Source: a virus. From it: a stretch of 56,120 nucleotides of DNA. Location of the stretch: positions 1-56,120 of IMG/VR virus record IMGVR_UViG_3300046331_000690; one strand, given 5' to 3'. Numbering within the stretch: the stretch's first letter is position 1; each line of letters begins with the position of its first letter. The notes beneath the pieces were generated by a model that had not been told where the DNA came from, did no database searches, and was given only the letters and a program-made list of their open reading frames with translations. A program made the position numbers and the translations under genes. Shown one piece after another: positions 1 to 56,120 of the stretch.

Positions 1-117
1 CAAAGGAAGATAGGCCAATTTAGAGTGCAACATATAAAATTTATTCTACGGGCAAAAGAATGGTATATGGAGGCATTGATTGATAGTAAGATTGAGTTTG
101 TGGGAGGGGAGGATTAA
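1..117 (+). CDS. 3' end of a small phage protein, cut by the window edge
   Basis: An open frame starts at base 1 and ends with TAA at 115-117, giving 38 residues that end in KIEFVGGED. The partial frame at 56025-56120 ends on a full codon, so joining the two ends gives one 70-residue protein. I do not recognise the family. The stop codon lies in the TTAAC that begins palindromic site A. I found no complementary partner upstream of the gene, so it is probably resident phage DNA at the left edge of the cassette array rather than a cassette. Confidence 0.6.
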   Translation, partial: QRKIGQFRVQHIKFILRAKEWYMEALIDSKIEFVGGED

Positions 118-250
118 CGCACAGGGCTTAACGCAGGTGTGGTATTAGATAGGTGATTTACAGCCCTTGTACTTGGCTTGGATATATATGCTGCCGATAG
201 CCTGATTGTCAAGCCACACTTGCGGTAAACCCAATGTTGGCTGCTGTACG
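113..250 (+). repeat. attC-like site A
   Basis: The left core ATTAAC (113-118) carries the stop codon of the preceding gene. Arms 124-142 and 214-232 pair at 16 of 19 positions, followed by AAT and the presumed crossover G236/T237. The loop shares two blocks with site E: GATTTACAGCCCTTGTAC (154-171 here) and the segment at 196-215. The mismatches fall where those of the other sites do. Confidence 0.8.
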
Positions 251-266
251 GTAAAAAAATAAAGAA

Positions 267-518
267 ATGACAAAAGAAAGTATCATAGAATTACAAAAGA
301 TTGATTGCAACTGTAATGATTGTAAACACCTTGTCCGTGATTTTGAAAAATATAAATTATTTGATGGTTTATATACAAATGAGAAGGGTCAGGTTACAAG
401 TCCATCACATCGTGTCAATTATGGTAATTGTCAAAAATTAAATAAGGCGGTATCGTTTATTCCGAATACCTGTCAATTAGAAACGCAAGGCTGCTTTGAA
501 CATCGGAGAGTAGTATAG
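267..518 (+). CDS. Cassette 1: small cysteine-rich protein of unknown function
   Basis: The protein has 83 residues with six cysteines: C14-x-C16-x2-C19 near the N-terminus, then C55, C69 and C76 before a terminal CFEHRR. The spacing suggests a small zinc-binding fold, but I cannot name a family or a reaction. It starts 30 bp after the cassette boundary (G236/T237) behind an A-rich leader with no Shine-Dalgarno or clear promoter, so it is likely expressed by read-through. Its stop TAG (516-518) lies inside the left core of site B. It is the only gene in this cassette. Confidence 0.7.
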   Translation: MTKESIIELQKIDCNCNDCKHLVRDFEKYKLFDGLYTNEKGQVTSPSHRVNYGNCQKLNKAVSFIPNTCQLETQGCFEHRRVV

Positions 519-659
519 CGTACAACGCCTACGGCTTGGCGAAGTGGGGGAATTATACCCACAAAAGCCGATTAGAATTACTAATGTTTAATAACAGATA
601 AAAGATGATAGAAGCAGTCAGCCCCCATTTTGCCAAACCGATGTTACCTGCTGGTGCGG
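513..659 (+). repeat. attC-like site B
   Basis: Left core 513-526 matches the complement of the start of cassette 1 (236-249) at 10 of 14 positions. Arms 533-550 and 622-639 pair at 14 of 18. The crossover is expected at G643/T644. The loop has GATTAGAATTAC, shared with site F and nearly with site D. The site runs into the 5' end of the methyltransferase frame, and the ATG at 641-643 straddles the crossover point. Confidence 0.8.
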
Positions 660-2008
660 TTGGTTTACGAGTACTTTCCTTATTCGATGGAATGAGCTGT
701 GGGCAACAAGCACTTGAAAGAATTGGTGTAAATGTTTTGGAATATTACGCAAGTGAAATTGATAAACACGCTATTGCAGTAACGATGCACAATTACCCAA
801 ATACAAAGCAATTAGGAAGCGTTATTGATGTGGATGGATATACACTACCAAAGATTGATTTATTGATTGGTGGAAGCCCTTGCCAAAGTTTTTCATTTGC
901 TGGCAAACGAAAAGGAATGAGTACAAAATGCGAAACAGAAATATTGACTTTAGAACACTATTTGGAATTGAAAAATGAAGGTTACGAATTTGAAGGGCAA
1001 AGCTATTTATTTTGGGAGTATATGAGATTGCTTAACGAAGTCAAACCAAAATACTTTTTACTTGAAAATGTACTGATGGGCGAAAAATGGGAAAAGATAT
1101 TGAGTAAAGCAATTGGAGTAAAACCAATTGAAATAAACTCTGCTTTAGTATCTGCTCAAAATCGAAGAAGATTATACTGGACAAATATTGGAATGCAACC
1201 AATGGGATTATTTGGAGATTTAGAAAACATAATACCGCAACCAAAAGACAAAGGTATTTTGTTAAAAGATATACTTGAAAGTGAAGTTGATGACAAATAT
1301 TATTTGAGCCAACAACGAATTGAAACAATGCTGAAAAGTGAAAGAAGTGTGCCTTATGTTGATGAAGAAACAAAGAAATTCAATTGCTTATTGGCTGTAT
1401 ATAATAAAATACCTACTGATGGGCAATATGTGGTACACAACACAATGCCACGAAGTAGCACAACTGGCAAAGGCGGTAGCGGACCACTAAGCCGAAATGA
1501 TGGTAAAACCTATTGCTTAGATACTGGAAGCACAAATGCAATTGAATTAGTTGGATGTATAAAGTTTGGCAGAACAGATGAGGCAAAGGAAATGAGAAAA
1601 GAAAGTATGAAAAATGGCAAAGATTATACACCATTTCAAGCCAAAGAAATAACTGGTATTGATTACGATAAAATGAATACGCTTACTACTGCAATAAATA
1701 AAGATAACCTGGTAATGCAATTAAATCCATCAACTGAAAGTAATGGATGCCAACCTTACCAACAAAATAGAATTTATGATACAGATGGAATTAGCCCCGC
1801 CTTAATGGCTCAAATGAGTTGTGGCACTCACGCCATAAAACACGAAAGAAAAATAAGAAGATTAACACCTTTAGAGTGTGAAAGACTGCAAACCGTTAAA
1901 TATGGATATACAAGTGTAGCTTCTGATAGTCAGCGATACAGAATGTTAGGTAATGGATGGACTGTTGATGTTATTGCTCACATATTATCTTACGGAGAAT
2001 GGTCGTAG
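641..2008 (+). CDS. Cassette 2: DNA cytosine-5 methyltransferase
   Basis: This enzyme transfers a methyl group from S-adenosylmethionine to cytosine C5. It shows motif I (LSLFDGMSCG), motif IV with the catalytic Cys (GGSPCQSFSFAG), motif VI (LLENV), motif VIII (AQNRRRLYW) and motif X (MLGNGWTVDV), in normal order over about 455 residues, so it looks complete. An upstream in-frame ATG at 605 lies in the palindrome of the previous cassette. I prefer ATG 641, whose G is the last base of that cassette, which means insertion would create the start codon. The stop TAG (2006-2008) begins the left core of site C. No restriction enzyme gene is beside it, so a role in hiding phage DNA from host restriction is the simplest guess. 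Confidence 0.9.
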   Translation: MLPAGAVGLRVLSLFDGMSCGQQALERIGVNVLEYYASEIDKHAIAVTMHNYPNTKQLGSVIDVDGYTLPKIDLLIGGSPCQSFSFAGKRKGMSTKCETEILTLEHYLELKNEGYEFEGQSYLFWEYMRLLNEVKPKYFLLENVLMGEKWEKILSKAIGVKPIEINSALVSAQNRRRLYWTNIGMQPMGLFGDLENIIPQPKDKGILLKDILESEVDDKYYLSQQRIETMLKSERSVPYVDEETKKFNCLLAVYNKIPTDGQYVVHNTMPRSSTTGKGGSGPLSRNDGKTYCLDTGSTNAIELVGCIKFGRTDEAKEMRKESMKNGKDYTPFQAKEITGIDYDKMNTLTTAINKDNLVMQLNPSTESNGCQPYQQNRIYDTDGISPALMAQMSCGTHAIKHERKIRRLTPLECERLQTVKYGYTSVASDSQRYRMLGNGWTVDVIAHILSYGEWS

Positions 2009-2149
2009 CACTTGCAGGTAACGGTGGGCATATTACGCAGGTTTGGAGGCTTTGCAATCAGATCCAAACCAGCACTAAAGCCCGGCTCTGCAAGCTGACC
2101 AGGATATGACTTCCAGCCAAACTTGCGTAAATGCCGTTGTTGTGTGCTG
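2006..2149 (+). repeat. attC-like site C
   Basis: Left core 2006-2022 matches the complement of the cassette 2 start (643-659) at 13 of 17 positions. Arm 2027-2046 pairs with 2117-2135 with one unpaired A on the left and one mismatch. The crossover is expected at G2139/T2140, chosen because 2139-2148 is the exact complement of the core that closes cassette 3. Arms and spacers resemble site G. Confidence 0.8.
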
Positions 2150-2219
2150 TTTTTCTTAGGGTTTTACAACTATCTTTAAAATAATTGTAAATAAATTAGG
2201 AAAATACAATTTGACGGCA

Positions 2220-2227
2220 TATATTTG
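2220..2227 (+). promoter_or_regulatory. Possible cassette 3 promoter (-7 box TATATTTG)
   Basis: TATATTTG fits the Bacteroidetes TAnnTTTG -7 box and lies 19 bp before the ATG at 2247. The -33 region is weak: TTAG at the right distance rather than TTTG. This cassette and cassette 7 appear to carry their own promoters. Confidence 0.4.
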
Positions 2228-2246
2228 TATTACAAAAGCAAAAAAC

Positions 2247-2501
2247 ATGACAAAGACAATTTCACAATTACGCAAAGAAGCAAACAAAGCACCTAAGTAC
2301 GTTTTAAAAATGGACGGACTTGATTTATTTGTTGCCGACAAACAGGCTTTAACTGGCTGCAATATCACTGAAGATGTAAAGAAGGCTAAAATGTTTTCAG
2401 TTGGTTTTGATAATGAAGAAATGAAAGCTGGAGTATGGACGGCAGTTGCACAGTTAATGACTAATAACAAAGATGTAAAGTTTGAAGTAATGTATTTATG
2501 A
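2247..2501 (+). CDS. Cassette 3: small protein of unknown function
   Basis: The protein has 84 residues (start MTKTISQLRKEANKAP), is soluble and mixed charge, and has no recognisable motif. An ATT-type or upstream start at 2211 is possible, but the -7 box at 2220-2227 favours ATG 2247. Its TGA overlaps the ATG of the next gene (ATGA), so the two are translationally coupled and it may be a partner of the methylase-like protein. I do not assign a function. Confidence 0.65.
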   Translation: MTKTISQLRKEANKAPKYVLKMDGLDLFVADKQALTGCNITEDVKKAKMFSVGFDNEEMKAGVWTAVAQLMTNNKDVKFEVMYL

Positions 2502-3169
2502 GAATAATAGTAGGATGCGAAGAAAGCGGCGAAGTACGTGATGCCTTTATAAAATTAGGGCATGATGCAATTAGCTGCGATTTAAAGCCATCAAGGAACG
2601 GCGGGCCACATTATCAGGGCAGCATCTTTGATATAGACTACTCTGATTTTGATTTGGCTATAATTCATCCACCATGCACTTACTTATGCGTTACTGCAAA
2701 TAAATGGCTTAAAGACCAACCTGCCAGAAAAAGCGGGGCATTAGTTGGAGCAGAAAGGCGGCAAGCCGTAAAAGAGGCACATGATTTTTTTATAGCCTGC
2801 TGGAAATTACCAGTTAAAAGAATGTGTATTGAAAACCCTGTAGGCGTAATGAGTTCATTATGGCGAAAGCCGGATCAAATCATACAACCGTGGCAATTTG
2901 GGCATAATGAACCAAAAAAAACCTGCCTTTGGCTGCGTGGCTTGCCACTATTAAAACACACTAAAATAATGGAACCGGAATATCATATAACAAAATCCGG
3001 GAAACGATTGCCTAAGTGGTATGCTTATGCTGATAAAAGCAAAGGGCAGGCACACAGGGCAGAAATTAGAAGCAAAACATTCACAGGCATTGCGGAAGCA
3101 ATGGCAAACCAATGGACAAATGAAAAGAAGATTATTTCACCTGTACTTGAAATCAACTTTGGAGCATAA
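2498..3169 (+). CDS. Cassette 3: methylase-like protein with PPC and ENP motifs
   Basis: This 223-residue protein has three blocks recalling C5 methyltransferases: an N-terminal VGCEESGEVRDAF (motif I-like), IIHPPCTYLC (PPC, the motif IV nucleophile loop) and CIENPVGVMSS (ENP, motif VI-like). The GxNxR/QxRxR motif VIII and a normal target recognition domain are not visible, and it is about half the usual length. Short phage proteins of this kind are commonly annotated as DNA methylases, but activity is not assured. It overlaps the previous gene by four bases, and a small frame overlaps its end. Confidence 0.7.
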   Translation: MRIIVGCEESGEVRDAFIKLGHDAISCDLKPSRNGGPHYQGSIFDIDYSDFDLAIIHPPCTYLCVTANKWLKDQPARKSGALVGAERRQAVKEAHDFFIACWKLPVKRMCIENPVGVMSSLWRKPDQIIQPWQFGHNEPKKTCLWLRGLPLLKHTKIMEPEYHITKSGKRLPKWYAYADKSKGQAHRAEIRSKTFTGIAEAMANQWTNEKKIISPVLEINFGA

Positions 3170-3341
3170 ATATTATGGCTCTTTAAAAGCGATTTTTATT
3201 GACACTACAAACCCGGATTTAGGAGTAAGCAAATTTACCCTGGACAGGTTTGATTTTGTCCAGCCCTACGAAAATGAAGTTTGTGTAATTCGTAAAGGCT
3301 TTATGCAGTCCACCGGCGATATTAGGACTGCTACCAAATAG
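3159..3341 (+). CDS. Cassette 3: possible small protein with TTG start
   Basis: A 60-residue frame overlaps the end of the methylase-like gene and ends at TAG 3339-3341, the first bases of the left core of site D. Every other cassette ends this way, which supports a real gene here. The start is uncertain; TTG 3159 is the first candidate outside the overlap-only part. The sequence (IDTTNPDLGVSKFTLDRFD) looks protein-like but is not recognised. Confidence 0.45.
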   Translation: MEHKYYGSLKAIFIDTTNPDLGVSKFTLDRFDFVQPYENEVCVIRKGFMQSTGDIRTATK

Positions 3342-3482
3342 CACACAACGGATTGGGGCTTGTAGCAGTAGTGGATCTATAGCACTACTGTTCAATACAC
3401 CACTAAAGCTGATTAGAAGTACACAGCTCAAAACTTGCACTTCTGCCCCTATTGCTACAAACCCTTGTTAGCGGTAGTACGG
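3339..3482 (+). repeat. attC-like site D
   Basis: Left core 3340-3349 is the exact 10-base complement of 2139-2148 at the start of cassette 3. Arms 3356-3374 and 3446-3464 pair at 16 of 19. The crossover is expected at G3467/T3468. The loop shares AGCACTACTGTT and CACTTCTGCCCC with site F, so these two sites are close relatives. Confidence 0.82.
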
Positions 3483-3520
3483 TAAAATAAATAAGGGTGT
3501 AAAAATTAAAAACAGAAAAA

Positions 3521-3853
3521 ATGAAAAAAGCATTTATCAAATGGATGTCCAACCAAAACTGGATTTACAACTTAGCAGTAAAATTAATTGCTAACAGAAT
3601 TGTACACGGTCAAAATCAACTTACGCCTAAATATCTAATGGATAGAGGATGGGTTGAAGAAGAAGGATTTTTTGTTGAGTCAAACATTAAAGACCGTGAT
3701 AAGATTTGGATAAAGTTTGAAAACCACTATTTCAGAATTTGGCACGGCAAAGAAAGAACCTTTATCGGTTTAGAAAGCAAAGTTGAATGGTTTGAAAACT
3801 ACTATCTACTTGCTCACGGTGATAATGGTCGCTACCAACTTGCAGGTGTGTAG
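3521..3853 (+). CDS. Cassette 4: phage protein of unknown function
   Basis: The protein has 110 residues, with LTPKYLMDRGW, then a segment IKFENHYFRIWHGKERTFIG followed by a WFENYYLL block. This resembles short Bacteroidetes phage proteins of unknown role that carry the same order of blocks; no enzyme motif is visible. It starts 53 bp after the cassette boundary behind an A-rich leader. The leader shares GTACGGTAAAA with cassette 1. The stop TAG (3851-3853) lies in the left core of site E. Confidence 0.7.
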   Translation: MKKAFIKWMSNQNWIYNLAVKLIANRIVHGQNQLTPKYLMDRGWVEEEGFFVESNIKDRDKIWIKFENHYFRIWHGKERTFIGLESKVEWFENYYLLAHGDNGRYQLAGV

Positions 3854-4006
3854 TATTACCGCTAACGAACAGGGCTTGGCTGCACGTACCGGAATTTGAA
3901 ATACTGAATTTCAGCCCTTGTACAAAAGCCCGGTTATGTACCGAAGTTGATAGTCAAATTGTCAAGCCGGTATTGCGCCAAACCCCATGTACTACGTAGT
4001 ATTTTC
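3850..4006 (+). repeat. attC-like site E
   Basis: Left core 3851-3866 matches the complement of the cassette 4 start (3467-3482) at 13 of 16. Left arm 3872-3892 has two more bases than right arm 3967-3985, leaving an unpaired T and C like the extrahelical bases of attC sites. The crossover is expected at G3989/T3990, and the right core is GTACTAC instead of GTT.... Its loop matches that of site A. Confidence 0.82.
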
Positions 4007-4051
4007 TTGTGCTGCGGAGCATTTTTAAGTAACAATTTAAAAACTATAACA

Positions 4052-4447
4052 ATGATAACAAGAGATTTATTCAGACTTCCTTTCGGAAACCACAAGTTAA
4101 CAGATGGGATTTATACTTTCTTGCTTCAAAAAGAAAATTCCGATTATCTCCGAAAGACTACTTACAGCATAAGGCAATACGACTCTTTATCGGGAGGTTC
4201 GGTTACATTTTATGAAGATATTGACGATGTTTTTGATAACACAAGCCGATATAAGCAAAAGGTTTTAAAATATAGAGTATTCATTACGGGAATGTCTTTT
4301 GGTGGTAGGGATGATTTATGGAATGTACTTTACAACTTAAAATACGTTCCTAAGTCCTCTTATAAAGAGTGGTTAAAAAAAGTTGAAGGAATAATGTCCA
4401 TCCAAATTGAAAAACAAATGTGTGGCGTTGGCGAAAATATTACGTAG
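4052..4447 (+). CDS. Cassette 5: protein of unknown function
   Basis: The protein has 131 residues, starting MITRDLFRLPFGNHKL. It is soluble, Tyr/Phe-rich in the middle and Lys-rich near the end, and I recognise no family. A longer frame from 3947 would run through the palindrome of site E, so ATG 4052 after the A-rich leader is preferred. The stop TAG (4445-4447) is inside the left core of site F. It is the only gene in the cassette, and no promoter is seen. Confidence 0.65.
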   Translation: MITRDLFRLPFGNHKLTDGIYTFLLQKENSDYLRKTTYSIRQYDSLSGGSVTFYEDIDDVFDNTSRYKQKVLKYRVFITGMSFGGRDDLWNVLYNLKYVPKSSYKEWLKKVEGIMSIQIEKQMCGVGENIT

Positions 4448-4586
4448 TACGGTTCGGGGCTTTAAGAAGTTGGGGTTTCAAAGCTCAAATGTTCGTTTAA
4501 GCACTACTGTTGATTAGAATTACAAAAGTTGGGGTTTATCACTTCTGCCCCAATTTCTTAAACCCCTTGTTATGCCATCGTTGCGG
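4433..4586 (+). repeat. attC-like site F
   Basis: Left core 4433-4450 matches the complement of the cassette 5 start (3989-4006) at 17 of 18 bases, including the atypical GTAGTAC/GTACTAC core. Arm 4456-4475 pairs with 4548-4566 with one unpaired left C and one G/T position. The crossover is expected at G4569/T4570. Confidence 0.85.
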
Positions 4587-4626
4587 TTTTCAAGGCAGGA
4601 AGTTTAACTTAAAAACAATTTAAAAA

Positions 4627-5343
4627 ATGAAATTAATAGCACTTGGCGACACTCACGGCAGAACAGATTGGAAGCAAATAGTTTCTAATACTGAATTTGA
4701 TAAAGTAATATTTATTGGCGACTACTTTGATACTCACGAAGATATTACACCTGAACAGCAGAAGTCAAATTTTGAAGATCTGATTAAATACAAAATAGCC
4801 AATATGGATAAAGTTGTTTTACTTTTTGGCAACCACGACTATCATTATTTAAAAACTGTAAATGAAACTTATAGTGGTTTTCAAGAATGGCACAGGACAG
4901 ATATAGCAGAGATGTTACACAAAGCATTAGGTGCTGATTTAATGCAAATGTGCCTAATTGATGGTAATTACATTTTTAGCCACGCAGGTGTAACAAAAAC
5001 TTGGTTGAAAAATACTGGTTATACAGGCGAAGACCCATTAGAATTATTTATAAATGATTTGTTTAAATATCAGCCATTGGCTTTTAGGTTTACAAGTGGT
5101 GTTAATCATTCTCCTTATGGTGATGATATTTGCCAAACGCCAATATGGGTTCGCCCACAAAGTTTGTATGCAGATTGTTTGGATAATTTTATTCAAGTTG
5201 TTGGGCATACTACACAAAAGCAATTAAAGATTATAGACGACAAGATAGTATTGATTGATACAATCGGAATGTCTGGTCAATTTCTTTGTATCACTGATGG
5301 TGAAATGTCCGTTTTGGAACTATCACGTAGCAATGGGGCATAA
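4627..5343 (+). CDS. Cassette 6: calcineurin-like metallophosphoesterase
   Basis: This 238-residue protein has the metal-binding blocks of the superfamily in order: GDTHG (D-x-H), IGDYFD (GDxxD), LLFGNHDYHY (GNHD) and later IFSHAG and VVGHTT (GH). It is expected to hydrolyse phosphate esters with two metal ions. Phage members include lambda-type protein phosphatases, but the substrate here cannot be told from sequence (protein, nucleotide or RNA 2',3'-cyclic ends). It starts 57 bp into the cassette. The stop codon TAA (5341-5343) is supplied by the CATAAC that ends the left core of site G. Confidence 0.88.
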   Translation: MKLIALGDTHGRTDWKQIVSNTEFDKVIFIGDYFDTHEDITPEQQKSNFEDLIKYKIANMDKVVLLFGNHDYHYLKTVNETYSGFQEWHRTDIAEMLHKALGADLMQMCLIDGNYIFSHAGVTKTWLKNTGYTGEDPLELFINDLFKYQPLAFRFTSGVNHSPYGDDICQTPIWVRPQSLYADCLDNFIQVVGHTTQKQLKIIDDKIVLIDTIGMSGQFLCITDGEMSVLELSRSNGA

Positions 5344-5485
5344 CGCTGGGCATATTGCGAAGTTGGGGTAATAGAATTACTGTCGCTTGGTAGCTTATTG
5401 CACAACTGCTCAACAAAGATTTAAACTCCGATTGCGGTTCCGTCAAGCCCCAATTTAGCAAATGCCTATGTTGGCTGCTGCTATT
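5326..5485 (+). repeat. attC-like site G
   Basis: The left core, ending GGCATAAC (5337-5344), complements GTTATGCC at the start of cassette 6 (4569-4576), with a second matching block GCAA/TTGC. Left arm 5348-5368 pairs with 5448-5466, with two extra left bases. The crossover is expected at G5470/T5471. Arm ends (GGGCAT...) match site C. Confidence 0.8.
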
Positions 5486-5512
5486 AGGGTTCTCAAAATA
5501 ATGTCCTAAATA

Positions 5513-5544
5513 TTTGGTGTAACCAATAAGTTACACTACATTTG
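5513..5544 (+). promoter_or_regulatory. Cassette 7 promoter with operator in the spacer
   Basis: TTTG (5513-5516), a 20-bp spacer, then TACATTTG (5537-5544) is a near-ideal Bacteroidetes promoter. The spacer is filled by the perfect inverted repeat GTGTAAC-CAATAA-GTTACAC (5517-5536). A bound dimer would block RNA polymerase, so this looks like a repressed or self-regulated promoter. Confidence 0.65.
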
Positions 5545-5558
5545 ATAAAACATTTATT

Positions 5559-5807
5559 ATGGCAACAGTAACAAAAAACGCAAAAGAACTGAGTTTTAAA
5601 CAAATAACTATTGGTGAATTGCAACACGCTGATTTTTTTTCTCTTAATGGTAAATCATTTTTCATCTTTTCAAGAGTGGAAGAAATCGGATTAGGATTAG
5701 TTTCTATTCATTACCTATCAACGGTGAAATGGCAATCGTATGACAGGGTAATCAGGAATGATAAAAAGGTGTTTGTTGCACCATTAGGGAGGCATTATGA
5801 AGGATAA
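5559..5807 (+). CDS. Cassette 7: small protein of unknown function
   Basis: The 82-residue protein is mostly beta-prone (SFKQITIGELQHADFFSLNG, then FFIFSRVEEIG), suggesting a small barrel, with no catalytic motif. It follows a promoter with a built-in operator by 14 bp and overlaps the next gene by 11 bp. Two small co-transcribed genes behind an operator recall toxin-antitoxin or repressor pairs, but neither protein matches a family I know, so this stays an inference. Confidence 0.65.
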   Translation: MATVTKNAKELSFKQITIGELQHADFFSLNGKSFFIFSRVEEIGLGLVSIHYLSTVKWQSYDRVIRNDKKVFVAPLGRHYEG

Positions 5808-5994
5808 AATATTTAACTACATAAATGCTGCTGCTTTCTTTTCTGAATACTTGCCACACATTAAAAGCTATAAACACAAATTACGTGGCAAAAATGGTAG
5901 AGGAAACATTGTTGACTTTACAGATAAAGAAAAAAAGGAAATAAACGCTGCCTTGAAAAAACTCTTTAAAGAATTAGGGGGTGTCGCAAAGTAG
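5797..5994 (+). CDS. Cassette 7: small basic protein of unknown function
   Basis: The protein has 65 residues, Lys-rich, with a probable C-terminal helix (DKEKKEINAALKKLFKELGG). It is coupled to the preceding gene by overlap. The stop TAG (5992-5994) falls in the terminal core GTAGCAGCCAAC. The function is unknown; nucleic-acid or partner binding would suit its charge. Confidence 0.6.
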   Translation: MKDKIFNYINAAAFFSEYLPHIKSYKHKLRGKNGRGNIVDFTDKEKKEINAALKKLFKELGGVAK

Positions 5995-6002
5995 CAGCCA
6001 AC
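5990..6002 (+). repeat. Terminal core closing cassette 7, without a stem
   Basis: AGTAGCAGCCAAC matches the complement of the cassette 7 start (5470-5482) at 12 of 13 bases, so it is the left core of a site. No arm or second core follows before the recombinase at 6041. The site is either truncated, fixing this cassette in place, or is a simple resident recombination site. Confidence 0.6.
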
Positions 6003-6040
6003 ATCTTTTTTAATGCACTCTCTTTAAAAATCAACATTTT

Positions 6041-6922
6041 ATGAATAGGAAAAATGAATTATTACAGCAATTTAAAAATGAATTGAGTTTGAGAAATTAT
6101 GCTATGAATAGTATAGATACTTACAGTGGGTATCTATCACAGTTTTTTGAAGCAATGAAAGGCAAACCAAAGCCATTGCAAATTGAGGAGATTAAACAAT
6201 TTTTGTTATCCATCACCAACATGAATACCAGGGCAATGTTTGTAAATAGCATCCGTAATTTTTATAGCTACATTTTAAAAACGCCTTTGAGTTTAGATGA
6301 TATTCCTTATCCACGTAAGACAAGTTATTTGCCACAAATACTAAGCATACAAGAGGTAGATCGAATGATGAAATGTGTTGTAAATATTAAGCATAAAGCC
6401 ATTTTGCAAACCATGTATAGTTGCGCTTTGCGTATAAGTGAAGTGCCAGAAATTGAATGCAATACTAATATATGTCACTTGGATAGCAGCAGAAAAACAT
6501 TGCTGGTGAAAGGTGCCAAGGGTTTTAAAGATCGGTATGTACCAATACCTATTCCTACCATTATATTGCTTCGCAATTACAGAATAGCAGATAATAAAGG
6601 AAAGTGGTTATTTATGGGGCAAAATCAACAAAAATATTCTGTGAGAAGTATTCAGCAGATTTTTCACCGTGCAAAAGAAGCTGCACATATTGCCAAAAAA
6701 GTAACGCCACATTCATTAAGGCATAGCCGCCTTACTCACCTATGCGAAGCTGGGATGGATATATACAAGCTAAAGGAATTTGCCGGGCACAACAATATTA
6801 AAACAACTGAAATTTATTTGCACCTCAGTAAATCATCACTGGTAAATAATACCGAGCTGGCAGACCTGATCATTGCACAGTCATTGCATAACAGTGAATT
6901 ATTAATAGAATTAGGAAATTAA
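6041..6922 (+). CDS. Tyrosine recombinase next to the cassette array
   Basis: This 293-residue recombinase has an N-terminal SAM-like core-binding domain (about 1-85) and a catalytic domain with R131 (CALRISE), K160 (KGAKGFKDR), H224-x2-R227 (HSLRH), H250 (FAGH) and Y259 (EIYLH). It is therefore expected to be active. R131 and H224 are 93 residues apart, as in XerC/XerD (about 96). The integron IntI1 distance is about 131 because of the attC-binding insertion, so this is not a standard IntI. The phage has a separate integrase at 40983-42200 beside attP. The gene points the same way as the cassettes and lies after the array, unlike classic integrons. I infer that it moves the cassettes; other roles such as dimer resolution are possible. 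Confidence 0.88.
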   Translation: MNRKNELLQQFKNELSLRNYAMNSIDTYSGYLSQFFEAMKGKPKPLQIEEIKQFLLSITNMNTRAMFVNSIRNFYSYILKTPLSLDDIPYPRKTSYLPQILSIQEVDRMMKCVVNIKHKAILQTMYSCALRISEVPEIECNTNICHLDSSRKTLLVKGAKGFKDRYVPIPIPTIILLRNYRIADNKGKWLFMGQNQQKYSVRSIQQIFHRAKEAAHIAKKVTPHSLRHSRLTHLCEAGMDIYKLKEFAGHNNIKTTEIYLHLSKSSLVNNTELADLIIAQSLHNSELLIELGN

Positions 6923-6923
6923 A

Positions 6924-7364
6924 ATGAGAACACCCTTCACTTTAGCTGATCTTAAAAAAACGCCTTGTGCGGCAATTAATCAGCACCTCTTTGTTGCGCC
7001 GGTTAAGAAAAAAGAAAAGAGCCTTGGCAAGCAAAAAACATGGATTCAGTTTAGATTACTCCAGTTTGCAGAAAGCAACAAACTGGAGCTTAAAGAAGAA
7101 CATAGATTTCACGATGAGCGCAAGTGGCGTTTCGATTGGGCAATACCTGAGCTGCATATAGCATTTGAATACGAAGGTATCTTTTCAGCTAAAAGCCGCC
7201 ATACTACAGCCAAAGGTTTTACAGGTGATGCAGAAAAATATAACGCTGCTCAATCTGCAGGATGGATAGTTTACAGATACACTGCAATAAACTACTTAGA
7301 TTTGGTAACTGATCTAAATAATTTGCCCGGTATTATTCAAAAAGAAAAAGATTTATTCAAATAG
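6924..7364 (+). CDS. PD-(D/E)XK-type endonuclease-like protein
   Basis: This 146-residue protein has a likely nuclease core from about residue 58: EEHRFHDERKWRFDWAIPE, then IAFEYEG (E-x-E), a Lys in DAEKYNAA and a closing GWIVYRY. This order of E, D, E-x-E, K is that of small VRR/PD-(D/E)XK nucleases used by phages in recombination or junction processing. It begins one base after the recombinase stop, so the two are probably co-transcribed. The substrate is not known. Confidence 0.65.
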   Translation: MRTPFTLADLKKTPCAAINQHLFVAPVKKKEKSLGKQKTWIQFRLLQFAESNKLELKEEHRFHDERKWRFDWAIPELHIAFEYEGIFSAKSRHTTAKGFTGDAEKYNAAQSAGWIVYRYTAINYLDLVTDLNNLPGIIQKEKDLFK

Positions 7365-7378
7365 AGTAACTTTGACTT

Positions 7379-7933
7379 ATGGCCAAAAAACAATTGACCG
7401 ATTTAAAACAGGATCCGAGCAACTTTAATCAGCATTCTCAATTTGGTATGGGCCTACTGGAAAAGTCAATAAGGAAGTTTGGTTTTGTAGAAGCTGGCCT
7501 TATTAGTGAAGATGATGTTATCTGCTCAGGAAATGCCAGGCAGGAGACCGCAGTTAGTATTGGAATGGAAGATGTGCAGATAATTGATATAGATGGTAGT
7601 AAACCCGTTTATCTACGAAAAAAAGGACTAAAAAGCGGCTCACAGGAATTTAAAGAACTTGGATTGGCTTTAAATGCTGTAGGTAAAGCTAATGTGGTAT
7701 TGGATGCTGAATTGATTGAAGCCGAATTGGGGGATGCTGTTTGTGAGGAGTGGGGAATTGAAAAAGAATTAAACTATAGTAGTAAAAATAAAGAAATTGA
7801 TTTAGATGAAAATGAACGTTTTACTATTGAATTAAATTTTACTGCTGATAATTTTTTCAGCATTAAAGAGGCAATTGCTGCCAAAGGGATAACTGCTGAA
7901 TCTATTCTACTTAAAGCTTTGAATATTGACTAA
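7379..7933 (+). CDS. ParB/sulfiredoxin-like protein beside the terminase
   Basis: The protein has 184 residues. The N-terminal half (ITDLK-like start, then SIRKFGFVEAGLISEDDVICSGNARQ in part) has the ParB-like pattern of a 'location' loop followed by a GN.R motif. Phages often have such a ParB-N domain protein, sometimes linked to DNA methylation or nuclease activity, just before terminase genes. The C-terminal acidic part (EIDLDENERFTIELNF) is a separate small domain. It overlaps the methyltransferase by 8 bp. DNA binding is likely; a nuclease role is uncertain. Confidence 0.65.
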   Translation: MAKKQLTDLKQDPSNFNQHSQFGMGLLEKSIRKFGFVEAGLISEDDVICSGNARQETAVSIGMEDVQIIDIDGSKPVYLRKKGLKSGSQEFKELGLALNAVGKANVVLDAELIEAELGDAVCEEWGIEKELNYSSKNKEIDLDENERFTIELNFTADNFFSIKEAIAAKGITAESILLKALNID

Positions 7934-8984
7934 ACATAAATTTCCATATAACTGGAACTTAGCAGACGGCTATCCTGCTAAAGGAATTGAACCGAATAAT
8001 TTAAATGTATTCGGAACTTTTATTTGCGGTGGTGGCTCAACTATGGGTTATAAATTAGCAGGCTTCAATCATTTAGGCGGAGTTGAAATAGATAAAAAAG
8101 TTGCAGCAGTTTATAAACTTAATCATAATCCAAAGCACCTTTTTATTGAAGATTTAAGAGCATTTAACCAAAGAAATGATTTGCCAGATCAATTATTTGA
8201 ATTGGATATTTTAGATGGTTCTCCACCATGCAGCACTTTTTCTATGGCTGGAAATAGAGAAAAAGACTGGGGTAAAGAAAAAATGTTTAGAGAGGGGCAG
8301 GCTATGCAAACATTGGATGACCTTGTTTTTGTGTACACTGACACTATTTTAAAACTAAGGCCAAAGGTTGCAATACTTGAAAATGTTAAAGGATTGATTC
8401 AGGCAAATGCCAGAGCCTATCTGCATCAAATAAAAAACCACCTTCAACTGGCCGGATATTCAGTTCAGGTTTTTTGTCTAAATGCAGCATCTATGGGAGT
8501 ACCACAAAAAAGAGAAAGAGTATTTTTAATTGCAAGGCAAACCACCTTCAACTGGCCGGATATTCAGTTCAGGTTTTTTGAAAAACCAATATTATTTGGA
8601 GAATTATCAAAATTAAACCCAAATGGAAAATTCAAAGAAATTATTGACTCTTGCAAAGATTTATGGAAAAATGCAAAACAAGGCTGCGGTCTTAATACAG
8701 TGCATCCAAATGGAAGCTCGTTTTTTTCTAAACGAAAGGTATCAGATAAAGAAGTTTGTGGAACTTTAACAGCACATGCAGATGAGGATTTTATGCACTC
8801 AACTGAGTTTAGGTGCTTAAATGAAGATGAGTTTAAGTTTATCGGAAGTTATCCAAAAGATTATAATTTTATTAATATTAATCCTGCTTATCTAATAGGC
8901 ATGTCAGTTCCTCCCGTAATGACAGCACAAATAGCACATCAGATTTATTTGCAATGGTTTAAAACGGAGGTAGAAAATGCGTAA
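7926..8984 (+). CDS. DNA cytosine-5 methyltransferase
   Basis: This 352-residue enzyme has motif I (TFICGGGSTMGYKLAGF), motif IV with nucleophile C102 (LDGSPPCSTFSMAG), motif VI E152 (AILENVKG) and motif VIII (GVPQKRERVF, about 191-200). It starts at TTG 7926, overlapping the ParB-like gene by 8 bp, and its end overlaps the small terminase (ATGCGTAA). Its place in the packaging operon suggests methylation of phage DNA before packaging. It contains an exact 42-bp duplication read in two frames, coding residues about 170-184 and 205-219. Confidence 0.9.
   Translation: MTKHKFPYNWNLADGYPAKGIEPNNLNVFGTFICGGGSTMGYKLAGFNHLGGVEIDKKVAAVYKLNHNPKHLFIEDLRAFNQRNDLPDQLFELDILDGSPPCSTFSMAGNREKDWGKEKMFREGQAMQTLDDLVFVYTDTILKLRPKVAILENVKGLIQANARAYLHQIKNHLQLAGYSVQVFCLNAASMGVPQKRERVFLIARQTTFNWPDIQFRFFEKPILFGELSKLNPNGKFKEIIDSCKDLWKNAKQGCGLNTVHPNGSSFFSKRKVSDKEVCGTLTAHADEDFMHSTEFRCLNEDEFKFIGSYPKDYNFININPAYLIGMSVPPVMTAQIAHQIYLQWFKTEVENA
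8435..8580 (+). repeat. Exact 42-bp direct repeat inside the methyltransferase gene
   Basis: Bases 8435-8476 and 8539-8580 are identical over 42 bp and 104 bp apart (start to start). Because 104 is not a multiple of 3, the copies are translated in different frames: around LQLAGYSVQVF in the first and around FNWPDIQFRFF in the second. Confidence 0.95.
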
Positions 8985-9468
8985 ACCAGACAAACAAACC
9001 ATTATAGATTTTATCATTAGTTGCCTTGAAAAAGGAGAGCAACGTGGTAACATATTGGTAAAAACTGGTAAAAAGTGGGGAACTAGTAAATCTGCCTTTG
9101 ATAGATGGCTAAAAATAGCAAAGCAGCAGTTAACTGATAAGCAGCAGGCCATTAAAAAGGAACTGGAAGCTATTGATAAAGCAGCAGCTATTGAAGCTCG
9201 TAAAAAGGCTATAATGACCGCAGATGAAAGGAAAGAATATTTGACTAAAATCATAAATGGAGAAGTAAAATTTAAAAAGCCATTTTTTGTAAAAGGTAAA
9301 ATAATGGAATACCCTGCTGAACCGGATGTAGCTGATAGGATGAAAGCAATATCTGAATTGAACAAAATGGAGGGTGACTATGCAGAAACAGCTATTAGGT
9401 TAAAAGGAGATGCTCTTTCTCCTTTAGAAATCTTCATAAATGGCAAACCAGCAGGTGCCGGTAGTTAA
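8977..9468 (+). CDS. terS: Terminase small subunit
   Basis: This 163-residue protein has an N-terminal helix-turn-helix (ILVKTGKKWGTSKSAFDRWL, about 24-44), a Lys/Ala-rich coiled segment (47-75) and an acidic C-terminal region (DVADRMKAISELNKMEGDY). This is the usual order for phage small terminases, which bind the packaging site and form an oligomer. It overlaps the methyltransferase by 8 bp and the large terminase by 29 bp, a typical TerS-TerL pair. The packaging site is not identified. Confidence 0.8.
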   Translation: MRKPDKQTIIDFIISCLEKGEQRGNILVKTGKKWGTSKSAFDRWLKIAKQQLTDKQQAIKKELEAIDKAAAIEARKKAIMTADERKEYLTKIINGEVKFKKPFFVKGKIMEYPAEPDVADRMKAISELNKMEGDYAETAIRLKGDALSPLEIFINGKPAGAGS

Positions 9469-10792
9469 TATAAATATTGACTATGACAGTGTATTTCTAC
9501 CTGTTTACAAGCCGCTCAGAAATACTGATGCCCGGTTAAAATTTGTATATGGTGGCCGGGATAGCGGTAAGAGCCGGGATAGAGCCCAACAAAAAATAAT
9601 TGATTGCCTTTCTAAAAAGTATTTCCGATGCATCCTGATTAAAAAAACTGCAAATTCAATCAAGGATAGCCAGTGGCAGTTGATAAAAGATATTTGTGAG
9701 GAATGGAATATTGATCACCTGTTCCAGTTTAATACCAGCCCATTAGAGATTAAGTGTAAAGTAAATGGAAACAAATTCATTTGCCGGGGTATGGATGATC
9801 CTGCAAAGATTAAATCTATCAATGAGCCTTCAGATGCCTGGATAGAGGAAGGCAATCAACTTACTTTAGAAGACTGGATTTATATTATAACCACTCTCCG
9901 GAGCAATAGAGGACCAGTGAGTATTGATATGACCTTCAATACTGAAACTAAGGGAGATTATGAAGACTTCTGGCTGTATAAGGAGTATTTTAGCCATACT
10001 ACAGAAAAGAGTTTTACCCATACCAAAACGATCAGCTTTGGCAATGAAAAGGTAGATCTTAAATACATTGCCGTACATAGTACCTACCATGATAATCCAC
10101 ATGTTAGCATTGAAAGAAAGGCCTATCATGAAGGTTTGCAAACCTTAAATTTTTACTGGTACCGGGTATTTACTCAAGGCCTTTGGGGAAATGAAGAAAA
10201 CAATAGTCCATGGTTATTTGCATTTGACCGGGCAAAACATGTAAGTGCTGTAGAGCTATTTGCCAAGCGATCAGAGATACTGTATATAAGTTTTGACTTT
10301 AACCGGAATCCGCATGCGTGCACCATCATTCAATGGTATGATGAAACAGTATTTATTATTGAAGTGCTTAAAATACCGAATGTAGGTACTGAGGGTATCT
10401 GTGATATTGCAAAAGAGAAATATCCTGGCTTTTTATATGTTGTGACTGGTGACTATTCCGGTGATACTGTTTCTTCCCTGTTTAAAGAGCAGGTTACCAA
10501 TTATACCATCATTAAAAAATCGCTCTCTCTTAATGATGGACAGGTAAAGATTTCACCAAACCCAAGACTGGAGAAAAACCAAACGCTTGTAAATACCATT
10601 TTTAGTAAGTATAAAATATTGATGTGCCCGGTAAAGGCAAAGCCAGCCATTTATGATGCAGAAAAAGTAAATACGAGGGCAGATGGAACAATTGTAAAAG
10701 ATGATAGAAATGATCCTACACAACAGGCCGATGTACTGGATACTCTTCGTTATTGGTTCAACCAGTTTATGGGATGGTTTATAAAAAAATAA
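9440..10792 (+). CDS. terL: Terminase large subunit
   Basis: This 450-residue packaging motor has a Walker A (GGRDSGKS, 38-45), a Walker B with the catalytic acidic pair (AWIEEGNQ, E136-E137) and a coupling motif around MTFNTET. The C-terminal RNase H-like nuclease domain shows acidic residues at SFDFNRNP (D286), TGDYSGD (D338) and DVLDTLRYW near the end. It cuts the concatemer and pumps DNA through the portal. Order and length fit the PBSX/Terminase_6 type. A short hairpin follows, then the first late promoter. Confidence 0.93.
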   Translation: MANQQVPVVNINIDYDSVFLPVYKPLRNTDARLKFVYGGRDSGKSRDRAQQKIIDCLSKKYFRCILIKKTANSIKDSQWQLIKDICEEWNIDHLFQFNTSPLEIKCKVNGNKFICRGMDDPAKIKSINEPSDAWIEEGNQLTLEDWIYIITTLRSNRGPVSIDMTFNTETKGDYEDFWLYKEYFSHTTEKSFTHTKTISFGNEKVDLKYIAVHSTYHDNPHVSIERKAYHEGLQTLNFYWYRVFTQGLWGNEENNSPWLFAFDRAKHVSAVELFAKRSEILYISFDFNRNPHACTIIQWYDETVFIIEVLKIPNVGTEGICDIAKEKYPGFLYVVTGDYSGDTVSSLFKEQVTNYTIIKKSLSLNDGQVKISPNPRLEKNQTLVNTIFSKYKILMCPVKAKPAIYDAEKVNTRADGTIVKDDRNDPTQQADVLDTLRYWFNQFMGWFIKK

Positions 10793-10820
10793 GGAGGCTG
10801 TAGAAACAACCTCCTTTGTA
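10791..10820 (+). terminator. Hairpin after terL
   Basis: AAGGAGG (10791-10797) pairs with CCTCCTT (10810-10816) across a 12-base loop. The following T-run is short, so termination may be weak. It separates the packaging operon from the late promoter at 10864-10905. Confidence 0.45.
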
Positions 10821-10863
10821 AAATCAAATATCCTATGAAAAACAGGCCTCAAAAGTATAAAAA

Positions 10864-10905
10864 ATAATCTTATTGATTAAAAATTTATCAATAAGATTAT
10901 ATTTG
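10864..10905 (+). promoter_or_regulatory. Late promoter 1 with palindromic operator
   Basis: A perfect 14-bp inverted repeat (10864-10877 / 10887-10900) contains TGATTAAAAATTTATCA (10874-10890). Seven bases later is TATATTTG (10898-10905), a Bacteroidetes -7 box. The same motif, 7-bp gap and -7 box recur at 28765-28796. It is expected to drive the genes from 10922 on. Confidence 0.65.
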
Positions 10906-10921
10906 TTGCAAATTATTATAC

Positions 10922-11557
10922 ATGAGCTGCGAAAATGGATGTTATGAAGCTGTTATTTCCGGTTGTAATGACATTGTAATTCGTGCCGGCTTTACTCCCA
11001 ACTATCCTATGTATTGGATAGTAAAAAAATCCAACAGCAATAATATTTACCAGAAATTAACCCAAACAACTGTTGATGGAGATTTAATCATTAACATGGA
11101 TGATTTGCCACTTGGGTATTTAACTGCCAATAGCTTTTTAAACATTCAGGTAAGAAATGGGAATAATTATCTGCAGCCTGTTTTGTTTCAGTTTGGTATT
11201 GATACTTACCAATGTGTTGTAGCTAAGTTAATAAATGTGATTAGTCCTAATGACAATAGCAGCTTTAATATAATTCAATATTCAAATTCTATGGCAATAA
11301 ATGAAAGTCTTTTCTTTTCAGTAAATGCAGATTTTACCATTGATTTAAAAGCCGGCGAAACACTGGAGTATATTTCTCTTAATAATAGTAGCACAATGAA
11401 TATTGTTGTTAGTACTACTCCAGACGGTAATGAATTGGCAGAGCAGGAAGTATTAAACCTTCAGCCGCTAGTATTGATGCATGTTGCTGCTTCTGATGAA
11501 ACAATATATGTAAAAGGCATATTGCCAAATACACTTGTAAAATTTAAAAAATCGTAA
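10922..11557 (+). CDS. Virion-region protein of unknown function
   Basis: The protein has 211 residues, starting MSCENGCYEAVISG, mostly beta-prone, with NGNNYLQPVLFQFG and a C-terminal half ending VKGILPNTLVKFKKS. It lacks a signal peptide, unlike the next gene, and no enzyme motif is seen. First in a late operon and followed with a one-base overlap by a tail fibre gene, it may be a small structural or fibre-adaptor protein. The family is not recognised. Confidence 0.6.
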   Translation: MSCENGCYEAVISGCNDIVIRAGFTPNYPMYWIVKKSNSNNIYQKLTQTTVDGDLIINMDDLPLGYLTANSFLNIQVRNGNNYLQPVLFQFGIDTYQCVVAKLINVISPNDNSSFNIIQYSNSMAINESLFFSVNADFTIDLKAGETLEYISLNNSSTMNIVVSTTPDGNELAEQEVLNLQPLVLMHVAASDETIYVKGILPNTLVKFKKS

Positions 11558-13545
11558 TGAAAAAGATATTGCCAATCATAGTTTTTTTAATTACCAATCA
11601 ATGTTTTGGACAAGCTTATGTTGCAAATGCATACGAGGCTAAGAGCTACTTTAAATTGAACGGCTATAAAGTAGTTGGTATAAGTAATGACAGTCTCGAA
11701 GCAAACAAACGTTTTAACTACCTATGGACAGAATCAGCCGGTAAAAAGTTTGTAATTAGCTATGTGGCAACCCATGGTGGCAGCGGTGGCGGTCCGGCAT
11801 TTGATAGTACTTATGTTTATGCAGCAATACTGAATTGCTTAAAATACAGCGATACTTCTACCATGCTGGGAGTATACAGAACAGCCTTGAACGGAAAGCT
11901 TTCAATTGCTGCAGCAGCTGCAACGTATCAGCCTATTGGGAGCTATTTAACAGGCTCGGCGCTTACTCCATACTTGACTACAGCAATTGCAGCCAGTACT
12001 TATCAACCCATTGGTTCATATCTCACCAGCATCAACAGTAGCCAGGTTATAACGGCTCTGGGCTATACTCCTTATGATGCAAGCAATCCTACAGGTTATC
12101 TCACAACTTCCTCGATTTCTGGTAAACTAAACATATCCGACACAGCCGCAATGCTAAACTTGTACAAAACAGTCTTGGCAACTAATACGGCTAATATTGT
12201 ATTGAAGGCAAACACAAACAACCCTTCCTTCACAGGCTTAGTTAGCGCAGGCGGAGCAACAGCAGACAGCGCAATTACTACTACATCTTTGCACGTTACA
12301 ACCAATATGAGAGTAGATGGAAACGTAGGAGTTGGGCCAGTAGGCGCTTATCCATTGTCTGTAGTGGGTACAGGTGCAACATCAATACTTGGCTATTTTG
12401 AGCAACCGGGTTCTTTGGTTCCAACCTTGCAAACCTATATGAAAAATACAAGCAGCAATGTATCTACTAATGCAGTTGTAGGTGCTTTGGGCTTTGGTAA
12501 TTACTTCAATAGTTCTTATTCTCCAACTACACAAAATATTGCAGATATACAAGGGGTATATTTGGGTAGCGGCACTACACAAAGAGGTGGTATTAATTTG
12601 CGTACTCACAACGGTACAACACTTGCCACCCGATTAAATATTAATGATACAGGTATTGTAAAAATACCTTACTACGGTGCAGGAACAACTCTTGCTACGC
12701 CTGCTTATGGATTGGGTGTAAGAGCAGACGGAACGATTATAGAAATAGCAACAGGCGGTGGTAGTAGTGATAGTTCTACATTTTCAACCAATTTTAGAAG
12801 GGATAGTTTAGCAATAAATTTAAGGGCTGAAATTGCAGCAATTGCAGGGGGTGGCACAGGATGGGGTAAAATAGGAAATACCGTTACAGCAGGCTCACAA
12901 TTTTTAGGAAGCACCAATAATGTTTCTTTAAGAATTAGAGCCAATAACACTGAAAGATTGGTTATTGATAGCGTTGGTACTTCAACATTTACAGGCCCAT
13001 CTTTAACGGGTAGTGCTGCACAAGCAGCGGTAGTTATAAATCAAACATGGAATACATCTGCTAGCGTTTCGGCATTTATTGTAAATGCTACTAATACAGC
13101 CAGCGGAGGTTCGGCGTCTGTAGCAGATTTTAGGATTGGCGGTAATTCGGTGGCTATTATTAATAAAGTTGGTGCTGTTTATTTAGCACAGGCAAATGGA
13201 GCATCATTCGGTTGGAGTGGCCGCAGTCGTATTTGGTGCAATGCAGATGGTATTATTAACCTTTCAAATAACGCACAGGATAATATTACAAGGGTTAATT
13301 GGGGTAGCACCACATCAGCTTACCCTTCTATTGCACGTAATGCTGCAACACTTGAATTTAAGTTAGCAGATAACAGTGCATTTGCAGGTACACAATCTTT
13401 GTATGATAGGTTTGGAGCAGGTTCACCCGAAGGCGGGGTTACTGCACCAGTTGGGGCAGTTTATCACAGGACAGACGGTGGAGCAGGTACATCATTTTAT
13501 GTTAAAGAATCAGGCACAGGAAACACAGGCTGGATAGCAAAATAA
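11557..13545 (+). CDS. Tail fibre protein with signal peptide
   Basis: This 662-residue protein begins with a Sec signal-like segment (MKKILPIIVFLITNQCFGQ). The middle has fibre repeats: two copies of a YQPIGSYLT unit, then ITALGYTPYDASNPTGYLT, typical of phage fibre shafts. The C-terminal third is rich in Gly, Ser, Thr and Asn. It ends with a GSPEGGVTAPVGAVYHRTDG block and VKESGTGNTGWIAK, a tip found on many phage fibres. It probably contacts the host surface or a polysaccharide. A signal peptide on a virion fibre is odd and recurs in five other virion-region genes. The SGNH esterase follows after 5 bp. Confidence 0.8.
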   Translation: MKKILPIIVFLITNQCFGQAYVANAYEAKSYFKLNGYKVVGISNDSLEANKRFNYLWTESAGKKFVISYVATHGGSGGGPAFDSTYVYAAILNCLKYSDTSTMLGVYRTALNGKLSIAAAAATYQPIGSYLTGSALTPYLTTAIAASTYQPIGSYLTSINSSQVITALGYTPYDASNPTGYLTTSSISGKLNISDTAAMLNLYKTVLATNTANIVLKANTNNPSFTGLVSAGGATADSAITTTSLHVTTNMRVDGNVGVGPVGAYPLSVVGTGATSILGYFEQPGSLVPTLQTYMKNTSSNVSTNAVVGALGFGNYFNSSYSPTTQNIADIQGVYLGSGTTQRGGINLRTHNGTTLATRLNINDTGIVKIPYYGAGTTLATPAYGLGVRADGTIIEIATGGGSSDSSTFSTNFRRDSLAINLRAEIAAIAGGGTGWGKIGNTVTAGSQFLGSTNNVSLRIRANNTERLVIDSVGTSTFTGPSLTGSAAQAAVVINQTWNTSASVSAFIVNATNTASGGSASVADFRIGGNSVAIINKVGAVYLAQANGASFGWSGRSRIWCNADGIINLSNNAQDNITRVNWGSTTSAYPSIARNAATLEFKLADNSAFAGTQSLYDRFGAGSPEGGVTAPVGAVYHRTDGGAGTSFYVKESGTGNTGWIAK

Positions 13546-13550
13546 TTTTT

Positions 13551-14393
13551 ATGAAGCAAATAATAACTATACTCATTCTATTTAACACTTGTTTTGCGCA
13601 GGTTACATTCAACTATCAAAAACCTGATACAACAAATGTTGTTGATTTTTTTGTGATAGCCGGACAAAGCAATACTGGCAGACCGCTATCAACTTATATG
13701 ACTGCACCAGAAGCTGCTTTATACGCAGGTGCAAGAAGTAAGACTTTTATATTTAATCCGTGGGTAAATACCGATACATTTCAAATTATGAATGTCGGTA
13801 CAAATTGCTATACAGAAAATGCTAATGTGTTACAATACGGCCCTGAAGCAAGTTTGTTCAAGTTGCTAGAGCAGCAAGGAAACAAAGAAAGATATGTTGT
13901 AAAAATGGGTATTGGCGGCACAAGTATGGAAGGTGTTTGGAGACCAGGCAGATTAACATTTACCAACCTTATGAAGTATACCGATACGGCGATAAGTAGG
14001 ATTGTTGCTAAAGGTAAAACACCTCGTTTTGTAGCCTTCATATTTCAGCAGGGCGAAGCAGATGCAACCTCATTAACCAATAGCGGTTTGTATTATGCCA
14101 ATATGGTAAGGTTTTGGAATAGTGCAGATAGCGCCATCAATATAATGTACAGGCGAAGGGGATTAGTAATGCTTACACCTTACAAAAAAATCATTGGCAG
14201 GATAAAGCCCAATCCACAGGTTTCATACACTTACGCATCTGTTGTAAGAGAAGCGCAAGAAAGATACTGTAAAAATTTTAATGCTGTTTTAAATGATTGT
14301 GACAGTTATCCAATGTTGGACGATGAACATTTTTCTGCAAAAGGGCAAATAACTTTTGGTACTGATATTTATAATATGATAAAAAACTATTGA
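13551..14393 (+). CDS. SGNH-type carbohydrate acetylesterase, exported
   Basis: This 280-residue protein has a signal peptide (MKQIITILILFNTCFAQ). The SGNH blocks are VIAGQSNTGRP (G38-Q39-S40-N41, Ser nucleophile), GIGGTSMEG, FIFQQGEADA (QGEAD) and LDDEHFSAKG with the catalytic Asp-His pair near the C-terminus. This matches sialate-O-acetylesterase/CE6-type enzymes that remove acetyl groups from glycans. Placed right after a fibre gene, it likely trims capsule or surface polysaccharide during attachment. It could act on the virion or in the periplasm. Confidence 0.8.
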   Translation: MKQIITILILFNTCFAQVTFNYQKPDTTNVVDFFVIAGQSNTGRPLSTYMTAPEAALYAGARSKTFIFNPWVNTDTFQIMNVGTNCYTENANVLQYGPEASLFKLLEQQGNKERYVVKMGIGGTSMEGVWRPGRLTFTNLMKYTDTAISRIVAKGKTPRFVAFIFQQGEADATSLTNSGLYYANMVRFWNSADSAINIMYRRRGLVMLTPYKKIIGRIKPNPQVSYTYASVVREAQERYCKNFNAVLNDCDSYPMLDDEHFSAKGQITFGTDIYNMIKNY

Positions 14394-14408
14394 TGAAAAT
14401 ACTATTCA

Positions 14409-14708
14409 ATGATTGAATTAGCGCTTATACTATCCCTTCAAATAACAGCCATATATGTATGCTTTCAAGAAGGCATGCTGTTGGGCTGGTTGAGGATATT
14501 TTTGGCTAACTGGTTAGATAAGTACCTGGGTAGTAAGATCAGCAGGTATGTACAGAAACCAATATGGGATTGTTTGCCTTGCATGGCCAGTGTGTGGACA
14601 TTATTACTTGCATTGCGTTATATACGTGAGCCAGATATAATTATGGCACTGATATTAATTGTTTGCGGCATCAATGTACTGATAGATAAAATACTTGATT
14701 ATGAATGA
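14409..14708 (+). CDS. Small membrane protein
   Basis: The protein has 99 residues with hydrophobic segments at about 2-20 and 62-92 and a conserved-looking WDCLPCMASVW between them (two Cys in a CxxC-like turn). Similar membrane proteins lie near tail genes in Bacteroidetes phages, but their role is not known. It overlaps the next gene (ATGAATGA). Confidence 0.6.
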   Translation: MIELALILSLQITAIYVCFQEGMLLGWLRIFLANWLDKYLGSKISRYVQKPIWDCLPCMASVWTLLLALRYIREPDIIMALILIVCGINVLIDKILDYE

Positions 14709-14916
14709 GCTATTGGTTGCAAAAGGTTGGGTAAATTATTATAGTTGTAAAACATGTGGAGATAGAAAGTTTTATAATCATCTGGATAAGCCGGGTTATG
14801 AAATAAGGGTAAAACAAAAGAATCAAACGTTCAGTATTTTATTAAACAATATGATGGTATCCGGTCCGCATTGGGGATATCAGTTAGAAGAAAAACTTTT
14901 ATTAAATGGAATTTAA
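14701..14916 (+). CDS. Small protein with CxxC motif
   Basis: The protein has 71 residues; YYSCKTCGDRKFYNH near the N-terminus suggests a zinc knuckle. An upstream TTG at 14695 is possible, but ATG 14701 gives a normal overlap with the membrane protein gene. Its end overlaps the tail chaperone gene by 11 bp. The function is unknown. Confidence 0.55.
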   Translation: MNELLVAKGWVNYYSCKTCGDRKFYNHLDKPGYEIRVKQKNQTFSILLNNMMVSGPHWGYQLEEKLLLNGI

Positions 14917-15520
14917 GCTGGAAATAATAACAGGGATAAATCCTAAGCAATTCTTCCCGGATGCAAAGTATATCATTACTTATGCATTCACTATTGGTGA
15001 CAGGCATTATTTCCGCTATGATGATCCATTGAATACACCTTATGACAGGGCTTTGAAGTGCCTTGTTTATTACAAAGAGCTGGACATGAATTGCGATAGG
15101 GATTTCTTAAAAGCACATACGGCAGCTTTTGACAAAGTGCTTTCTGGAAGTAAGCTAACTATTAATGATCTGGTGACCTTAAAGCAAATGAATGAACAAT
15201 TAAAACAAAGGCTGGAACTACCTAAAGAGCCAGATTTAATGTATAAACTGGCCGCTATTGTTTTCTTTGATCAGCATGAGAACCCAATGACGTATGAATT
15301 TAAATATGGGGAGAATAAAATTCGCTTTTGGAAGAAAAATTTAAGCCTCAACGCTTTTTTTTTGCGGAAGCCATTGGTGGAATTGATACCATATTTGAGA
15401 TATGCAGGAGAAAATTTAGAACAGTTTTCAGAAATGACAGGAAAGGCAACACAAGCACATTTGGACAAACTATTGCCGCTACTATCGGCAGAACAGAAGA
15501 CGACATTATTGGGCAAATAA
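14906..15520 (+). CDS. Tail assembly chaperone (G-like)
   Basis: This soluble, helical 204-residue protein lies immediately before the tape measure gene. Its length and place match tail assembly chaperones, which coat the tape measure protein while the tube forms. A run of nine T (15355-15363) falls where the frame can slip by -1 into a second open frame that runs to 15639, as in the lambda G/G-T pair. The assignment rests on synteny and the slippery run more than on sequence similarity. Confidence 0.65.
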   Translation: MEFKLEIITGINPKQFFPDAKYIITYAFTIGDRHYFRYDDPLNTPYDRALKCLVYYKELDMNCDRDFLKAHTAAFDKVLSGSKLTINDLVTLKQMNEQLKQRLELPKEPDLMYKLAAIVFFDQHENPMTYEFKYGENKIRFWKKNLSLNAFFLRKPLVELIPYLRYAGENLEQFSEMTGKATQAHLDKLLPLLSAEQKTTLLGK

Positions 15521-15639
15521 AAATAGTAACCGGCAGTTTAAACGCTGCAATACTTCCTCACTTAACAATCTATGAGTTTTACCAGGAGCTTGAATTTATT
15601 ATGAAGGCTGCTATAAAACAAAAGGCTAATAGAAAATAG
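15361..15639 (+). CDS. -1 frameshift extension of the tail chaperone (T-like)
   Basis: The -1 frame is open from before 15361 to TAG/TGA at 15637-15639 and ends one base before the tape measure start. Its last part (LTIYEFYQELEFIMKAAIKQ) looks like a genuine tail-chaperone C-terminus and has no good start of its own. The slippery heptamer T TTT TTT is at 15355-15361. A slip nearer the zero-frame stop at 15520 cannot be ruled out. Confidence 0.5.
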   Translation, partial: FAEAIGGIDTIFEICRRKFRTVFRNDRKGNTSTFGQTIAATIGRTEDDIIGQIKIVTGSLNAAILPHLTIYEFYQELEFIMKAAIKQKANRK

Positions 15640-18600
15640 ATGTCTGCAGAGAATGTTGTTATAAATTTTGTGGGAGATACCTCAGCATTACAGCCGGTAG
15701 AAAATGCGCTGGATGGAATCATTGCACAATCTGGTGAAGTTGGTACCGCCTGGACCAAAGCTTCTGCTGCAATGACAAACCAGACCAAGGAATCTGTTAC
15801 CTCTACCAATAAGCTTTCTAAAAGTATTGAGCAAATGATTGTGGCTACCAAAAGTATGGATAAGGTGGCAATAGGCGGAGCTTATAAAGAAACATTAAAA
15901 GAAATAAAAAATGAATTAGGGTTGACTAATAAAGAAATTGTAAAATTTTTAAATGATGCAAAGAAGCTGGTAGAAATTCAAGTAGGTGACCCTAATACAT
16001 TAGAAGATATCGATCAGATGAAATTAGGTATTGAGGTTATTAATCAACAGCTTTTGGAATTAGGTAATTTTGAAGGAGGTACACTTTTAGAATTTATTAA
16101 ATCGCTTAAAAATCAATTGCTTGGCTTAAAAGCTGCTGGTAAAGAAAATACTTCTGAATTTACTAATCTTAGAGAAGAGATAGTAAGATTACAAAATGAA
16201 TATAATAACACTAATAAGGAACTAAAGAACCTTGGAAGTGATACAAAAGGAATTGATGGTGTTATTTCTCTTGCTGGTGGAGTTGCTAGTGGCTTTGCAG
16301 TAGCACAGGGAGCAGCTGCTTTGTTTGGTGATGAAAATGAGGAAGTACAAAAGGCATTGCTAAAAGTAAATGCTGCCATGAGTTTTTTACAGGGTTTACA
16401 AGGAATTCAAAATGTATTGCAAAAAGAAAGTGCAGCTTCGCTATTATTTGCATCAGGCGCACGTACCACACAAACAGCGGCAGTAGTAGCAGAGACAGTA
16501 GCAGAAGGTGCTAATGTAGTAGCTACAGAAGCTGCTACGGTTGCTCAGGTAGAATTAAATACAGCCATGTCTCTTAATCCGGTTGGTTTACTGATAGTTG
16601 GAATATTGGCTGCTGTAGCTGCTTTTTCTGCTTTTGGAGATGAAGTAGAAAGTAGTGTTGACAGAATAGAACGTTTACAGAAAAAAGCAGAGGATGTATA
16701 TACCGCTTTACAAAATTTAAGTAAGGTAAACCAGTTTGCAGTTGACAGAGAGGTAGAAATTACTAAGAATAAAGAATTGGTAAATGTATTGGAAGCCCAA
16801 AATACATCCATTCAAAATATCAATCAACAAAAGAAGATTGGTATTGGTTTAGAAAATGACAAGCTTAAAGATGAGTTAAGCAATATTGAATCGGTAAAGG
16901 ATATATCAGAAGATAAAAATCAATTTGTAGAAAGGGAATTGGCTATAAAATCACAGATATACTCCAATGATCAGGCTCAACTTGTATTAGATATTGAAAC
17001 CAATAAGGTATTAGCTGAGAGAGCGCTTAAATCCAATTCGGCAAATGCAGATGCAGAAGTTGCTAAGAGGAAATTAGCAATTATTCAAAATCAGATAGAT
17101 AGTATTGCCTCCATAAAAGCAATCAGTGATGCTGAAATTGAAGCAATTAAAAGAAAAAAACAAGAGGATCTTAATCCAGCCAATCAACTGACTGCAGGTG
17201 AAATAGCCAAAGTAAATGCAGATGCTAATTTAGCTATAGCCGAAAATAGAAAAGCTCTTTCTCAAAAACTATTAGAAATTGATACTGCCGGTATAGAAGC
17301 CAAAGTATTGCTTGCAAAAAAGGGTAGTGAGGATGAATACCAGGCAAGGCTTCTGTTTTTGCAAAATGAGCAACAAACTTTATTAGCTGCTACTAAGGTT
17401 ACAAAAAATGACAAGCTAAAAATAGAAGCTGATTTTTATGTAAAAAAGAAAGCGCTGGATCAGGAATTTGCAGTTAAAAAACTAGAGAATGAGATCAGTT
17501 ATTTTGATGCAAATATTGCTGAGTTTGGATTGTCTGAAAATAGAAAATTGGAGCTTACAATTAGAAGGCTTGATAAACAGCGTGATCTTGAAATATTGCA
17601 AGCAGAAGATAATGCTGCTAAAATAGCGGAGATTAATGCTAAGTATGATTTACAAAATATCGAAGCAAATAAAGCTTCTATTGCAAATGTATTGGCTGAT
17701 AATTTAAAAACTGTTGATGCATTTAGCGGAATCTCCAATGCTGCCAATGAGAAAATATTAACTCAGGATAAATCAACATTTGACCAACGAGTGGCTGCAA
17801 GTAAACAGTTATTATCCAATAAATTACTTAGTCTTGATTTAGAAGCATCTGCCGAAAAGAAAAAACTTGCTGTTGGATTAGAAGCTGCTGGAGATGATAT
17901 TAATAAGCGATTGTTTGCACAACATGAGTATGATGTTGCTGTTCAGTTAATCAATAATCAACGTTCAGCTGCTGCCATCAAAAGTGAGGAAGAAACTACT
18001 GCTGCAACATTGAAGGAAATTGAAAAGAGAACCGTCAGTCTTCAAAATGTTTTTTCTATCGTTCAAAAAGGTTTGCAGGCTACATTGGGAAATTCTCCAT
18101 TAACTACAGCTTTAACTGATTTGCAAAACTTTGGTGTACAGGCACAAGATGTATTTGCAAAAATAAAAGCAGGTACCATTACTTCTGCTGAAGGATTTAA
18201 ACAACTGGCCGGATCTGCCATTGCTTCTATGCAAGAAATTACCAATCAGCTTTTTGCAGATAACAGTGCCCAAAGAGCAGCTACATTACAGGATACTCTT
18301 TCGATATTGGATGAGCAGAAAAATAAAGAGCTTAGTAATAAGAATTTGACAGAGCAACAAAAGGCTGAGATAGATAAAAAGTATAAAGACAAGGAACGGC
18401 AGGAGAAAATAAAAGCATTTGAGGCAGAGAAAGGAGCTAAAAAAGAACAGGCAATAATAAATGGATTATTGGCTGTTACCAATGTATGGGCACAAAATGC
18501 AGGTAACCCAATTTTAGCAGCTATCCTTACTGCTTTGACTGTAACTACTACTGCTATTCAGGTTGCTAAAATTTCAGCAGCTAAAACTCCTAAATTCTTT

Positions 18601-18981
18601 AAAGGAAAGGTAGGTATTGAAGGACCTGGCACAACAACCAGCGATAGCATACCGGCTATGATCAGCCGGGGAGAAAGCGTTATTAATGCCAAGGCAACCA
18701 ACAAATGGAAACAAGCGCTGGAGGCAATCAATAATAATCAATTTGAAAGTTATCTGGCCAGTCATTTTACAAAGCTTGCTATGCCTCAAATACCTGAAGG
18801 TTTGATTGCTGGGCAAAATGGATTACAGATTGATTATGAAAAATTGGCTTTGGCCATTGCCGGTAAAATACCTGAGCCTACATACATTCAGAACAATATA
18901 GATGAAAGTGGATTTCAAAGATTAGTAATAAAAAATGGCAATAAAACTGAGTATAAAAATCAACGCTATTCAATGACATGA
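15640..18981 (+). CDS. Tail tape measure protein
   Basis: At 1113 residues this is the longest gene product. It shows long coiled-coil stretches (about 30-200, 390-760, 880-940), hydrophobic segments (about 215-235, 305-330 and 945-980) and Lys/Glu/Gln/Asn-rich composition. The C-terminal block GIEGPGTTTSDSIPAMISRG is typical of Bacteroidetes tape measures. It sets tail length (roughly 1.5 Å per residue in known phages, so about 160 nm if the whole protein counts) and helps DNA entry. It follows the chaperone frames and overlaps the HNH gene by 4 bp. Confidence 0.92.
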   Translation: MSAENVVINFVGDTSALQPVENALDGIIAQSGEVGTAWTKASAAMTNQTKESVTSTNKLSKSIEQMIVATKSMDKVAIGGAYKETLKEIKNELGLTNKEIVKFLNDAKKLVEIQVGDPNTLEDIDQMKLGIEVINQQLLELGNFEGGTLLEFIKSLKNQLLGLKAAGKENTSEFTNLREEIVRLQNEYNNTNKELKNLGSDTKGIDGVISLAGGVASGFAVAQGAAALFGDENEEVQKALLKVNAAMSFLQGLQGIQNVLQKESAASLLFASGARTTQTAAVVAETVAEGANVVATEAATVAQVELNTAMSLNPVGLLIVGILAAVAAFSAFGDEVESSVDRIERLQKKAEDVYTALQNLSKVNQFAVDREVEITKNKELVNVLEAQNTSIQNINQQKKIGIGLENDKLKDELSNIESVKDISEDKNQFVERELAIKSQIYSNDQAQLVLDIETNKVLAERALKSNSANADAEVAKRKLAIIQNQIDSIASIKAISDAEIEAIKRKKQEDLNPANQLTAGEIAKVNADANLAIAENRKALSQKLLEIDTAGIEAKVLLAKKGSEDEYQARLLFLQNEQQTLLAATKVTKNDKLKIEADFYVKKKALDQEFAVKKLENEISYFDANIAEFGLSENRKLELTIRRLDKQRDLEILQAEDNAAKIAEINAKYDLQNIEANKASIANVLADNLKTVDAFSGISNAANEKILTQDKSTFDQRVAASKQLLSNKLLSLDLEASAEKKKLAVGLEAAGDDINKRLFAQHEYDVAVQLINNQRSAAAIKSEEETTAATLKEIEKRTVSLQNVFSIVQKGLQATLGNSPLTTALTDLQNFGVQAQDVFAKIKAGTITSAEGFKQLAGSAIASMQEITNQLFADNSAQRAATLQDTLSILDEQKNKELSNKNLTEQQKAEIDKKYKDKERQEKIKAFEAEKGAKKEQAIINGLLAVTNVWAQNAGNPILAAILTALTVTTTAIQVAKISAAKTPKFFKGKVGIEGPGTTTSDSIPAMISRGESVINAKATNKWKQALEAINNNQFESYLASHFTKLAMPQIPEGLIAGQNGLQIDYEKLALAIAGKIPEPTYIQNNIDESGFQRLVIKNGNKTEYKNQRYSMT

Positions 18982-19457
18982 AAAAAGAATCTTTAAATAC
19001 AATTTTCGACTACAATGATGGTCAACTTTTTTGGAAGGTTGAAAGGAATGGGACTAAAGGAATTGGCTCTTTAGCCGGCTGCTTAGATCGAAATGGATAT
19101 GTTGTAGTATGCTTTGACGGAAAGCCGAGAAAAGCTCACAGAATTATTTATACAATGCATTTTGGCGAAATACCAGAAGGTAAAGAAATCGATCATGAGA
19201 ACTTGATCAGAACTGATAATAGGATTGAAAACCTAAGAATTGCCAATCATGGACAGAATCAACAGAATGGGAAAAAGTACAAAAACAATACCAGTGGATT
19301 TAAGGGGGTTTATTATTATCCACCTGATAGATGGAGGGCAAGGATAAGCGTAAACAACAAAGATATTTGTTTGGGATTCTATAGTACTAAGGAAGAAGCA
19401 GCTTCTGCTTATCAAGAAGGTGCAAATAGATTACATAAACAATTTGCTAATTATTAA
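18978..19457 (+). CDS. HNH homing endonuclease with AP2 DNA-binding domain
   Basis: The protein has 159 residues. The HNH core runs AHRIIYTMHFGEIPEGKEID followed by HENLIRTDNRIENLR (about 54-90). It is followed by an AP2-type domain (NTSGFKGVYYYPPDRWRARI, then LGFYSTKEEAASAYQEGA). This HNH-AP2 pair is the classic free-standing homing endonuclease of phages. It sits between the tape measure and tail tip genes with an ATGA overlap, a usual intergenic niche, and is probably a selfish insertion with no structural role. Confidence 0.9.
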   Translation: MKKESLNTIFDYNDGQLFWKVERNGTKGIGSLAGCLDRNGYVVVCFDGKPRKAHRIIYTMHFGEIPEGKEIDHENLIRTDNRIENLRIANHGQNQQNGKKYKNNTSGFKGVYYYPPDRWRARISVNNKDICLGFYSTKEEAASAYQEGANRLHKQFANY

Positions 19458-19459
19458 TA

Positions 19460-22069
19460 ATGAGTAACTGGAGATTCACTTTATTAGACAGATTAAATAT
19501 TGCTACGGTTATAGAAGAGCCAGTGGGATGGGATGCTTGTGAAGCTGCCTTAAACCGGGATAAAGATTACCATGGTATTTTCTTTGATAATCAGGGTGAT
19601 ACTTTTGAGTTTTACGATGAAGCAAAGGACTTGCTACAGGCTGAATATAATAGTTATGGCAGTCAGGGTAATTTGGTTTTGATTATTGAGGAGAATTGCG
19701 GCAACGGATATGTAGAATACAGCCGGGGTAAATTCGATTTTAATAAGTATGAATTTATTTGCGAACGTAGTTGCTTTGTTAAAATACCTATTGAAAGTAT
19801 TGGTGAGGTGATGGATTTAAGAAACCGAATAAATCAGAAAGTAGATCTTGAAACTTTGACCGGTTTTGATGGCACCACAGCTTTAATTCCTTATAGCCAT
19901 CTTCCATTTACTATGGAGTTACCGGGTAAGTCTATTAATGTTCAGGATAAAGCAATTTGGGAAATGGAAGGAACTACAGAGATTAGTTTAGCTGATGTTC
20001 CAAATATTCAATATGATAGCGCTCCATCAAATTATAATTTTGGTTGGTTTCAGGTAGTACCCCAAATTGAAACTATCAAACTGAGTGAATTTGGTAAATT
20101 TTCAACAGCCCTAACTCCTGAAAATAATTTTATATGCAGTGGGATTTATAATGATGATAAATGTCCGGATTTATTTAAAGTTAGAGCCGGGAATATTGCC
20201 GGTACAACCGATAGGACACTTTATTTTGATTGGAGTAATTGTACTCCAACTTTATACAACGACAATAATAAAGACAATTTTGATTTTATTAATAAATTCA
20301 ATCTCTCTCTTTCATATACTATTCAATTTGATACTAAAAATGCAAGGATTTTATTTTTGAATAAAGTTGTTTTAATCAGGCGAAAAAATGGAACTACAGA
20401 AGTACTGCATAATATTCAAGAATTAAGTGCTACCGGTGGAAGCGGTTCGCCGGGCGGATATGTGACAGGCAGTTATTGGGCACCCAATACAACACATACG
20501 GTATCTGATATATTTACAATCAGCGATATAATGCTAAATGACGGGGATTATTTATTTATTGTGTTATGTGGCCTTTCTCAATATTTAAATACTGAAGCTA
20601 CTGCAGGTGATCCAGCTTTTAATTTAGTAGGTAAAGCCGGCACGCTGGATTTGCTGGCATTATCAAAAGCAGTTGCCACTACTTCCAAAGTATTTGCCAT
20701 CAATGAAACGATCAGCAGGGTATCGGAGGCCATTACCAATGATAAGCTCAGGGCTTATAGTGAATATTTTGGCAGAACGGATAGCCAGCCATATACTGTA
20801 GATGCTGATGGTAACGGATCACTGGAAGTAGTAACAGATGGCATAAGGGTAAGGCGCCAGGAGAATAAAATAGCTGGGAAAACTTCTGTATTTGCTGTTT
20901 CCCTACAGGATCTGTTTGAGGGTTTAAATCCTATCCATAATATTGGAATGGGTATTGAAGCAGATATTAACAGAACGGGATACAATCGGCTAAGAGTCGA
21001 GCCTTGGACTTTCTTCTATAACAATGCAGTCATTTTTACTTGTACAAATATTGACAAGATTATACGTAAGGCAGAGGCCAGGGATATTTTCTCCACCTTT
21101 CAATTTGGTTATCAAAAATGGGAGGCTGAGGAGTTTAATGGACTGGATGAATTTTTAACCAAAAGAACTTATAGAACTACCCTTAGTCAAATTAAAAATG
21201 ATCTATCGAAATTATCAAAGATGGTTGCCAGCGGCTATGCTCTGGAAATTACCCGGCGCAAAGGAAATGAGGATAGTAAGGACTGGCGGTATGATAAGGA
21301 TACATTTATTATTTGCTGTAAAAGAAATACACCGGTTACCAGAAATGCTGATTTTATCAATACTGACAGGTTTATTGTTTTTGAAGCTTTGCCAAATCAA
21401 TTTATTGGCCAGACAATTACCATCACTGGTACTGCCAGCAATAACGGGAGTTATACTATTTCAGATATTCAAACAATTAGCATAGTAGGACAAATAACAC
21501 CGGGCTATCAAATATTTGTATTACCTGCAACACTTGTTTATGAGGTTGGTGGTTCAGGAACATTTCTATTGGGCGGTTCTACAGCTTTAATAGTTGAACA
21601 GGGGAATATTTCCACTCCGGAAAACATTATTGATCCAGCAACCATTTATAATTATCGCATTTCACCGGTCCGCAATGCGATGCGATGGATGAATAAGGTA
21701 TTGGCCAGTTATCGAAATTTTGATGCTGATGCTAAGTTGTTGTTTACCGATGGTGATGGTAATTATTTTGCCAAAGGCGAAATGACAGCTACCAATGGTA
21801 AACTTGAAAATGCAGCTATTGAAGAAAACGAAATGGTCAATCTTTCTATTTATGCAGATAAGAGTAATGCCATGCCATTAATGATGGCAGAGAGGATTCA
21901 ATTTGAATATCCAATGACGAGTAGTGAGTATGCTGATATAAAAGCCAATCCTTATGGCCTGGTAAGCTTTAGCAGCGATTGTGAAGCAGGTGAGGGATGG
22001 ATAGAAGCAATGATCTATAAACCGGAGCAGGGGAAAGCAACATTTACATTAATACCAAAAGCAAATTAA
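19460..22069 (+). CDS. Tail tip / baseplate hub-type protein
   Basis: This 869-residue protein starts directly after the homing endonuclease and follows the tape measure, where siphovirus distal tail and hub proteins are found. The N-terminal part (WRFTLLDRLNIATVIEEPVGWD) and a middle CRNTP-like region are seen in large tail proteins of Bacteroidetes phages. A beta-rich insert (TITITGTASNNGSYTISDI) occurs at about 640-690. No lysozyme or peptidase motif is visible. The assignment is mainly positional. Confidence 0.6.
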   Translation: MSNWRFTLLDRLNIATVIEEPVGWDACEAALNRDKDYHGIFFDNQGDTFEFYDEAKDLLQAEYNSYGSQGNLVLIIEENCGNGYVEYSRGKFDFNKYEFICERSCFVKIPIESIGEVMDLRNRINQKVDLETLTGFDGTTALIPYSHLPFTMELPGKSINVQDKAIWEMEGTTEISLADVPNIQYDSAPSNYNFGWFQVVPQIETIKLSEFGKFSTALTPENNFICSGIYNDDKCPDLFKVRAGNIAGTTDRTLYFDWSNCTPTLYNDNNKDNFDFINKFNLSLSYTIQFDTKNARILFLNKVVLIRRKNGTTEVLHNIQELSATGGSGSPGGYVTGSYWAPNTTHTVSDIFTISDIMLNDGDYLFIVLCGLSQYLNTEATAGDPAFNLVGKAGTLDLLALSKAVATTSKVFAINETISRVSEAITNDKLRAYSEYFGRTDSQPYTVDADGNGSLEVVTDGIRVRRQENKIAGKTSVFAVSLQDLFEGLNPIHNIGMGIEADINRTGYNRLRVEPWTFFYNNAVIFTCTNIDKIIRKAEARDIFSTFQFGYQKWEAEEFNGLDEFLTKRTYRTTLSQIKNDLSKLSKMVASGYALEITRRKGNEDSKDWRYDKDTFIICCKRNTPVTRNADFINTDRFIVFEALPNQFIGQTITITGTASNNGSYTISDIQTISIVGQITPGYQIFVLPATLVYEVGGSGTFLLGGSTALIVEQGNISTPENIIDPATIYNYRISPVRNAMRWMNKVLASYRNFDADAKLLFTDGDGNYFAKGEMTATNGKLENAAIEENEMVNLSIYADKSNAMPLMMAERIQFEYPMTSSEYADIKANPYGLVSFSSDCEAGEGWIEAMIYKPEQGKATFTLIPKAN

Positions 22070-22070
22070 A

Positions 22071-23549
22071 ATGGCCATAAGAATAATTTCACCAACATAT
22101 AGTTTTGTTCAATTTGGGCAATCGGAATCAATACAGGGCTGTTGTACTGAAGAAGAGTTATGTGCTTTACCTGTAGCAGAGGAAACAGACCTTTATTTTC
22201 AGTTTAGTATTGTGGCCGATAATGCAGAAGAAATTCAGGCAGTAAATGATATTACGCTGTCGGATATTCATTTATATGGAATGAGTGGAGAAGGCAATGA
22301 GGGATTACCAATATTTACTAATCTGGTAAGAAACTGGACACAAGAAGATGAATTGCAGTTTGAAAAGTTTATAACCGGTGCATTAGAAATTACTTATTTA
22401 TGGCGTCATCCTTTGTACGATGTAAAAACATTATTTGCCTGCAATGGCTGTTTTCAATTGGGTATTTATATTGAACCATTTTTAGTAGGTGCCACTGAAT
22501 ACAATTTCAATGCAATCAGTAATGTTTTTAAACATGTTTGTGATAGCTGCTATACAGCAGTAATTGAGTACAGCAATAAAAAAGACTATGCCGGCTTTAG
22601 GTATTGCAATATTGATGATTTTGTAAATCGGGTTAGGCTGCCAATGTACCTTACCCAGCCTAGTCATAAAGAGGATAAGTCTGTTTATAGAAAGAGCAAT
22701 GGAATCATAAAGCAAAATAGTTCTTTATTGTACAAAGAATATTTGGCTATAACTGATTTTCTTACAGAGAAACTTCATGATAAATTATCCATTGCATTGG
22801 CACATAATGACCTGCTTAATTTGTACGATACAAAATATCAAGGTGGCATTAGTAAAAATGGAGAATATGCCATTGAGTGGGATGCTGAATTAAATTTATG
22901 TACTGCACCGGCAAATTTTAAAGCGATCGCATACGGCTTTACTTTTAAAAATGCCAATTGTACGGATTGTAATACTGCTGTATTACCCGAAAGGCCAGTA
23001 TGTATTATTGGTATTGCTACAACTGCCTTTTCCTATGAAAATACAGAAACAGATTTAATATACACGGCTGTATTTTTATTGGATGTGCAACCGGAAAGTA
23101 CTGTAATTGACTATAGTCTTGATTTAGGTATTACCTGGTATCCTATTATAAGTTTTGGACCAACCAGCGGCTTAACACTTACAGCAAATTATTCAATACC
23201 TCCGAATGTAAGCGATACGGTACCTCACTATATAAGGGTGAGAACGGTATGTGCCAATGGAGCATCAGCCACAGCACATTTGTATTATTATAGTGAGGAC
23301 TATAGCTTAACATTTGTGGCAACTTCTATTACTTCAACATCCTTTCAGTTGAATAGTGGCTTTAGTTCGGGTGTAAGTTTTGATATAAGCTTAGATGGTG
23401 GAGCTACTTATATTTTAACTGGATTAACAAGTACTAGCTATATAGTTACCGGCCTTACAACTGGTACAACCTATCAAGTAGTAAGAAGAATGCATTCGCT
23501 AAATGGAATAGTACAGGCACTACCACCGGTAAACGTAACAACGTTATAA
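22071..23549 (+). CDS. Tail protein with fibronectin type III-like C-terminus
   Basis: The protein has 492 residues. Residues 1-300 are a unique domain with Cys pairs (GCCTEEELC, ACNGC, CDSC). The C-terminal 190 residues contain two beta-sandwich repeats ending in TGLTSTSYIVTGLTTGTTYQ, the usual fibronectin III turn. Such domains on phage tails bind surface carbohydrates or stabilise the tip. It directly follows the tail tip gene (1-bp gap) and precedes a glycosyltransferase gene. Confidence 0.65.
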   Translation: MAIRIISPTYSFVQFGQSESIQGCCTEEELCALPVAEETDLYFQFSIVADNAEEIQAVNDITLSDIHLYGMSGEGNEGLPIFTNLVRNWTQEDELQFEKFITGALEITYLWRHPLYDVKTLFACNGCFQLGIYIEPFLVGATEYNFNAISNVFKHVCDSCYTAVIEYSNKKDYAGFRYCNIDDFVNRVRLPMYLTQPSHKEDKSVYRKSNGIIKQNSSLLYKEYLAITDFLTEKLHDKLSIALAHNDLLNLYDTKYQGGISKNGEYAIEWDAELNLCTAPANFKAIAYGFTFKNANCTDCNTAVLPERPVCIIGIATTAFSYENTETDLIYTAVFLLDVQPESTVIDYSLDLGITWYPIISFGPTSGLTLTANYSIPPNVSDTVPHYIRVRTVCANGASATAHLYYYSEDYSLTFVATSITSTSFQLNSGFSSGVSFDISLDGGATYILTGLTSTSYIVTGLTTGTTYQVVRRMHSLNGIVQALPPVNVTTL

Positions 23550-23552
23550 TTT

Positions 23553-24392
23553 ATGAAAAAAGGAATATTATTAATGGCTTTGGGTAATGAGAATTATTAC
23601 CGTATGGCGGTTGTGTTAGCAGCTTCTATAAAAGTTAATGATCCTGATTTGCCCATTTGTTTAATTACCGGAAATAAGGTGCAGGAAGAGCATAAGCTGT
23701 TATTTGATATTATCAATCCTCCGATTGAAAAAAGTATTACGGTTAAAGGCGCCATACAATTTATAAAGGCTAAGACCTACATGTATGAGTATAGCCCTTT
23801 TGATGAAACTATATTTTTAGATGTGGATCAGGTAATGATAATGGGGAGGAAATTAAGTTCATTATTTGATGAGCTTGCCGGTATTGATTTGGCTATCAGT
23901 AATACCGGTATTGCAAAGGAGAGTATATGGGCAAGTATTAAAGAAGTGAAAAGCTTGTATGGTAATAATCCATTCTGGAATTATCACAGTGAGTTTATTT
24001 ACTTTAAAAAGTGTGCTGCTGTAAAAAGTTTCTTTAAGGCCGCAATAAAAATTTATGATGATAATAAAATAACTACTGCAAATAAGTTTGCCAATGCAAA
24101 TATGGCTGATGAACTGGCATTTCAGGCAGCATCAATAAAAACGGGTATTTACCCTCATAAAGAAAATTGGCTTCCAAATTTTTGGTTTGACCGGGATATT
24201 AAAAATAGCAGGAAGTATCCATTTGAATTGACAGAATATATTACTTACAGCATTGGCGGTAATAAAATTCCCAATAATGTAAAAGACAATTACAATATTT
24301 TGGCGAAAGCATACTTCGCAAAACTTGGTTTATTAAATCCCTATCAGGTGGTTGATAAACGTACTTTTTTACCTGAAAGAAAATTAATTTAA
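23553..24392 (+). CDS. GT-A fold glycosyltransferase (GT8-like)
   Basis: This 279-residue protein has an N-terminal nucleotide-sugar fold (GILLMALGNENYYRMAVVLA), then a DxD metal-binding motif at FLDVDQV (D90, D92), a conserved-looking NPFWNYHSEFIYFKK and a late PNFWFDRD. It should transfer a sugar from a nucleotide donor. Lying between tail and portal genes in the late operon, its acceptor may be a virion protein or the host surface. It is 1 bp before the portal gene. The family is clear; donor and acceptor are not. Confidence 0.75.
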   Translation: MKKGILLMALGNENYYRMAVVLAASIKVNDPDLPICLITGNKVQEEHKLLFDIINPPIEKSITVKGAIQFIKAKTYMYEYSPFDETIFLDVDQVMIMGRKLSSLFDELAGIDLAISNTGIAKESIWASIKEVKSLYGNNPFWNYHSEFIYFKKCAAVKSFFKAAIKIYDDNKITTANKFANANMADELAFQAASIKTGIYPHKENWLPNFWFDRDIKNSRKYPFELTEYITYSIGGNKIPNNVKDNYNILAKAYFAKLGLLNPYQVVDKRTFLPERKLI

Positions 24393-24393
24393 A

Positions 24394-26190
24394 ATGCCAA
24401 AGATTAGTAATGAGAAATTGCAAATGTATTTTACCAGCAGTGGTAATTATTACCCTTTGTATGTTGATTCTGTAAAATTGTACAATGATTTAAAGGTGCA
24501 TGCGGACGGTTCATTTCCAGGTCATTTGATAGAAAAGCAACGTCCATCAGAGAGCGAAGAGATTCTTGTTTATAGAAAAGACATTTACGAAGCAGTAACA
24601 AAGCTTCCTCTTAGCAAGGTAATAAATTGCTACAGCAAAATCAGAAGATCACCAGACTGGATGATAAAATTCCCTACCGATAAGGTTTCTGCTAAAATTG
24701 CGGAAGATGAAACGCTGGAGGAATATTGCAGTGAACAATTACCAGGCTTTACAAGCATTACTAATTGGGCTTTTGATATTTTGCTTCCTCAAAATTTAAT
24801 TGATGCCAATGCAGTGATAGCAGTAATACCAATAAAGGAAATTACTGCAACTGAATACGCTATGCCAACGCCTATATTATTCAACAGTGATCAGGTAATG
24901 TTTTATAGCGAAAAGGATAAATATTGCATTCTTGAAAGCAAAATAATAGTCAACTACCAGGATGCAAATAATCATTTTCAAAGTGGTAAAAGATTTTATT
25001 ACATAGATGATAATGAAATTGCTATTTATGAGCAATCAAAGGATGGTTACGTGCCTGTATTTTTTCAGGTAAATACAATCAAGCAATTTCCTGTCTTTAA
25101 AGTAAAATCAGAAAGCTACCGGCAGTATGAGAATATGAACTTAAACAGAAGCCGGCTACATGCCATGGTGCCGTTTTTGAATAAAGCTGCAACTGGGGAT
25201 AGTGATTTAGATGGCAGTAAGATTCAGCATTTGTATCCGCTGTTTTGGTACTATCAAAATAAAAGCTGTAATAGTTGTAATGGTATAGGCAAGGTTGCTA
25301 CTGAAAATGGACATACAGATTGTAAAAGTTGTGCAGGTAGCGGAAAAGTAAAATTTTCTCCCTTTGCACATATTCAAGTTGATCCTGCCACACTAGGCAC
25401 ACAGGCCAATCCAATACCACCGGCTGGTTATATACAACGTGATATTGCCATTTTAGAATTACAGGAAAAATGTGTTGAAAAGAATAATTATAAGGCGCTC
25501 TCTGCAATGAATATGCAGTTTCTTGATCAGACACCACTTTCAATATCTGGCGATGCAAAGCAGGTTGACAGGGAGGAGCTAAACAACACCGTTTATAATA
25601 CTGCAGAAGATTTGGTATATACAGTTGAGAAGGTTATTTATTTTATCAATGAGTGGCGGTATATATACATTGTTGCTGATAAGAATAAAAGAGAGGAAAT
25701 GTTGCCAGAGATACCAGTTCCACAAAATTTTGATTTGTTGCCAGAAGATTATTTGATGAAGGAAGTAACCGATGCAAGAACTGCCAAGGTAAATCCATTA
25801 TTAATTGCTACTCTGGAACAGCAGCTTGCCGCCAAGAAGTTTTACAACCAGCCTGATCTTGCTTGTAACATTAAGCTATATTTTGACCTTGATCCATTGC
25901 CTGGTTTATCTGTGGATGAAAAAATGAGCCTGATCAGTAATCAGGCCATTACTAAAGAAGATTTTGTAATCAGCAGCTATATGGCCAGCTTTATAAAAAG
26001 AGCATTGAGGGAAAATGCAGACTTTGATAAAATGGATTATCAACCACAGATGGATGTGCTTATAAAATACGCTCAGGAAAAAATTAAGGCAAATGATGCT
26101 GCCAGCCAAATGATTGATGCTCAAAAGCAGGCTGTATTGGCTGAAATGAAACAGGCTAACCCCGGACAGCAAGCATCAGGAGGCCAATAA
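24394..26190 (+). CDS. Portal protein with embedded DnaJ-type zinc finger
   Basis: This 598-residue protein has length, position (before the minor head protein) and a C-terminal Gln/Lys-rich coil (QMIDAQKQAVLAEMKQANPG) that fit the large portal proteins of Bacteroidetes phages. At about residues 289-320 are two CxxCxGxG units (CNSCNGIG and CKSCAGSG) like the DnaJ cysteine-rich domain, probably a zinc-binding clip or wing. The portal forms the dodecameric ring through which DNA passes. No motif defines portals, so this rests on order and general likeness. Confidence 0.7.
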   Translation: MPKISNEKLQMYFTSSGNYYPLYVDSVKLYNDLKVHADGSFPGHLIEKQRPSESEEILVYRKDIYEAVTKLPLSKVINCYSKIRRSPDWMIKFPTDKVSAKIAEDETLEEYCSEQLPGFTSITNWAFDILLPQNLIDANAVIAVIPIKEITATEYAMPTPILFNSDQVMFYSEKDKYCILESKIIVNYQDANNHFQSGKRFYYIDDNEIAIYEQSKDGYVPVFFQVNTIKQFPVFKVKSESYRQYENMNLNRSRLHAMVPFLNKAATGDSDLDGSKIQHLYPLFWYYQNKSCNSCNGIGKVATENGHTDCKSCAGSGKVKFSPFAHIQVDPATLGTQANPIPPAGYIQRDIAILELQEKCVEKNNYKALSAMNMQFLDQTPLSISGDAKQVDREELNNTVYNTAEDLVYTVEKVIYFINEWRYIYIVADKNKREEMLPEIPVPQNFDLLPEDYLMKEVTDARTAKVNPLLIATLEQQLAAKKFYNQPDLACNIKLYFDLDPLPGLSVDEKMSLISNQAITKEDFVISSYMASFIKRALRENADFDKMDYQPQMDVLIKYAQEKIKANDAASQMIDAQKQAVLAEMKQANPGQQASGGQ

Positions 26191-26260
26191 GCATCCATAC
26201 AATTTGGGCAAGTAAAAGGACCAGCAATACTTTACCAATATCTCTAAGAAAAGATTTCAT
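26156..26260 (-). CDS. Possible minus-strand small membrane peptide
   Basis: A 34-residue frame (start MKSFLRDIGKV, one hydrophobic span VLLVLLLAQIVWMLIG, end VRG) runs opposite to and overlaps the end of the portal gene. It lies near the minus-strand island at 27875-28712. The composition suits a single-span peptide, but the overlap and short length leave it doubtful. Confidence 0.3.
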   Translation of the reverse strand: MKSFLRDIGKVLLVLLLAQIVWMLIGLLMLAVRG

Positions 26261-26278
26261 GTTTTAAATATAAAAATT

Positions 26279-27889
26279 TTGGAGCAGTCTGTCAAGCAAA
26301 TATTATCCACAATAGACGATGCAATTGCAAAGTTTCAGGATGCCATTCCCGGCATACAGAAATTGATCTATGATGAACTGCAGCCATTGTTAAAGAAGAT
26401 TGATATTAAGGATGGAAAGCTGTTGAATAATGTAAACAACCTGAAGCTTATTGGTGAACTGAAAAATAAGCTGGAGAAAATTATTATTAATCCGGAGTAT
26501 AAAAAATCTGTAGAAAAATTCATTGAAAGCTTTGGAGTGGTGGCCAACCTGCAGCAGGATTATTTCAGCCAGTTTAACCAAAAGTATAAGGCAAAAAATA
26601 CATTGCCTATAATTAAGCAGTTGGCAGTTGAAAGCACTATTACTGATTTGGTAGGGCAAGGGATGAGCAGTAATGTGATAGATCCTATACAGAGAATTTT
26701 AACCCAAAATATTACAACCGGTGGCAATTATGCCAACTTTCAAAATCAATTAAGGAATCATATTTTAAATAATGAAACCGGAGATGGCAGCCTGGAGCGC
26801 TATACCAAACAGATTACTACAGATGCCATTCATCAGTATAATGCCACTTACCATGATACCATTGCCCAGGACCTGCAATTTAACTGGTGCCGGTATGTAG
26901 GCAGTAACCTAACTACCAGCCGGGAGTTTTGTATTTTAATGACAAAAAAGCAATGGGCACATAAAACCGAATTGCCGGATATTATTAAAGGCCATATTGG
27001 TGACACAGAATGCAAGCTGAGTAAAACTACCGGTTTGCCATTGGGAATGATCCCAGGTACCAATGTTGATAATTTTAAAGTTCGTAGGGGTGGATACAAT
27101 TGCGGACATCAGGCTTTTTGGGTGCCGGATAGTGCAGTGCCGGAGGAGGTGAAAGCTAAGTTTGCAGGGGGCAAAGTTCCTGCTAAAGAGGAACCGGCTA
27201 TGCCTACTAAAAAAGCTTTAAAGAATGATATTTTACAAAATAATAAAGAGTCGATAAAAAAAATTAGTGATGACAAAATTGCCATTTATGATGATTTGTT
27301 TGATAATCTTATTGAGACTATTGTAATTAAAAAAACCAATAAAGCTGAAGCGTATTGTACAACAGATGGTAAAACAGTTGTAATAGGTAATTATAATAGA
27401 GATAGAAAAAGCAAAGGTTTTATTTACAAAAATCGAAATCTATCAGATTATTTCAGAGATACGGTAATGGCTCATGAAACAGGACATGCCATACATGTAC
27501 AAAAAGAGGTGATTATATTACCTCAAAAAGCAAATAATATTGAAGCGAAGGTAAGCGAAGGTTTTGCCTCTCATTTTGATAATTTAAAATCAATCATAAA
27601 AGGCAAGGAGAAATCAGTTGAGGATTTCTTAATTAAAACAAGGTCTGGTTCAAACCAAGATGAGAAAGAACAAATTGGTGTACTAGCTGATATTTTGGGT
27701 AGTTTAACTAAGGGTAAATATGGATGGGGTCATGAACTGAAATATTATAACAGGGTAGGTTATTCAGAAGCTGAAATATTTGCTCATTCTATTTCTTTAT
27801 TGAAAGTAGATAATAAATTTGCAAATAGCAATGCTGAAATGAAACAGGTTATTGAAGAAATGAAAACAAAGATTTTAGATTGGTTGTAA
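26279..27889 (+). CDS. Minor head protein (Mu F-like) fused to a zinc metallopeptidase domain
   Basis: The 536-residue protein appears to start at TTG 26279. Residues 1-300 look like Mu gpF-type minor capsid proteins: a helical N-terminus, then YVGSNLTTSREFC and RRGGYNCGHQAFWVP. A Lys/Glu/Pro linker (about 300-325) leads to a C-terminal domain with HETGH (H399, E400, H403) and a Glu at 427 (KVSEGFASHF). This HExxH...E layout is gluzincin-like and recalls toxin metallopeptidases such as lethal-factor type domains. A head protein carrying an enzyme that could enter the host with DNA is the likely meaning. Its end overlaps a minus-strand gene by 15 bp. Confidence 0.75.
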   Translation: MEQSVKQILSTIDDAIAKFQDAIPGIQKLIYDELQPLLKKIDIKDGKLLNNVNNLKLIGELKNKLEKIIINPEYKKSVEKFIESFGVVANLQQDYFSQFNQKYKAKNTLPIIKQLAVESTITDLVGQGMSSNVIDPIQRILTQNITTGGNYANFQNQLRNHILNNETGDGSLERYTKQITTDAIHQYNATYHDTIAQDLQFNWCRYVGSNLTTSREFCILMTKKQWAHKTELPDIIKGHIGDTECKLSKTTGLPLGMIPGTNVDNFKVRRGGYNCGHQAFWVPDSAVPEEVKAKFAGGKVPAKEEPAMPTKKALKNDILQNNKESIKKISDDKIAIYDDLFDNLIETIVIKKTNKAEAYCTTDGKTVVIGNYNRDRKSKGFIYKNRNLSDYFRDTVMAHETGHAIHVQKEVIILPQKANNIEAKVSEGFASHFDNLKSIIKGKEKSVEDFLIKTRSGSNQDEKEQIGVLADILGSLTKGKYGWGHELKYYNRVGYSEAEIFAHSISLLKVDNKFANSNAEMKQVIEEMKTKILDWL

Positions 27890-28078
27890 TTCATAATCCA
27901 ACAGGCCAATATCTTCACCATCAACTAAATGCTGATTCCAGACAATTTTTTTATTTTCAGATATAGCAAGCGTTACTAACTCTTCCGTAATAAAATTATC
28001 GCCGTATTGCCTACTGCCGCTCATTAGGTATTTAAAATCTTGCCCGGTCATTTTTAAATATTTCTCAGTGTTATCCAT
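27875..28078 (-). CDS. Small acidic protein of unknown function (minus-strand island)
   Basis: The protein has 67 residues, starting MDNTEKYLKMTGQDF and ending LLDYELQPI, acidic and soluble. It is the last of four minus-strand genes (28712 down to 27875) lying between plus-strand head genes. It overlaps the 3' end of the minor head gene. No family is recognised. Its opposite direction suggests expression outside the late programme. Confidence 0.55.
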   Translation of the reverse strand: MDNTEKYLKMTGQDFKYLMSGSRQYGDNFITEELVTLAISENKKIVWNQHLVDGEDIGLLDYELQPI

Positions 28079-28101
28079 TTCTAAATATTTTTTTGCATTA
28101 A

Positions 28102-28347
28102 TTAATCTTCCTCATCCTCTTCAAATTCTATATCATTTAAACTTAGCAAGCTACCGTCATTCTCCCTCCAGTATATACAACCAAAATAGGCTTCTGTCCA
28201 TAAAGTACCTTCTTCTGCAAGATGTGTTTTTCCATCCATAGCTACTTTCATTGCCACTCCTACATCCTGACAAATGCCAAACTGATCACCAGAAACCGGT
28301 GCTATTTTCTCCCAGTGTAAGCAGGTACAACAAAATTTTGCGGCCAT
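28102..28347 (-). CDS. Small Cys-containing acidic protein (minus-strand island)
   Basis: The protein has 81 residues: an N-terminal FCCTCLHWEKI, a later GICQDVG and FGCIYW (five Cys in all), and a strongly acidic tail (EFEEDEED). It is likely a small zinc-binding protein; the acidic tail could mimic nucleic acid or bind a basic partner. It lies between the lipoprotein and the terminal small gene of the island. The function is unknown. Confidence 0.6.
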   Translation of the reverse strand: MAAKFCCTCLHWEKIAPVSGDQFGICQDVGVAMKVAMDGKTHLAEEGTLWTEAYFGCIYWRENDGSLLSLNDIEFEEDEED

Positions 28348-28356
28348 AATAAAAAT

Positions 28357-28560
28357 TTATCTGCAAGATGCGTCTGGTAATATGTGATAGCGACTTGCAT
28401 TTGTAGTATTGGCTTTTGCCCAATCCTCCGTTTGCTTAAATGGCTGACAGGTAATGGTACCTGTGTTATCAACACACTCCATACATTTTAGTTTACTATT
28501 ATCTTTTGAACAAGAGCAAAAAATAGTAGCTACAATCAGTAGCAATGAAAATTTTTTCAT
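28357..28560 (-). CDS. Small lipoprotein (minus-strand island)
   Basis: The protein has 67 residues with a signal peptide II: MKKFSLLLIVATIFCSC, lipid on C17, followed by SKDNSK as in Bacteroidetes surface lipoproteins. Four more Cys follow (CMEC, C38-like, C-terminal SCR), so disulfides are likely. It overlaps the ribbon-helix-helix gene (ATGA). A prophage-expressed surface lipoprotein could alter phage adsorption or host surface properties. Confidence 0.7.
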   Translation of the reverse strand: MKKFSLLLIVATIFCSCSKDNSKLKCMECVDNTGTITCQPFKQTEDWAKANTTNASRYHILPDASCR

Positions 28561-28712
28561 GTTTTTTCTTTTAAATAAGCTTCTTTAATCAGCATAATAA
28601 CAGCCTGGCTTTTATTGATTTTCTGTCCTTTCTTTTTTGTTTCTTCCACCTGCTTATCCAGTATCAGGTTAAAAACTTTGGTAGGTATTTCCTTTAAACT
28701 TATTCCCGGCAT
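28557..28712 (-). CDS. Ribbon-helix-helix DNA-binding protein
   Basis: The 51-residue protein has a beta strand and first helix at SLKEIPTKVFNLILDKQVEE, and a second helix at INKSQAVIMLIKEAYLK. This is the Arc/CopG-type RHH pattern (KSQAV...LI.EA). RHH proteins bind palindromic operators as dimers. It is first in the minus-strand island and its start faces late promoter 2, whose TGATTAAAAATTTATCA palindrome is a candidate target. It overlaps the lipoprotein gene by 4 bp. Confidence 0.7.
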   Translation of the reverse strand: MPGISLKEIPTKVFNLILDKQVEETKKKGQKINKSQAVIMLIKEAYLKEKT

Positions 28713-28738
28713 AAAAGTACAATTTGTTTAACTCATAT

Positions 28739-28746
28739 CAAATGTA
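28739..28746 (-). promoter_or_regulatory. Possible promoter of the minus-strand island
   Basis: Read on the minus strand this is TACATTTG, a perfect Bacteroidetes -7 box, 26 bp before the ATG at 28712. No clear -33 TTTG lies at the usual distance. It diverges from late promoter 2. Confidence 0.4.
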
Positions 28747-28764
28747 CAACTTAAATTATCTCAA

Positions 28765-28796
28765 TGATTAAAAATTTATCAATCTGATTAAATTTG
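28765..28796 (+). promoter_or_regulatory. Late promoter 2 with the same operator motif as late promoter 1
   Basis: TGATTAAAAATTTATCA (28765-28781), seven bases, then TAAATTTG (28789-28796). Motif, gap and -7 box copy the layout at 10874-10905, and both gaps end in GAT. It would drive the tRNA and the capsid operon. Confidence 0.65.
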
Positions 28797-28807
28797 TAAG
28801 GCAAAAC

Positions 28808-28880
28808 AGCAGTGTAGAGCAGCTGGTAGCTCGAAAGTCTCATAATCTTTAGGTCGCTGGTTCGAGTCCAGCCACTGCAA
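28808..28880 (+). tRNA. tRNA-Met (anticodon CAT)
   Basis: A cloverleaf folds with D stem GAGC/GCTC, anticodon stem 28834-28838/28846-28850 and loop CTCATAA (anticodon CAT at 28841-28843), and T arm GCTGG-TTCGAGT-CCAGC. The acceptor stem has six pairs (GCAGTG/CACTGC) and an A-A mismatch at the outer position. No CCA is encoded (the 3' end reads ACAA). The three G-C pairs of initiator tRNA are absent, so it is elongator Met or, if modified, Ile(CAU). It lies in the late operon just after promoter 2. Confidence 0.8.
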
Positions 28881-28895
28881 CAAAAAATTTAAACT

Positions 28896-29243
28896 ATGTC
28901 AAAAGTTCTAGTTATTCGCAAAACAGATAAGACCATTCACAAAGTTTCGCTTCAAAATAAAGCCACTTTACTAGCTTTCAACAACAGGTTACCAGCCGGT
29001 CAAAAATGGACATTTGAGGAAATGGAAGCAGAAGAAGCAGAAAAGCTACCTTTTATTGACGATGCCTATGTAACAGCAGGTGAGGCACAAAATAAAGTTG
29101 GTGTACTTACTCAGGAAGTAGAAGTGAAGGATGCAAGGATTGCTGAACTGGAAGCAAAGTTGGCAGCATTGAGCGCTTCGGCAGAGGCAGCAGCACCGGT
29201 TATTCCAGCAGCGCCGGTTAAGGAACCAGCAGCAAAAAAATAA
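28896..29243 (+). CDS. Small head-region protein with Ala/Pro-rich tail
   Basis: The protein has 115 residues. An N-terminal compact part (MSKVLVIRKTDKTIHKVSLQ) leads to a short coiled coil (EVEVKDARIAELEAKLAAL) and an Ala/Pro/Lys tail. It is the first protein gene after late promoter 2 and the tRNA, preceding the scaffold. It may be a head decoration or assembly factor; the family is not known. Confidence 0.55.
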   Translation: MSKVLVIRKTDKTIHKVSLQNKATLLAFNNRLPAGQKWTFEEMEAEEAEKLPFIDDAYVTAGEAQNKVGVLTQEVEVKDARIAELEAKLAALSASAEAAAPVIPAAPVKEPAAKK

Positions 29244-29286
29244 TTTATTCAACCCGATTGTTTTAACCCAACAATAATACTTTTTT

Positions 29287-30168
29287 ATGGCAAAAATCAG
29301 CTCAGTTTTAGAAAGACAGTTTAAGAAATTAGGTATAGAAATTACAGACGAACTGAAAACAGTTCTTGAGATAGAAGGGGAAATGCCTGATGATGTTGCT
29401 TCTAAAATTGACAAAGGGTTACTTACCCTAGAGGCTGCCAAAACCAATCCTGAAATAACCAAGTCATTAAAGCAGAGTACCCTTGCCGGGGCTGATGCTA
29501 AGATGGATGAAATTATTAAGGAAATGGGCCTGACAGTAGGTGAAGATTTTGCAGGTGAAAAGAATACCTATGAAAAAATTAGCATGCTGAGTAAAATGTT
29601 GCATGAGCAGGGGAAGAAAAAAGGGGAAGGTAACAGCAAAGAAAGTGTAAGTGATCTTTTGAAAAAAGAGCGTGAAGCATTTGCAGCTAAAGAAGCTGAT
29701 ATGCAAAAGAAATTGAAAGACCTTACAGACGGACTTACCAGTAAGGAATCTGAATTTAAAAATATCAGGGAGAGTGATCTTACATCATTTGAACTGCAAA
29801 AAATATTACTTGGGAAAGACTATGTTTTTCCTAAGGAAATGGATAGTTCTTTAAAAGTACAAACTGCTTTGGGAGCTCTCAATAAGGACCTAGCCGAAAA
29901 GGGATTGGTTATCAAACGAAACGAAGCCGGATCATTGGTAATTACCGATAAAGAAGGCCAAAAAGCGTACACTGATAAGCATGAACCAATTGACAGTCCA
30001 CACTCATACATTGACGGCGTGCTTACGCAAAACAAATTACTGAACATTAATGACCCTAATGCTCAGAAACAACAACAGGGGTCACAAGGAGCACAAACTA
30101 TTCCAGGAACTGGCGCAAAAGGAAATGCAACAATTGTTGCAGAGATTGATGCACAGATTTTTAAATAG
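29287..30168 (+). CDS. Capsid scaffolding-type protein
   Basis: The 293-residue protein is strongly helical and charged (Lys, Glu, Asp). It has a long coiled coil (about 115-165, KKEREAFAAKEADMQKKLKD) and a Gln-rich C-terminal region (NAQKQQQGSQGAQ). It lies just before the major capsid gene. Composition, length and place fit phage scaffolding proteins, which guide capsid assembly and then leave. No protease gene is evident, so how it is removed is unclear. Confidence 0.65.
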   Translation: MAKISSVLERQFKKLGIEITDELKTVLEIEGEMPDDVASKIDKGLLTLEAAKTNPEITKSLKQSTLAGADAKMDEIIKEMGLTVGEDFAGEKNTYEKISMLSKMLHEQGKKKGEGNSKESVSDLLKKEREAFAAKEADMQKKLKDLTDGLTSKESEFKNIRESDLTSFELQKILLGKDYVFPKEMDSSLKVQTALGALNKDLAEKGLVIKRNEAGSLVITDKEGQKAYTDKHEPIDSPHSYIDGVLTQNKLLNINDPNAQKQQQGSQGAQTIPGTGAKGNATIVAEIDAQIFK

Positions 30169-30207
30169 GCTCAATACTATCTCTTTTATTTTTTCAACTT
30201 AATTACA

Positions 30208-31329
30208 ATGGGTAAAGGATTAGCCAATGCCCTCTTGATATCTTCCCGTGAAGTTTTCAGAGGAGCTACGCCTATAACTAAATTAACCACTCCGGGTTTT
30301 TTGCAGTACCTGCTGCAGAATAACAAGCCAAAGATTGTCAGCATGGCAAAAGATGATGGCACAGGATATTTACGTGATCTTAAAATCAGATTCCGTACCA
30401 GGGGTGTTCCCGGCAGATCAGTAACAACTGATGATTGTTCTGTACAAGTAAAGCCAGCCTATCAGGAACTGGTAGTTCCTGCCACCAGCTATCGTGCTTT
30501 TGGGCTTTGTTTTGAAGATGATGAAATTGCCAAATTTGAAAGCGATTCATTGGCACAATTGAGTGCCGGTAATCCTACCATGACAGGCATCATGAAGGAT
30601 GTATATGAAGCAATCATTGAGCAAGCCAATGGTTTTGTTGCTGATATCAACCTTGATTTATTGGCATTACAGGCCGCCAATTTTGGAAAGAATGCCACTA
30701 CCGGATTTAATACTGCCAAAGCAGTAAACTTCCCATTAAGCACTGCTACCAATCCTTTAGCATCTGGCATGACAGATGTAATGGCTGATGCAATGGCAAA
30801 TGAAATGCGTCTTTCTGGAGCATGCATAGTAGGTAGCGGTTTGATCAACAACTATTACCTGAACCAAAGTGCAATACCTGCAGGGCAAGGCAATCAGGCT
30901 GGTATTAATACATCTATGTTGGCATTACCAAACTTTTATTTTGATCCTTATGCCCAAACATCATGGGGAGCTAATCAGTTTGGTTTGTTTGAAAAAGATG
31001 CAATCCAGTTTGTAAATACCTGCCGTTTCAGAGGTGCCAAAGCTGGTCAGAAAGGAAGTGATTTCTTTATGACATTGAGGTTGCCTTTGATTGATAGTCT
31101 TGGCCAGGGTGATTTAGGTTATTTTGAATTTGATGTTCAATTGGCATACAGAACCTGCCCAAGTGAAATAGTAATCAACGGCGGTGCACCGGTACAAATT
31201 GGTCGTGGTTGGAATATCATTTTGAGCTGCTCATACCAGACAATAAATATTCCTTCTAACAGCTATGAGGCTACTGACAGGTTAAATCAGGTAAACGGAA
31301 CCTTCCTTTACTCAGCTACAAACGCATAG
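30208..31329 (+). CDS. Major capsid protein
   Basis: The 373-residue protein follows the scaffold and precedes the connector genes. The N-terminal part (MGKGLANALLISSREVFRGA) and the central domain with many Ala/Gly/Asn turns are like major capsid proteins of Bacteroidetes phages. An HK97-like fold is likely but cannot be shown by motif. No N-terminal delta-domain coiled coil is obvious, consistent with a separate scaffold. Confidence 0.75.
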   Translation: MGKGLANALLISSREVFRGATPITKLTTPGFLQYLLQNNKPKIVSMAKDDGTGYLRDLKIRFRTRGVPGRSVTTDDCSVQVKPAYQELVVPATSYRAFGLCFEDDEIAKFESDSLAQLSAGNPTMTGIMKDVYEAIIEQANGFVADINLDLLALQAANFGKNATTGFNTAKAVNFPLSTATNPLASGMTDVMADAMANEMRLSGACIVGSGLINNYYLNQSAIPAGQGNQAGINTSMLALPNFYFDPYAQTSWGANQFGLFEKDAIQFVNTCRFRGAKAGQKGSDFFMTLRLPLIDSLGQGDLGYFEFDVQLAYRTCPSEIVINGGAPVQIGRGWNIILSCSYQTINIPSNSYEATDRLNQVNGTFLYSATNA

Positions 31330-31337
31330 TAAAATAA

Positions 31338-31895
31338 ATGAACTGTTTAGTAAATAGGATAGGCATAAAAGGTTGCGGAGCTCCATCCATAACTGCTTCA
31401 GCACCGGGGGTAACTCCAGTAGTTGAAGAATTGCCTATCCTTTTTATAAATCAGCTACCAGGGGTTACTTTAGAAAATATTGAAGCACTGGCAGATGATG
31501 AACAGGAAACATTTATTGGGGTATGGAATGATGTGGCACTTAGGACCATGAAGAAGTTTGAGATACTGGTAAAAGCAAAATTAAACCGGTGTTATAAGCT
31601 AACTGATAAAACAGTAGTGGAGTGCCTTGTTTGCGAAAAAAAGGAATTGTTTGATGTGGCGCTTTGGTACCTGCATGGAACAGAATTGATGATTGAAAGG
31701 ACTAGCACGGATGAAATGAGCCGGTTTACAACTATTGATTTAGAGAAGGCAGAGCAATTAAAGGAAGAGTTTTTTCGAGAGTTTTCTGCTGCTTTGGATG
31801 ATGCTGTAAATAGTATCAATCCTGCTGATAGTGACTGTGTAATAAGTTGTGTGGAATGTAACGACACCGTAAAATGGGTAATGCAAACACCATGA
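31338..31895 (+). CDS. Head-tail connector candidate, Cys-rich
   Basis: The 185-residue protein has an acidic helical middle (LENIEALADDEQETFIGVWN) and paired Cys (ECLVCEKK, and CVISCVECND near the end). It lies between capsid and tail completion genes, the usual place of head completion proteins, and overlaps the next gene (ATGA). The Cys pairs may bind zinc. The role is inferred from order only. Confidence 0.55.
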   Translation: MNCLVNRIGIKGCGAPSITASAPGVTPVVEELPILFINQLPGVTLENIEALADDEQETFIGVWNDVALRTMKKFEILVKAKLNRCYKLTDKTVVECLVCEKKELFDVALWYLHGTELMIERTSTDEMSRFTTIDLEKAEQLKEEFFREFSAALDDAVNSINPADSDCVISCVECNDTVKWVMQTP

Positions 31896-32515
31896 TCAGC
31901 GTAAACAGCAATATCAATGTTATCATTAAAGCAAAGCTGGAGCAAATTCAAGCCTTAAAAAACAACCCTGATCCGATTTTAAGAACAGTAGCATTGGCGG
32001 TATTACCAGAATTTAAACACCGGATTCATGTGGATGGTAAGGATAGTAACGGCGGACAGATTGGAGAATATAGTCCGGGTTACATGAAAGTAAGAACAGG
32101 TAATTATCAGGATGCAGCCAAAATTAAAAAAGGTGCTAAAGCAGGTGAATTTAAGGATAAAAAGAAAAAAGGAGAAGCCGGGAAATTTACTGATAGAACT
32201 ATTCGCTTAAATAAAAATACCGGTGTATTTACCGGAGAGGATAAAACCGGCACCAATAGGCCAACTTATAACAGAACTAGCGATAATAAAGTGATACTCT
32301 CACTTACCCGGCAAATGGAAAACGATTTGAGTATTATACCTACCGGTAATGGATACGGAATTGGTTATCTGAATCCGGATAATTTTAAAAAGGCTACTTA
32401 TTGTGAGGCCAAATACAAGAAAAAAATATTGACCAAATTAACGAAGGAAGAAAAGGATTTGGCAATAAAATCAGCACAAGATTTTGTTCCTGACTATTTA
32501 AAAACATTACAATAA
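31892..32515 (+). CDS. Tail completion / virion morphogenesis protein
   Basis: The 207-residue protein starts from ATG 31892 (overlapping the previous TGA); an in-frame ATG at 31874 is also possible. It is basic, with a NNPDPILRTVALAVLPEFKH segment, IGEYSPGYMKVR and a Lys/Gly-rich loop. The pattern recalls HK97 gp10/Mu gpG-type proteins that join head and tail. Spacing and strand agree with the connector cluster. Confidence 0.6.
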   Translation: MISVNSNINVIIKAKLEQIQALKNNPDPILRTVALAVLPEFKHRIHVDGKDSNGGQIGEYSPGYMKVRTGNYQDAAKIKKGAKAGEFKDKKKKGEAGKFTDRTIRLNKNTGVFTGEDKTGTNRPTYNRTSDNKVILSLTRQMENDLSIIPTGNGYGIGYLNPDNFKKATYCEAKYKKKILTKLTKEEKDLAIKSAQDFVPDYLKTLQ

Positions 32516-33112
32516 ATGCCTTTTATTAATCAGATAGTAACCTACATCAATGATTCTTTAAAGGCAGGTTCTTTGAATAAATCAGCATTGCAACCGGCAG
32601 TATATCATGAGCTCAGTACAGTAGTAGTACGCAAAAATGCTACACAAAAAGAGCCTGAATATTTACCGGCCATTATTTCACCAGAAGGCAAAGCCATGGT
32701 GATAACGCCTGATAGTAAATTGGCCATACAAATTTATCATAAGCAGCTTACCAATGTGTACAGCTATGAGAAAAAAAGCTATGGCAATAATTATGATGTA
32801 AAAAGCAGTACAGAGCTGGCCATGATTGTTATTACCAACAGTAAATTAATTGGTAGTAATAAAGATGCAGTAGAGCCACTCTTTGTTTTTGGAATACCAC
32901 AGGTACCAACACAAAGCTTTTTACAGCAATTAAATATCATCAATTGCTCTATTACTCCTTTGGGATCTAATATGAATCATGTAGAAGTATTTAGACAGGA
33001 ATACCCAAAGAGTGACTATTTTTTAAATGAGCAAATGAGTATGTTTTTAATCCGATACAGAATTGAAATGAAGTTTAACCAGGCATGTGTAGATCAATGC
33101 CTTTGTCAATAA
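32516..33112 (+). CDS. Head-tail joining protein candidate
   Basis: The 198-residue soluble protein starts right after the previous stop (1-bp step) and ends CVDQCLCQ. It is placed like tail terminator or neck proteins between gp10-like and tail tube genes. No sequence motif is recognised; the assignment is positional. Confidence 0.5.
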   Translation: MPFINQIVTYINDSLKAGSLNKSALQPAVYHELSTVVVRKNATQKEPEYLPAIISPEGKAMVITPDSKLAIQIYHKQLTNVYSYEKKSYGNNYDVKSSTELAMIVITNSKLIGSNKDAVEPLFVFGIPQVPTQSFLQQLNIINCSITPLGSNMNHVEVFRQEYPKSDYFLNEQMSMFLIRYRIEMKFNQACVDQCLCQ

Positions 33113-33141
33113 AATTTATTCAACTTAAAAATTCATCAAAA

Positions 33142-33597
33142 ATGAAAAGTTTAAAATTTCTTATCTGCTCCATGTTAGTATTGGCTTGCAGCTTATCGTT
33201 ATCTGCTCAAATCCAGTATCAAAAAACAATATCCGGTAAACTAGTACCAGTTGGTAAAATTGCAACATATACCACAGCCAATGCAACACCTGTAGTAATT
33301 GATACACTTGCCATTGCAGACAATAGTGCCGGTATAATGGAAATTGTTGCTGTAGGTTCCACAACAGCAGGTGACGGTGTAACTGGCAAATTATATTACC
33401 GGTATAAAAAAGTTGCCGGCACATTAACGGTAGCAACTGCAGAGGTAGCATCAGCCATTGTAGCAGATACCAATGTTAGTGGTGCCACATTCGCTTTTGC
33501 AGCCACATCATACGGTAATGGAAAGTTAACGATAACCGGAAAGGCTGCTTTAAGTATCAAGTGGCGAACCTTAATAAAGCCTTACTATAATTTTTAA
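33142..33597 (+). CDS. Small exported beta-rich protein
   Basis: The 151-residue protein starts at ATG 33142 with a clear signal peptide (MKSLKFLICSMLVLACSLS, then AQ). The mature part is Ala/Thr/Val/Gly-rich and beta-prone (TAGDGVTGKLYYRYKKVAG). It lies between neck and tail tube genes, so it is probably a virion or decoration protein although it carries an export signal, as several fibres here do. The function is unknown. Confidence 0.6.
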   Translation: MKSLKFLICSMLVLACSLSLSAQIQYQKTISGKLVPVGKIATYTTANATPVVIDTLAIADNSAGIMEIVAVGSTTAGDGVTGKLYYRYKKVAGTLTVATAEVASAIVADTNVSGATFAFAATSYGNGKLTITGKAALSIKWRTLIKPYYNF

Positions 33598-33656
33598 GTA
33601 AGGCATGACCGGTTAGCCGGTAAAACATCAATTTTTCAATTTTTCAATTTTATATT

Positions 33657-34223
33657 ATGGGTTCCTATTCATCATTATATGGTTGCGGCGGTAGCGAAGC
33701 TCTGCACGTATGCCACGATTGCCCGGGTTCTTTTGAAAGAGAATTTGCCCGGGTTCGCCTTTCTGGTTTTGTGAAAAAAAATTATTACGCTACCCTTAAA
33801 GCTAGTCCACTTGATCTTGCAGTTTGGCAAGCTGGTGTTGATGCTGGAAATATTATCATATTGCCTGAAACATCCGGTAATTATGATCCGGGAGAGCCAA
33901 AAGAGTTGAAGGGCTTTGGTAGCCGCCGGGTTACTTATGGTCCACGCAACATGAAGTTGTTGATTAATGATCCTGTGTATTATGAGAATTATCATTTCTA
34001 TAATGAGATCATTGACAGGACAGATTTAATTCCATTTTTTGGTACCAGCAGCTTGCTTCATTTATTTGATGAAACTGCTTCTATCAAAGCAAAGGATCCT
34101 GTAGCTGATGATCTGGAAGAAGAAGTAATCTGGAATGTAGAATGTGAGGTAATTAGCAAAAATATTCCTGCTAAATATCCACTGGCTACCATTGAATCGC
34201 TCTTTGTTTGTGGGGATTTTTAG
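33657..34223 (+). CDS. Major tail tube protein candidate
   Basis: The 188-residue protein lies after the neck genes and before the fibre operon, where the tail tube gene is expected. The N-terminal part has four Cys (GCGGSEALHVCHDC). The frame ends at TAG 34221-34223, but the -1 frame continues as LGGGSGIPYTGEFNEDFN and so on to TAG at 34292-34294. That is three bases before a strong terminator, so a longer form is likely made by slippage at T TTT TAG. Tube identity is inferred from order and size. Confidence 0.6.
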   Translation: MGSYSSLYGCGGSEALHVCHDCPGSFEREFARVRLSGFVKKNYYATLKASPLDLAVWQAGVDAGNIIILPETSGNYDPGEPKELKGFGSRRVTYGPRNMKLLINDPVYYENYHFYNEIIDRTDLIPFFGTSSLLHLFDETASIKAKDPVADDLEEEVIWNVECEVISKNIPAKYPLATIESLFVCGDF

Positions 34224-34294
34224 GTGGGGGGTCCGGTATCCCTTACACCGGAGAATTCAATGAAGATTTCAACGATGATTTTTTAAACGGATAG
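34217..34294 (+). other. -1 frame C-terminal extension of the tail tube gene
   Basis: After the run TTTTT (34217-34221), the -1 frame reads LGGGSGIPYTGEF, then NEDFNDDFLNG and stops at 34294. One more T in the run would also fuse it in frame. Either programmed slippage, phase variation or a base-calling loss explains it. The Gly-rich linker and repeated N/E-D-F units look like real protein. Confidence 0.55.
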
Positions 34295-34296
34295 GG

Positions 34297-34326
34297 GAAG
34301 GGGTAAATTATTTTACCCCTTCTTTT
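34297..34326 (+). terminator. Strong Rho-independent terminator
   Basis: GAAGGGGTAAA (34297-34307) pairs perfectly with TTTACCCCTTC (34312-34322), loop TTAT, followed by TTTT. It ends the capsid-to-tail-tube operon and starts three bases after the extended frame's stop. Confidence 0.85.
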
Positions 34327-34340
34327 AAAACATACTTACA

Positions 34341-35156
34341 ATGAAAATTCTTTTTTTATTCCTTTCATTTTCTATCTGCCTTTTATCTTTTGGGCAAGAC
34401 CCAACGGCTAAAATTGCAACAGCAAGAGCATACAATAGTGCCAATATTGTTACCAATAATGTGAAGGCTATAACAGCTACTAAAGTAAATACAGCCAATA
34501 CAAAAATATTAGACGCTATAGCTGCATTGAGGGATAGTGCAACGGGTTCTACTGGTTGGGGATTAACTGGCAATACAGGAACTAGCTCTATAACTAAATA
34601 TATCGGTACAAACGATACAGCAAGTTTTATAATTAGAACGAATAGCGTTCCGGCAATTACAGTTACACAGGATGGCAATACTGGTATAGGCACCACTACT
34701 CCCAATAGTAAATTAGATGTAAATGGTGACGTAAATGTTACTGGATCAGTAGCTGCATATTTTTATTATGGCAATGGATCAAATCTTACTAGCCTGCCAG
34801 ATTCAAGGCCGTATAAAAGTTATGTTGCAAGAATTTATCAGGTATCAACTTTTGCTCCTGCAGTAGCTCATTATTTTCCAGACACTGGGTTGCCGGGAAT
34901 TGCCGTAAGTTATGGAAGAACAGGGGTAGGAGTTTACACAATTACATTAACCTGGGATAATACAATTACTACTGCCACTGAAGATAATTTTACAATTAAC
35001 CTAACTGGCTTACTAAAATATAATTACAATTTAGTTTCTCAATCAGCATCTGGCAGTACAACAACATTAGTATATACCATAAATAACTACGATCATGCTG
35101 GTGGTTTAGTTGATGGTATATACAGAGGCTATTTAGAAATAAGATATTACCCATAA
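34341..35156 (+). CDS. Exported tail fibre-like protein
   Basis: The 271-residue protein has a signal peptide (MKILFLFLSFSICLLSFGQ). An N-terminal module (ARAYNSANIVTNNVKAITAT) is repeated almost unchanged in the next protein and may be the attachment or trimerisation part. It is followed by a fibre shaft motif with TGIGTTTPNSKLDVNGDVNV, common in fibres and adhesins with intramolecular chaperone regions. The C-terminal domain is beta-rich. It begins a new operon after a terminator. Confidence 0.7.
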   Translation: MKILFLFLSFSICLLSFGQDPTAKIATARAYNSANIVTNNVKAITATKVNTANTKILDAIAALRDSATGSTGWGLTGNTGTSSITKYIGTNDTASFIIRTNSVPAITVTQDGNTGIGTTTPNSKLDVNGDVNVTGSVAAYFYYGNGSNLTSLPDSRPYKSYVARIYQVSTFAPAVAHYFPDTGLPGIAVSYGRTGVGVYTITLTWDNTITTATEDNFTINLTGLLKYNYNLVSQSASGSTTTLVYTINNYDHAGGLVDGIYRGYLEIRYYP

Positions 35157-35166
35157 AATATTACCA

Positions 35167-36621
35167 ATGAAAAAATTACTTTTTATACTTCCATTACTTT
35201 TTTTTGGAGTTGCATTTGCACAAACACCTGCCGCACTTGTAGATAGTGCCAGGGCATACAACAATACCAATATTGTAACGAATGCATCTAAGGCAATTAC
35301 TGCCACTAAGGTAAATACAGCTATCAATAAAACTCTAGATGCAGTTAATGGAGTGAGGCAATTTGCTGAGCATCAGATAAAACATGTATTGGTAGATACT
35401 GGCTTGGTAGCGAATGTTATTAATGATAGTACAGTTCTGATAAAGATTGACAGTACTGTTGTAACTTTTGGAGATACAGCAGAATTTGGAGGAACCATTG
35501 CAACTAGGGCAAATATTTTTGCTTTTAAAGATTGGGATATGGATTATGATCTTGATAACATTTACAACAAAAATACAGGTAATGTAGGCATTGGCACCAG
35601 TACACCTACAGCAAAACTGCATATTGCCGGCAATGTAAAAATAGTAGATGGAACTCAGGGGGCAGGTAAGGTACTTACAAGTGATGCAGATGGTAATTCA
35701 GCATGGGCGGTTCAATCATCTCCAGTTATTTATAATCAGATAATAGGTGAAGAAAAAATTAGCGATGGTAACAATATATTAGAATTTGATAGTGCTTATT
35801 TAAAAAAGACTATTGCCATTTATAGGAATGGGTTAAGGCTAAGAAATACTGATTTCAATCCTGTTTATACAAAAGCTGTATCACTTAATTTTACCCCTAC
35901 TATTGGTGATATTTTTATTAAAGATTATAAAAATATACCAGATACTGCTGCTGTTTTAATCTCCTTTAATATTGACAATAACTCTACAAGCTTTGATATA
36001 GAAGGTAGCGACTTTTTTACAGCAAGAGTAGATTGGGGTGATGGTGTTATAAATAATTACGCTGGATATACTATAACTGTATCTCATACATATACCACAA
36101 ATGGGATACATAATGCATCCTTTAAATTTAACAGCTTTTCAACGGTTACTGCTTTACTCTTAAATAATCAAAAAGTAGTTTATATTGATAATCTCGATTT
36201 ATTAACTCAATTATATTCATTAGGTTTAAGCTATAATCAGCTTACTCATTTTAATCCAAGAAAGCCTTTAAGCGGTTCGTTGACGTATCTAAGTTTAGAT
36301 CACAATAACATATCCAATTTTAACTTGTCATTACCCAGTATAAATGCTTTACAAATAATAAACGTTGGGTATAATGATTTAGTAAAATTCCATATAAATG
36401 GACCAACTCCAAGAAACACGTATGTAGTAGACTTGAGCAATAATCAATTGCCTGTTACAGAAATTAATAGTATATTAACTTATTTCGATTCTGGTACATT
36501 ACTTAATACTAATGCTGCATTTACTTTAGATCAGCAAACACCATCAGCTTCACCAACTGGAGCTGGTATAACTTCAAAGAATAACCTTATAACTTATGGT
36601 TGTACAGTAATAACAGATTAA
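35167..36621 (+). CDS. Exported fibre with PKD-like and leucine-rich repeat domains
   Basis: The 484-residue protein has signal peptide MKKLLFILPLLFFGVAFAQ. Its N-terminal module (ARAYNNTNIVTNASKAITAT) is paralogous to that of the preceding protein. A GNVGIGTSTPTAKLHIAGN shaft turn follows, then a PKD-like sandwich (ARVDWGDGVINNYAGYTITV, VSHTYTTNG). The C-terminal 130 residues hold leucine-rich repeats (LYSLGLSYNQLTHF, LTYLSLDHNNISNF, ALQIINVGYNDLVKF, VVDLSNNQLP). LRR and PKD domains bind proteins or glycans, so this is a likely receptor-binding protein. Confidence 0.75.
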   Translation: MKKLLFILPLLFFGVAFAQTPAALVDSARAYNNTNIVTNASKAITATKVNTAINKTLDAVNGVRQFAEHQIKHVLVDTGLVANVINDSTVLIKIDSTVVTFGDTAEFGGTIATRANIFAFKDWDMDYDLDNIYNKNTGNVGIGTSTPTAKLHIAGNVKIVDGTQGAGKVLTSDADGNSAWAVQSSPVIYNQIIGEEKISDGNNILEFDSAYLKKTIAIYRNGLRLRNTDFNPVYTKAVSLNFTPTIGDIFIKDYKNIPDTAAVLISFNIDNNSTSFDIEGSDFFTARVDWGDGVINNYAGYTITVSHTYTTNGIHNASFKFNSFSTVTALLLNNQKVVYIDNLDLLTQLYSLGLSYNQLTHFNPRKPLSGSLTYLSLDHNNISNFNLSLPSINALQIINVGYNDLVKFHINGPTPRNTYVVDLSNNQLPVTEINSILTYFDSGTLLNTNAAFTLDQQTPSASPTGAGITSKNNLITYGCTVITD

Positions 36622-36637
36622 AAAAGCTATCATAATC

Positions 36638-37036
36638 ATGAAAAAACTATTATCGATTATTTTATTACTGATTTCCATTGGGGTAAATGCTCAAATTAAG
36701 AGTAATACAGATTCTATTTTAAATGTTTTCAATTCAAGGATTTTAAACATTGAGAATATAAAGCCCTTTAAGCTTGGCACCGGCTTTACCAGCAAAAATG
36801 ATTTTGTAAATGTAAATTTTGATAGTGCTAATTTGAAATTATTGAATAGGATTATTACATTGGAGGCGGCTAGCACAAACCTTAATAATACAGTGATTTC
36901 ACAGGGTTCATTGATAACAGCACTGGCAAATAGAATTGCTATTTTAGAGGCTGATAAAATAGCAAAAGATTCAAAACAAATCATGAATGATTCAAGATTT
37001 ACATTAATTGAATCCTGGATTAAAAAACCTTTGTAA
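36638..37036 (+). CDS. Exported small coiled-coil protein
   Basis: The 132-residue protein has signal peptide MKKLLSIILLLISIGVNAQ. The rest is mostly helical with a heptad-like region (ALANRIAILEADKIAKDSKQ). It probably forms a trimeric or rod-like connector for the neighbouring fibres. Its stop overlaps the start of the beta-helix spike gene by one base. Confidence 0.6.
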   Translation: MKKLLSIILLLISIGVNAQIKSNTDSILNVFNSRILNIENIKPFKLGTGFTSKNDFVNVNFDSANLKLLNRIITLEAASTNLNNTVISQGSLITALANRIAILEADKIAKDSKQIMNDSRFTLIESWIKKPL

Positions 37037-38901
37037 TGAAAAAAAGTACAACAATATTTTTAATAATGCTTTGCTGCAATTGCTTTGCTGCCAATCATTA
37101 TTTTTCTTCTACTGGTAGCGATGCAAATAATGGCTTAAGTTCTTTATTACCACAGCTTAGTATTTCTAAATTAAATACTGATATGGCCACTTATGCAAAT
37201 GGTGATTCAGTTTTGTTTAAGTGTGGAGATACTTTTTATGGAGCTATTACAGGATTTAAGACAGGTTTAAAATTTGGCAGTTACGGCACAGGTGCAAAGC
37301 CTATAATTTCGGGATTTACAAATGTAACAAGCTGGACAAATCTGGGTAGTAATATTTGGGAGAGTGTAGCAATTACCGGAACTAATAAGCCCAACATGGT
37401 AACTATTGGCGGCGTGGCAAAAGCAATGGGCAGATACCCAAATGCAGGGTACAATTTCTACACTTCATTTACCACAGGTTACATTAAAGATGCAGCCCTA
37501 ACAGGTAGGAACTTTACAGGCGGCAGGTTGTGTGTAAGGAAATTGCACGACATAATAAGTAACGATTCTATTACAGCACATAGCATTGATACCCTTTATG
37601 CAAATAGTATATCAGGCTACAATACATTGACCGGTTACGGCTATTTTGTAGAAAACCACCCCAATACATTGGATACAGAGGGTGAATGGTATTTTAATCC
37701 AATAACAAAAAAGTTACGAATTTACAGCACATCCAACCCAACGAGTGTAAAAATATCAACCATTGACACATTATGCTATCTATCTGCTTTTGATAATATT
37801 GCCATCAGTGGTATTGAGTTTCAAGGAGCAAATATTGCTGCTGTAGCGTTTGGTGGTCCTACAGTTGGTCAGGCGGTAAACGATACCATCAGAGGTTGCT
37901 CATTTACTTATAGTGGCAGGAACGCTATTTATTGTACATTCAACCGTTACTGCTCAATTGAGGGTAATTCAATTTACTACAGCCTGAATAATGGTATTTA
38001 TTGTGAAAACGAGGGTGGCAGAAGTTTGAATATTAATATCTCAAATAACACGATTAAACACACTGGTACATTGCCAGGCATGGGATTTATACAGGCAAGT
38101 ACAAGTAGCAATATCAGCTACAATGGCATTACCGTATTGGGAGATTCGGCAGTAATTACAGGTAACATAATTGATACGGTTGGGCATGTTGGCATTGCAG
38201 CTTACTACTCTAATACTAAAGTTAGAAACAACAATATCAACTACCACAATTACATAACAGACGATGGTGGTGGTATAAACTTTTTTGATGTAACATTTGG
38301 TGCAACAACCGAAACCGGGATTGATATAGTAGGCAATACAGTTACTAGGGGAATTGGTGCAGGCGTTGGAACTCCCGATGGCGGCAATGTGGCAAATGGT
38401 ATCTATCTTGATGATAAGATTAATGGTGTACGAATTGACAGCAATATAGTAACAACAGCCGCTAATCATGGTATCTACTACCATAATATAACCAACGTAA
38501 CAGCAAGTAGAAATAATGTAAGTAATTGTGGGGTGTCAGGCTTTGCGATAGCCCATGATGACCACGCTTATGGTATTCCTATCAGTAATTTAATTTTTAC
38601 AAATAACATAATTACACAGCCTACAGGATGGACTTTGTACTTCTATAATTTCATTGATGGCGGTAATTTGGATAGCATGTTTACAAGGCTTGACAGCAAC
38701 ACTTACTATCGTTCATCCTTGACAGATACTGCTTTTAGGACTATCAGGTTTAATGGTACAAGTTATTTCAACCAGCATCTGAATTTTGGAGGGTGGAGGG
38801 CTGGTTATCCTTTGTGGGATGTCAATAGCACGTTAACCATTCCGGCTGATAGAGTTGTGATTAAAAACTTTAAAGGGTATATGATTTTTAGAAAAAATTA
38901 A
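37036..38901 (+). CDS. Tail spike with right-handed beta-helix (pectate-lyase-like)
   Basis: The 621-residue protein has signal peptide MKKSTTIFLIMLCCNCFAA. It starts with NHYFSSTGSDANNGLSS, the usual opening of parallel beta-helix polysaccharide lyases/hydrolases. Repeats rich in N, I, G and S follow (NNIAISGIEFQGANI-like turns; GIYYHNITNVTASRNNVSNC), fitting about 12 or more coils. Such spikes cut or bind surface polysaccharides. The catalytic residues are not clear from sequence. It is the last fibre gene before lysis. Confidence 0.78.
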   Translation: MKKSTTIFLIMLCCNCFAANHYFSSTGSDANNGLSSLLPQLSISKLNTDMATYANGDSVLFKCGDTFYGAITGFKTGLKFGSYGTGAKPIISGFTNVTSWTNLGSNIWESVAITGTNKPNMVTIGGVAKAMGRYPNAGYNFYTSFTTGYIKDAALTGRNFTGGRLCVRKLHDIISNDSITAHSIDTLYANSISGYNTLTGYGYFVENHPNTLDTEGEWYFNPITKKLRIYSTSNPTSVKISTIDTLCYLSAFDNIAISGIEFQGANIAAVAFGGPTVGQAVNDTIRGCSFTYSGRNAIYCTFNRYCSIEGNSIYYSLNNGIYCENEGGRSLNINISNNTIKHTGTLPGMGFIQASTSSNISYNGITVLGDSAVITGNIIDTVGHVGIAAYYSNTKVRNNNINYHNYITDDGGGINFFDVTFGATTETGIDIVGNTVTRGIGAGVGTPDGGNVANGIYLDDKINGVRIDSNIVTTAANHGIYYHNITNVTASRNNVSNCGVSGFAIAHDDHAYGIPISNLIFTNNIITQPTGWTLYFYNFIDGGNLDSMFTRLDSNTYYRSSLTDTAFRTIRFNGTSYFNQHLNFGGWRAGYPLWDVNSTLTIPADRVVIKNFKGYMIFRKN

Positions 38902-38911
38902 AAACTATCGC

Positions 38912-39184
38912 ATGGAAGAAATTACTCAAGTTAAAAAAGATATACAGGAAGTAAAGGTTAACGTAGGCACAATCCTTTATCTATTAAAGGGAGATGAATC
39001 TTTCGGTGAACACGGTTTTGTGAAAACTACAAAAGAGGCATTAGTAAACCACGAAGACCGGTTAAATCTGTTAGAAGAAGAGCAAGTTAGAAATAAGCAA
39101 TTGAAGAAAATAATATTTTGGCTTATATCAATTGCCGTAACAGAAGGCATCGCAACACTATTTTTAATATTTACAAAAAAATAA
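38912..39184 (+). CDS. Holin accessory-like protein (XhlA-like)
   Basis: The 90-residue protein has an N-terminal amphipathic coiled coil (ITQVKKDIQEVKVNVGTILY), a charged middle (EDRLNLLEEEQVRNKQLKK) and one C-terminal membrane span (IIFWLISIAVTEGIATLFLI). This is the layout of hemolysin XhlA-type proteins that work with holins. It is the first gene of the lysis cluster, 6 bp before the next. Confidence 0.65.
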   Translation: MEEITQVKKDIQEVKVNVGTILYLLKGDESFGEHGFVKTTKEALVNHEDRLNLLEEEQVRNKQLKKIIFWLISIAVTEGIATLFLIFTKK

Positions 39185-39189
39185 ATTTT

Positions 39190-39414
39190 ATGTGGGAGAA
39201 AATTAGCAAACAATCAATCATTAACATCATTAGCCTAATTACCATTATAGGCTGTTTTATTTTGCTTTACCTGATGCAGGTAAAAGAAATACCAGCTGGT
39301 AATAAAGACCTGGTACTTACTGCAACCGGATTTGTATTTGGCAACGGCATGGGATCCGTGTACGGCTACCTTTTCAGTAGAAGTAAAACAGAAGATAAAA
39401 AAATTACATCATGA
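39190..39414 (+). CDS. Holin candidate
   Basis: The 74-residue protein starts at ATG 39190. It has a first span IINIISLITIIGCFILLYLM and a second weaker span (LVLTATGFVFGNGMGSVYGY), with a basic C-terminal tail (RSKTEDKKITS). The layout suits a class II holin. It lies between the XhlA-like gene and the spanin and overlaps the latter by 4 bp. Confidence 0.65.
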   Translation: MWEKISKQSIINIISLITIIGCFILLYLMQVKEIPAGNKDLVLTATGFVFGNGMGSVYGYLFSRSKTEDKKITS

Positions 39415-39998
39415 AAAAATTATTACAGTTCGTATTATGGTTAATAGTAGCAGCGCTTTTAACCAGCTGTGGATCTTCTAAAAAAATTAAATCAAGCTCT
39501 TTTACTAAGTTAGATAGCACAGGTATTACTATTGCTAAAGAAGTATCTGTAAAAAAGGAAAATACATCAGCAAATAACATAGTTGAAAACAGTACAGAAA
39601 ACAGTTTTGAATTTTCTTTTGAAGAAGCAAAGGAGAGGGCAGATGACTTATGTAAAGATAAAAGTACTAAAAAATATGAGGTTGAGGCAACTGCTAAAAA
39701 ATATACCGTAAAAATTAATGGCCACACAATAGAGAGCTCCAGGCCAATAAAAGGTATAAAGTATCAGGGTAAAGAAAATACCAAGATAACTGAGGCTATA
39801 GTTAATAATACAACTGATAGTAGTACCAATGATACAAATATTTCCACTGTGAAAACTCAGGAAATAAATACTACCGAAAAGAAAAAGGAATATTCCGGAT
39901 TTCCATTATCATCCTGGTTTTTGCTTTTATTATCAATGTTGGTTTTGGTTGCCATCATCTTTAGAAAGGAAATAAAAAAATACATTGATCATGTTTAA
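39411..39998 (+). CDS. Single-protein spanin (u-spanin) candidate
   Basis: The 195-residue protein has lipobox LLTSC with lipidated C20 at the N-terminus, a periplasmic Lys/Glu/Asn/Thr-rich stretch (about 25-160), and one transmembrane helix near the C-terminus (SSWFLLLLSMLVLVAIIF, about 166-184) followed by RKEIKKY. An outer-membrane lipid anchor plus an inner-membrane anchor in one chain defines T1 gp11-type u-spanins, which fuse the membranes. It lies next to the endolysin, as expected. Confidence 0.75.
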   Translation: MKKLLQFVLWLIVAALLTSCGSSKKIKSSSFTKLDSTGITIAKEVSVKKENTSANNIVENSTENSFEFSFEEAKERADDLCKDKSTKKYEVEATAKKYTVKINGHTIESSRPIKGIKYQGKENTKITEAIVNNTTDSSTNDTNISTVKTQEINTTEKKKEYSGFPLSSWFLLLLSMLVLVAIIFRKEIKKYIDHV

Positions 39999-40662
39999 GT
40001 TAACTGGTGAAATATTACAAAAGCTTTGTCCTGAAATGCCATTGAATAAAGCAAATTTTATTGCAGGGTTATTGGTATTTATTTGTCCAAAATATGGCAT
40101 TGATACGGCAGATAAATTTCATGAATTTATTGCAAATGTTTTACATGAAAGTGGAGGGTTTAACATTTTATCTGAAAGCCTGAATTATAGCATAAAGGGA
40201 TTGCTTGAAACTTTTAGCCGTAAAAGAATATCTGAACAGGATTGCAAGCGACTGGGAAGGACACCAGCCCGGGCAGCAGAACAGGCACAAATAGCATGGG
40301 CGCTTTATGGCGGCGACTGGGGAAGGGCAAATTTGGGGAACAATAAACCAAATGACGGTTGGATTTTTAGAGGAGCCGGTCCAATACAAATTACGGGTAG
40401 AGAAAACATTACCAGGTTTGCCAATTACTACAATAAACTCAATTCAACCGCATACACTCCGGAGGAGATGGCAGACCTATTGAAAAGGGATATTGGCGTA
40501 GGAATACATTCTGCCTGCTGGATCTTTGCTATCTCAATGAACCTTATTAACGATGCTGTAAATGATAATATGGCTGTAATCGTTAAAAGAATCAACGGTG
40601 GTACCATTGGAATGCCCGATCGTATGAAATATTATGAACTGGCTAAAGAGTACATTGTTTAA
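39991..40662 (+). CDS. GH19 family endolysin
   Basis: The 223-residue enzyme starts from ATG 39991, overlapping the spanin by 8 bp. GH19 (chitinase/muramidase) features: ANVLHESGGFNILSESLNYS with the catalytic Glu in HESGG, YGGDWGRANLGNN, and IFRGAGPIQITGRENI, the family's G-x-GPIQ-T-x-EN block. It should cleave the glycan strands of peptidoglycan. No signal peptide is present, so it depends on the holin. A terminator follows. Confidence 0.9.
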   Translation: MFKLTGEILQKLCPEMPLNKANFIAGLLVFICPKYGIDTADKFHEFIANVLHESGGFNILSESLNYSIKGLLETFSRKRISEQDCKRLGRTPARAAEQAQIAWALYGGDWGRANLGNNKPNDGWIFRGAGPIQITGRENITRFANYYNKLNSTAYTPEEMADLLKRDIGVGIHSACWIFAISMNLINDAVNDNMAVIVKRINGGTIGMPDRMKYYELAKEYIV

Positions 40663-40708
40663 AAATACTTTTCAGATTGCAAGCAGTAATATAATTGAAT
40701 TAAGAATT

Positions 40709-40735
40709 AGCCCTTGTACTTTTACAAGGGCTTTT
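40709..40735 (+). terminator. Terminator after the lysis genes
   Basis: AGCCCTTGTA (40709-40718) pairs perfectly with TACAAGGGCT (40723-40732) across CTTT, followed by TTT. It closes the late/lysis operon. Confidence 0.8.
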
Positions 40736-40751
40736 AAATTAACTTCTTCCA

Positions 40752-40988
40752 ATGCGCTATATGTTCACTGCTATTATTGCAATTCCATCCTACCATATTG
40801 GTTTTTTAGACATTTTTGAGGTTGACAACAATACATATTTTGCAAACCCTAAAAACTCATGGGAAAGCCTACACTATCCTCCAGAGTATGTACAGTTTTA
40901 CTTTTCAAAAATTGGTTCAACATGGAAAACTGAACCACATGTACTTCAGAATATTTTAGAACAAGTTATTGAGCAAGGGGGGTTATGA
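40752..40988 (+). CDS. Small protein of unknown function between lysis and integrase
   Basis: The protein has 78 residues (start MRYMFTAIIAIPSY), with aromatic-rich WESLHYPPEYVQFYFSKIG. It lies after the lysis terminator and overlaps the 3' end of the minus-strand integrase by 6 bp. No promoter is clear. The protein-like sequence supports a gene, but no family or function is seen. Confidence 0.45.
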   Translation: MRYMFTAIIAIPSYHIGFLDIFEVDNNTYFANPKNSWESLHYPPEYVQFYFSKIGSTWKTEPHVLQNILEQVIEQGGL

Positions 40989-42200
40989 AAAACTATTTGC
41001 CACCTTTTTAAGCCGTTGGTGTTGCCTTTCTTTTTCTCCATGTGCATAGTGCGATAAAGTTATTACAGGTGTTGTATGGCCAGCCATATCAGCTGCAGAC
41101 TGAATATCCAAAGCCGCTGCTATTTCATCTAAATTAGAATGCTTTAAACTATAGAAATCAGCAGAAATGTTAAGTCCACCTTTTTCAACTGTAGCTTTTA
41201 CGTGTGTCCTCCAGCGCCGGGTAATTTGCTCTGGCCTGATCTGTTTTACTCCTGGTTTAAGGCCAACACTAAATATAAAATCTTCTGGTTTTGCATCTTT
41301 CAGCAATTCTTCCCATAGGGGGAGTATATTATCTTTAATCGTTCTTAGCTGTTCATTTGTTTGTTTACCTTTTTTTACTAATAATTTGTATTGCTGTTTC
41401 TCAAGATAAATATCTTTTCTTTGAACCCTTAATAATTCAGTTTCCCGGCTGCCAGAATGAAAGAAAATTTGCATAAAACGCCAAAAGGAATAAGTTTTTA
41501 TTTTTAAATGATTATTTATTTTGGTTCTTTCTTCAGCTGTAAGGGTCTGTCTTATCCTTTTTATCACTTTCTTCTTTTTTAAATCTTTCACAGGATTTAT
41601 TTCTGTAGCCTCCATTTCTACCAATTCAGAGAATAGTATCATTAAGTATGATCTAAATTTATTGTAACGGTCATTGCTGAACTTAGGATTGATAATGGCC
41701 ACCTGCTCCAACAGTGCTTTAATATGCTTTCTTCTTACATCTCCAATTGTTAAAGCAGTAATATGCATTTGTCTGGCAGCGGCCTCTAATGCTTTAATTA
41801 CACATTTGATATCCTCAGTAGTATGTGGTTCAACTTTCAATTTTGGTAAAACCTCCCAAAAAGCTTCTATAAATTTTGTACCTGGATGAATCTCGTGGTT
41901 CAATACTACCGGTTTAATAAATTCTCCAGTAATAGGGTTGTATCCTTCATATTGAAGCATCATCAATAGCTCATCCATTACTACCTGTACAGCAGATCTT
42001 CTTTCCTGTAATGTTTTAAAGCGATTGATTTTGCTTTTCAGAATTTTTAAACAACCCTTTTTATATTTTTCTTTGAAAGCAGGGTCATGAAAATAGTATT
42101 GAATGTACCATTCCTTTTTTACAGAAGCAGATTGTGTTTTCCAGTTTTTCGGGAAAACAGTAGGTTCGCTGCAGGTGCAGCCATTTGGTAGTTGTAGCAT
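40983..42200 (-). CDS. int: Phage integrase (tyrosine recombinase)
   Basis: This 405-residue, Bacteroidetes-type integrase has a short N-terminal arm-binding part, a SAM-like core-binding domain (about 110-215) and a catalytic domain. Its residues are R252 (HSGSRETELL), a Lys near 277, YSLKH (Y350...K353 in place of the usual H-x2-R), H375 (MAGHTT) and Y385 (LSHYAHGE). The Y and K changes are known in this subgroup. Its start codon lies in an inverted repeat and faces attP, so self-control is likely. It would integrate the phage into a host tRNA-Met gene. Confidence 0.92.
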   Translation of the reverse strand: MLQLPNGCTCSEPTVFPKNWKTQSASVKKEWYIQYYFHDPAFKEKYKKGCLKILKSKINRFKTLQERRSAVQVVMDELLMMLQYEGYNPITGEFIKPVVLNHEIHPGTKFIEAFWEVLPKLKVEPHTTEDIKCVIKALEAAARQMHITALTIGDVRRKHIKALLEQVAIINPKFSNDRYNKFRSYLMILFSELVEMEATEINPVKDLKKKKVIKRIRQTLTAEERTKINNHLKIKTYSFWRFMQIFFHSGSRETELLRVQRKDIYLEKQQYKLLVKKGKQTNEQLRTIKDNILPLWEELLKDAKPEDFIFSVGLKPGVKQIRPEQITRRWRTHVKATVEKGGLNISADFYSLKHSNLDEIAAALDIQSAADMAGHTTPVITLSHYAHGEKERQHQRLKKVANSFS

Positions 42201-42452
42201 AAAAGTATTAACCTTTTTATTAACTTTTTATGCTACCGTGCAAGGGAAACTAAAACTTAAATTAGCTGAAAACCTTATCAGATAAGGCTTTCAGCTTTGT
42301 ATCGGGGAGCAGACTTGAACTGCCGACCTTCGGGTTATGAATCCCCGTTTTAAATGTTATATTTTTTGAAACCCTTGCTGGTAGCGGTTTTTAATTTTGT
42401 GATTTTAGTCCGAAACGTCCAATTTTTATACAGTATTAACTTTTTTATTAAC
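42194..42452. other. attP: attP: tRNA-Met 3' half flanked by arm-type repeats
   Basis: Bases 42301-42339, read on the minus strand, are the 3' half of a tRNA-Met: anticodon loop with CAT, variable loop GAAGGTC-like, T arm GGCAG-TTCAAGT-CTGCT and acceptor CCCCGAT. A 20-bp repeat GTATTAACCTTTTTATTAAC (42205-42224) recurs at 42433-42452 with one change and looks like integrase arm sites on both sides. Another inverted repeat (42194-42206 / 42223-42236) covers the integrase start. A 33-base near-perfect palindrome (42264-42296) abuts the core. Confidence 0.8.
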
Positions 42453-42457
42453 CGTAA

Positions 42458-42850
42458 TTACTTCTTCTTTTTGCTTAGTAATTCAATATTCTGCTCCATT
42501 CTTACCATGTCTTTTTCAAGGCCTGATATTCTTTCTTTAAGGCTTTTTACCTGACTTTCTAAATTTGAAAACATCATCATCTCTCCTTGGCCAGTTAATA
42601 ACCAGGTTGGAGAAACTTTATAAAAATGCAATAGTCTTCCAACTGCTTCAAGGGTAAATGAATTTTTATTTAAAGAGTCCTGTGAATTTCTTATCCGGGT
42701 AATATTCGTACTTGCCATGCCGATTGTTTCTCCAATTGCCTTATCTGTTACCTTTCCTTTTGATCTATCTCGAAGAATTGAATCGATCGCTTGTAAAAAT
42801 CTTGCATTGATCTCGTCTGTGAAATGATATTTGTAGGTTATTGGTTCCAT
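42458..42850 (-). CDS. Helix-turn-helix regulator with C-terminal coiled coil
   Basis: The 130-residue protein has an XRE-type HTH at about 36-60 (VTDKAIGETIGMASTNITRI) with following segments as in small phage repressors (LEAVGRLLHFYKVSPTWLLT). It ends in a long coiled coil (ESQVKSLKERISGLEKDMVR) and a Lys tail. It lies next to attP, in the same direction as integrase. It may control integrase or act with the LexA-like repressor. The operator is unknown. Confidence 0.7.
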   Translation of the reverse strand: MEPITYKYHFTDEINARFLQAIDSILRDRSKGKVTDKAIGETIGMASTNITRIRNSQDSLNKNSFTLEAVGRLLHFYKVSPTWLLTGQGEMMMFSNLESQVKSLKERISGLEKDMVRMEQNIELLSKKKK

Positions 42851-42881
42851 TATTATAAATTATTTTTTGGTACACCATTTA

Positions 42882-43499
42882 TTAAAATAAAATTCCAACA
42901 GAGGCATTAAAATAACCAGTATTATTATCACTATTATTATCCCTTGTAATTGTATGAAATCCACTGCCATTTAAATTTTTAATAGTTTGAATGGTGGTTA
43001 TGGAGGTATTGAATTGAATGTATCTATATCCAACAGAAGTATAGAATCCAAGATTTTGTTTAGATTTAATTGGTAGTATTGCTCCTAAATTGAAACCTGC
43101 AAAAGCTTGACCCTTAGTATTTGATTTAGTGGTTATACCCTCTCCGTTTCCAAGATTAAGCGAATAATTTAATTTAAAATTATAATTATAGGTGCCAAGG
43201 TTTAAAGATAAATAAACAGGAAGCTTGTCTATATATAAATACTTTCTAAAATCTATATATATTGGATAGGCAGTTGATGACGTTCCATTACTGGAAAATG
43301 AAATTAATTCTAAACCTAAACCTATCCCCATAGAACGGTTTCCATTTTTATTATTAGAAGATAATCCCATAAAAAATTTACCTCCAACGTTTTTTGCATC
43401 CTCTAGTTGTAAACCAACTTGAAAAGATGCGTTGCTTTTATTTTTAGACTGGCTAATACCGAATAATGGCATTAATAGTATTATAATTAACTTTTTCAT
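42882..43499 (-). CDS. Outer-membrane beta-barrel protein in the lysogeny region
   Basis: The 205-residue protein has signal peptide MKKLIIILLMPLFGIS. It shows alternating aromatic/hydrophobic strands (SMGIGLGLELISF, VYLSLNLGTYNYNFKLNYSL, AFAGFNLGAILPI, LGFYTSVGYRYIQF) and a final strand ending in F (NASVGILF), the outer-membrane barrel sorting signal. It has the size of an 8-stranded barrel. Between two repressor genes on the lysogeny strand, it is probably made by the prophage and may change the host surface. Its exact function is unknown. Confidence 0.7.
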   Translation of the reverse strand: MKKLIIILLMPLFGISQSKNKSNASFQVGLQLEDAKNVGGKFFMGLSSNNKNGNRSMGIGLGLELISFSSNGTSSTAYPIYIDFRKYLYIDKLPVYLSLNLGTYNYNFKLNYSLNLGNGEGITTKSNTKGQAFAGFNLGAILPIKSKQNLGFYTSVGYRYIQFNTSITTIQTIKNLNGSGFHTITRDNNSDNNTGYFNASVGILF

Positions 43500-43500
43500 T

Positions 43501-44253
43501 TCAATTTCTATTGATAATTATTGAGTTTGTATTGCGTTTTATAACGCCGGTAACTATAAAAATATTGATGATTTCATTTACGGGTATATCAAAAGGGGGA
43601 TAGGCAAGTTTGCCCAGCCTGGCTCCTTCATCAAAAAGCATGGTATTATCTGAGTAGCAGGTAAAAAAATCACTGTGGCTTTCGTCATTTTTATAAAAAA
43701 TCCTTTTGACCATTCTTCTGTCTGCAGTTTCAATAACATAAACCTCTCCGGGCTCTATAAATTTACTTCTGCATCTAACTAATCCAATTACACATCCAGG
43801 AGGATAATTAGGGATCATGCTGTTCCCGTAAATTCTTATGGCTGCTTCACTATCATTTAATAAATCCCCAATATAAATTGTGCCGGCTGGAGCCTGAATA
43901 GGCATGATTTCAGAATTAAGGTTACCGGCTGATGCATCTGCATCGTAAAATGGAATATGTTTTTTTTCTTTTCCATTTTTTAAATCATTTCTTTTTACAT
44001 GGTATGGAGCAGTAGGTTCATTTAAGACATTTTCATTTAAATCAGAATTGGTGAGCATTTCTCCAACACCATGAAGTAGCCAAATCTCATTCAGTTTTGG
44101 ATAGGTAGATTTTATTTTAGAAAGGTTTTTTGGACCAATAGAAGTTCTAATATTATTTACAGAACCATTAGAAATATCACAGTTCTTTTCAAATTGAGAT
44201 TGCCCAATTTGGAGAGTATTTATGAATTCTATTAGTCTTTCTTTAACTGACAT
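43501..44253 (-). CDS. CI/LexA-like phage repressor with S24 peptidase domain
   Basis: The 250-residue repressor has an N-terminal HTH (GQSQFEKNCDISNGSVNNIR, about 17-36) followed by the typical KIKSTYPKLNEIWLLHGVGE. The autocleavage site is ASAGN (A109-G110). The C-terminal S24 domain has S145 (YGNSMIPNYPPG) and K183 (RRMVKRIFY), the Ser-Lys dyad of LexA/CI proteins. It keeps the early promoter at 44329-44361 off and would be cut upon DNA damage. It is divergent to the early genes. Confidence 0.9.
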   Translation of the reverse strand: MSVKERLIEFINTLQIGQSQFEKNCDISNGSVNNIRTSIGPKNLSKIKSTYPKLNEIWLLHGVGEMLTNSDLNENVLNEPTAPYHVKRNDLKNGKEKKHIPFYDADASAGNLNSEIMPIQAPAGTIYIGDLLNDSEAAIRIYGNSMIPNYPPGCVIGLVRCRSKFIEPGEVYVIETADRRMVKRIFYKNDESHSDFFTCYSDNTMLFDEGARLGKLAYPPFDIPVNEIINIFIVTGVIKRNTNSIIINRN

Positions 44254-44328
44254 TAGATAAATGTTCTGTAAAAATGTTTATGTTAATAACTGTGTGGAAA
44301 AAATATACAGAGAAAAGTTCTAAGTATT

Positions 44329-44361
44329 TTTGGTTATTAGAACAATGTTCTATTATCTTTG
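44329..44361 (+). promoter_or_regulatory. Early promoter with repressor operator
   Basis: TTTG (44329-44332), a 21-bp spacer and TATCTTTG (44354-44361) form a Bacteroidetes promoter. The spacer holds the perfect palindrome TAGAACA-A-TGTTCTA (44338-44352), the likely CI operator. Half-like sites AGTTCT (44316-44321) and TGTTCT (44262-44267) may serve the divergent repressor promoter. Confidence 0.75.
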
Positions 44362-44392
44362 CCATACCAAAGTAAATACAAAAAAACTAAAG

Positions 44393-44593
44393 ATGCAAAT
44401 TCCAGAACATTTAATTAAAAAATGGACCGCTTTAAGAAGTGGCGAGGATGTATCTAAAATAGCAGGATTAGCTGGATGCACTGGCCAAGCTGTTAGAGAT
44501 GCATTTAAGTTAAAAAGAACCAATACTAAAATATTTGCTGCTCTTGGAACTTACTACAAAGAAAAGGCTGAATTATTAAAAGAATTTATCTAA
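44393..44593 (+). CDS. Cro-like small HTH protein
   Basis: The 66-residue protein starts at ATG 44393, about 30 bp after the promoter; an upstream in-frame ATG at 44330 would start within the promoter. A central VSKIAGLAGCTGQAVRDAFK is a helix-turn-helix, and the rest is basic. First in the early operon and divergent to the repressor, it is in the Cro position. It shares an overlap TAATGA with the next gene. Confidence 0.7.
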   Translation: MQIPEHLIKKWTALRSGEDVSKIAGLAGCTGQAVRDAFKLKRTNTKIFAALGTYYKEKAELLKEFI

Positions 44594-44796
44594 TGACAGA
44601 AGCCCAAATCATAAACGAATTACAAACTATTGATGCTATGGCCAAGGCCTTAAGCGAAAGATGCTACCGTGCAAGGAAGCTCCTGGAGAGGATCTCCTCT
44701 CCAGCTCCCAAGGGGGGCAAGAGGAAAATTAGTGCAGAGCAGGAGGCAGAACTCCGGCTAAGCTTGAGAGGAAAGAAAACATTGTTTGCAAAATAA
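44593..44796 (+). CDS. Small early protein of unknown function
   Basis: The 67-residue protein has an N-terminal helix (EAQIINELQTIDAMAKALSE) and a basic C-terminal part (GGKRKISAEQEAELRLSLRG), so nucleic-acid binding is possible. The gene contains a perfect hairpin CTGGAGAGGA-TC-TCCTCTCCAG (44683-44704), GC-rich for this genome. It overlaps the Cro-like gene by one base. Confidence 0.55.
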   Translation: MTEAQIINELQTIDAMAKALSERCYRARKLLERISSPAPKGGKRKISAEQEAELRLSLRGKKTLFAK

Positions 44797-44811
44797 AATA
44801 AACCTAGCTAT

Positions 44812-45063
44812 ATGATACACCCAAATTTACCTACCGTCTCGCTTTCTTTTGAAACGCTGTATATGCAGCATTGGTTTACTGTGAAATATGATACAGAGCA
44901 TGAAGGATGTATCCGGATTATGGATGTGATTTACAACTGCTGGCCGCTTGATGTGGTTGAACTTAGGACTGCTGATAAAGTACTATGGCAATTCATAAGT
45001 GATGCGGCCTTCAATAACTGTGAAACCCACTGGCAGGATTATAAGGAGGGTATAGCAGCATGA
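44812..45063 (+). CDS. Early protein of unknown function
   Basis: The 83-residue soluble, Trp/Cys-containing protein (IMDVIYNCWPLDVVELRTAD, then LWQFISDAAFNNCETHWQ) is not of a known family. It is coupled to the next small gene by ATGA-type overlap. Confidence 0.55.
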   Translation: MIHPNLPTVSLSFETLYMQHWFTVKYDTEHEGCIRIMDVIYNCWPLDVVELRTADKVLWQFISDAAFNNCETHWQDYKEGIAA

Positions 45064-45206
45064 TGAAGTATATACCTGCAATACCAATGAAGTGGATCCT
45101 CACTCAGTATTGCCTTAGTAAAAATTTACCATTCCGGCTCAACAGGCCAGAAGAATTAATAAGAGCCTTTCAGCATTATTGCAATAACGTAAAAAAATTA
45201 AACTGA
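45060..45206 (+). CDS. Small early protein
   Basis: The 48-residue protein (start MMKYIPAIPMKWILTQYC, then RPEELIRAFQHYCNNVKK) overlaps the previous gene by 4 bp and the next by 1 bp. Tight coupling on both sides supports a real gene. The function is unknown. Confidence 0.5.
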   Translation: MMKYIPAIPMKWILTQYCLSKNLPFRLNRPEELIRAFQHYCNNVKKLN

Positions 45207-45391
45207 TGAAAATTGCAATGACAATATTGAAGGTGCTGAAAGTGATAGCTGTTTTATTTCTGCTGTTTATTGTGTATGTGGCTGGGGTAATAATGATAAT
45301 TCCAATTATGCTTTTCACTGTCGTTTTTGGCAGATCGGATATGGTAGATCATGATGAGCTGATGAGTGAAAACATTGAGTATGATTTTTAA
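45206..45391 (+). CDS. Small early membrane protein
   Basis: The 61-residue protein has a long hydrophobic region (VLKVIAVLFLLFIVYVAGVI, then MIIPIMLFTVVF) forming one or two membrane spans, and an acidic tail (DHDELMSENIEYDF). It could act in superinfection exclusion or membrane anchoring, but nothing in the sequence decides this. Confidence 0.55.
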   Translation: MKIAMTILKVLKVIAVLFLLFIVYVAGVIMIIPIMLFTVVFGRSDMVDHDELMSENIEYDF

Positions 45392-45416
45392 TTTTTTCAT
45401 ATAGCAAGCAATCGTA

Positions 45417-45440
45417 GCCGGTGTATTTCTATACACTGGC
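45417..45440 (+). terminator. Hairpin in the early operon
   Basis: GCCGGTGTAT (45417-45426) pairs with ATACACTGGC (45431-45440), one G-T pair, loop TTCT. It is followed by ACATTTT, too short for a strong terminator, so it may be an attenuator or an RNA-stability element. Confidence 0.45.
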
Positions 45441-45454
45441 ACATTTTAAAGATT

Positions 45455-45532
45455 ATGAGCAAATTGATTGATTGGTTAATAGATGTATTTATAGAATGGA
45501 TTGAGCCGCATGGCAACTCCGAAATAATGTAA
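45455..45532 (+). CDS. Possible 25-residue early peptide
   Basis: The frame starts at ATG 45455 (MSKLIDWLIDVFIEWIEPHG) just after the hairpin and ends 2 bp before the HNH gene. The helix would be amphipathic and acidic. It is very short, so it is uncertain. Confidence 0.35.
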   Translation: MSKLIDWLIDVFIEWIEPHGNSEIM

Positions 45533-45534
45533 TT

Positions 45535-45927
45535 ATGAGTGAATGTAGTTTTCCAACCTGCACCAGAATACCAGAGCATAACGGCTACTGTTTTCTGCAT
45601 AAAATATACAGCAGTGTACCCCAACCGCCGAAGGTTAAAAAGGAAATCCCAAAAGTTTCTGAAAAGCGTAAGGAGCAGGACAAGCAATATAAAAAAGTAA
45701 AGAAAGAGATCTTAGGTAAAGATGCAAGATGTAAAGTAAAATCACCTGTTTGTACTGGTAAAGCTCAGGGATTAAACCACGACCAAAAGAGAACGCCGGG
45801 CAACTATACCAATGTAAATAATTTAACGCCCTGCTGCAATGCCTGTAATCTGTACATAGAAGAGCATTCAGCCTGGGCACTTGAAAACGGGCATACGATA
45901 AGCAAATTCGCAACAATTAAACAGTAA
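45535..45927 (+). CDS. HNH-type nuclease-like protein with zinc knuckle
   Basis: The 130-residue protein has an N-terminal CSFPTCTRIPEHNGYCFLH zinc knuckle, a basic helical linker (EKRKEQDKQYKKVKKEI), then CKVKSPVCTGKAQGLNHDQK and TPCCNACNLYIEEHS. The Cys pairs and NH/NAC blocks form an HNH fold as in phage recombination nucleases (NinG/Rap-like). It lies just before recT and may process recombination or replication structures. Confidence 0.7.
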   Translation: MSECSFPTCTRIPEHNGYCFLHKIYSSVPQPPKVKKEIPKVSEKRKEQDKQYKKVKKEILGKDARCKVKSPVCTGKAQGLNHDQKRTPGNYTNVNNLTPCCNACNLYIEEHSAWALENGHTISKFATIKQ

Positions 45928-45945
45928 TAAAATCAACAAAAAATC

Positions 45946-46875
45946 ATGAGTACAAAATTAACGCTGATTCAAAAACTAGATCAGTCGGCACCTGCAGCAA
46001 TAGTAGGGTTGCCAGAAGTAGCAGACCGCTTCAAAGGTATTTACAAAGTAATGAACGGCGGCGATGATGAAGTCGCTGGCATAAAGTACGAAGCTGAAAA
46101 ATTCCACTTTATGAAGTTAGTAACAGATACGGCCGCTTTACAGAACTGCACCAAATTAAGCCTGTATGGATGCTTTATTGATATGGCTGTAAATGGCCTG
46201 TCATTCGATCCTGCTATGAAGCATGCCTACATAGTACCGTTCTCAGTAAATGCTGGCACTAAAGACAACCCAAAGTGGGAGCAACGGGCTTCTTTAATGA
46301 TTGATGGCCGTGGCGAATTGCTGATCAGAGTAAGACAAGGGCAAATAAAATACGCTGATAACCCGGTACTGGTTTATGAAGGCGATGAGTTTATGCATGG
46401 TACTACAAAAGGATCTGTATTCTTAGAGCATAAGGCTGTATTTCCACGTAAATCAGATAATATCATTGCCTGTTATCTACGAATAGAAAGGCCAGATGGA
46501 TCCGTTGATTATAAGGTAATGGGTATTGACGAAGTGTTGAAATTAAAAGAATTTGGAAAGAACGGCAATAGCCTGGCATGGACAAAAGGCTTACCGGGCA
46601 TGGTGCAAACCAAATGTATTAAACACGCTTTCAGAAGCTATCCAAAAGTAAAGCTTGGTAATTTTACCAAACTACAGACAGAAAGCATTGAACCCACTCC
46701 AGAGGTTACTATTGATTACGGCTTAAATGACGCTGCTGAGGAGCTTCCGCAAGCTACCGGAACATTTACACCGGTCATGATTGTAGAGCCAGTAAAGCAG
46801 CCAGTACAAGATGATGAGTTTGTTTCTAAAGCTCAGCCATCCGGAAGTAAAAGCTTTGATGATGATGACTTTTAA
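45946..46875 (+). CDS. recT: RecT-family single-strand annealing protein
   Basis: The 309-residue protein shows RecT blocks: a Q/L-rich N-terminus, LYGCFIDMAVNGLSFDPAMK (then HAYIVPF), SLMIDGRGELLIRVRQGQ and the C-terminal KHAFRSYPKV. It anneals complementary strands in phage recombination, with the RecE-like exonuclease two genes on. The far C-terminus (KSFDDDDF) is an acidic tip with a final Phe, like the SSB tail that recruits partner proteins. It is in the early operon. Confidence 0.85.
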   Translation: MSTKLTLIQKLDQSAPAAIVGLPEVADRFKGIYKVMNGGDDEVAGIKYEAEKFHFMKLVTDTAALQNCTKLSLYGCFIDMAVNGLSFDPAMKHAYIVPFSVNAGTKDNPKWEQRASLMIDGRGELLIRVRQGQIKYADNPVLVYEGDEFMHGTTKGSVFLEHKAVFPRKSDNIIACYLRIERPDGSVDYKVMGIDEVLKLKEFGKNGNSLAWTKGLPGMVQTKCIKHAFRSYPKVKLGNFTKLQTESIEPTPEVTIDYGLNDAAEELPQATGTFTPVMIVEPVKQPVQDDEFVSKAQPSGSKSFDDDDF

Positions 46876-46906
46876 TTTTTAACCTTCTAATAGTTCAACA
46901 AAAAAA

Positions 46907-48274
46907 ATGGAAAATAACAATCAAGTAGCAGTAATCGAAAATAGTATCGAGCTGCTAAAAAAAGCACCGCAAATTTTACAGGCTAACCAGATCCGCAAAA
47001 GCAAAGCCATTGAAGTAGGCAACAATATTCTTGTGCAGATTGATAGCGAAGGCATGAATACTGCTATTGATGAAAGAGCAATGAAGTATCTGGCCAATGT
47101 AAACGCTGCCAGCAAGGATATGAAAGAACAACGGGCAGGAGTTACTCAAATAATGGACCAGCTCAAAAAAATGTACACCGAGGTAGAGAATGAATTGGAT
47201 ATTAAAAAGCCCGGAACAATACCTGCACAAATTCAAGAGCACCGGAATAAGTATGCTACTCAATTAGCACAAGAAGCAGCCGAAAAGAAAAGGCAAGCTG
47301 AATTAGTAGCTGCAAAGCAAAAGGCATACATTGAAATTGTCGCAAGTATAGAATCTCAATTTGCACAGTTTTACGGTAATCTTTTACTGGCTAAAAAAAC
47401 AGCAATGCACAACAGCTTTAATCAAATATCACTTGCTGATTTTGGCGAAAAATCAATGAAGTTAAAAGCCTTCAACCCTACCTTAAACCCTGCTTTACTT
47501 AGCGAATTTAAACCTACTGGATATTATTTACAGTATCATTCACAAGGTGAAATTGCAGAAATGATAGTAAGTATCTCTAGTGAAAAAATACCTGAGTATA
47601 GCAATAACTATGTTGCAGAATTGGAAATTGTAAAAGATGAACTAATTGAAAGATTACCATCTAAATTAAATGAACTGAATGAGCAAAAAAGACTGGCAGA
47701 TGAAAGAGCGGCCGAAGCAGAAAGGCAGCGTATTGAAAAAGAAAAATCAGATGCAGCCATTGCAGCCGCCAATGCTGAGCAGCGAAAAATTTTAGAAGCA
47801 AAGGCAGAAGCTGACAGGCTTGAAAATGAACGCAAAAACGCTGAGCTATTAGAACGGCAGCAAAAAGCAGCAGCGGAACAGGCAGACAGAGAAGCAGCAA
47901 CAGCAGCAAGGATCAAAGAAGAAGCCGAAGAGAACAAAAGGAAAGCTGATCTTGATATTGAAGTGAAAAAGCAGGGTGAACAAACGATGGTAATGTTTGA
48001 GCAGGAAGCAGCTACTGCAGAATTGAATGATGGACCATCTACCAGGCAAGGTGTTGAAATTACGGTATTGCACCCGGTAGGCTATACTCAAATATTTGCG
48101 CTTTGGTTTGATGCTGAGGGAAAGAACCTGCCTCTTGATAAACTTGGTAACACAAAACTTGATCAGATGAAAGCATGGTGTGAAAAGAAATGCTTGAAGG
48201 ACGGCACTAAAATAGAAAGTAAGTTTTTAGAGTACACCGATAATTTTAAAGCTGTAAATAAGAAAGCAAAGTGA
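46907..48274 (+). CDS. Coiled-coil recombination-operon protein (DUF1351-like)
   Basis: The 455-residue protein is helical throughout. It has a long Ala/Glu/Arg/Lys coiled coil (about 250-350, with ADERAAEAERQRIEKEKSDA) and a C-terminal small domain (VLHPVGYTQIFALWF). Such proteins lie between RecT and exonuclease genes in many phages, with a role in replication or recombination that is not settled. The next gene starts at GTG within its last codons (GTGA). Confidence 0.65.
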   Translation: MENNNQVAVIENSIELLKKAPQILQANQIRKSKAIEVGNNILVQIDSEGMNTAIDERAMKYLANVNAASKDMKEQRAGVTQIMDQLKKMYTEVENELDIKKPGTIPAQIQEHRNKYATQLAQEAAEKKRQAELVAAKQKAYIEIVASIESQFAQFYGNLLLAKKTAMHNSFNQISLADFGEKSMKLKAFNPTLNPALLSEFKPTGYYLQYHSQGEIAEMIVSISSEKIPEYSNNYVAELEIVKDELIERLPSKLNELNEQKRLADERAAEAERQRIEKEKSDAAIAAANAEQRKILEAKAEADRLENERKNAELLERQQKAAAEQADREAATAARIKEEAEENKRKADLDIEVKKQGEQTMVMFEQEAATAELNDGPSTRQGVEITVLHPVGYTQIFALWFDAEGKNLPLDKLGNTKLDQMKAWCEKKCLKDGTKIESKFLEYTDNFKAVNKKAK

Positions 48275-48939
48275 GTATAATTAAAGATCCATACTATAGT
48301 CGCTCCGAGGTTTCAAACTCCGACCTCGGAGCCTTAGAAAAGTATTTTGAAAGAGATGCCTTTACTATTGACTTAACAGCAGCATTCCGGTTTGGTAGCT
48401 TACTGGATGCTATGATTACAGAACCTGAGCAGGTAGATTACTTTAAAATGACAGTAGCCGGTGAACCAATGCCAAAGGATGAATTTGTAAAGGCTGGTAT
48501 AATGAAGGCAAAGTTTTTTGCAGATCCAATGTGCAAGCATTTGGCCAGTATATCAGAAATGCAAAAGGTTACAATTAAGCATGATTTTGAAATCTGTTAT
48601 GAAGGTATAAACTTTAAATTGGACATGAGGGCTAAGTGGGATTTTTTCGTAAAAGATATTGATATGAGTGGTGACTTAAAAACAACAGCCAGTACCACTC
48701 AGAAACAATTTGAAGATTCAATCAGTCATTATAATTACGACAGGCAAGCTGCATTGTACATGGATCTGGAAGGTAAAACAAACTTCATCTTTTTAGGTAT
48801 TTCAAAAACAGCACCCCATAAGATTTTTAAAGTACCAGTAAAAAAGGGCAGTCCAATTTACAACGCTGGCAAGGCAAAGTACCAGGAGTTAGCATGGCGG
48901 TATTTTTATCTGTTTGGCGATTTAAGTAAAATTTCATGA
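48271..48939 (+). CDS. RecE-like / PD-(D/E)XK exonuclease
   Basis: The 222-residue protein has a GTG start overlapping the previous stop. It shows FRFGSLLDAMI near the N-terminus, then D118 (KLDMR), D135-L-K137 (SGDLKTT) and Q159-x3-Y163 (RQAALYM), the catalytic set of RecE/lambda-exo-type 5' exonucleases. It would resect double-strand ends for RecT. A perfect hairpin GCTCCGAGGT...ACCTCGGAGC (48302-48332) lies 31 bp after the start and may affect translation. It overlaps the next gene by 4 bp. Confidence 0.85.
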   Translation: MSIIKDPYYSRSEVSNSDLGALEKYFERDAFTIDLTAAFRFGSLLDAMITEPEQVDYFKMTVAGEPMPKDEFVKAGIMKAKFFADPMCKHLASISEMQKVTIKHDFEICYEGINFKLDMRAKWDFFVKDIDMSGDLKTTASTTQKQFEDSISHYNYDRQAALYMDLEGKTNFIFLGISKTAPHKIFKVPVKKGSPIYNAGKAKYQELAWRYFYLFGDLSKIS

Positions 48940-49388
48940 AGCAAATAACCTTTGAGATTAGAGGCGGCAAAATTATAAACCCTGCTGAAATGCGAGAGCT
49001 ATTCAACACATTGAAAGAAGGTAGGCACCAATTGACAATTAAGGATATGAGAAAAAGAAGCTTACCGCAAAATGATTATTACTGGGGCGTAGTAGTTCCG
49101 ATGTGTAGGCAGGGTTTATATGATGCTGGTTACGATGAGGTAAAAACTTCTTTAGACAGCCACGAAGTTTTAAAGCATTTATTCCTAAAAAAGGAAGTAG
49201 TAAATAAATCAACTGGCGAGGTATTAGTATTAGATGGAAGCAGCAAAGAGCTCACCATCCCGGAGTTTAACGAGTACATAGAAAACATTTGTAAATGGGC
49301 TGCTGAGTACTTATCAATTGCCATCCCTTCACCAAATGAAGCAATGGCAACCTTCGCTGATTATATAGATGAAATTACAGAAAGATGA
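48936..49388 (+). CDS. NinB-like recombination protein
   Basis: The 150-residue protein contains KRSLPQNDYYWGVVVPMC at about 40-57, like the R-x-x-x-QN-x-YYWG block of NinB/Orf-family recombination mediators, and a C-terminal acidic helix. It lies right after the exonuclease with a 4-bp overlap, matching a RecE-RecT-Orf set. It probably loads or assists recombinases on single strands. Confidence 0.65.
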   Translation: MKQITFEIRGGKIINPAEMRELFNTLKEGRHQLTIKDMRKRSLPQNDYYWGVVVPMCRQGLYDAGYDEVKTSLDSHEVLKHLFLKKEVVNKSTGEVLVLDGSSKELTIPEFNEYIENICKWAAEYLSIAIPSPNEAMATFADYIDEITER

Positions 49389-49651
49389 AACTTGAAAAAG
49401 ATGTATTCAGTAGTTGTAATCCGAAAAGAAAATATGGAGAGCAGGGCGAAGTAGTAGGAGTTGTAAGTTATCATGGAAGCGTTGCGATAGTAGAGAATTT
49501 ACTAGGTGAAAAGTTTGCAGTAAAGGCCGAATTATTATCCGGTACAGTAGCTGAAAAAACTACAGAGCCTATAATTGAAAAACCAAAGCAATCAACAAAA
49601 ACGGTAAAGGCCAATAAGCCGGCACCAATTATTCAACCATCATTATTTTAA
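49385..49651 (+). CDS. Small protein ending in a sliding-clamp-binding motif
   Basis: The 88-residue protein has a compact N-terminal part (GEQGEVVGVVSYHGSVAIVE), then a Lys/Pro/Thr-rich flexible tail ending in QPSLF at the C-terminus. Q-x-S-L-F is a beta-clamp-binding peptide, usually placed on such a flexible end. It may tether itself or a partner to the host or phage clamp. It overlaps the previous gene by 4 bp. Confidence 0.6.
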   Translation: MKLEKDVFSSCNPKRKYGEQGEVVGVVSYHGSVAIVENLLGEKFAVKAELLSGTVAEKTTEPIIEKPKQSTKTVKANKPAPIIQPSLF

Positions 49652-49656
49652 GATTT

Positions 49657-50181
49657 ATGGAAAAAGTAAAAATCAAAAAAGCAAAGATCAAAGACGGTTT
49701 ATTCTTAGACGTAGAATTTACAGAGGATTTACCGGGGCACTCAAAAAAAGATACCAAGCTATCCTGTACAGTGCCGGTACATGAAGATTTATTGAAAGCA
49801 TTTGAAAAGCTACCAAAACACCTGGCTATACTTACTGATGCTTTAGCTAAGCCATCCAAAGTAAAAAAGCTGGAAGAGTGGGAGGATGAAGAGCTTACAA
49901 AATTTGCTGTAAAAGGATTTAGTATTGGAGGTAATGACGAGAACGAGGGTGTAACCTTATCAGGCAGTAAAAAAGGTGAATACGGTTTAATCAATCTCAA
50001 TACACCGTTTCAAAAATGGGAAGCCAGCGACTACAAACATATTGGCGATTTAGGCAGCGATATTAACGACTGCATTTATGAAGTTGAGCAATACTTGTTT
50101 GAAGGTAAAAAAGCGCCAGAAAGCCAGCTATCATTATTTGATGATGTAACCGTAACAATTGAAGGAGGTGAGGAAATATGA
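49657..50181 (+). CDS. Early protein with QLSLF clamp-binding motif
   Basis: The 174-residue acidic protein has a beta-prone N-terminus (KKAKIKDGLFLDVEFTEDL) and a middle helix (EDLLKAFEKLPKHLAILTD). Near the C-terminus, PESQLSLFDD contains QLSLF, the consensus beta-clamp motif. Together with the neighbouring QPSLF protein it suggests recruitment to replication forks. Bacteroidetes phage homologs are of unknown function. Confidence 0.6.
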   Translation: MEKVKIKKAKIKDGLFLDVEFTEDLPGHSKKDTKLSCTVPVHEDLLKAFEKLPKHLAILTDALAKPSKVKKLEEWEDEELTKFAVKGFSIGGNDENEGVTLSGSKKGEYGLINLNTPFQKWEASDYKHIGDLGSDINDCIYEVEQYLFEGKKAPESQLSLFDDVTVTIEGGEEI

Positions 50182-50384
50182 GATTAGCAGCAACGCATTT
50201 TGTAGAGGTTTATGAGAGTGTAAATAAAGTAGAAACGGTTTCAAAACTTTACCCTATAAATGCCATGGCTAAATGCTTATACATATCTAGGGCTATGAAA
50301 TTTAAAACACTTCAAGTTTGGAAAATCAAATTCAAAGAAAATGCCAATCCGGAAAAAGGGGAGTTACCAGAAGGTAAAAAATAG
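50178..50384 (+). CDS. Small early protein of unknown function
   Basis: The 68-residue basic protein (start MRLAATHFVEVYESVNKVET) has the segment YPINAMAKCLYISRAMKF. It overlaps the previous gene (ATGA) and the next small frame. The family is unknown. Confidence 0.5.
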   Translation: MRLAATHFVEVYESVNKVETVSKLYPINAMAKCLYISRAMKFKTLQVWKIKFKENANPEKGELPEGKK

Positions 50385-50463
50385 AACTCCAAAAGAAACG
50401 CCGCTGCCTAAAATTGAGGTTACGGTAAAAGTAAAAGCTTTAAAAACTGTAGAAAATGACTAA
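50341..50463 (+). CDS. Small basic early protein
   Basis: The 40-residue protein (start MPIRKKGSYQKVKNRTP, end KALKTVEND) is strongly basic. It overlaps the end of the preceding gene and the start of the YopX gene by 8 bp, filling what would otherwise be a gap. The overlap pattern matches its neighbours, supporting a gene. Confidence 0.5.
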   Translation: MPIRKKGSYQKVKNRTPKETPLPKIEVTVKVKALKTVEND

Positions 50464-50935
50464 AAGAAACTTTAGAGGTAAGGTTTATCATTACGATCAT
50501 GATTGTGGATGGGTGTATGGCTGTTTACATAACGAATGGGAAGGTGGCAGCTTTTTTACACTGATTACTAATATTGACGATGAAAAACCAACAACAAACT
50601 CTTACAATGTTTTAGCCGGAACTGTAAGCCAATCAACCGGAATTAAGGATAAAAACGGCAAAGAAATATTTGAAGGTGACATTTTGATTGATAGAGAAAT
50701 TACAGAGGATGGAATTGATATTAGTAGTTATTGCCCTGTTATTTATAACGAAGCAACAGGAAGTTACTGTATTGATAATTCTTACTACAAAAATGTTCAG
50801 CACCTGGTTAATATGGTTGAGTACTTCGGGATTGGGAATTTAGAAGTAGTTGGTAATGTTTTTGAAAATTATGACTTACTGCCTAAAGTAAACTCACCTG
50901 ATTACATTGAACCAAAAATTGACCTTCCATTTTAA
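50456..50935 (+). CDS. YopX family protein
   Basis: The 159-residue protein has an N-terminal MTKRNFRGKVYHYD and the family signature TGIKDKNGKEIFEGDIL (about 61-77). It has a C-terminal EYFGIGNLEVVGNVFENYDL, as in YopX proteins of phages and prophages, which end with GN(I/V)(F/Y)EN. The function is unknown; the family is common in early regions. Confidence 0.85.
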   Translation: MTKRNFRGKVYHYDHDCGWVYGCLHNEWEGGSFFTLITNIDDEKPTTNSYNVLAGTVSQSTGIKDKNGKEIFEGDILIDREITEDGIDISSYCPVIYNEATGSYCIDNSYYKNVQHLVNMVEYFGIGNLEVVGNVFENYDLLPKVNSPDYIEPKIDLPF

Positions 50936-50945
50936 AAACAACTGT

Positions 50946-51056
50946 ATGAGAAAGTGGAGCAGGTATTACAGAAACCGAATTAGAGAGGATAGAAAGCCTT
51001 TAATACGCAGGGTAATGTGTTACGTTAATTTCAAAAAATTCATTAATAAAATCTAA
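50946..51056 (+). CDS. Small highly basic peptide
   Basis: The 36-residue peptide (start MRKWSRYYRNRIREDRK, end KKFINKI) lies in a gap between the YopX and DUF4406 genes, with 10 bp and 3 bp on either side. Its Arg/Lys content suggests nucleic-acid binding. It is short, so confidence is limited. Confidence 0.45.
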   Translation: MRKWSRYYRNRIREDRKPLIRRVMCYVNFKKFINKI

Positions 51057-51059
51057 AAC

Positions 51060-51377
51060 ATGAAAAAATGCTATATCGCCGGGCAAATATCCGGGGTACA
51101 AATTTCTAAAGCATACAAGAACTTTTTTCTGGCTGAATGTGAACTGGAGAAAATGGGCTATAAGCCTGTAAACCCAATGGCTTTACCACATAAGCACAAT
51201 AAGGAATCGAGCAGCTATATGAGAGAGTGCATAGCTGCCTTAATTGAATGCGATTTTATTTACATGCTGGTAGGATGGGGAGATAGCGAAGGGGCAAAAC
51301 TTGAATATGATCTTGCAGTAAAATTAGGCATCACAGTTTTGTATCAACCAAAAGAAAGTTTCTATGCAAAAGGATAA
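51060..51377 (+). CDS. DUF4406 / nucleoside deoxyribosyltransferase-like protein
   Basis: The 105-residue protein has the start MKKCYIAGQISG, NPMALPHKHN, the helix SYMRECIAALIECDFIYMLV, and GWGDSEGAKLEYDLAVKLGI. This is the DUF4406 pattern (YIAGPMSG...W..S.GA..E...A...G), a fold shared with nucleoside 2-deoxyribosyltransferases. It may act on nucleotide pools or modified bases. It overlaps the next gene by 14 bp. Confidence 0.75.
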   Translation: MKKCYIAGQISGVQISKAYKNFFLAECELEKMGYKPVNPMALPHKHNKESSSYMRECIAALIECDFIYMLVGWGDSEGAKLEYDLAVKLGITVLYQPKESFYAKG

Positions 51378-51702
51378 TTCATTCCGCAAGGCTTTTTACC
51401 ATCTTAAAATGGCAAACGAATATTTTAGAGATGCACAAAGGGAACACCCTAATAAAGTAAGCGGTGCAGTTGGTAAGAAGTATGGAGACCGCACCGAATG
51501 GATGATGAAAGATTTTAAAAGCAATCCATTATTACCAGGCTTTGCAATTGAGCAATGGAGCAAGGAAATGGACAGCGATATTATGTTTCATGAATCAATC
51601 AGCAGCAAAGCCTTGAACCTTACAGAAAAGCAAAAAGAGATTTTGGAAACTATCATAGACCAGGTAATTGCTGGAGAAGAAATTACAGTTAAAATACAAT
51701 AG
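51364..51702 (+). CDS. Early protein of unknown function
   Basis: The 112-residue helical protein has NEYFRDAQREHPNKVSGAVG (residues about 17-36) and a C-terminal LTEKQKEILETIIDQVIAGE. It is possibly a small nucleic-acid or partner-binding protein; the family is not recognised. It is the last gene before the promoter and structured RNA at 51745-51844. Confidence 0.55.
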   Translation: MQKDNSFRKAFYHLKMANEYFRDAQREHPNKVSGAVGKKYGDRTEWMMKDFKSNPLLPGFAIEQWSKEMDSDIMFHESISSKALNLTEKQKEILETIIDQVIAGEEITVKIQ

Positions 51703-51744
51703 TCAAAAAGAATAAAATTTATACAAAAAGATTTGCAGAGTTGC

Positions 51745-51844
51745 TATATTTGCAACTCAATCACTTAACGAAGTAGTGTCCGATAAGTGATTTATTCACT
51801 CCATTAAAGGGGGCTTTCAGACACTACCTGTTAGCCCCTTTTTT
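51745..51844 (+). ncRNA. Promoter plus structured RNA / attenuator with loop-loop pairing
   Basis: TATATTTG (51745-51752) is a -7 box; the -33 is weak. Transcription would begin near 51759, exactly at hairpin 1 (AATCACTTA 51759-51767 / TAAGTGATT 51784-51792, 16-base loop). Hairpin 2 is a terminator: AAAGGGGGCT (51806-51815) with AGCCCCTTT (51833-51841), one bulged G, then a T-run to 51844. Loop 1 GTAGTGTC (51773-51780) is the exact complement of loop 2 GACACTAC (51820-51827). It ends 5 bp before the helicase ATG, so it is either an 86-nt small RNA or a leader controlling the helicase operon. Confidence 0.7.
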
Positions 51845-51849
51845 AGTTT

Positions 51850-54648
51850 ATGATTGATATAACAGAAACGCCGATTGGCTATCAGGTTGAATTTGAATAT
51901 AAGCCTTGGATAGTGGATGCAGTAAAAAGAATACCCGGCGCACATTTTAAACAGTTAGACGGTAAGAAATTCTGGCACGTTCCTTTAAGTTCCAGTAATG
52001 CTTTATTAAATTGGGCTGCTAAATTAGGTAAGACACCAAAGGCACAAACTGCTGTAGAGATTGGAGAAATAGATCCGCTTCCAGAGCTTACAATTGATAT
52101 TCCACTAAAGATGAAAATGTTTCCGTACCAAGAAAGCGGCGTGGCTTACAATCTTGAAAAAAAGACGGCAATATTAGGGGATCAGCCTGGCCTGGGTAAA
52201 ACGATTCAAGCCATTGCAACTGCTGAGGCTTCCGGGTGTAAATGTATTTTAATTATTTGCCCTGCTACATTAAAAGAAAACTGGAAAAGAGAGATCGAGG
52301 TAAAGTGGACAAATAGCAAAGCATTGATCTTAAGTGATAGCTGTAAAAATACATGGCCAACATTTTATAAGGTAGGTATTGTAAAGTATTTCATCACGAA
52401 TTATGAGAGCTTAAAAAAGTACTTTGTTGAGGGGGTAAATATACCAACAGGCAAAGACGGCAAACCAGTTCCATTGCGTTTAAATCACATCAAATTTAAA
52501 GATACCATTGATCTTTTTGATTGTGTAATTATAGACGAAATCCACAAATGTTTCCCTTATGAAACTAAAGTATCAACAGAAATAGGGCTTTTAGAAATTG
52601 GGCTTATAGTAGAACAAAAGCTGGATATAAAAGTTGCAAGCTTTGACCACAAAAGCAATTCAATAGTATTTAAGAAAATAATAAATCACTGGACAAATGA
52701 GCTTAAAGAAAGAAGTATTTACAAAATCAGGCACGAAAACGGACTGCTCTACGCAACTGGAAATCATAAAATCTATACCGCCAGCGGCGAGTACAAAGAA
52801 GTACATAAAATCAAAAGTGGAGAGATGTTGTATATGTTGCAAGAAAACCTTTCTGACAAAAAAGGCAGGAAAGGCAACTGCAAAATACTGCTCCAGGAGT
52901 TGCTTTGCAAAGACAATAAATGCAGATCCGGAAATAAGGAAGAAAATGGACTTGAACAAAAGAAAGCCGGAAATAGAAAAAATATGTGCTTATTGCTCAG
53001 TAAGTTTTTCTATAAAATCCAACGGCAAGGAATCTGCAAAAATTCGGTTTTGCAGTCAAAGCTGCTCGGCAAAATGGAGAGTAAGAACACCGGAGGCTAT
53101 TGCTGCAAATCAAACGCAGGAGAAAAGGGAAAAAGCAAGAGTGAATGCACTTCGTATAATGAACGAAGGTTCAAGAAGGCAAAAAACTTCACAAAGAATG
53201 ATTGCAAAAAATCCTATGCACAATCAGGAAACAATAGAAAAGCTAAAAAAGGTAATGAGTGGTCGCACATTTCTGGCAAGGGGTGGCAATGGCCAATTAA
53301 CAAAGCAGCAAATAATGCTTTGGGAGGCAATAGGGCTACCGGAATCAGCAATGGAGTTTGCTATACCAACAAGGATCGTGAAGAGTTTATTCAAAAGCCT
53401 ACCAAATTCATACAAGGTAGATGTTGCAATAGAAAATATAAAGCTTGCAATAGAAGTGGACGGGAGTACCCACAGATTAAAAAAATGGAAATTTCTGGAC
53501 GCAAGAAAAACAGAAGTGTTAAATGCGTTAGGGTGGAAAGTATTGAGGTTTACAAACCAACAAGTAACGGAGAATTTGGATTCAGTTCTATTGTCAATAA
53601 AAGAGTTTATGATTTAGAGGTAGCTGATACACATAATTACTTTGCAGATAACATTTTAGTATCAAACTGTAAGGATGGGAAAACAATGCAAAGTAAGCTT
53701 ACAATGGGCATTGCAAAGGGTAAGGAGTACATTTTAGGATTGACAGGAACGCCTGTTGTAAACAAGCCTATTGACTTAATACCGCAACTGCACATCATTG
53801 GCCGCCTTCATAATTTCGGTGGGTACAAAGGCTTTGTAGATAGATACTGTCAAGGTAGAAATCAAGCAAGTAATTTAAAAGAATTGAATTACTTGTTGCA
53901 TAAAAACTGTTTTTATCGCAGGGAAAAGAAAGATGTATTAAAAGATTTGCCCGATAAAATGAGGGAGATTATCAAGTGTACCATCAGCAACCAGCGAGAG
54001 TATGACAAAGCCGAAAATAATCTGGTAAACTATCTCAAAGAAAATTTAGGTAAGACAGATCAGGAGATTAGCGTAAGCCTACGTGGTGAGGTTATGGTAA
54101 TGATTGGTATCTTAAAAAAGATAGCAGCAAAAGGTAAAATAGCAGATGTAATTGAACACATTGAGGAAGTAGTAGAGGCAGGGGAAAAGATTATTGTATT
54201 TGCATGGCACAAGGAAGTAATAGACGAACTGAAAAAAGTAATCACTGGCGCCGTTACCGTTGTAGGTAACGATAGTATGGAAAGCAGACAAAGATCTGTT
54301 GACAGCTTCCAGAATGATCCTAAAGTACAAGTTATCCTATGTAATATTAAATCCGGCGGTGTAGGTATCACGTTGACAGCTTCCAGCCGTGTAGCCTTTA
54401 TTGAATTACCATGGCATCCTGCAGACTGTGAGCAATGCGAAGATAGAGCACATAGGATTGGTCAAAAAGATAGCGTACAGGTGTCTTACTTCTTAGGTGA
54501 TGGAACTATTGATGAAAAGATTTACGAGATCATCGAGAATAAAAGAAACATTGTAAACCAGGTTACAGGGGCAAGTGATGATGTGGAAACGGTAGAAAAG
54601 AACATGGTCGATCAGTTGATTGGTATTTTTTCAAAAGCTAAAAATTAA
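51850..54648 (+). CDS. SNF2-family helicase interrupted by an intein
   Basis: The 932-codon precursor gives a 559-residue helicase after splicing. The N-terminal domain (about 1-85) is HARP-like in layout. Walker A is GDQPGLGKT (K117), and motif II is DEIHK (229-233), where the intein interrupts, resuming with CKDGKTMQSKL. Later motifs: LGLTGTPVVNKP (III), IIVFAWHKEV, ILCNIKSGGVGITLTASSR (V) and QCEDRAHRIGQ (VI). It is SMARCAL1-like: likely an annealing helicase or fork remodeller for phage replication. Because the intein splits the ATPase box, the helicase is inactive until splicing. Confidence 0.92.
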   Translation: MIDITETPIGYQVEFEYKPWIVDAVKRIPGAHFKQLDGKKFWHVPLSSSNALLNWAAKLGKTPKAQTAVEIGEIDPLPELTIDIPLKMKMFPYQESGVAYNLEKKTAILGDQPGLGKTIQAIATAEASGCKCILIICPATLKENWKREIEVKWTNSKALILSDSCKNTWPTFYKVGIVKYFITNYESLKKYFVEGVNIPTGKDGKPVPLRLNHIKFKDTIDLFDCVIIDEIHKCFPYETKVSTEIGLLEIGLIVEQKLDIKVASFDHKSNSIVFKKIINHWTNELKERSIYKIRHENGLLYATGNHKIYTASGEYKEVHKIKSGEMLYMLQENLSDKKGRKGNCKILLQELLCKDNKCRSGNKEENGLEQKKAGNRKNMCLLLSKFFYKIQRQGICKNSVLQSKLLGKMESKNTGGYCCKSNAGEKGKSKSECTSYNERRFKKAKNFTKNDCKKSYAQSGNNRKAKKGNEWSHISGKGWQWPINKAANNALGGNRATGISNGVCYTNKDREEFIQKPTKFIQGRCCNRKYKACNRSGREYPQIKKMEISGRKKNRSVKCVRVESIEVYKPTSNGEFGFSSIVNKRVYDLEVADTHNYFADNILVSNCKDGKTMQSKLTMGIAKGKEYILGLTGTPVVNKPIDLIPQLHIIGRLHNFGGYKGFVDRYCQGRNQASNLKELNYLLHKNCFYRREKKDVLKDLPDKMREIIKCTISNQREYDKAENNLVNYLKENLGKTDQEISVSLRGEVMVMIGILKKIAAKGKIADVIEHIEEVVEAGEKIIVFAWHKEVIDELKKVITGAVTVVGNDSMESRQRSVDSFQNDPKVQVILCNIKSGGVGITLTASSRVAFIELPWHPADCEQCEDRAHRIGQKDSVQVSYFLGDGTIDEKIYEIIENKRNIVNQVTGASDDVETVEKNMVDQLIGIFSKAKN
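52549..53667 (+). mobile_element. Intein in helicase motif II
   Basis: The intein has 373 residues. Block A starts at Cys1 (CFPYETKVSTEIG), block B is YATGNHKIYT (TxxH), block F is RVYDLEVADTHNYF and block G is ILVSN followed by Cys+1 (53668-53670). The residue before the final Asn is Ser rather than His, as in some inteins. The middle (about 52850-53520) in this frame is Lys/Asn/Gly/Ser-rich with no domain. The same DNA in another frame encodes a homing endonuclease. The insertion is in the most conserved site of the host protein, as usual for inteins. Confidence 0.88.
52817..53617 (+). CDS. Zinc-finger Vsr-like (EDxHD) homing endonuclease nested in the intein, other frame
   Basis: The frame is +1 relative to the helicase, with ATG 52697 or, more likely, GTG 52817 as start (266 residues from GTG). 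Two treble-clef-like zinc units come first: RCCICCKKTF...YCSRSCFAK and CAYCSVSF...FCSQSCSAKW. A basic middle and a C-terminal nuclease follow: YKVDVAIENIKLAIEVDGST, then HRLKKWKFLDARK and GWKVLRFTNQQV. The E-D-H-D order fits the EDxHD Vsr-like homing endonucleases described with fractured genes and split inteins. The frame stops at 53617, just before intein block F. Composition is normal in this frame and odd in the intein frame, so I judge this the real protein. Confidence 0.82.
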   Translation: MERCCICCKKTFLTKKAGKATAKYCSRSCFAKTINADPEIRKKMDLNKRKPEIEKICAYCSVSFSIKSNGKESAKIRFCSQSCSAKWRVRTPEAIAANQTQEKREKARVNALRIMNEGSRRQKTSQRMIAKNPMHNQETIEKLKKVMSGRTFLARGGNGQLTKQQIMLWEAIGLPESAMEFAIPTRIVKSLFKSLPNSYKVDVAIENIKLAIEVDGSTHRLKKWKFLDARKTEVLNALGWKVLRFTNQQVTENLDSVLLSIKEFMI

Positions 54649-54651
54649 GGC

Positions 54652-55494
54652 ATGAAGTATATCCTACATGATACAAATGCCATTGATGATGAGAAAATGA
54701 CTGAGCTTTTTTTAGAGTACGGATATGAGGGTATAGGGTTGTTTTGGTGTGTGCTTGAAAAGATTGGAAAGCAAGAAAAACCGATCAAAACCAAGGTGCT
54801 AAAATCACAGTTGAAAGTTGGTAAAAAGCTTGACAAATGCTGGAACTTTATGGAAAGTATCGGCATACTTTCATCAAACAATGGTGAAACTTTCAATGAA
54901 CGAATATTATCGTACAGCGAAACCTACAAGATAAAAAAAGAAAAAAACAAAGAAAAAATTTCACAATGGCGTGAAAATCAAACAGTTGAAAAAAATGTAA
55001 CCGGTTACGAACCTTCTTGTAACCCTCCTAAAGTAAAGGAAAGTAAAGTAAAGGAAAGTAAAGTAAATAATCCTGTTGTTGATGCTATCGCACCAACGGG
55101 AAAATTAGAAATTTTACCTACTGTTTTTTGGAAAGAATTAACAGACGTTTGGTTTAAATTTTATAAAAAATATTACCTCACTGATCCAAGCTTTATAGCA
55201 GCCGAAGGCAAGCAATTAAAATCAATTTTAACACGGCTCGAAAAAAAGACAAAAGAGAAAGGTTTTGAATGGACAGAAAAACACTCAGCAGATTGCCTTG
55301 CTCAATTTCTGGAACGTGCCAGATCAGATGAATGGCTAAGCAGAAATTTTAGCCTTGCAAACCTCGATTCAAAATTTGATATTATCATAACGCAAAAAAA
55401 TGGACAAGCCTCAAACGCAAAACAACAAACTGGAAAAGTTACAGGTGAACAACTCAACCAGGCATTTACTAATTTCTATACACAGCAACAATAA
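54652..55494 (+). CDS. Replication initiator-like protein (DUF4373/DnaD-type N-terminus)
   Basis: The 280-residue protein has an N-terminal winged-helix region (MKYILHDTNAIDDEKMTELF, then EYGYEGIGLFWCVLEKIGKQ) matching the Lin1244/Lin1753 (DUF4373) domain of phage replication proteins. A Lys/Glu linker with the repeat KESKVKESKV follows, then a C-terminal helical domain. The DNA repeats at 55030-55068 lie in the linker, as lambda's origin lies in gene O. It probably opens the origin and recruits the helicase. Confidence 0.75.
   Translation: MKYILHDTNAIDDEKMTELFLEYGYEGIGLFWCVLEKIGKQEKPIKTKVLKSQLKVGKKLDKCWNFMESIGILSSNNGETFNERILSYSETYKIKKEKNKEKISQWRENQTVEKNVTGYEPSCNPPKVKESKVKESKVNNPVVDAIAPTGKLEILPTVFWKELTDVWFKFYKKYYLTDPSFIAAEGKQLKSILTRLEKKTKEKGFEWTEKHSADCLAQFLERARSDEWLSRNFSLANLDSKFDIIITQKNGQASNAKQQTGKVTGEQLNQAFTNFYTQQQ
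55030..55068 (+). repeat. Iteron-like repeats within the replication gene
   Basis: Two perfect 15-bp copies of AAAGTAAAGGAAAGT (55030-55044, 55045-55059) and a partial third (AAAGTAAAT). Short AT-rich direct repeats inside an initiator gene are typical of phage origins. This is a candidate origin. Confidence 0.6.
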
Positions 55495-55495
55495 A

Positions 55496-56050
55496 ATGGC
55501 GATTGCTGATAATTTACAGCAGTTTAAAAATAATGGGGTGGTAAATTTTGCAAATATTCTTTCCATACCATCAAAAGACAGATTGCCTGAATTGGTACAA
55601 ATTCACGGCCAGCAAAAAATTCATGCCTTGTTGGTCATGATGCTGGCAGATTTTGCCAATAGTTTTAATCTGATCCGGCCAATGACACAAGATCAGATGG
55701 TATCAACAGCACTTGAATTAATTGCAACCAGCTATGATGATAACTTAGCTATTGAAGATTTTGCAATTTTCTTTAGTGATGCCAAAAGTGCTAAATACGG
55801 CAAAGTATTAGACAGAATGGATCAGCAAACGGTTTTTGAATTGTTTGAAAATTACCGCCAAAACAGACATAAGGCATACTTACAATCAAAAGAAGAACAA
55901 AACGTAAAATTCAAAGGATATGGCCCATCTGACAGGATTTGTGACGATAGGGAGGAAGAACAAAATGTAATGCGTAAGGAAATGAATAGGTATTATTCTG
56001 AAACTGTAATCAAAACCCATACACATGGCAAGAATCCAACTAGTGACTAA
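55496..56050 (+). CDS. Replication-region protein of unknown function
   Basis: The 184-residue protein starts from ATG 55496, one base after the previous stop; a longer frame from 55400 would overlap the initiator. It is helical and acidic, with PELVQIHGQQKIHALLVMML in the first half and MDQQTVFELFENYRQNRHKA in the second. It is placed where helicase loaders lie in many phages, but no P-loop is seen. The following gene overlaps its end by 26 bp. Confidence 0.6.
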   Translation: MAIADNLQQFKNNGVVNFANILSIPSKDRLPELVQIHGQQKIHALLVMMLADFANSFNLIRPMTQDQMVSTALELIATSYDDNLAIEDFAIFFSDAKSAKYGKVLDRMDQQTVFELFENYRQNRHKAYLQSKEEQNVKFKGYGPSDRICDDREEEQNVMRKEMNRYYSETVIKTHTHGKNPTSD

Positions 56051-56120
56051 CACCGATATTTTCTTAAGCCATGAATTTGAATTACCGGCTAAAGAACATG
56101 ATAAGAGCTTTGAGTATAAC
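56025..56120 (+). CDS. 5' part of a small phage protein, cut by the window edge
   Basis: ATG 56025 opens a frame of 32 codons (MARIQLVTNTDIFLSHEFEL and on) to the last base, which completes a codon. It would continue in phase into bases 1-117 if the sequence is circular, giving a 70-residue protein. The family is unknown. Confidence 0.6.
   Translation, partial: MARIQLVTNTDIFLSHEFELPAKEHDKSFEYN

Follow-up and report, generated by a model that had tools for sequence, protein, structure and literature searches.

The viral DNA analysed here, a stretch of 56,120 nucleotides (IMG/VR record IMGVR_UViG_3300046331_000690) that is called the window at its full length, carries the 3′ half of a tRNA-Met gene between two near-identical repeats beside an integrase gene. 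This raises the question of which state of the phage was sequenced, which host gene it enters, and how its integrase would be controlled from a position behind a host tRNA. Mobile DNA frequently docks at tRNA genes, and the way in which such elements keep a busy tRNA promoter off their own integrase has been studied in detail only lately (ICEKp1, 2026). With a probability of about 0.85, the locus can be read as the tRNA-Met attP of a temperate phage with an arm-binding integrase, at which the host tRNA would be rebuilt with a 3′ half and a hairpin, H1, of phage origin, and the integrase would come to lie insulated behind the tRNA.

The attachment site in the window

Positions 42194-42452 form an intact attP, in which the tRNA-Met 3′ half is placed between two arm sites lying roughly 110 nt to either side of the anticodon loop. 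On the minus strand, the order is the outer (P) arm pair (42452-42433; GTTAATAAAAAAGTTAATAC, with two GTTAATA copies 12 nt apart), about 90 nt, the core (42341-42300; TTCATAACCCGAAGGTCGGCAGTTCAAGTCTGCTCCCCGATA), which extends from the anticodon loop to the discriminator base, the trinucleotide CAA, and then H1 (42296-42264), a putative substitute tRNA terminator with a 15-pair stem, one G-U pair and a loop of 3 that begins 3 nt 3′ of the tRNA half. This is followed by H2 (42236-42194), an 11-bp inverted repeat (GTAGCATAAAA/TTTTATGCTAC) that encloses the inner (P′) arm pair (42224-42205; GTTAATAAAAAGGTTAATAC) and contains the integrase start codon (42200-42198). A search of both strands of the window for GTATTAACYTTTTTATTAAC, allowing up to 3 mismatches, returned two sites, 42205-42224 and 42433-42452, both exact, while shuffled sequences averaged 0.05 matches, two never occurring together in any of 100 shuffles. 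Neither ARAGORN nor Rfam called a tRNA on the core, as expected of half a tRNA.

The start of the tyrosine integrase gene (405 aa; 40983-42200, minus strand; PF00589 E 9e-10; PHROG integrase) falls within one flank of the attP. On the far side reside a small HTH regulator gene (42458-42850, minus strand; PHROG transcription regulation), which ends next to the outer arm and points toward the attP, a 205-aa ORF with no assignment, and an S24/CI-like repressor (43501-44253, minus strand; PF00717; PHROG CI-like repressor) that is co-directional with the HTH gene and the integrase. The sequence-only reading of this locus, which had described a tRNA-Met 3′ half between near-identical arms with phage genes beyond both sides, is therefore borne out: both arms are exact to GTATTAACYTTTTTATTAAC, the core is identical to host tRNA-Met genes, and the integrase lies on one side with the HTH regulator and the repressor on the other. 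That reading had passed over the putative replacement terminator, the inverted repeat around the start codon and the architecture shared across the family.

Elsewhere in the window, a plus-strand ORF (51850-54648) for an SNF2-type helicase has a match to an intein splicing domain at residues 258-606 (PF14890), and a complete phage tRNA with a CAT anticodon is found at 28808-28881 (plus strand), in which, by eye, A1 faces A72, the D arm is initiator-like and the anticodon stem lacks three G-C pairs.

The host target site

An exact search for TTCATAACCCGAAGGTCGGCAGTTCAAGTCTGCTCCCCGATA found the 42-nt half in 4 of 294 Chitinophagaceae genomes, one copy each, always inside a complete tRNA-Met gene, and in none of 395 genomes drawn evenly over the phylum. 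All four genes are empty, the 150 nt read past each being free of phage sequence. Both the claim of an intact attP with a tRNA-Met target and the proposed check, a host tRNA-Met with the same 3′ half, thus find their counterpart in these genomes. The acceptor sequence ATCGGGG that had been predicted is one base off, since the 5′ strand reads GTCGGGG in the four empty hosts and in a relative (L069), giving a G1-U72 wobble. In two of the hosts (L033, L034) identity to the window extends over 51 nt (42344-42294) and ends just inside H1; what follows the tRNA genes there is, by eye, unlike H1. With respect to prophages bounded by the half, which had also been proposed as a check, the relative L069 is a prophage in a tRNA-Met gene with the identical 42-nt half, but among the genomes searched there is no lysogen of this exact phage, only relatives being seen integrated.

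An initiator tRNA was considered as the target and rejected, as in the empty host genes position 1 pairs with 72 (G-U) and the anticodon stem contains A31-C39 (by eye), the criteria applied being those which we take to distinguish initiator tRNAs. The attP probably belongs to a temperate phage of Bacteroidota, the host probably being a member of the Chitinophagaceae. A 3′ tRNA fragment that begins in the anticodon loop and rebuilds the gene places the site in class A of the Islander scheme, that of tRNA anticodon-loop attachment sites, which is common according to its description (2083 islands; PMC4383910).

Relatives and the two ends of their prophages

Relatives of the integrase were collected from a genome scan (10 loci) and from viral contigs (20 loci, some of them overlapping earlier matches); at E ≤ 1e-40 they occur in 29 of 394 Chitinophagaceae genomes and in 2 of 395 genomes across the phylum. 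This left 34 distinct members with a readable leader, including one with a broken integrase frame (L014). The set omits the duplicates L055, L057, L058, L059, L068 and L085 (of L007, L010, L008, L015, L009 and L012, respectively), L002 (identical to the window over its stretch), L016 (a fragment from the genome of L014), L032 (a near copy of L026), records whose first base is no more than about 25 bases from the integrase (L004, L005, L018, L022-L024), those with no N-terminus (L013, L027-L029, L031, L078, L079, L082-L084), L067 (with only about 60 nt of its leader unmasked), L080 (for which a matching half was not found) and L030, whose half lies beyond the scripted range; by eye, L030 too combines a tRNA half with a trailing hairpin and with arms of period 12. 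L021 served only for comparison with L020 and in counting tRNAs and promoters.

The order of tRNA, H1, period-12 arm pair and integrase start is largely kept throughout the 34 leaders (arms in 32, a significant H1 in 28), and this with tRNAs of seven isotypes and with arm motifs that differ. At 24 of 35 loci (the 34 leaders plus L021), ARAGORN called a complete tRNA immediately upstream of the integrase on its strand, namely Met (9), Arg (4), His (4), Asn (3), Phe (2), Lys (1) and Val (1), and no complete tRNA at the other 11.

Both ends could be mapped in five prophages, with attL-attR distances of 41-63 kb: measured from the tRNA at attL, attR lies at 51 kb in L007, 41.5 kb in L008, 48.6 kb in L010, 41.5 kb in L011, and at both 48 and 63 kb in L009. 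Of these, L009, L010 and L011 come from the isolates Deminuibacter soli, Chitinophaga tropicalis and Flavobacterium sedimenticola, respectively. At attL of these relatives, a complete tRNA is followed by phage sequence; at attR, after the phage arm region come some 90 nt, then the tRNA part from the anticodon loop on, and a different hairpin with a T run (by eye), which would be the displaced terminator of the host. The comparison of the two ends indicates that in the five mapped prophages the phage replaces the 3′ half of the tRNA together with the tRNA terminator. In line with a crossover at the anticodon loop, an attP form (L020) and an attL form (L021) are similar from this loop on, with 19 of 60 positions identical leftward and 88% identity over 1454 nt rightward.

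In L010, the halves of the tRNA-Arg(TCT) at attL (5808-5882) and at attR (G004:C4 near 4440) differ in the T arm, and therefore integration changed letters of the tRNA; the shared sequence extends back into the D arm. In L081 (1335 and upstream), a tRNA-Arg half lies beside the integrase, and another tyrosine recombinase gene, probably of a neighbouring element, ends 98 nt before the anticodon loop.

Source of the sequenced DNA

A contig from another sample (L086) runs from position 52077 to the end of the window, through 24 further bases, and on from position 1 to 7733 (99.98% and 99.74% identity, respectively), and a 15.7-kb contig (L002/L087) is collinear with window positions 55303-39609 across the att site. 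Because the former joins the two ends of the window and the latter runs through the attachment site, the source genome appears to be closed or circularly permuted, with a size of about 56,144 bases. The bases missing from the window, which is a near-complete circle, are those at 4045-4068 of L086, where they close its two ends. The sequence-only reading had concluded from the junction itself that the source must be the free phage form or a plasmid-like state; L086 does support a closed or permuted form, but the inference was too strong, as tandem insertion also yields attP-like junctions.

Tandem insertion, in which the end of one prophage is joined to the start of the next at a single tRNA, does occur at these sites. 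L009 has two successive attR sites 15 kb apart, and in L076 an outer arm motif as in the second L009 element is joined to another inner motif. As an origin of the junction in the window it is nevertheless improbable, since neither window end shows a host junction (as judged from a partly annotated set of window ORFs), L086 closes the circle, and both arms of the window share one motif, although a tandem of identical copies would be indistinguishable by sequence from a closed phage. Very hard to credit is the proposal that the phage breaks the host tRNA-Met and substitutes its own tRNA-Met gene at 28808-28881, in the manner of phages with tRNA-dependent lysogeny. Such phages likewise have their attB in a tRNA gene and carry a tRNA of the disrupted isotype (PMC10865867), and the window phage does carry a tRNA of the same anticodon class (CAT); however, their core is about 10 bp long and fails to restore the tRNA, whereas here an attP core of at least 42 nt rebuilds the gene without a single change in four hosts.

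With respect to the second tandem element in the L009 genome (G003:C11, 824061-839066; L046, L047), it is located at the same tRNA-Met, carries primase-like and MobC-like genes (by eye), and has a different period-12 arm motif, TTTGATACA.

Arm sites and hairpins of the integrase leader

Between the end of the tRNA and the start of the integrase, a repeat of at least 7/8 matches at a lag of 12 nt was found in 32 of the 34 leaders (all except L015 and L026), while any other lag from 8 to 21 was reached by at most 3 of 34, and shuffled leaders scored at lag 12 with a mean of 1.8 and a maximum of 6. The motif itself varies (GTTAAYAA, GCTAACAA, CTCTAACA, GTTACCAA, TGTCACAC, TTCATCAC, CGTTGACG), the 12-nt period being constant. 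The repeat starts 62-82 nt after the tRNA end in 33 of 34 leaders (52 nt in L006) and 20-72 nt before the integrase ATG. In 6 of 10 attP-like forms, the motif recurs as an outer arm, again at lag 12, preceding the anticodon loop by 92-124 nt; of the others, L020, L077 and L081 yielded no outer arm and L076 has another motif. At attR, 4 of 6 sites have a lag-12 repeat of at least 7/8, while those of L008 and L010 reach 6.

H1 is significant against shuffles in the window (p 0.005) and at p ≤ 0.05 in 28 of 34 members (the exceptions being L006, L026, L060, L061, L062 and L064), and in 33 of 34 it begins at a distance of 1-7 nt from the tRNA end. Scored without favouring G-U, its mismatches comprise 14 G-U, 1 A-C and 2 others. 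Since G-U pairs greatly outnumber A-C, while a DNA palindrome would give both alike, this bias points to selection on the RNA of the tRNA/integrase strand. In the window, the T run is weak, with 4 T in 12 nt at the 3′ side. Rfam matches on H1 (MIR7502, sno_ZL63) were far below their gathering scores and were discarded.

A predicted RNA fold of 42310-42180 yields both H1 and H2, with a z score of −4.0 and none of 200 shuffles as stable. H2 was evaluated in 33 members (the 34 leaders minus L026), the arm register of the window, L008, L063 and L073 having been shifted by hand 3-4 nt to the right before the search; it has a p of 0.0033 in the window and reaches p ≤ 0.05 in 19 of 33, the other 14 not being significant. 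Its mismatches (G-U 7, A-C 2, others 9) show a bias that is not significant and suggestive only. Counting non-significant stems as well, no more than 10 nt separate the integrase ATG from the 3′-arm end of the best stem in 31 of 33 members, with L074 and L076 as exceptions.

A putative variant tyrosine recombinase

The integrase matches PF00589 with 39 bits (cut-off 27.1). Its structure model (pLDDT 87.5, pTM 0.53) has an N-terminus with strands at 14-16, 32-38 and 50-54 and a helix at 64-84, and in a fold search it matches lambda Int, Tn1549 Int and XerA, mostly over residues 101-404, while searching solved structures by sequence brought up no integrase. Identity of the relatives to the window integrase is 34-57% (alignment A2). 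R252, K277, Y350, K353, H375 and Y385 are invariant in all 34 aligned integrases, a set which differs from the 34 leaders in that it includes L018, L022 and L024 and excludes L014, L077 and L081.

At the position of the box, where we would presumably expect H-x-x-R-H, these proteins have Y-S-L-K-H, so that Arg II would be Lys and His II Tyr, an assignment that is by motif and not by residue-level superposition. The canonical pentad R-K-H-R-H plus Tyr is thus incomplete, and the protein is filed here as a putative variant arm-binding tyrosine recombinase; it is best read as a lambda-like integrase with its gene insulated behind the host tRNA. According to PMC8138268, IntDes has a Tyr at the position of the first His, and Arg I is only weakly conserved in IntCTnDOT; the word lysine is absent from the main text of that paper. 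A literature search on catalytic Arg/Lys variants returned no report within a coverage that leaves out most subscription journals and is no proof of absence.

Transcription and proposed control of the integrase

TAnnTTTG, which we take to be the −7 element of Bacteroidota, is found within 70 nt upstream of 22 of the 24 complete tRNAs (1.5 in shuffles). From 35 nt after the tRNA to the integrase start it occurs in none of the 34 leaders (1.4 in shuffles), a result for a single motif with a chance expectation of just 1.4 that is no proof of an absent promoter; it is likewise absent within 150 nt upstream of the HTH, 205-aa and S24 genes of the window. An HTH-like gene pointing at the attP near the outer arm is present, by eye, at 11 of 16 att sites: in the window, L003, L006 (where it ends 271 nt before the anticodon loop), L017, L019 and L020, and at attR of L007, L008, L009 (the first), L010 and L011. 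Seven of the 11 have a C-terminal motif resembling W/Y-x-x-G-x-E-x-x-x-F-R.

These observations suggest a scheme in which the N-terminal domain of the integrase would bind the arms, its catalytic domain would swap strands at the anticodon loop, and the tRNA would be rebuilt from the phage 3′ half and the phage terminator H1. Two transcription units might thereby exchange terminators: in the free phage, the HTH side would read into H1, while in the lysogen the tRNA would read into H1 and the HTH side into the host terminator. The integrase would lie behind H1 in both states, having no consensus promoter of its own, and would probably be a product of low-level read-through, from the tRNA promoter when integrated and from the HTH side when excised, with H2 and arm-bound Int as possible further restraints. 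Regulation of the integrase by read-through of H1, by H2 and by the arms is what we infer from this arrangement.

Two points of this scheme can be read differently. A promoter within the leader might serve the integrase, with Int controlling it from the inner arm in the manner of KplE1 and the tRNA promoter playing no role, which is a genuine possibility that we lean against: the tRNA-then-integrase shape is that of KplE1 and the arms start at a short distance before the ATG, but TAnnTTTG is missing after H1 from all leaders, which speaks against that promoter type alone. Only a little short of even odds is the view that H2 acts as double-stranded DNA, bound by a dimeric regulator or an accessory factor, rather than as an RNA hairpin. 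Its recurrent sequence TGTAGCAT, its long loops and the lack of significance of the 7 versus 2 G-U/A-C bias would be in favour of this, while the folded RNA does form the stem with the start codon inside, and the close spacing of the start to the 3′ arm extends even to members with non-significant stems. Returning to control by read-through and H2, all elements may be combined into one compact module, an extension that is tentative and, taken as a whole, doubtful. Here, recombination in the loop would swap the terminators of the tRNA and of the lysogeny operon such that both stay terminated, the integrase would be made only from leakage through H1, and H2 would hide the start codon and hold the arms in its loop, so that the same stretch would serve as DNA for Int and as an RNA fold against Int, in a clade with Lys for Arg II.

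Comparison with known systems

A close parallel is ICEKp1, in which the tRNA terminator is displaced upon integration, transcription of the integrase comes from the tRNA promoter, and stem-loops in the leader attenuate it (PMC13023037). Shared features are an integrase downstream of the tRNA on the same strand, a displaced tRNA terminator and stem-loops in between, and as in ICEKp1 the host terminator appears moved to the far end, where a different hairpin follows the core at attR of the relatives (by eye). In contrast to ICEKp1, the elements described here are phages of Bacteroidota and not ICEs, they are known from sequence alone, and they have a terminator-like hairpin directly after the tRNA as well as an inverted repeat at the start codon that holds arm sites. 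The anatomy of the family matches that of ICEKp1, in Bacteroidota phages, with these two elements added.

For IntS of KplE1, PMC2951348 reports tRNA-then-integrase as the commonest shape (736 of 1273), with predicted autoregulation and an attL that overlaps the integrase leader. The same order and orientation are seen here, all 24 complete tRNAs (of 35 loci) being on the integrase strand, whereas no consensus promoter was found in the leaders. Cellulophaga phage phi46:1 has an integrase with 40% identity and period-12 arms flanking half a tRNA; it differs in that the half is of tRNA-Phe (by eye), H1 is weak (p 0.46) and H2 is not significant. Riemerella phage RAP44 and its kin share the Y-S-L-K-H box and a small HTH gene upstream, with an integrase of 23% identity, but the 341 nt inspected about the start of the integrase showed no half tRNA. 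Within the literature coverage given above, with the same reservation, nothing was found on anticodon-loop attP sites in Bacteroidetes, and, judged by title and abstract start, nothing on this family under arm sites with terminators, Bacteroidetes tyrosine-recombinase prophages, rho-independent terminators or Chitinophagaceae prophages. The attP is ordinary in principle, and it is the conserved leader and the active site that set the family apart from known systems.

The family amounts to dozens of natural replicates in Bacteroidota, with one layout, seven tRNA isotypes, shifting arm motifs at a fixed 12-nt period and an unusual active site. Integrases that reach the anticodon loops of many tRNAs could serve as genetic tools for Bacteroidota.
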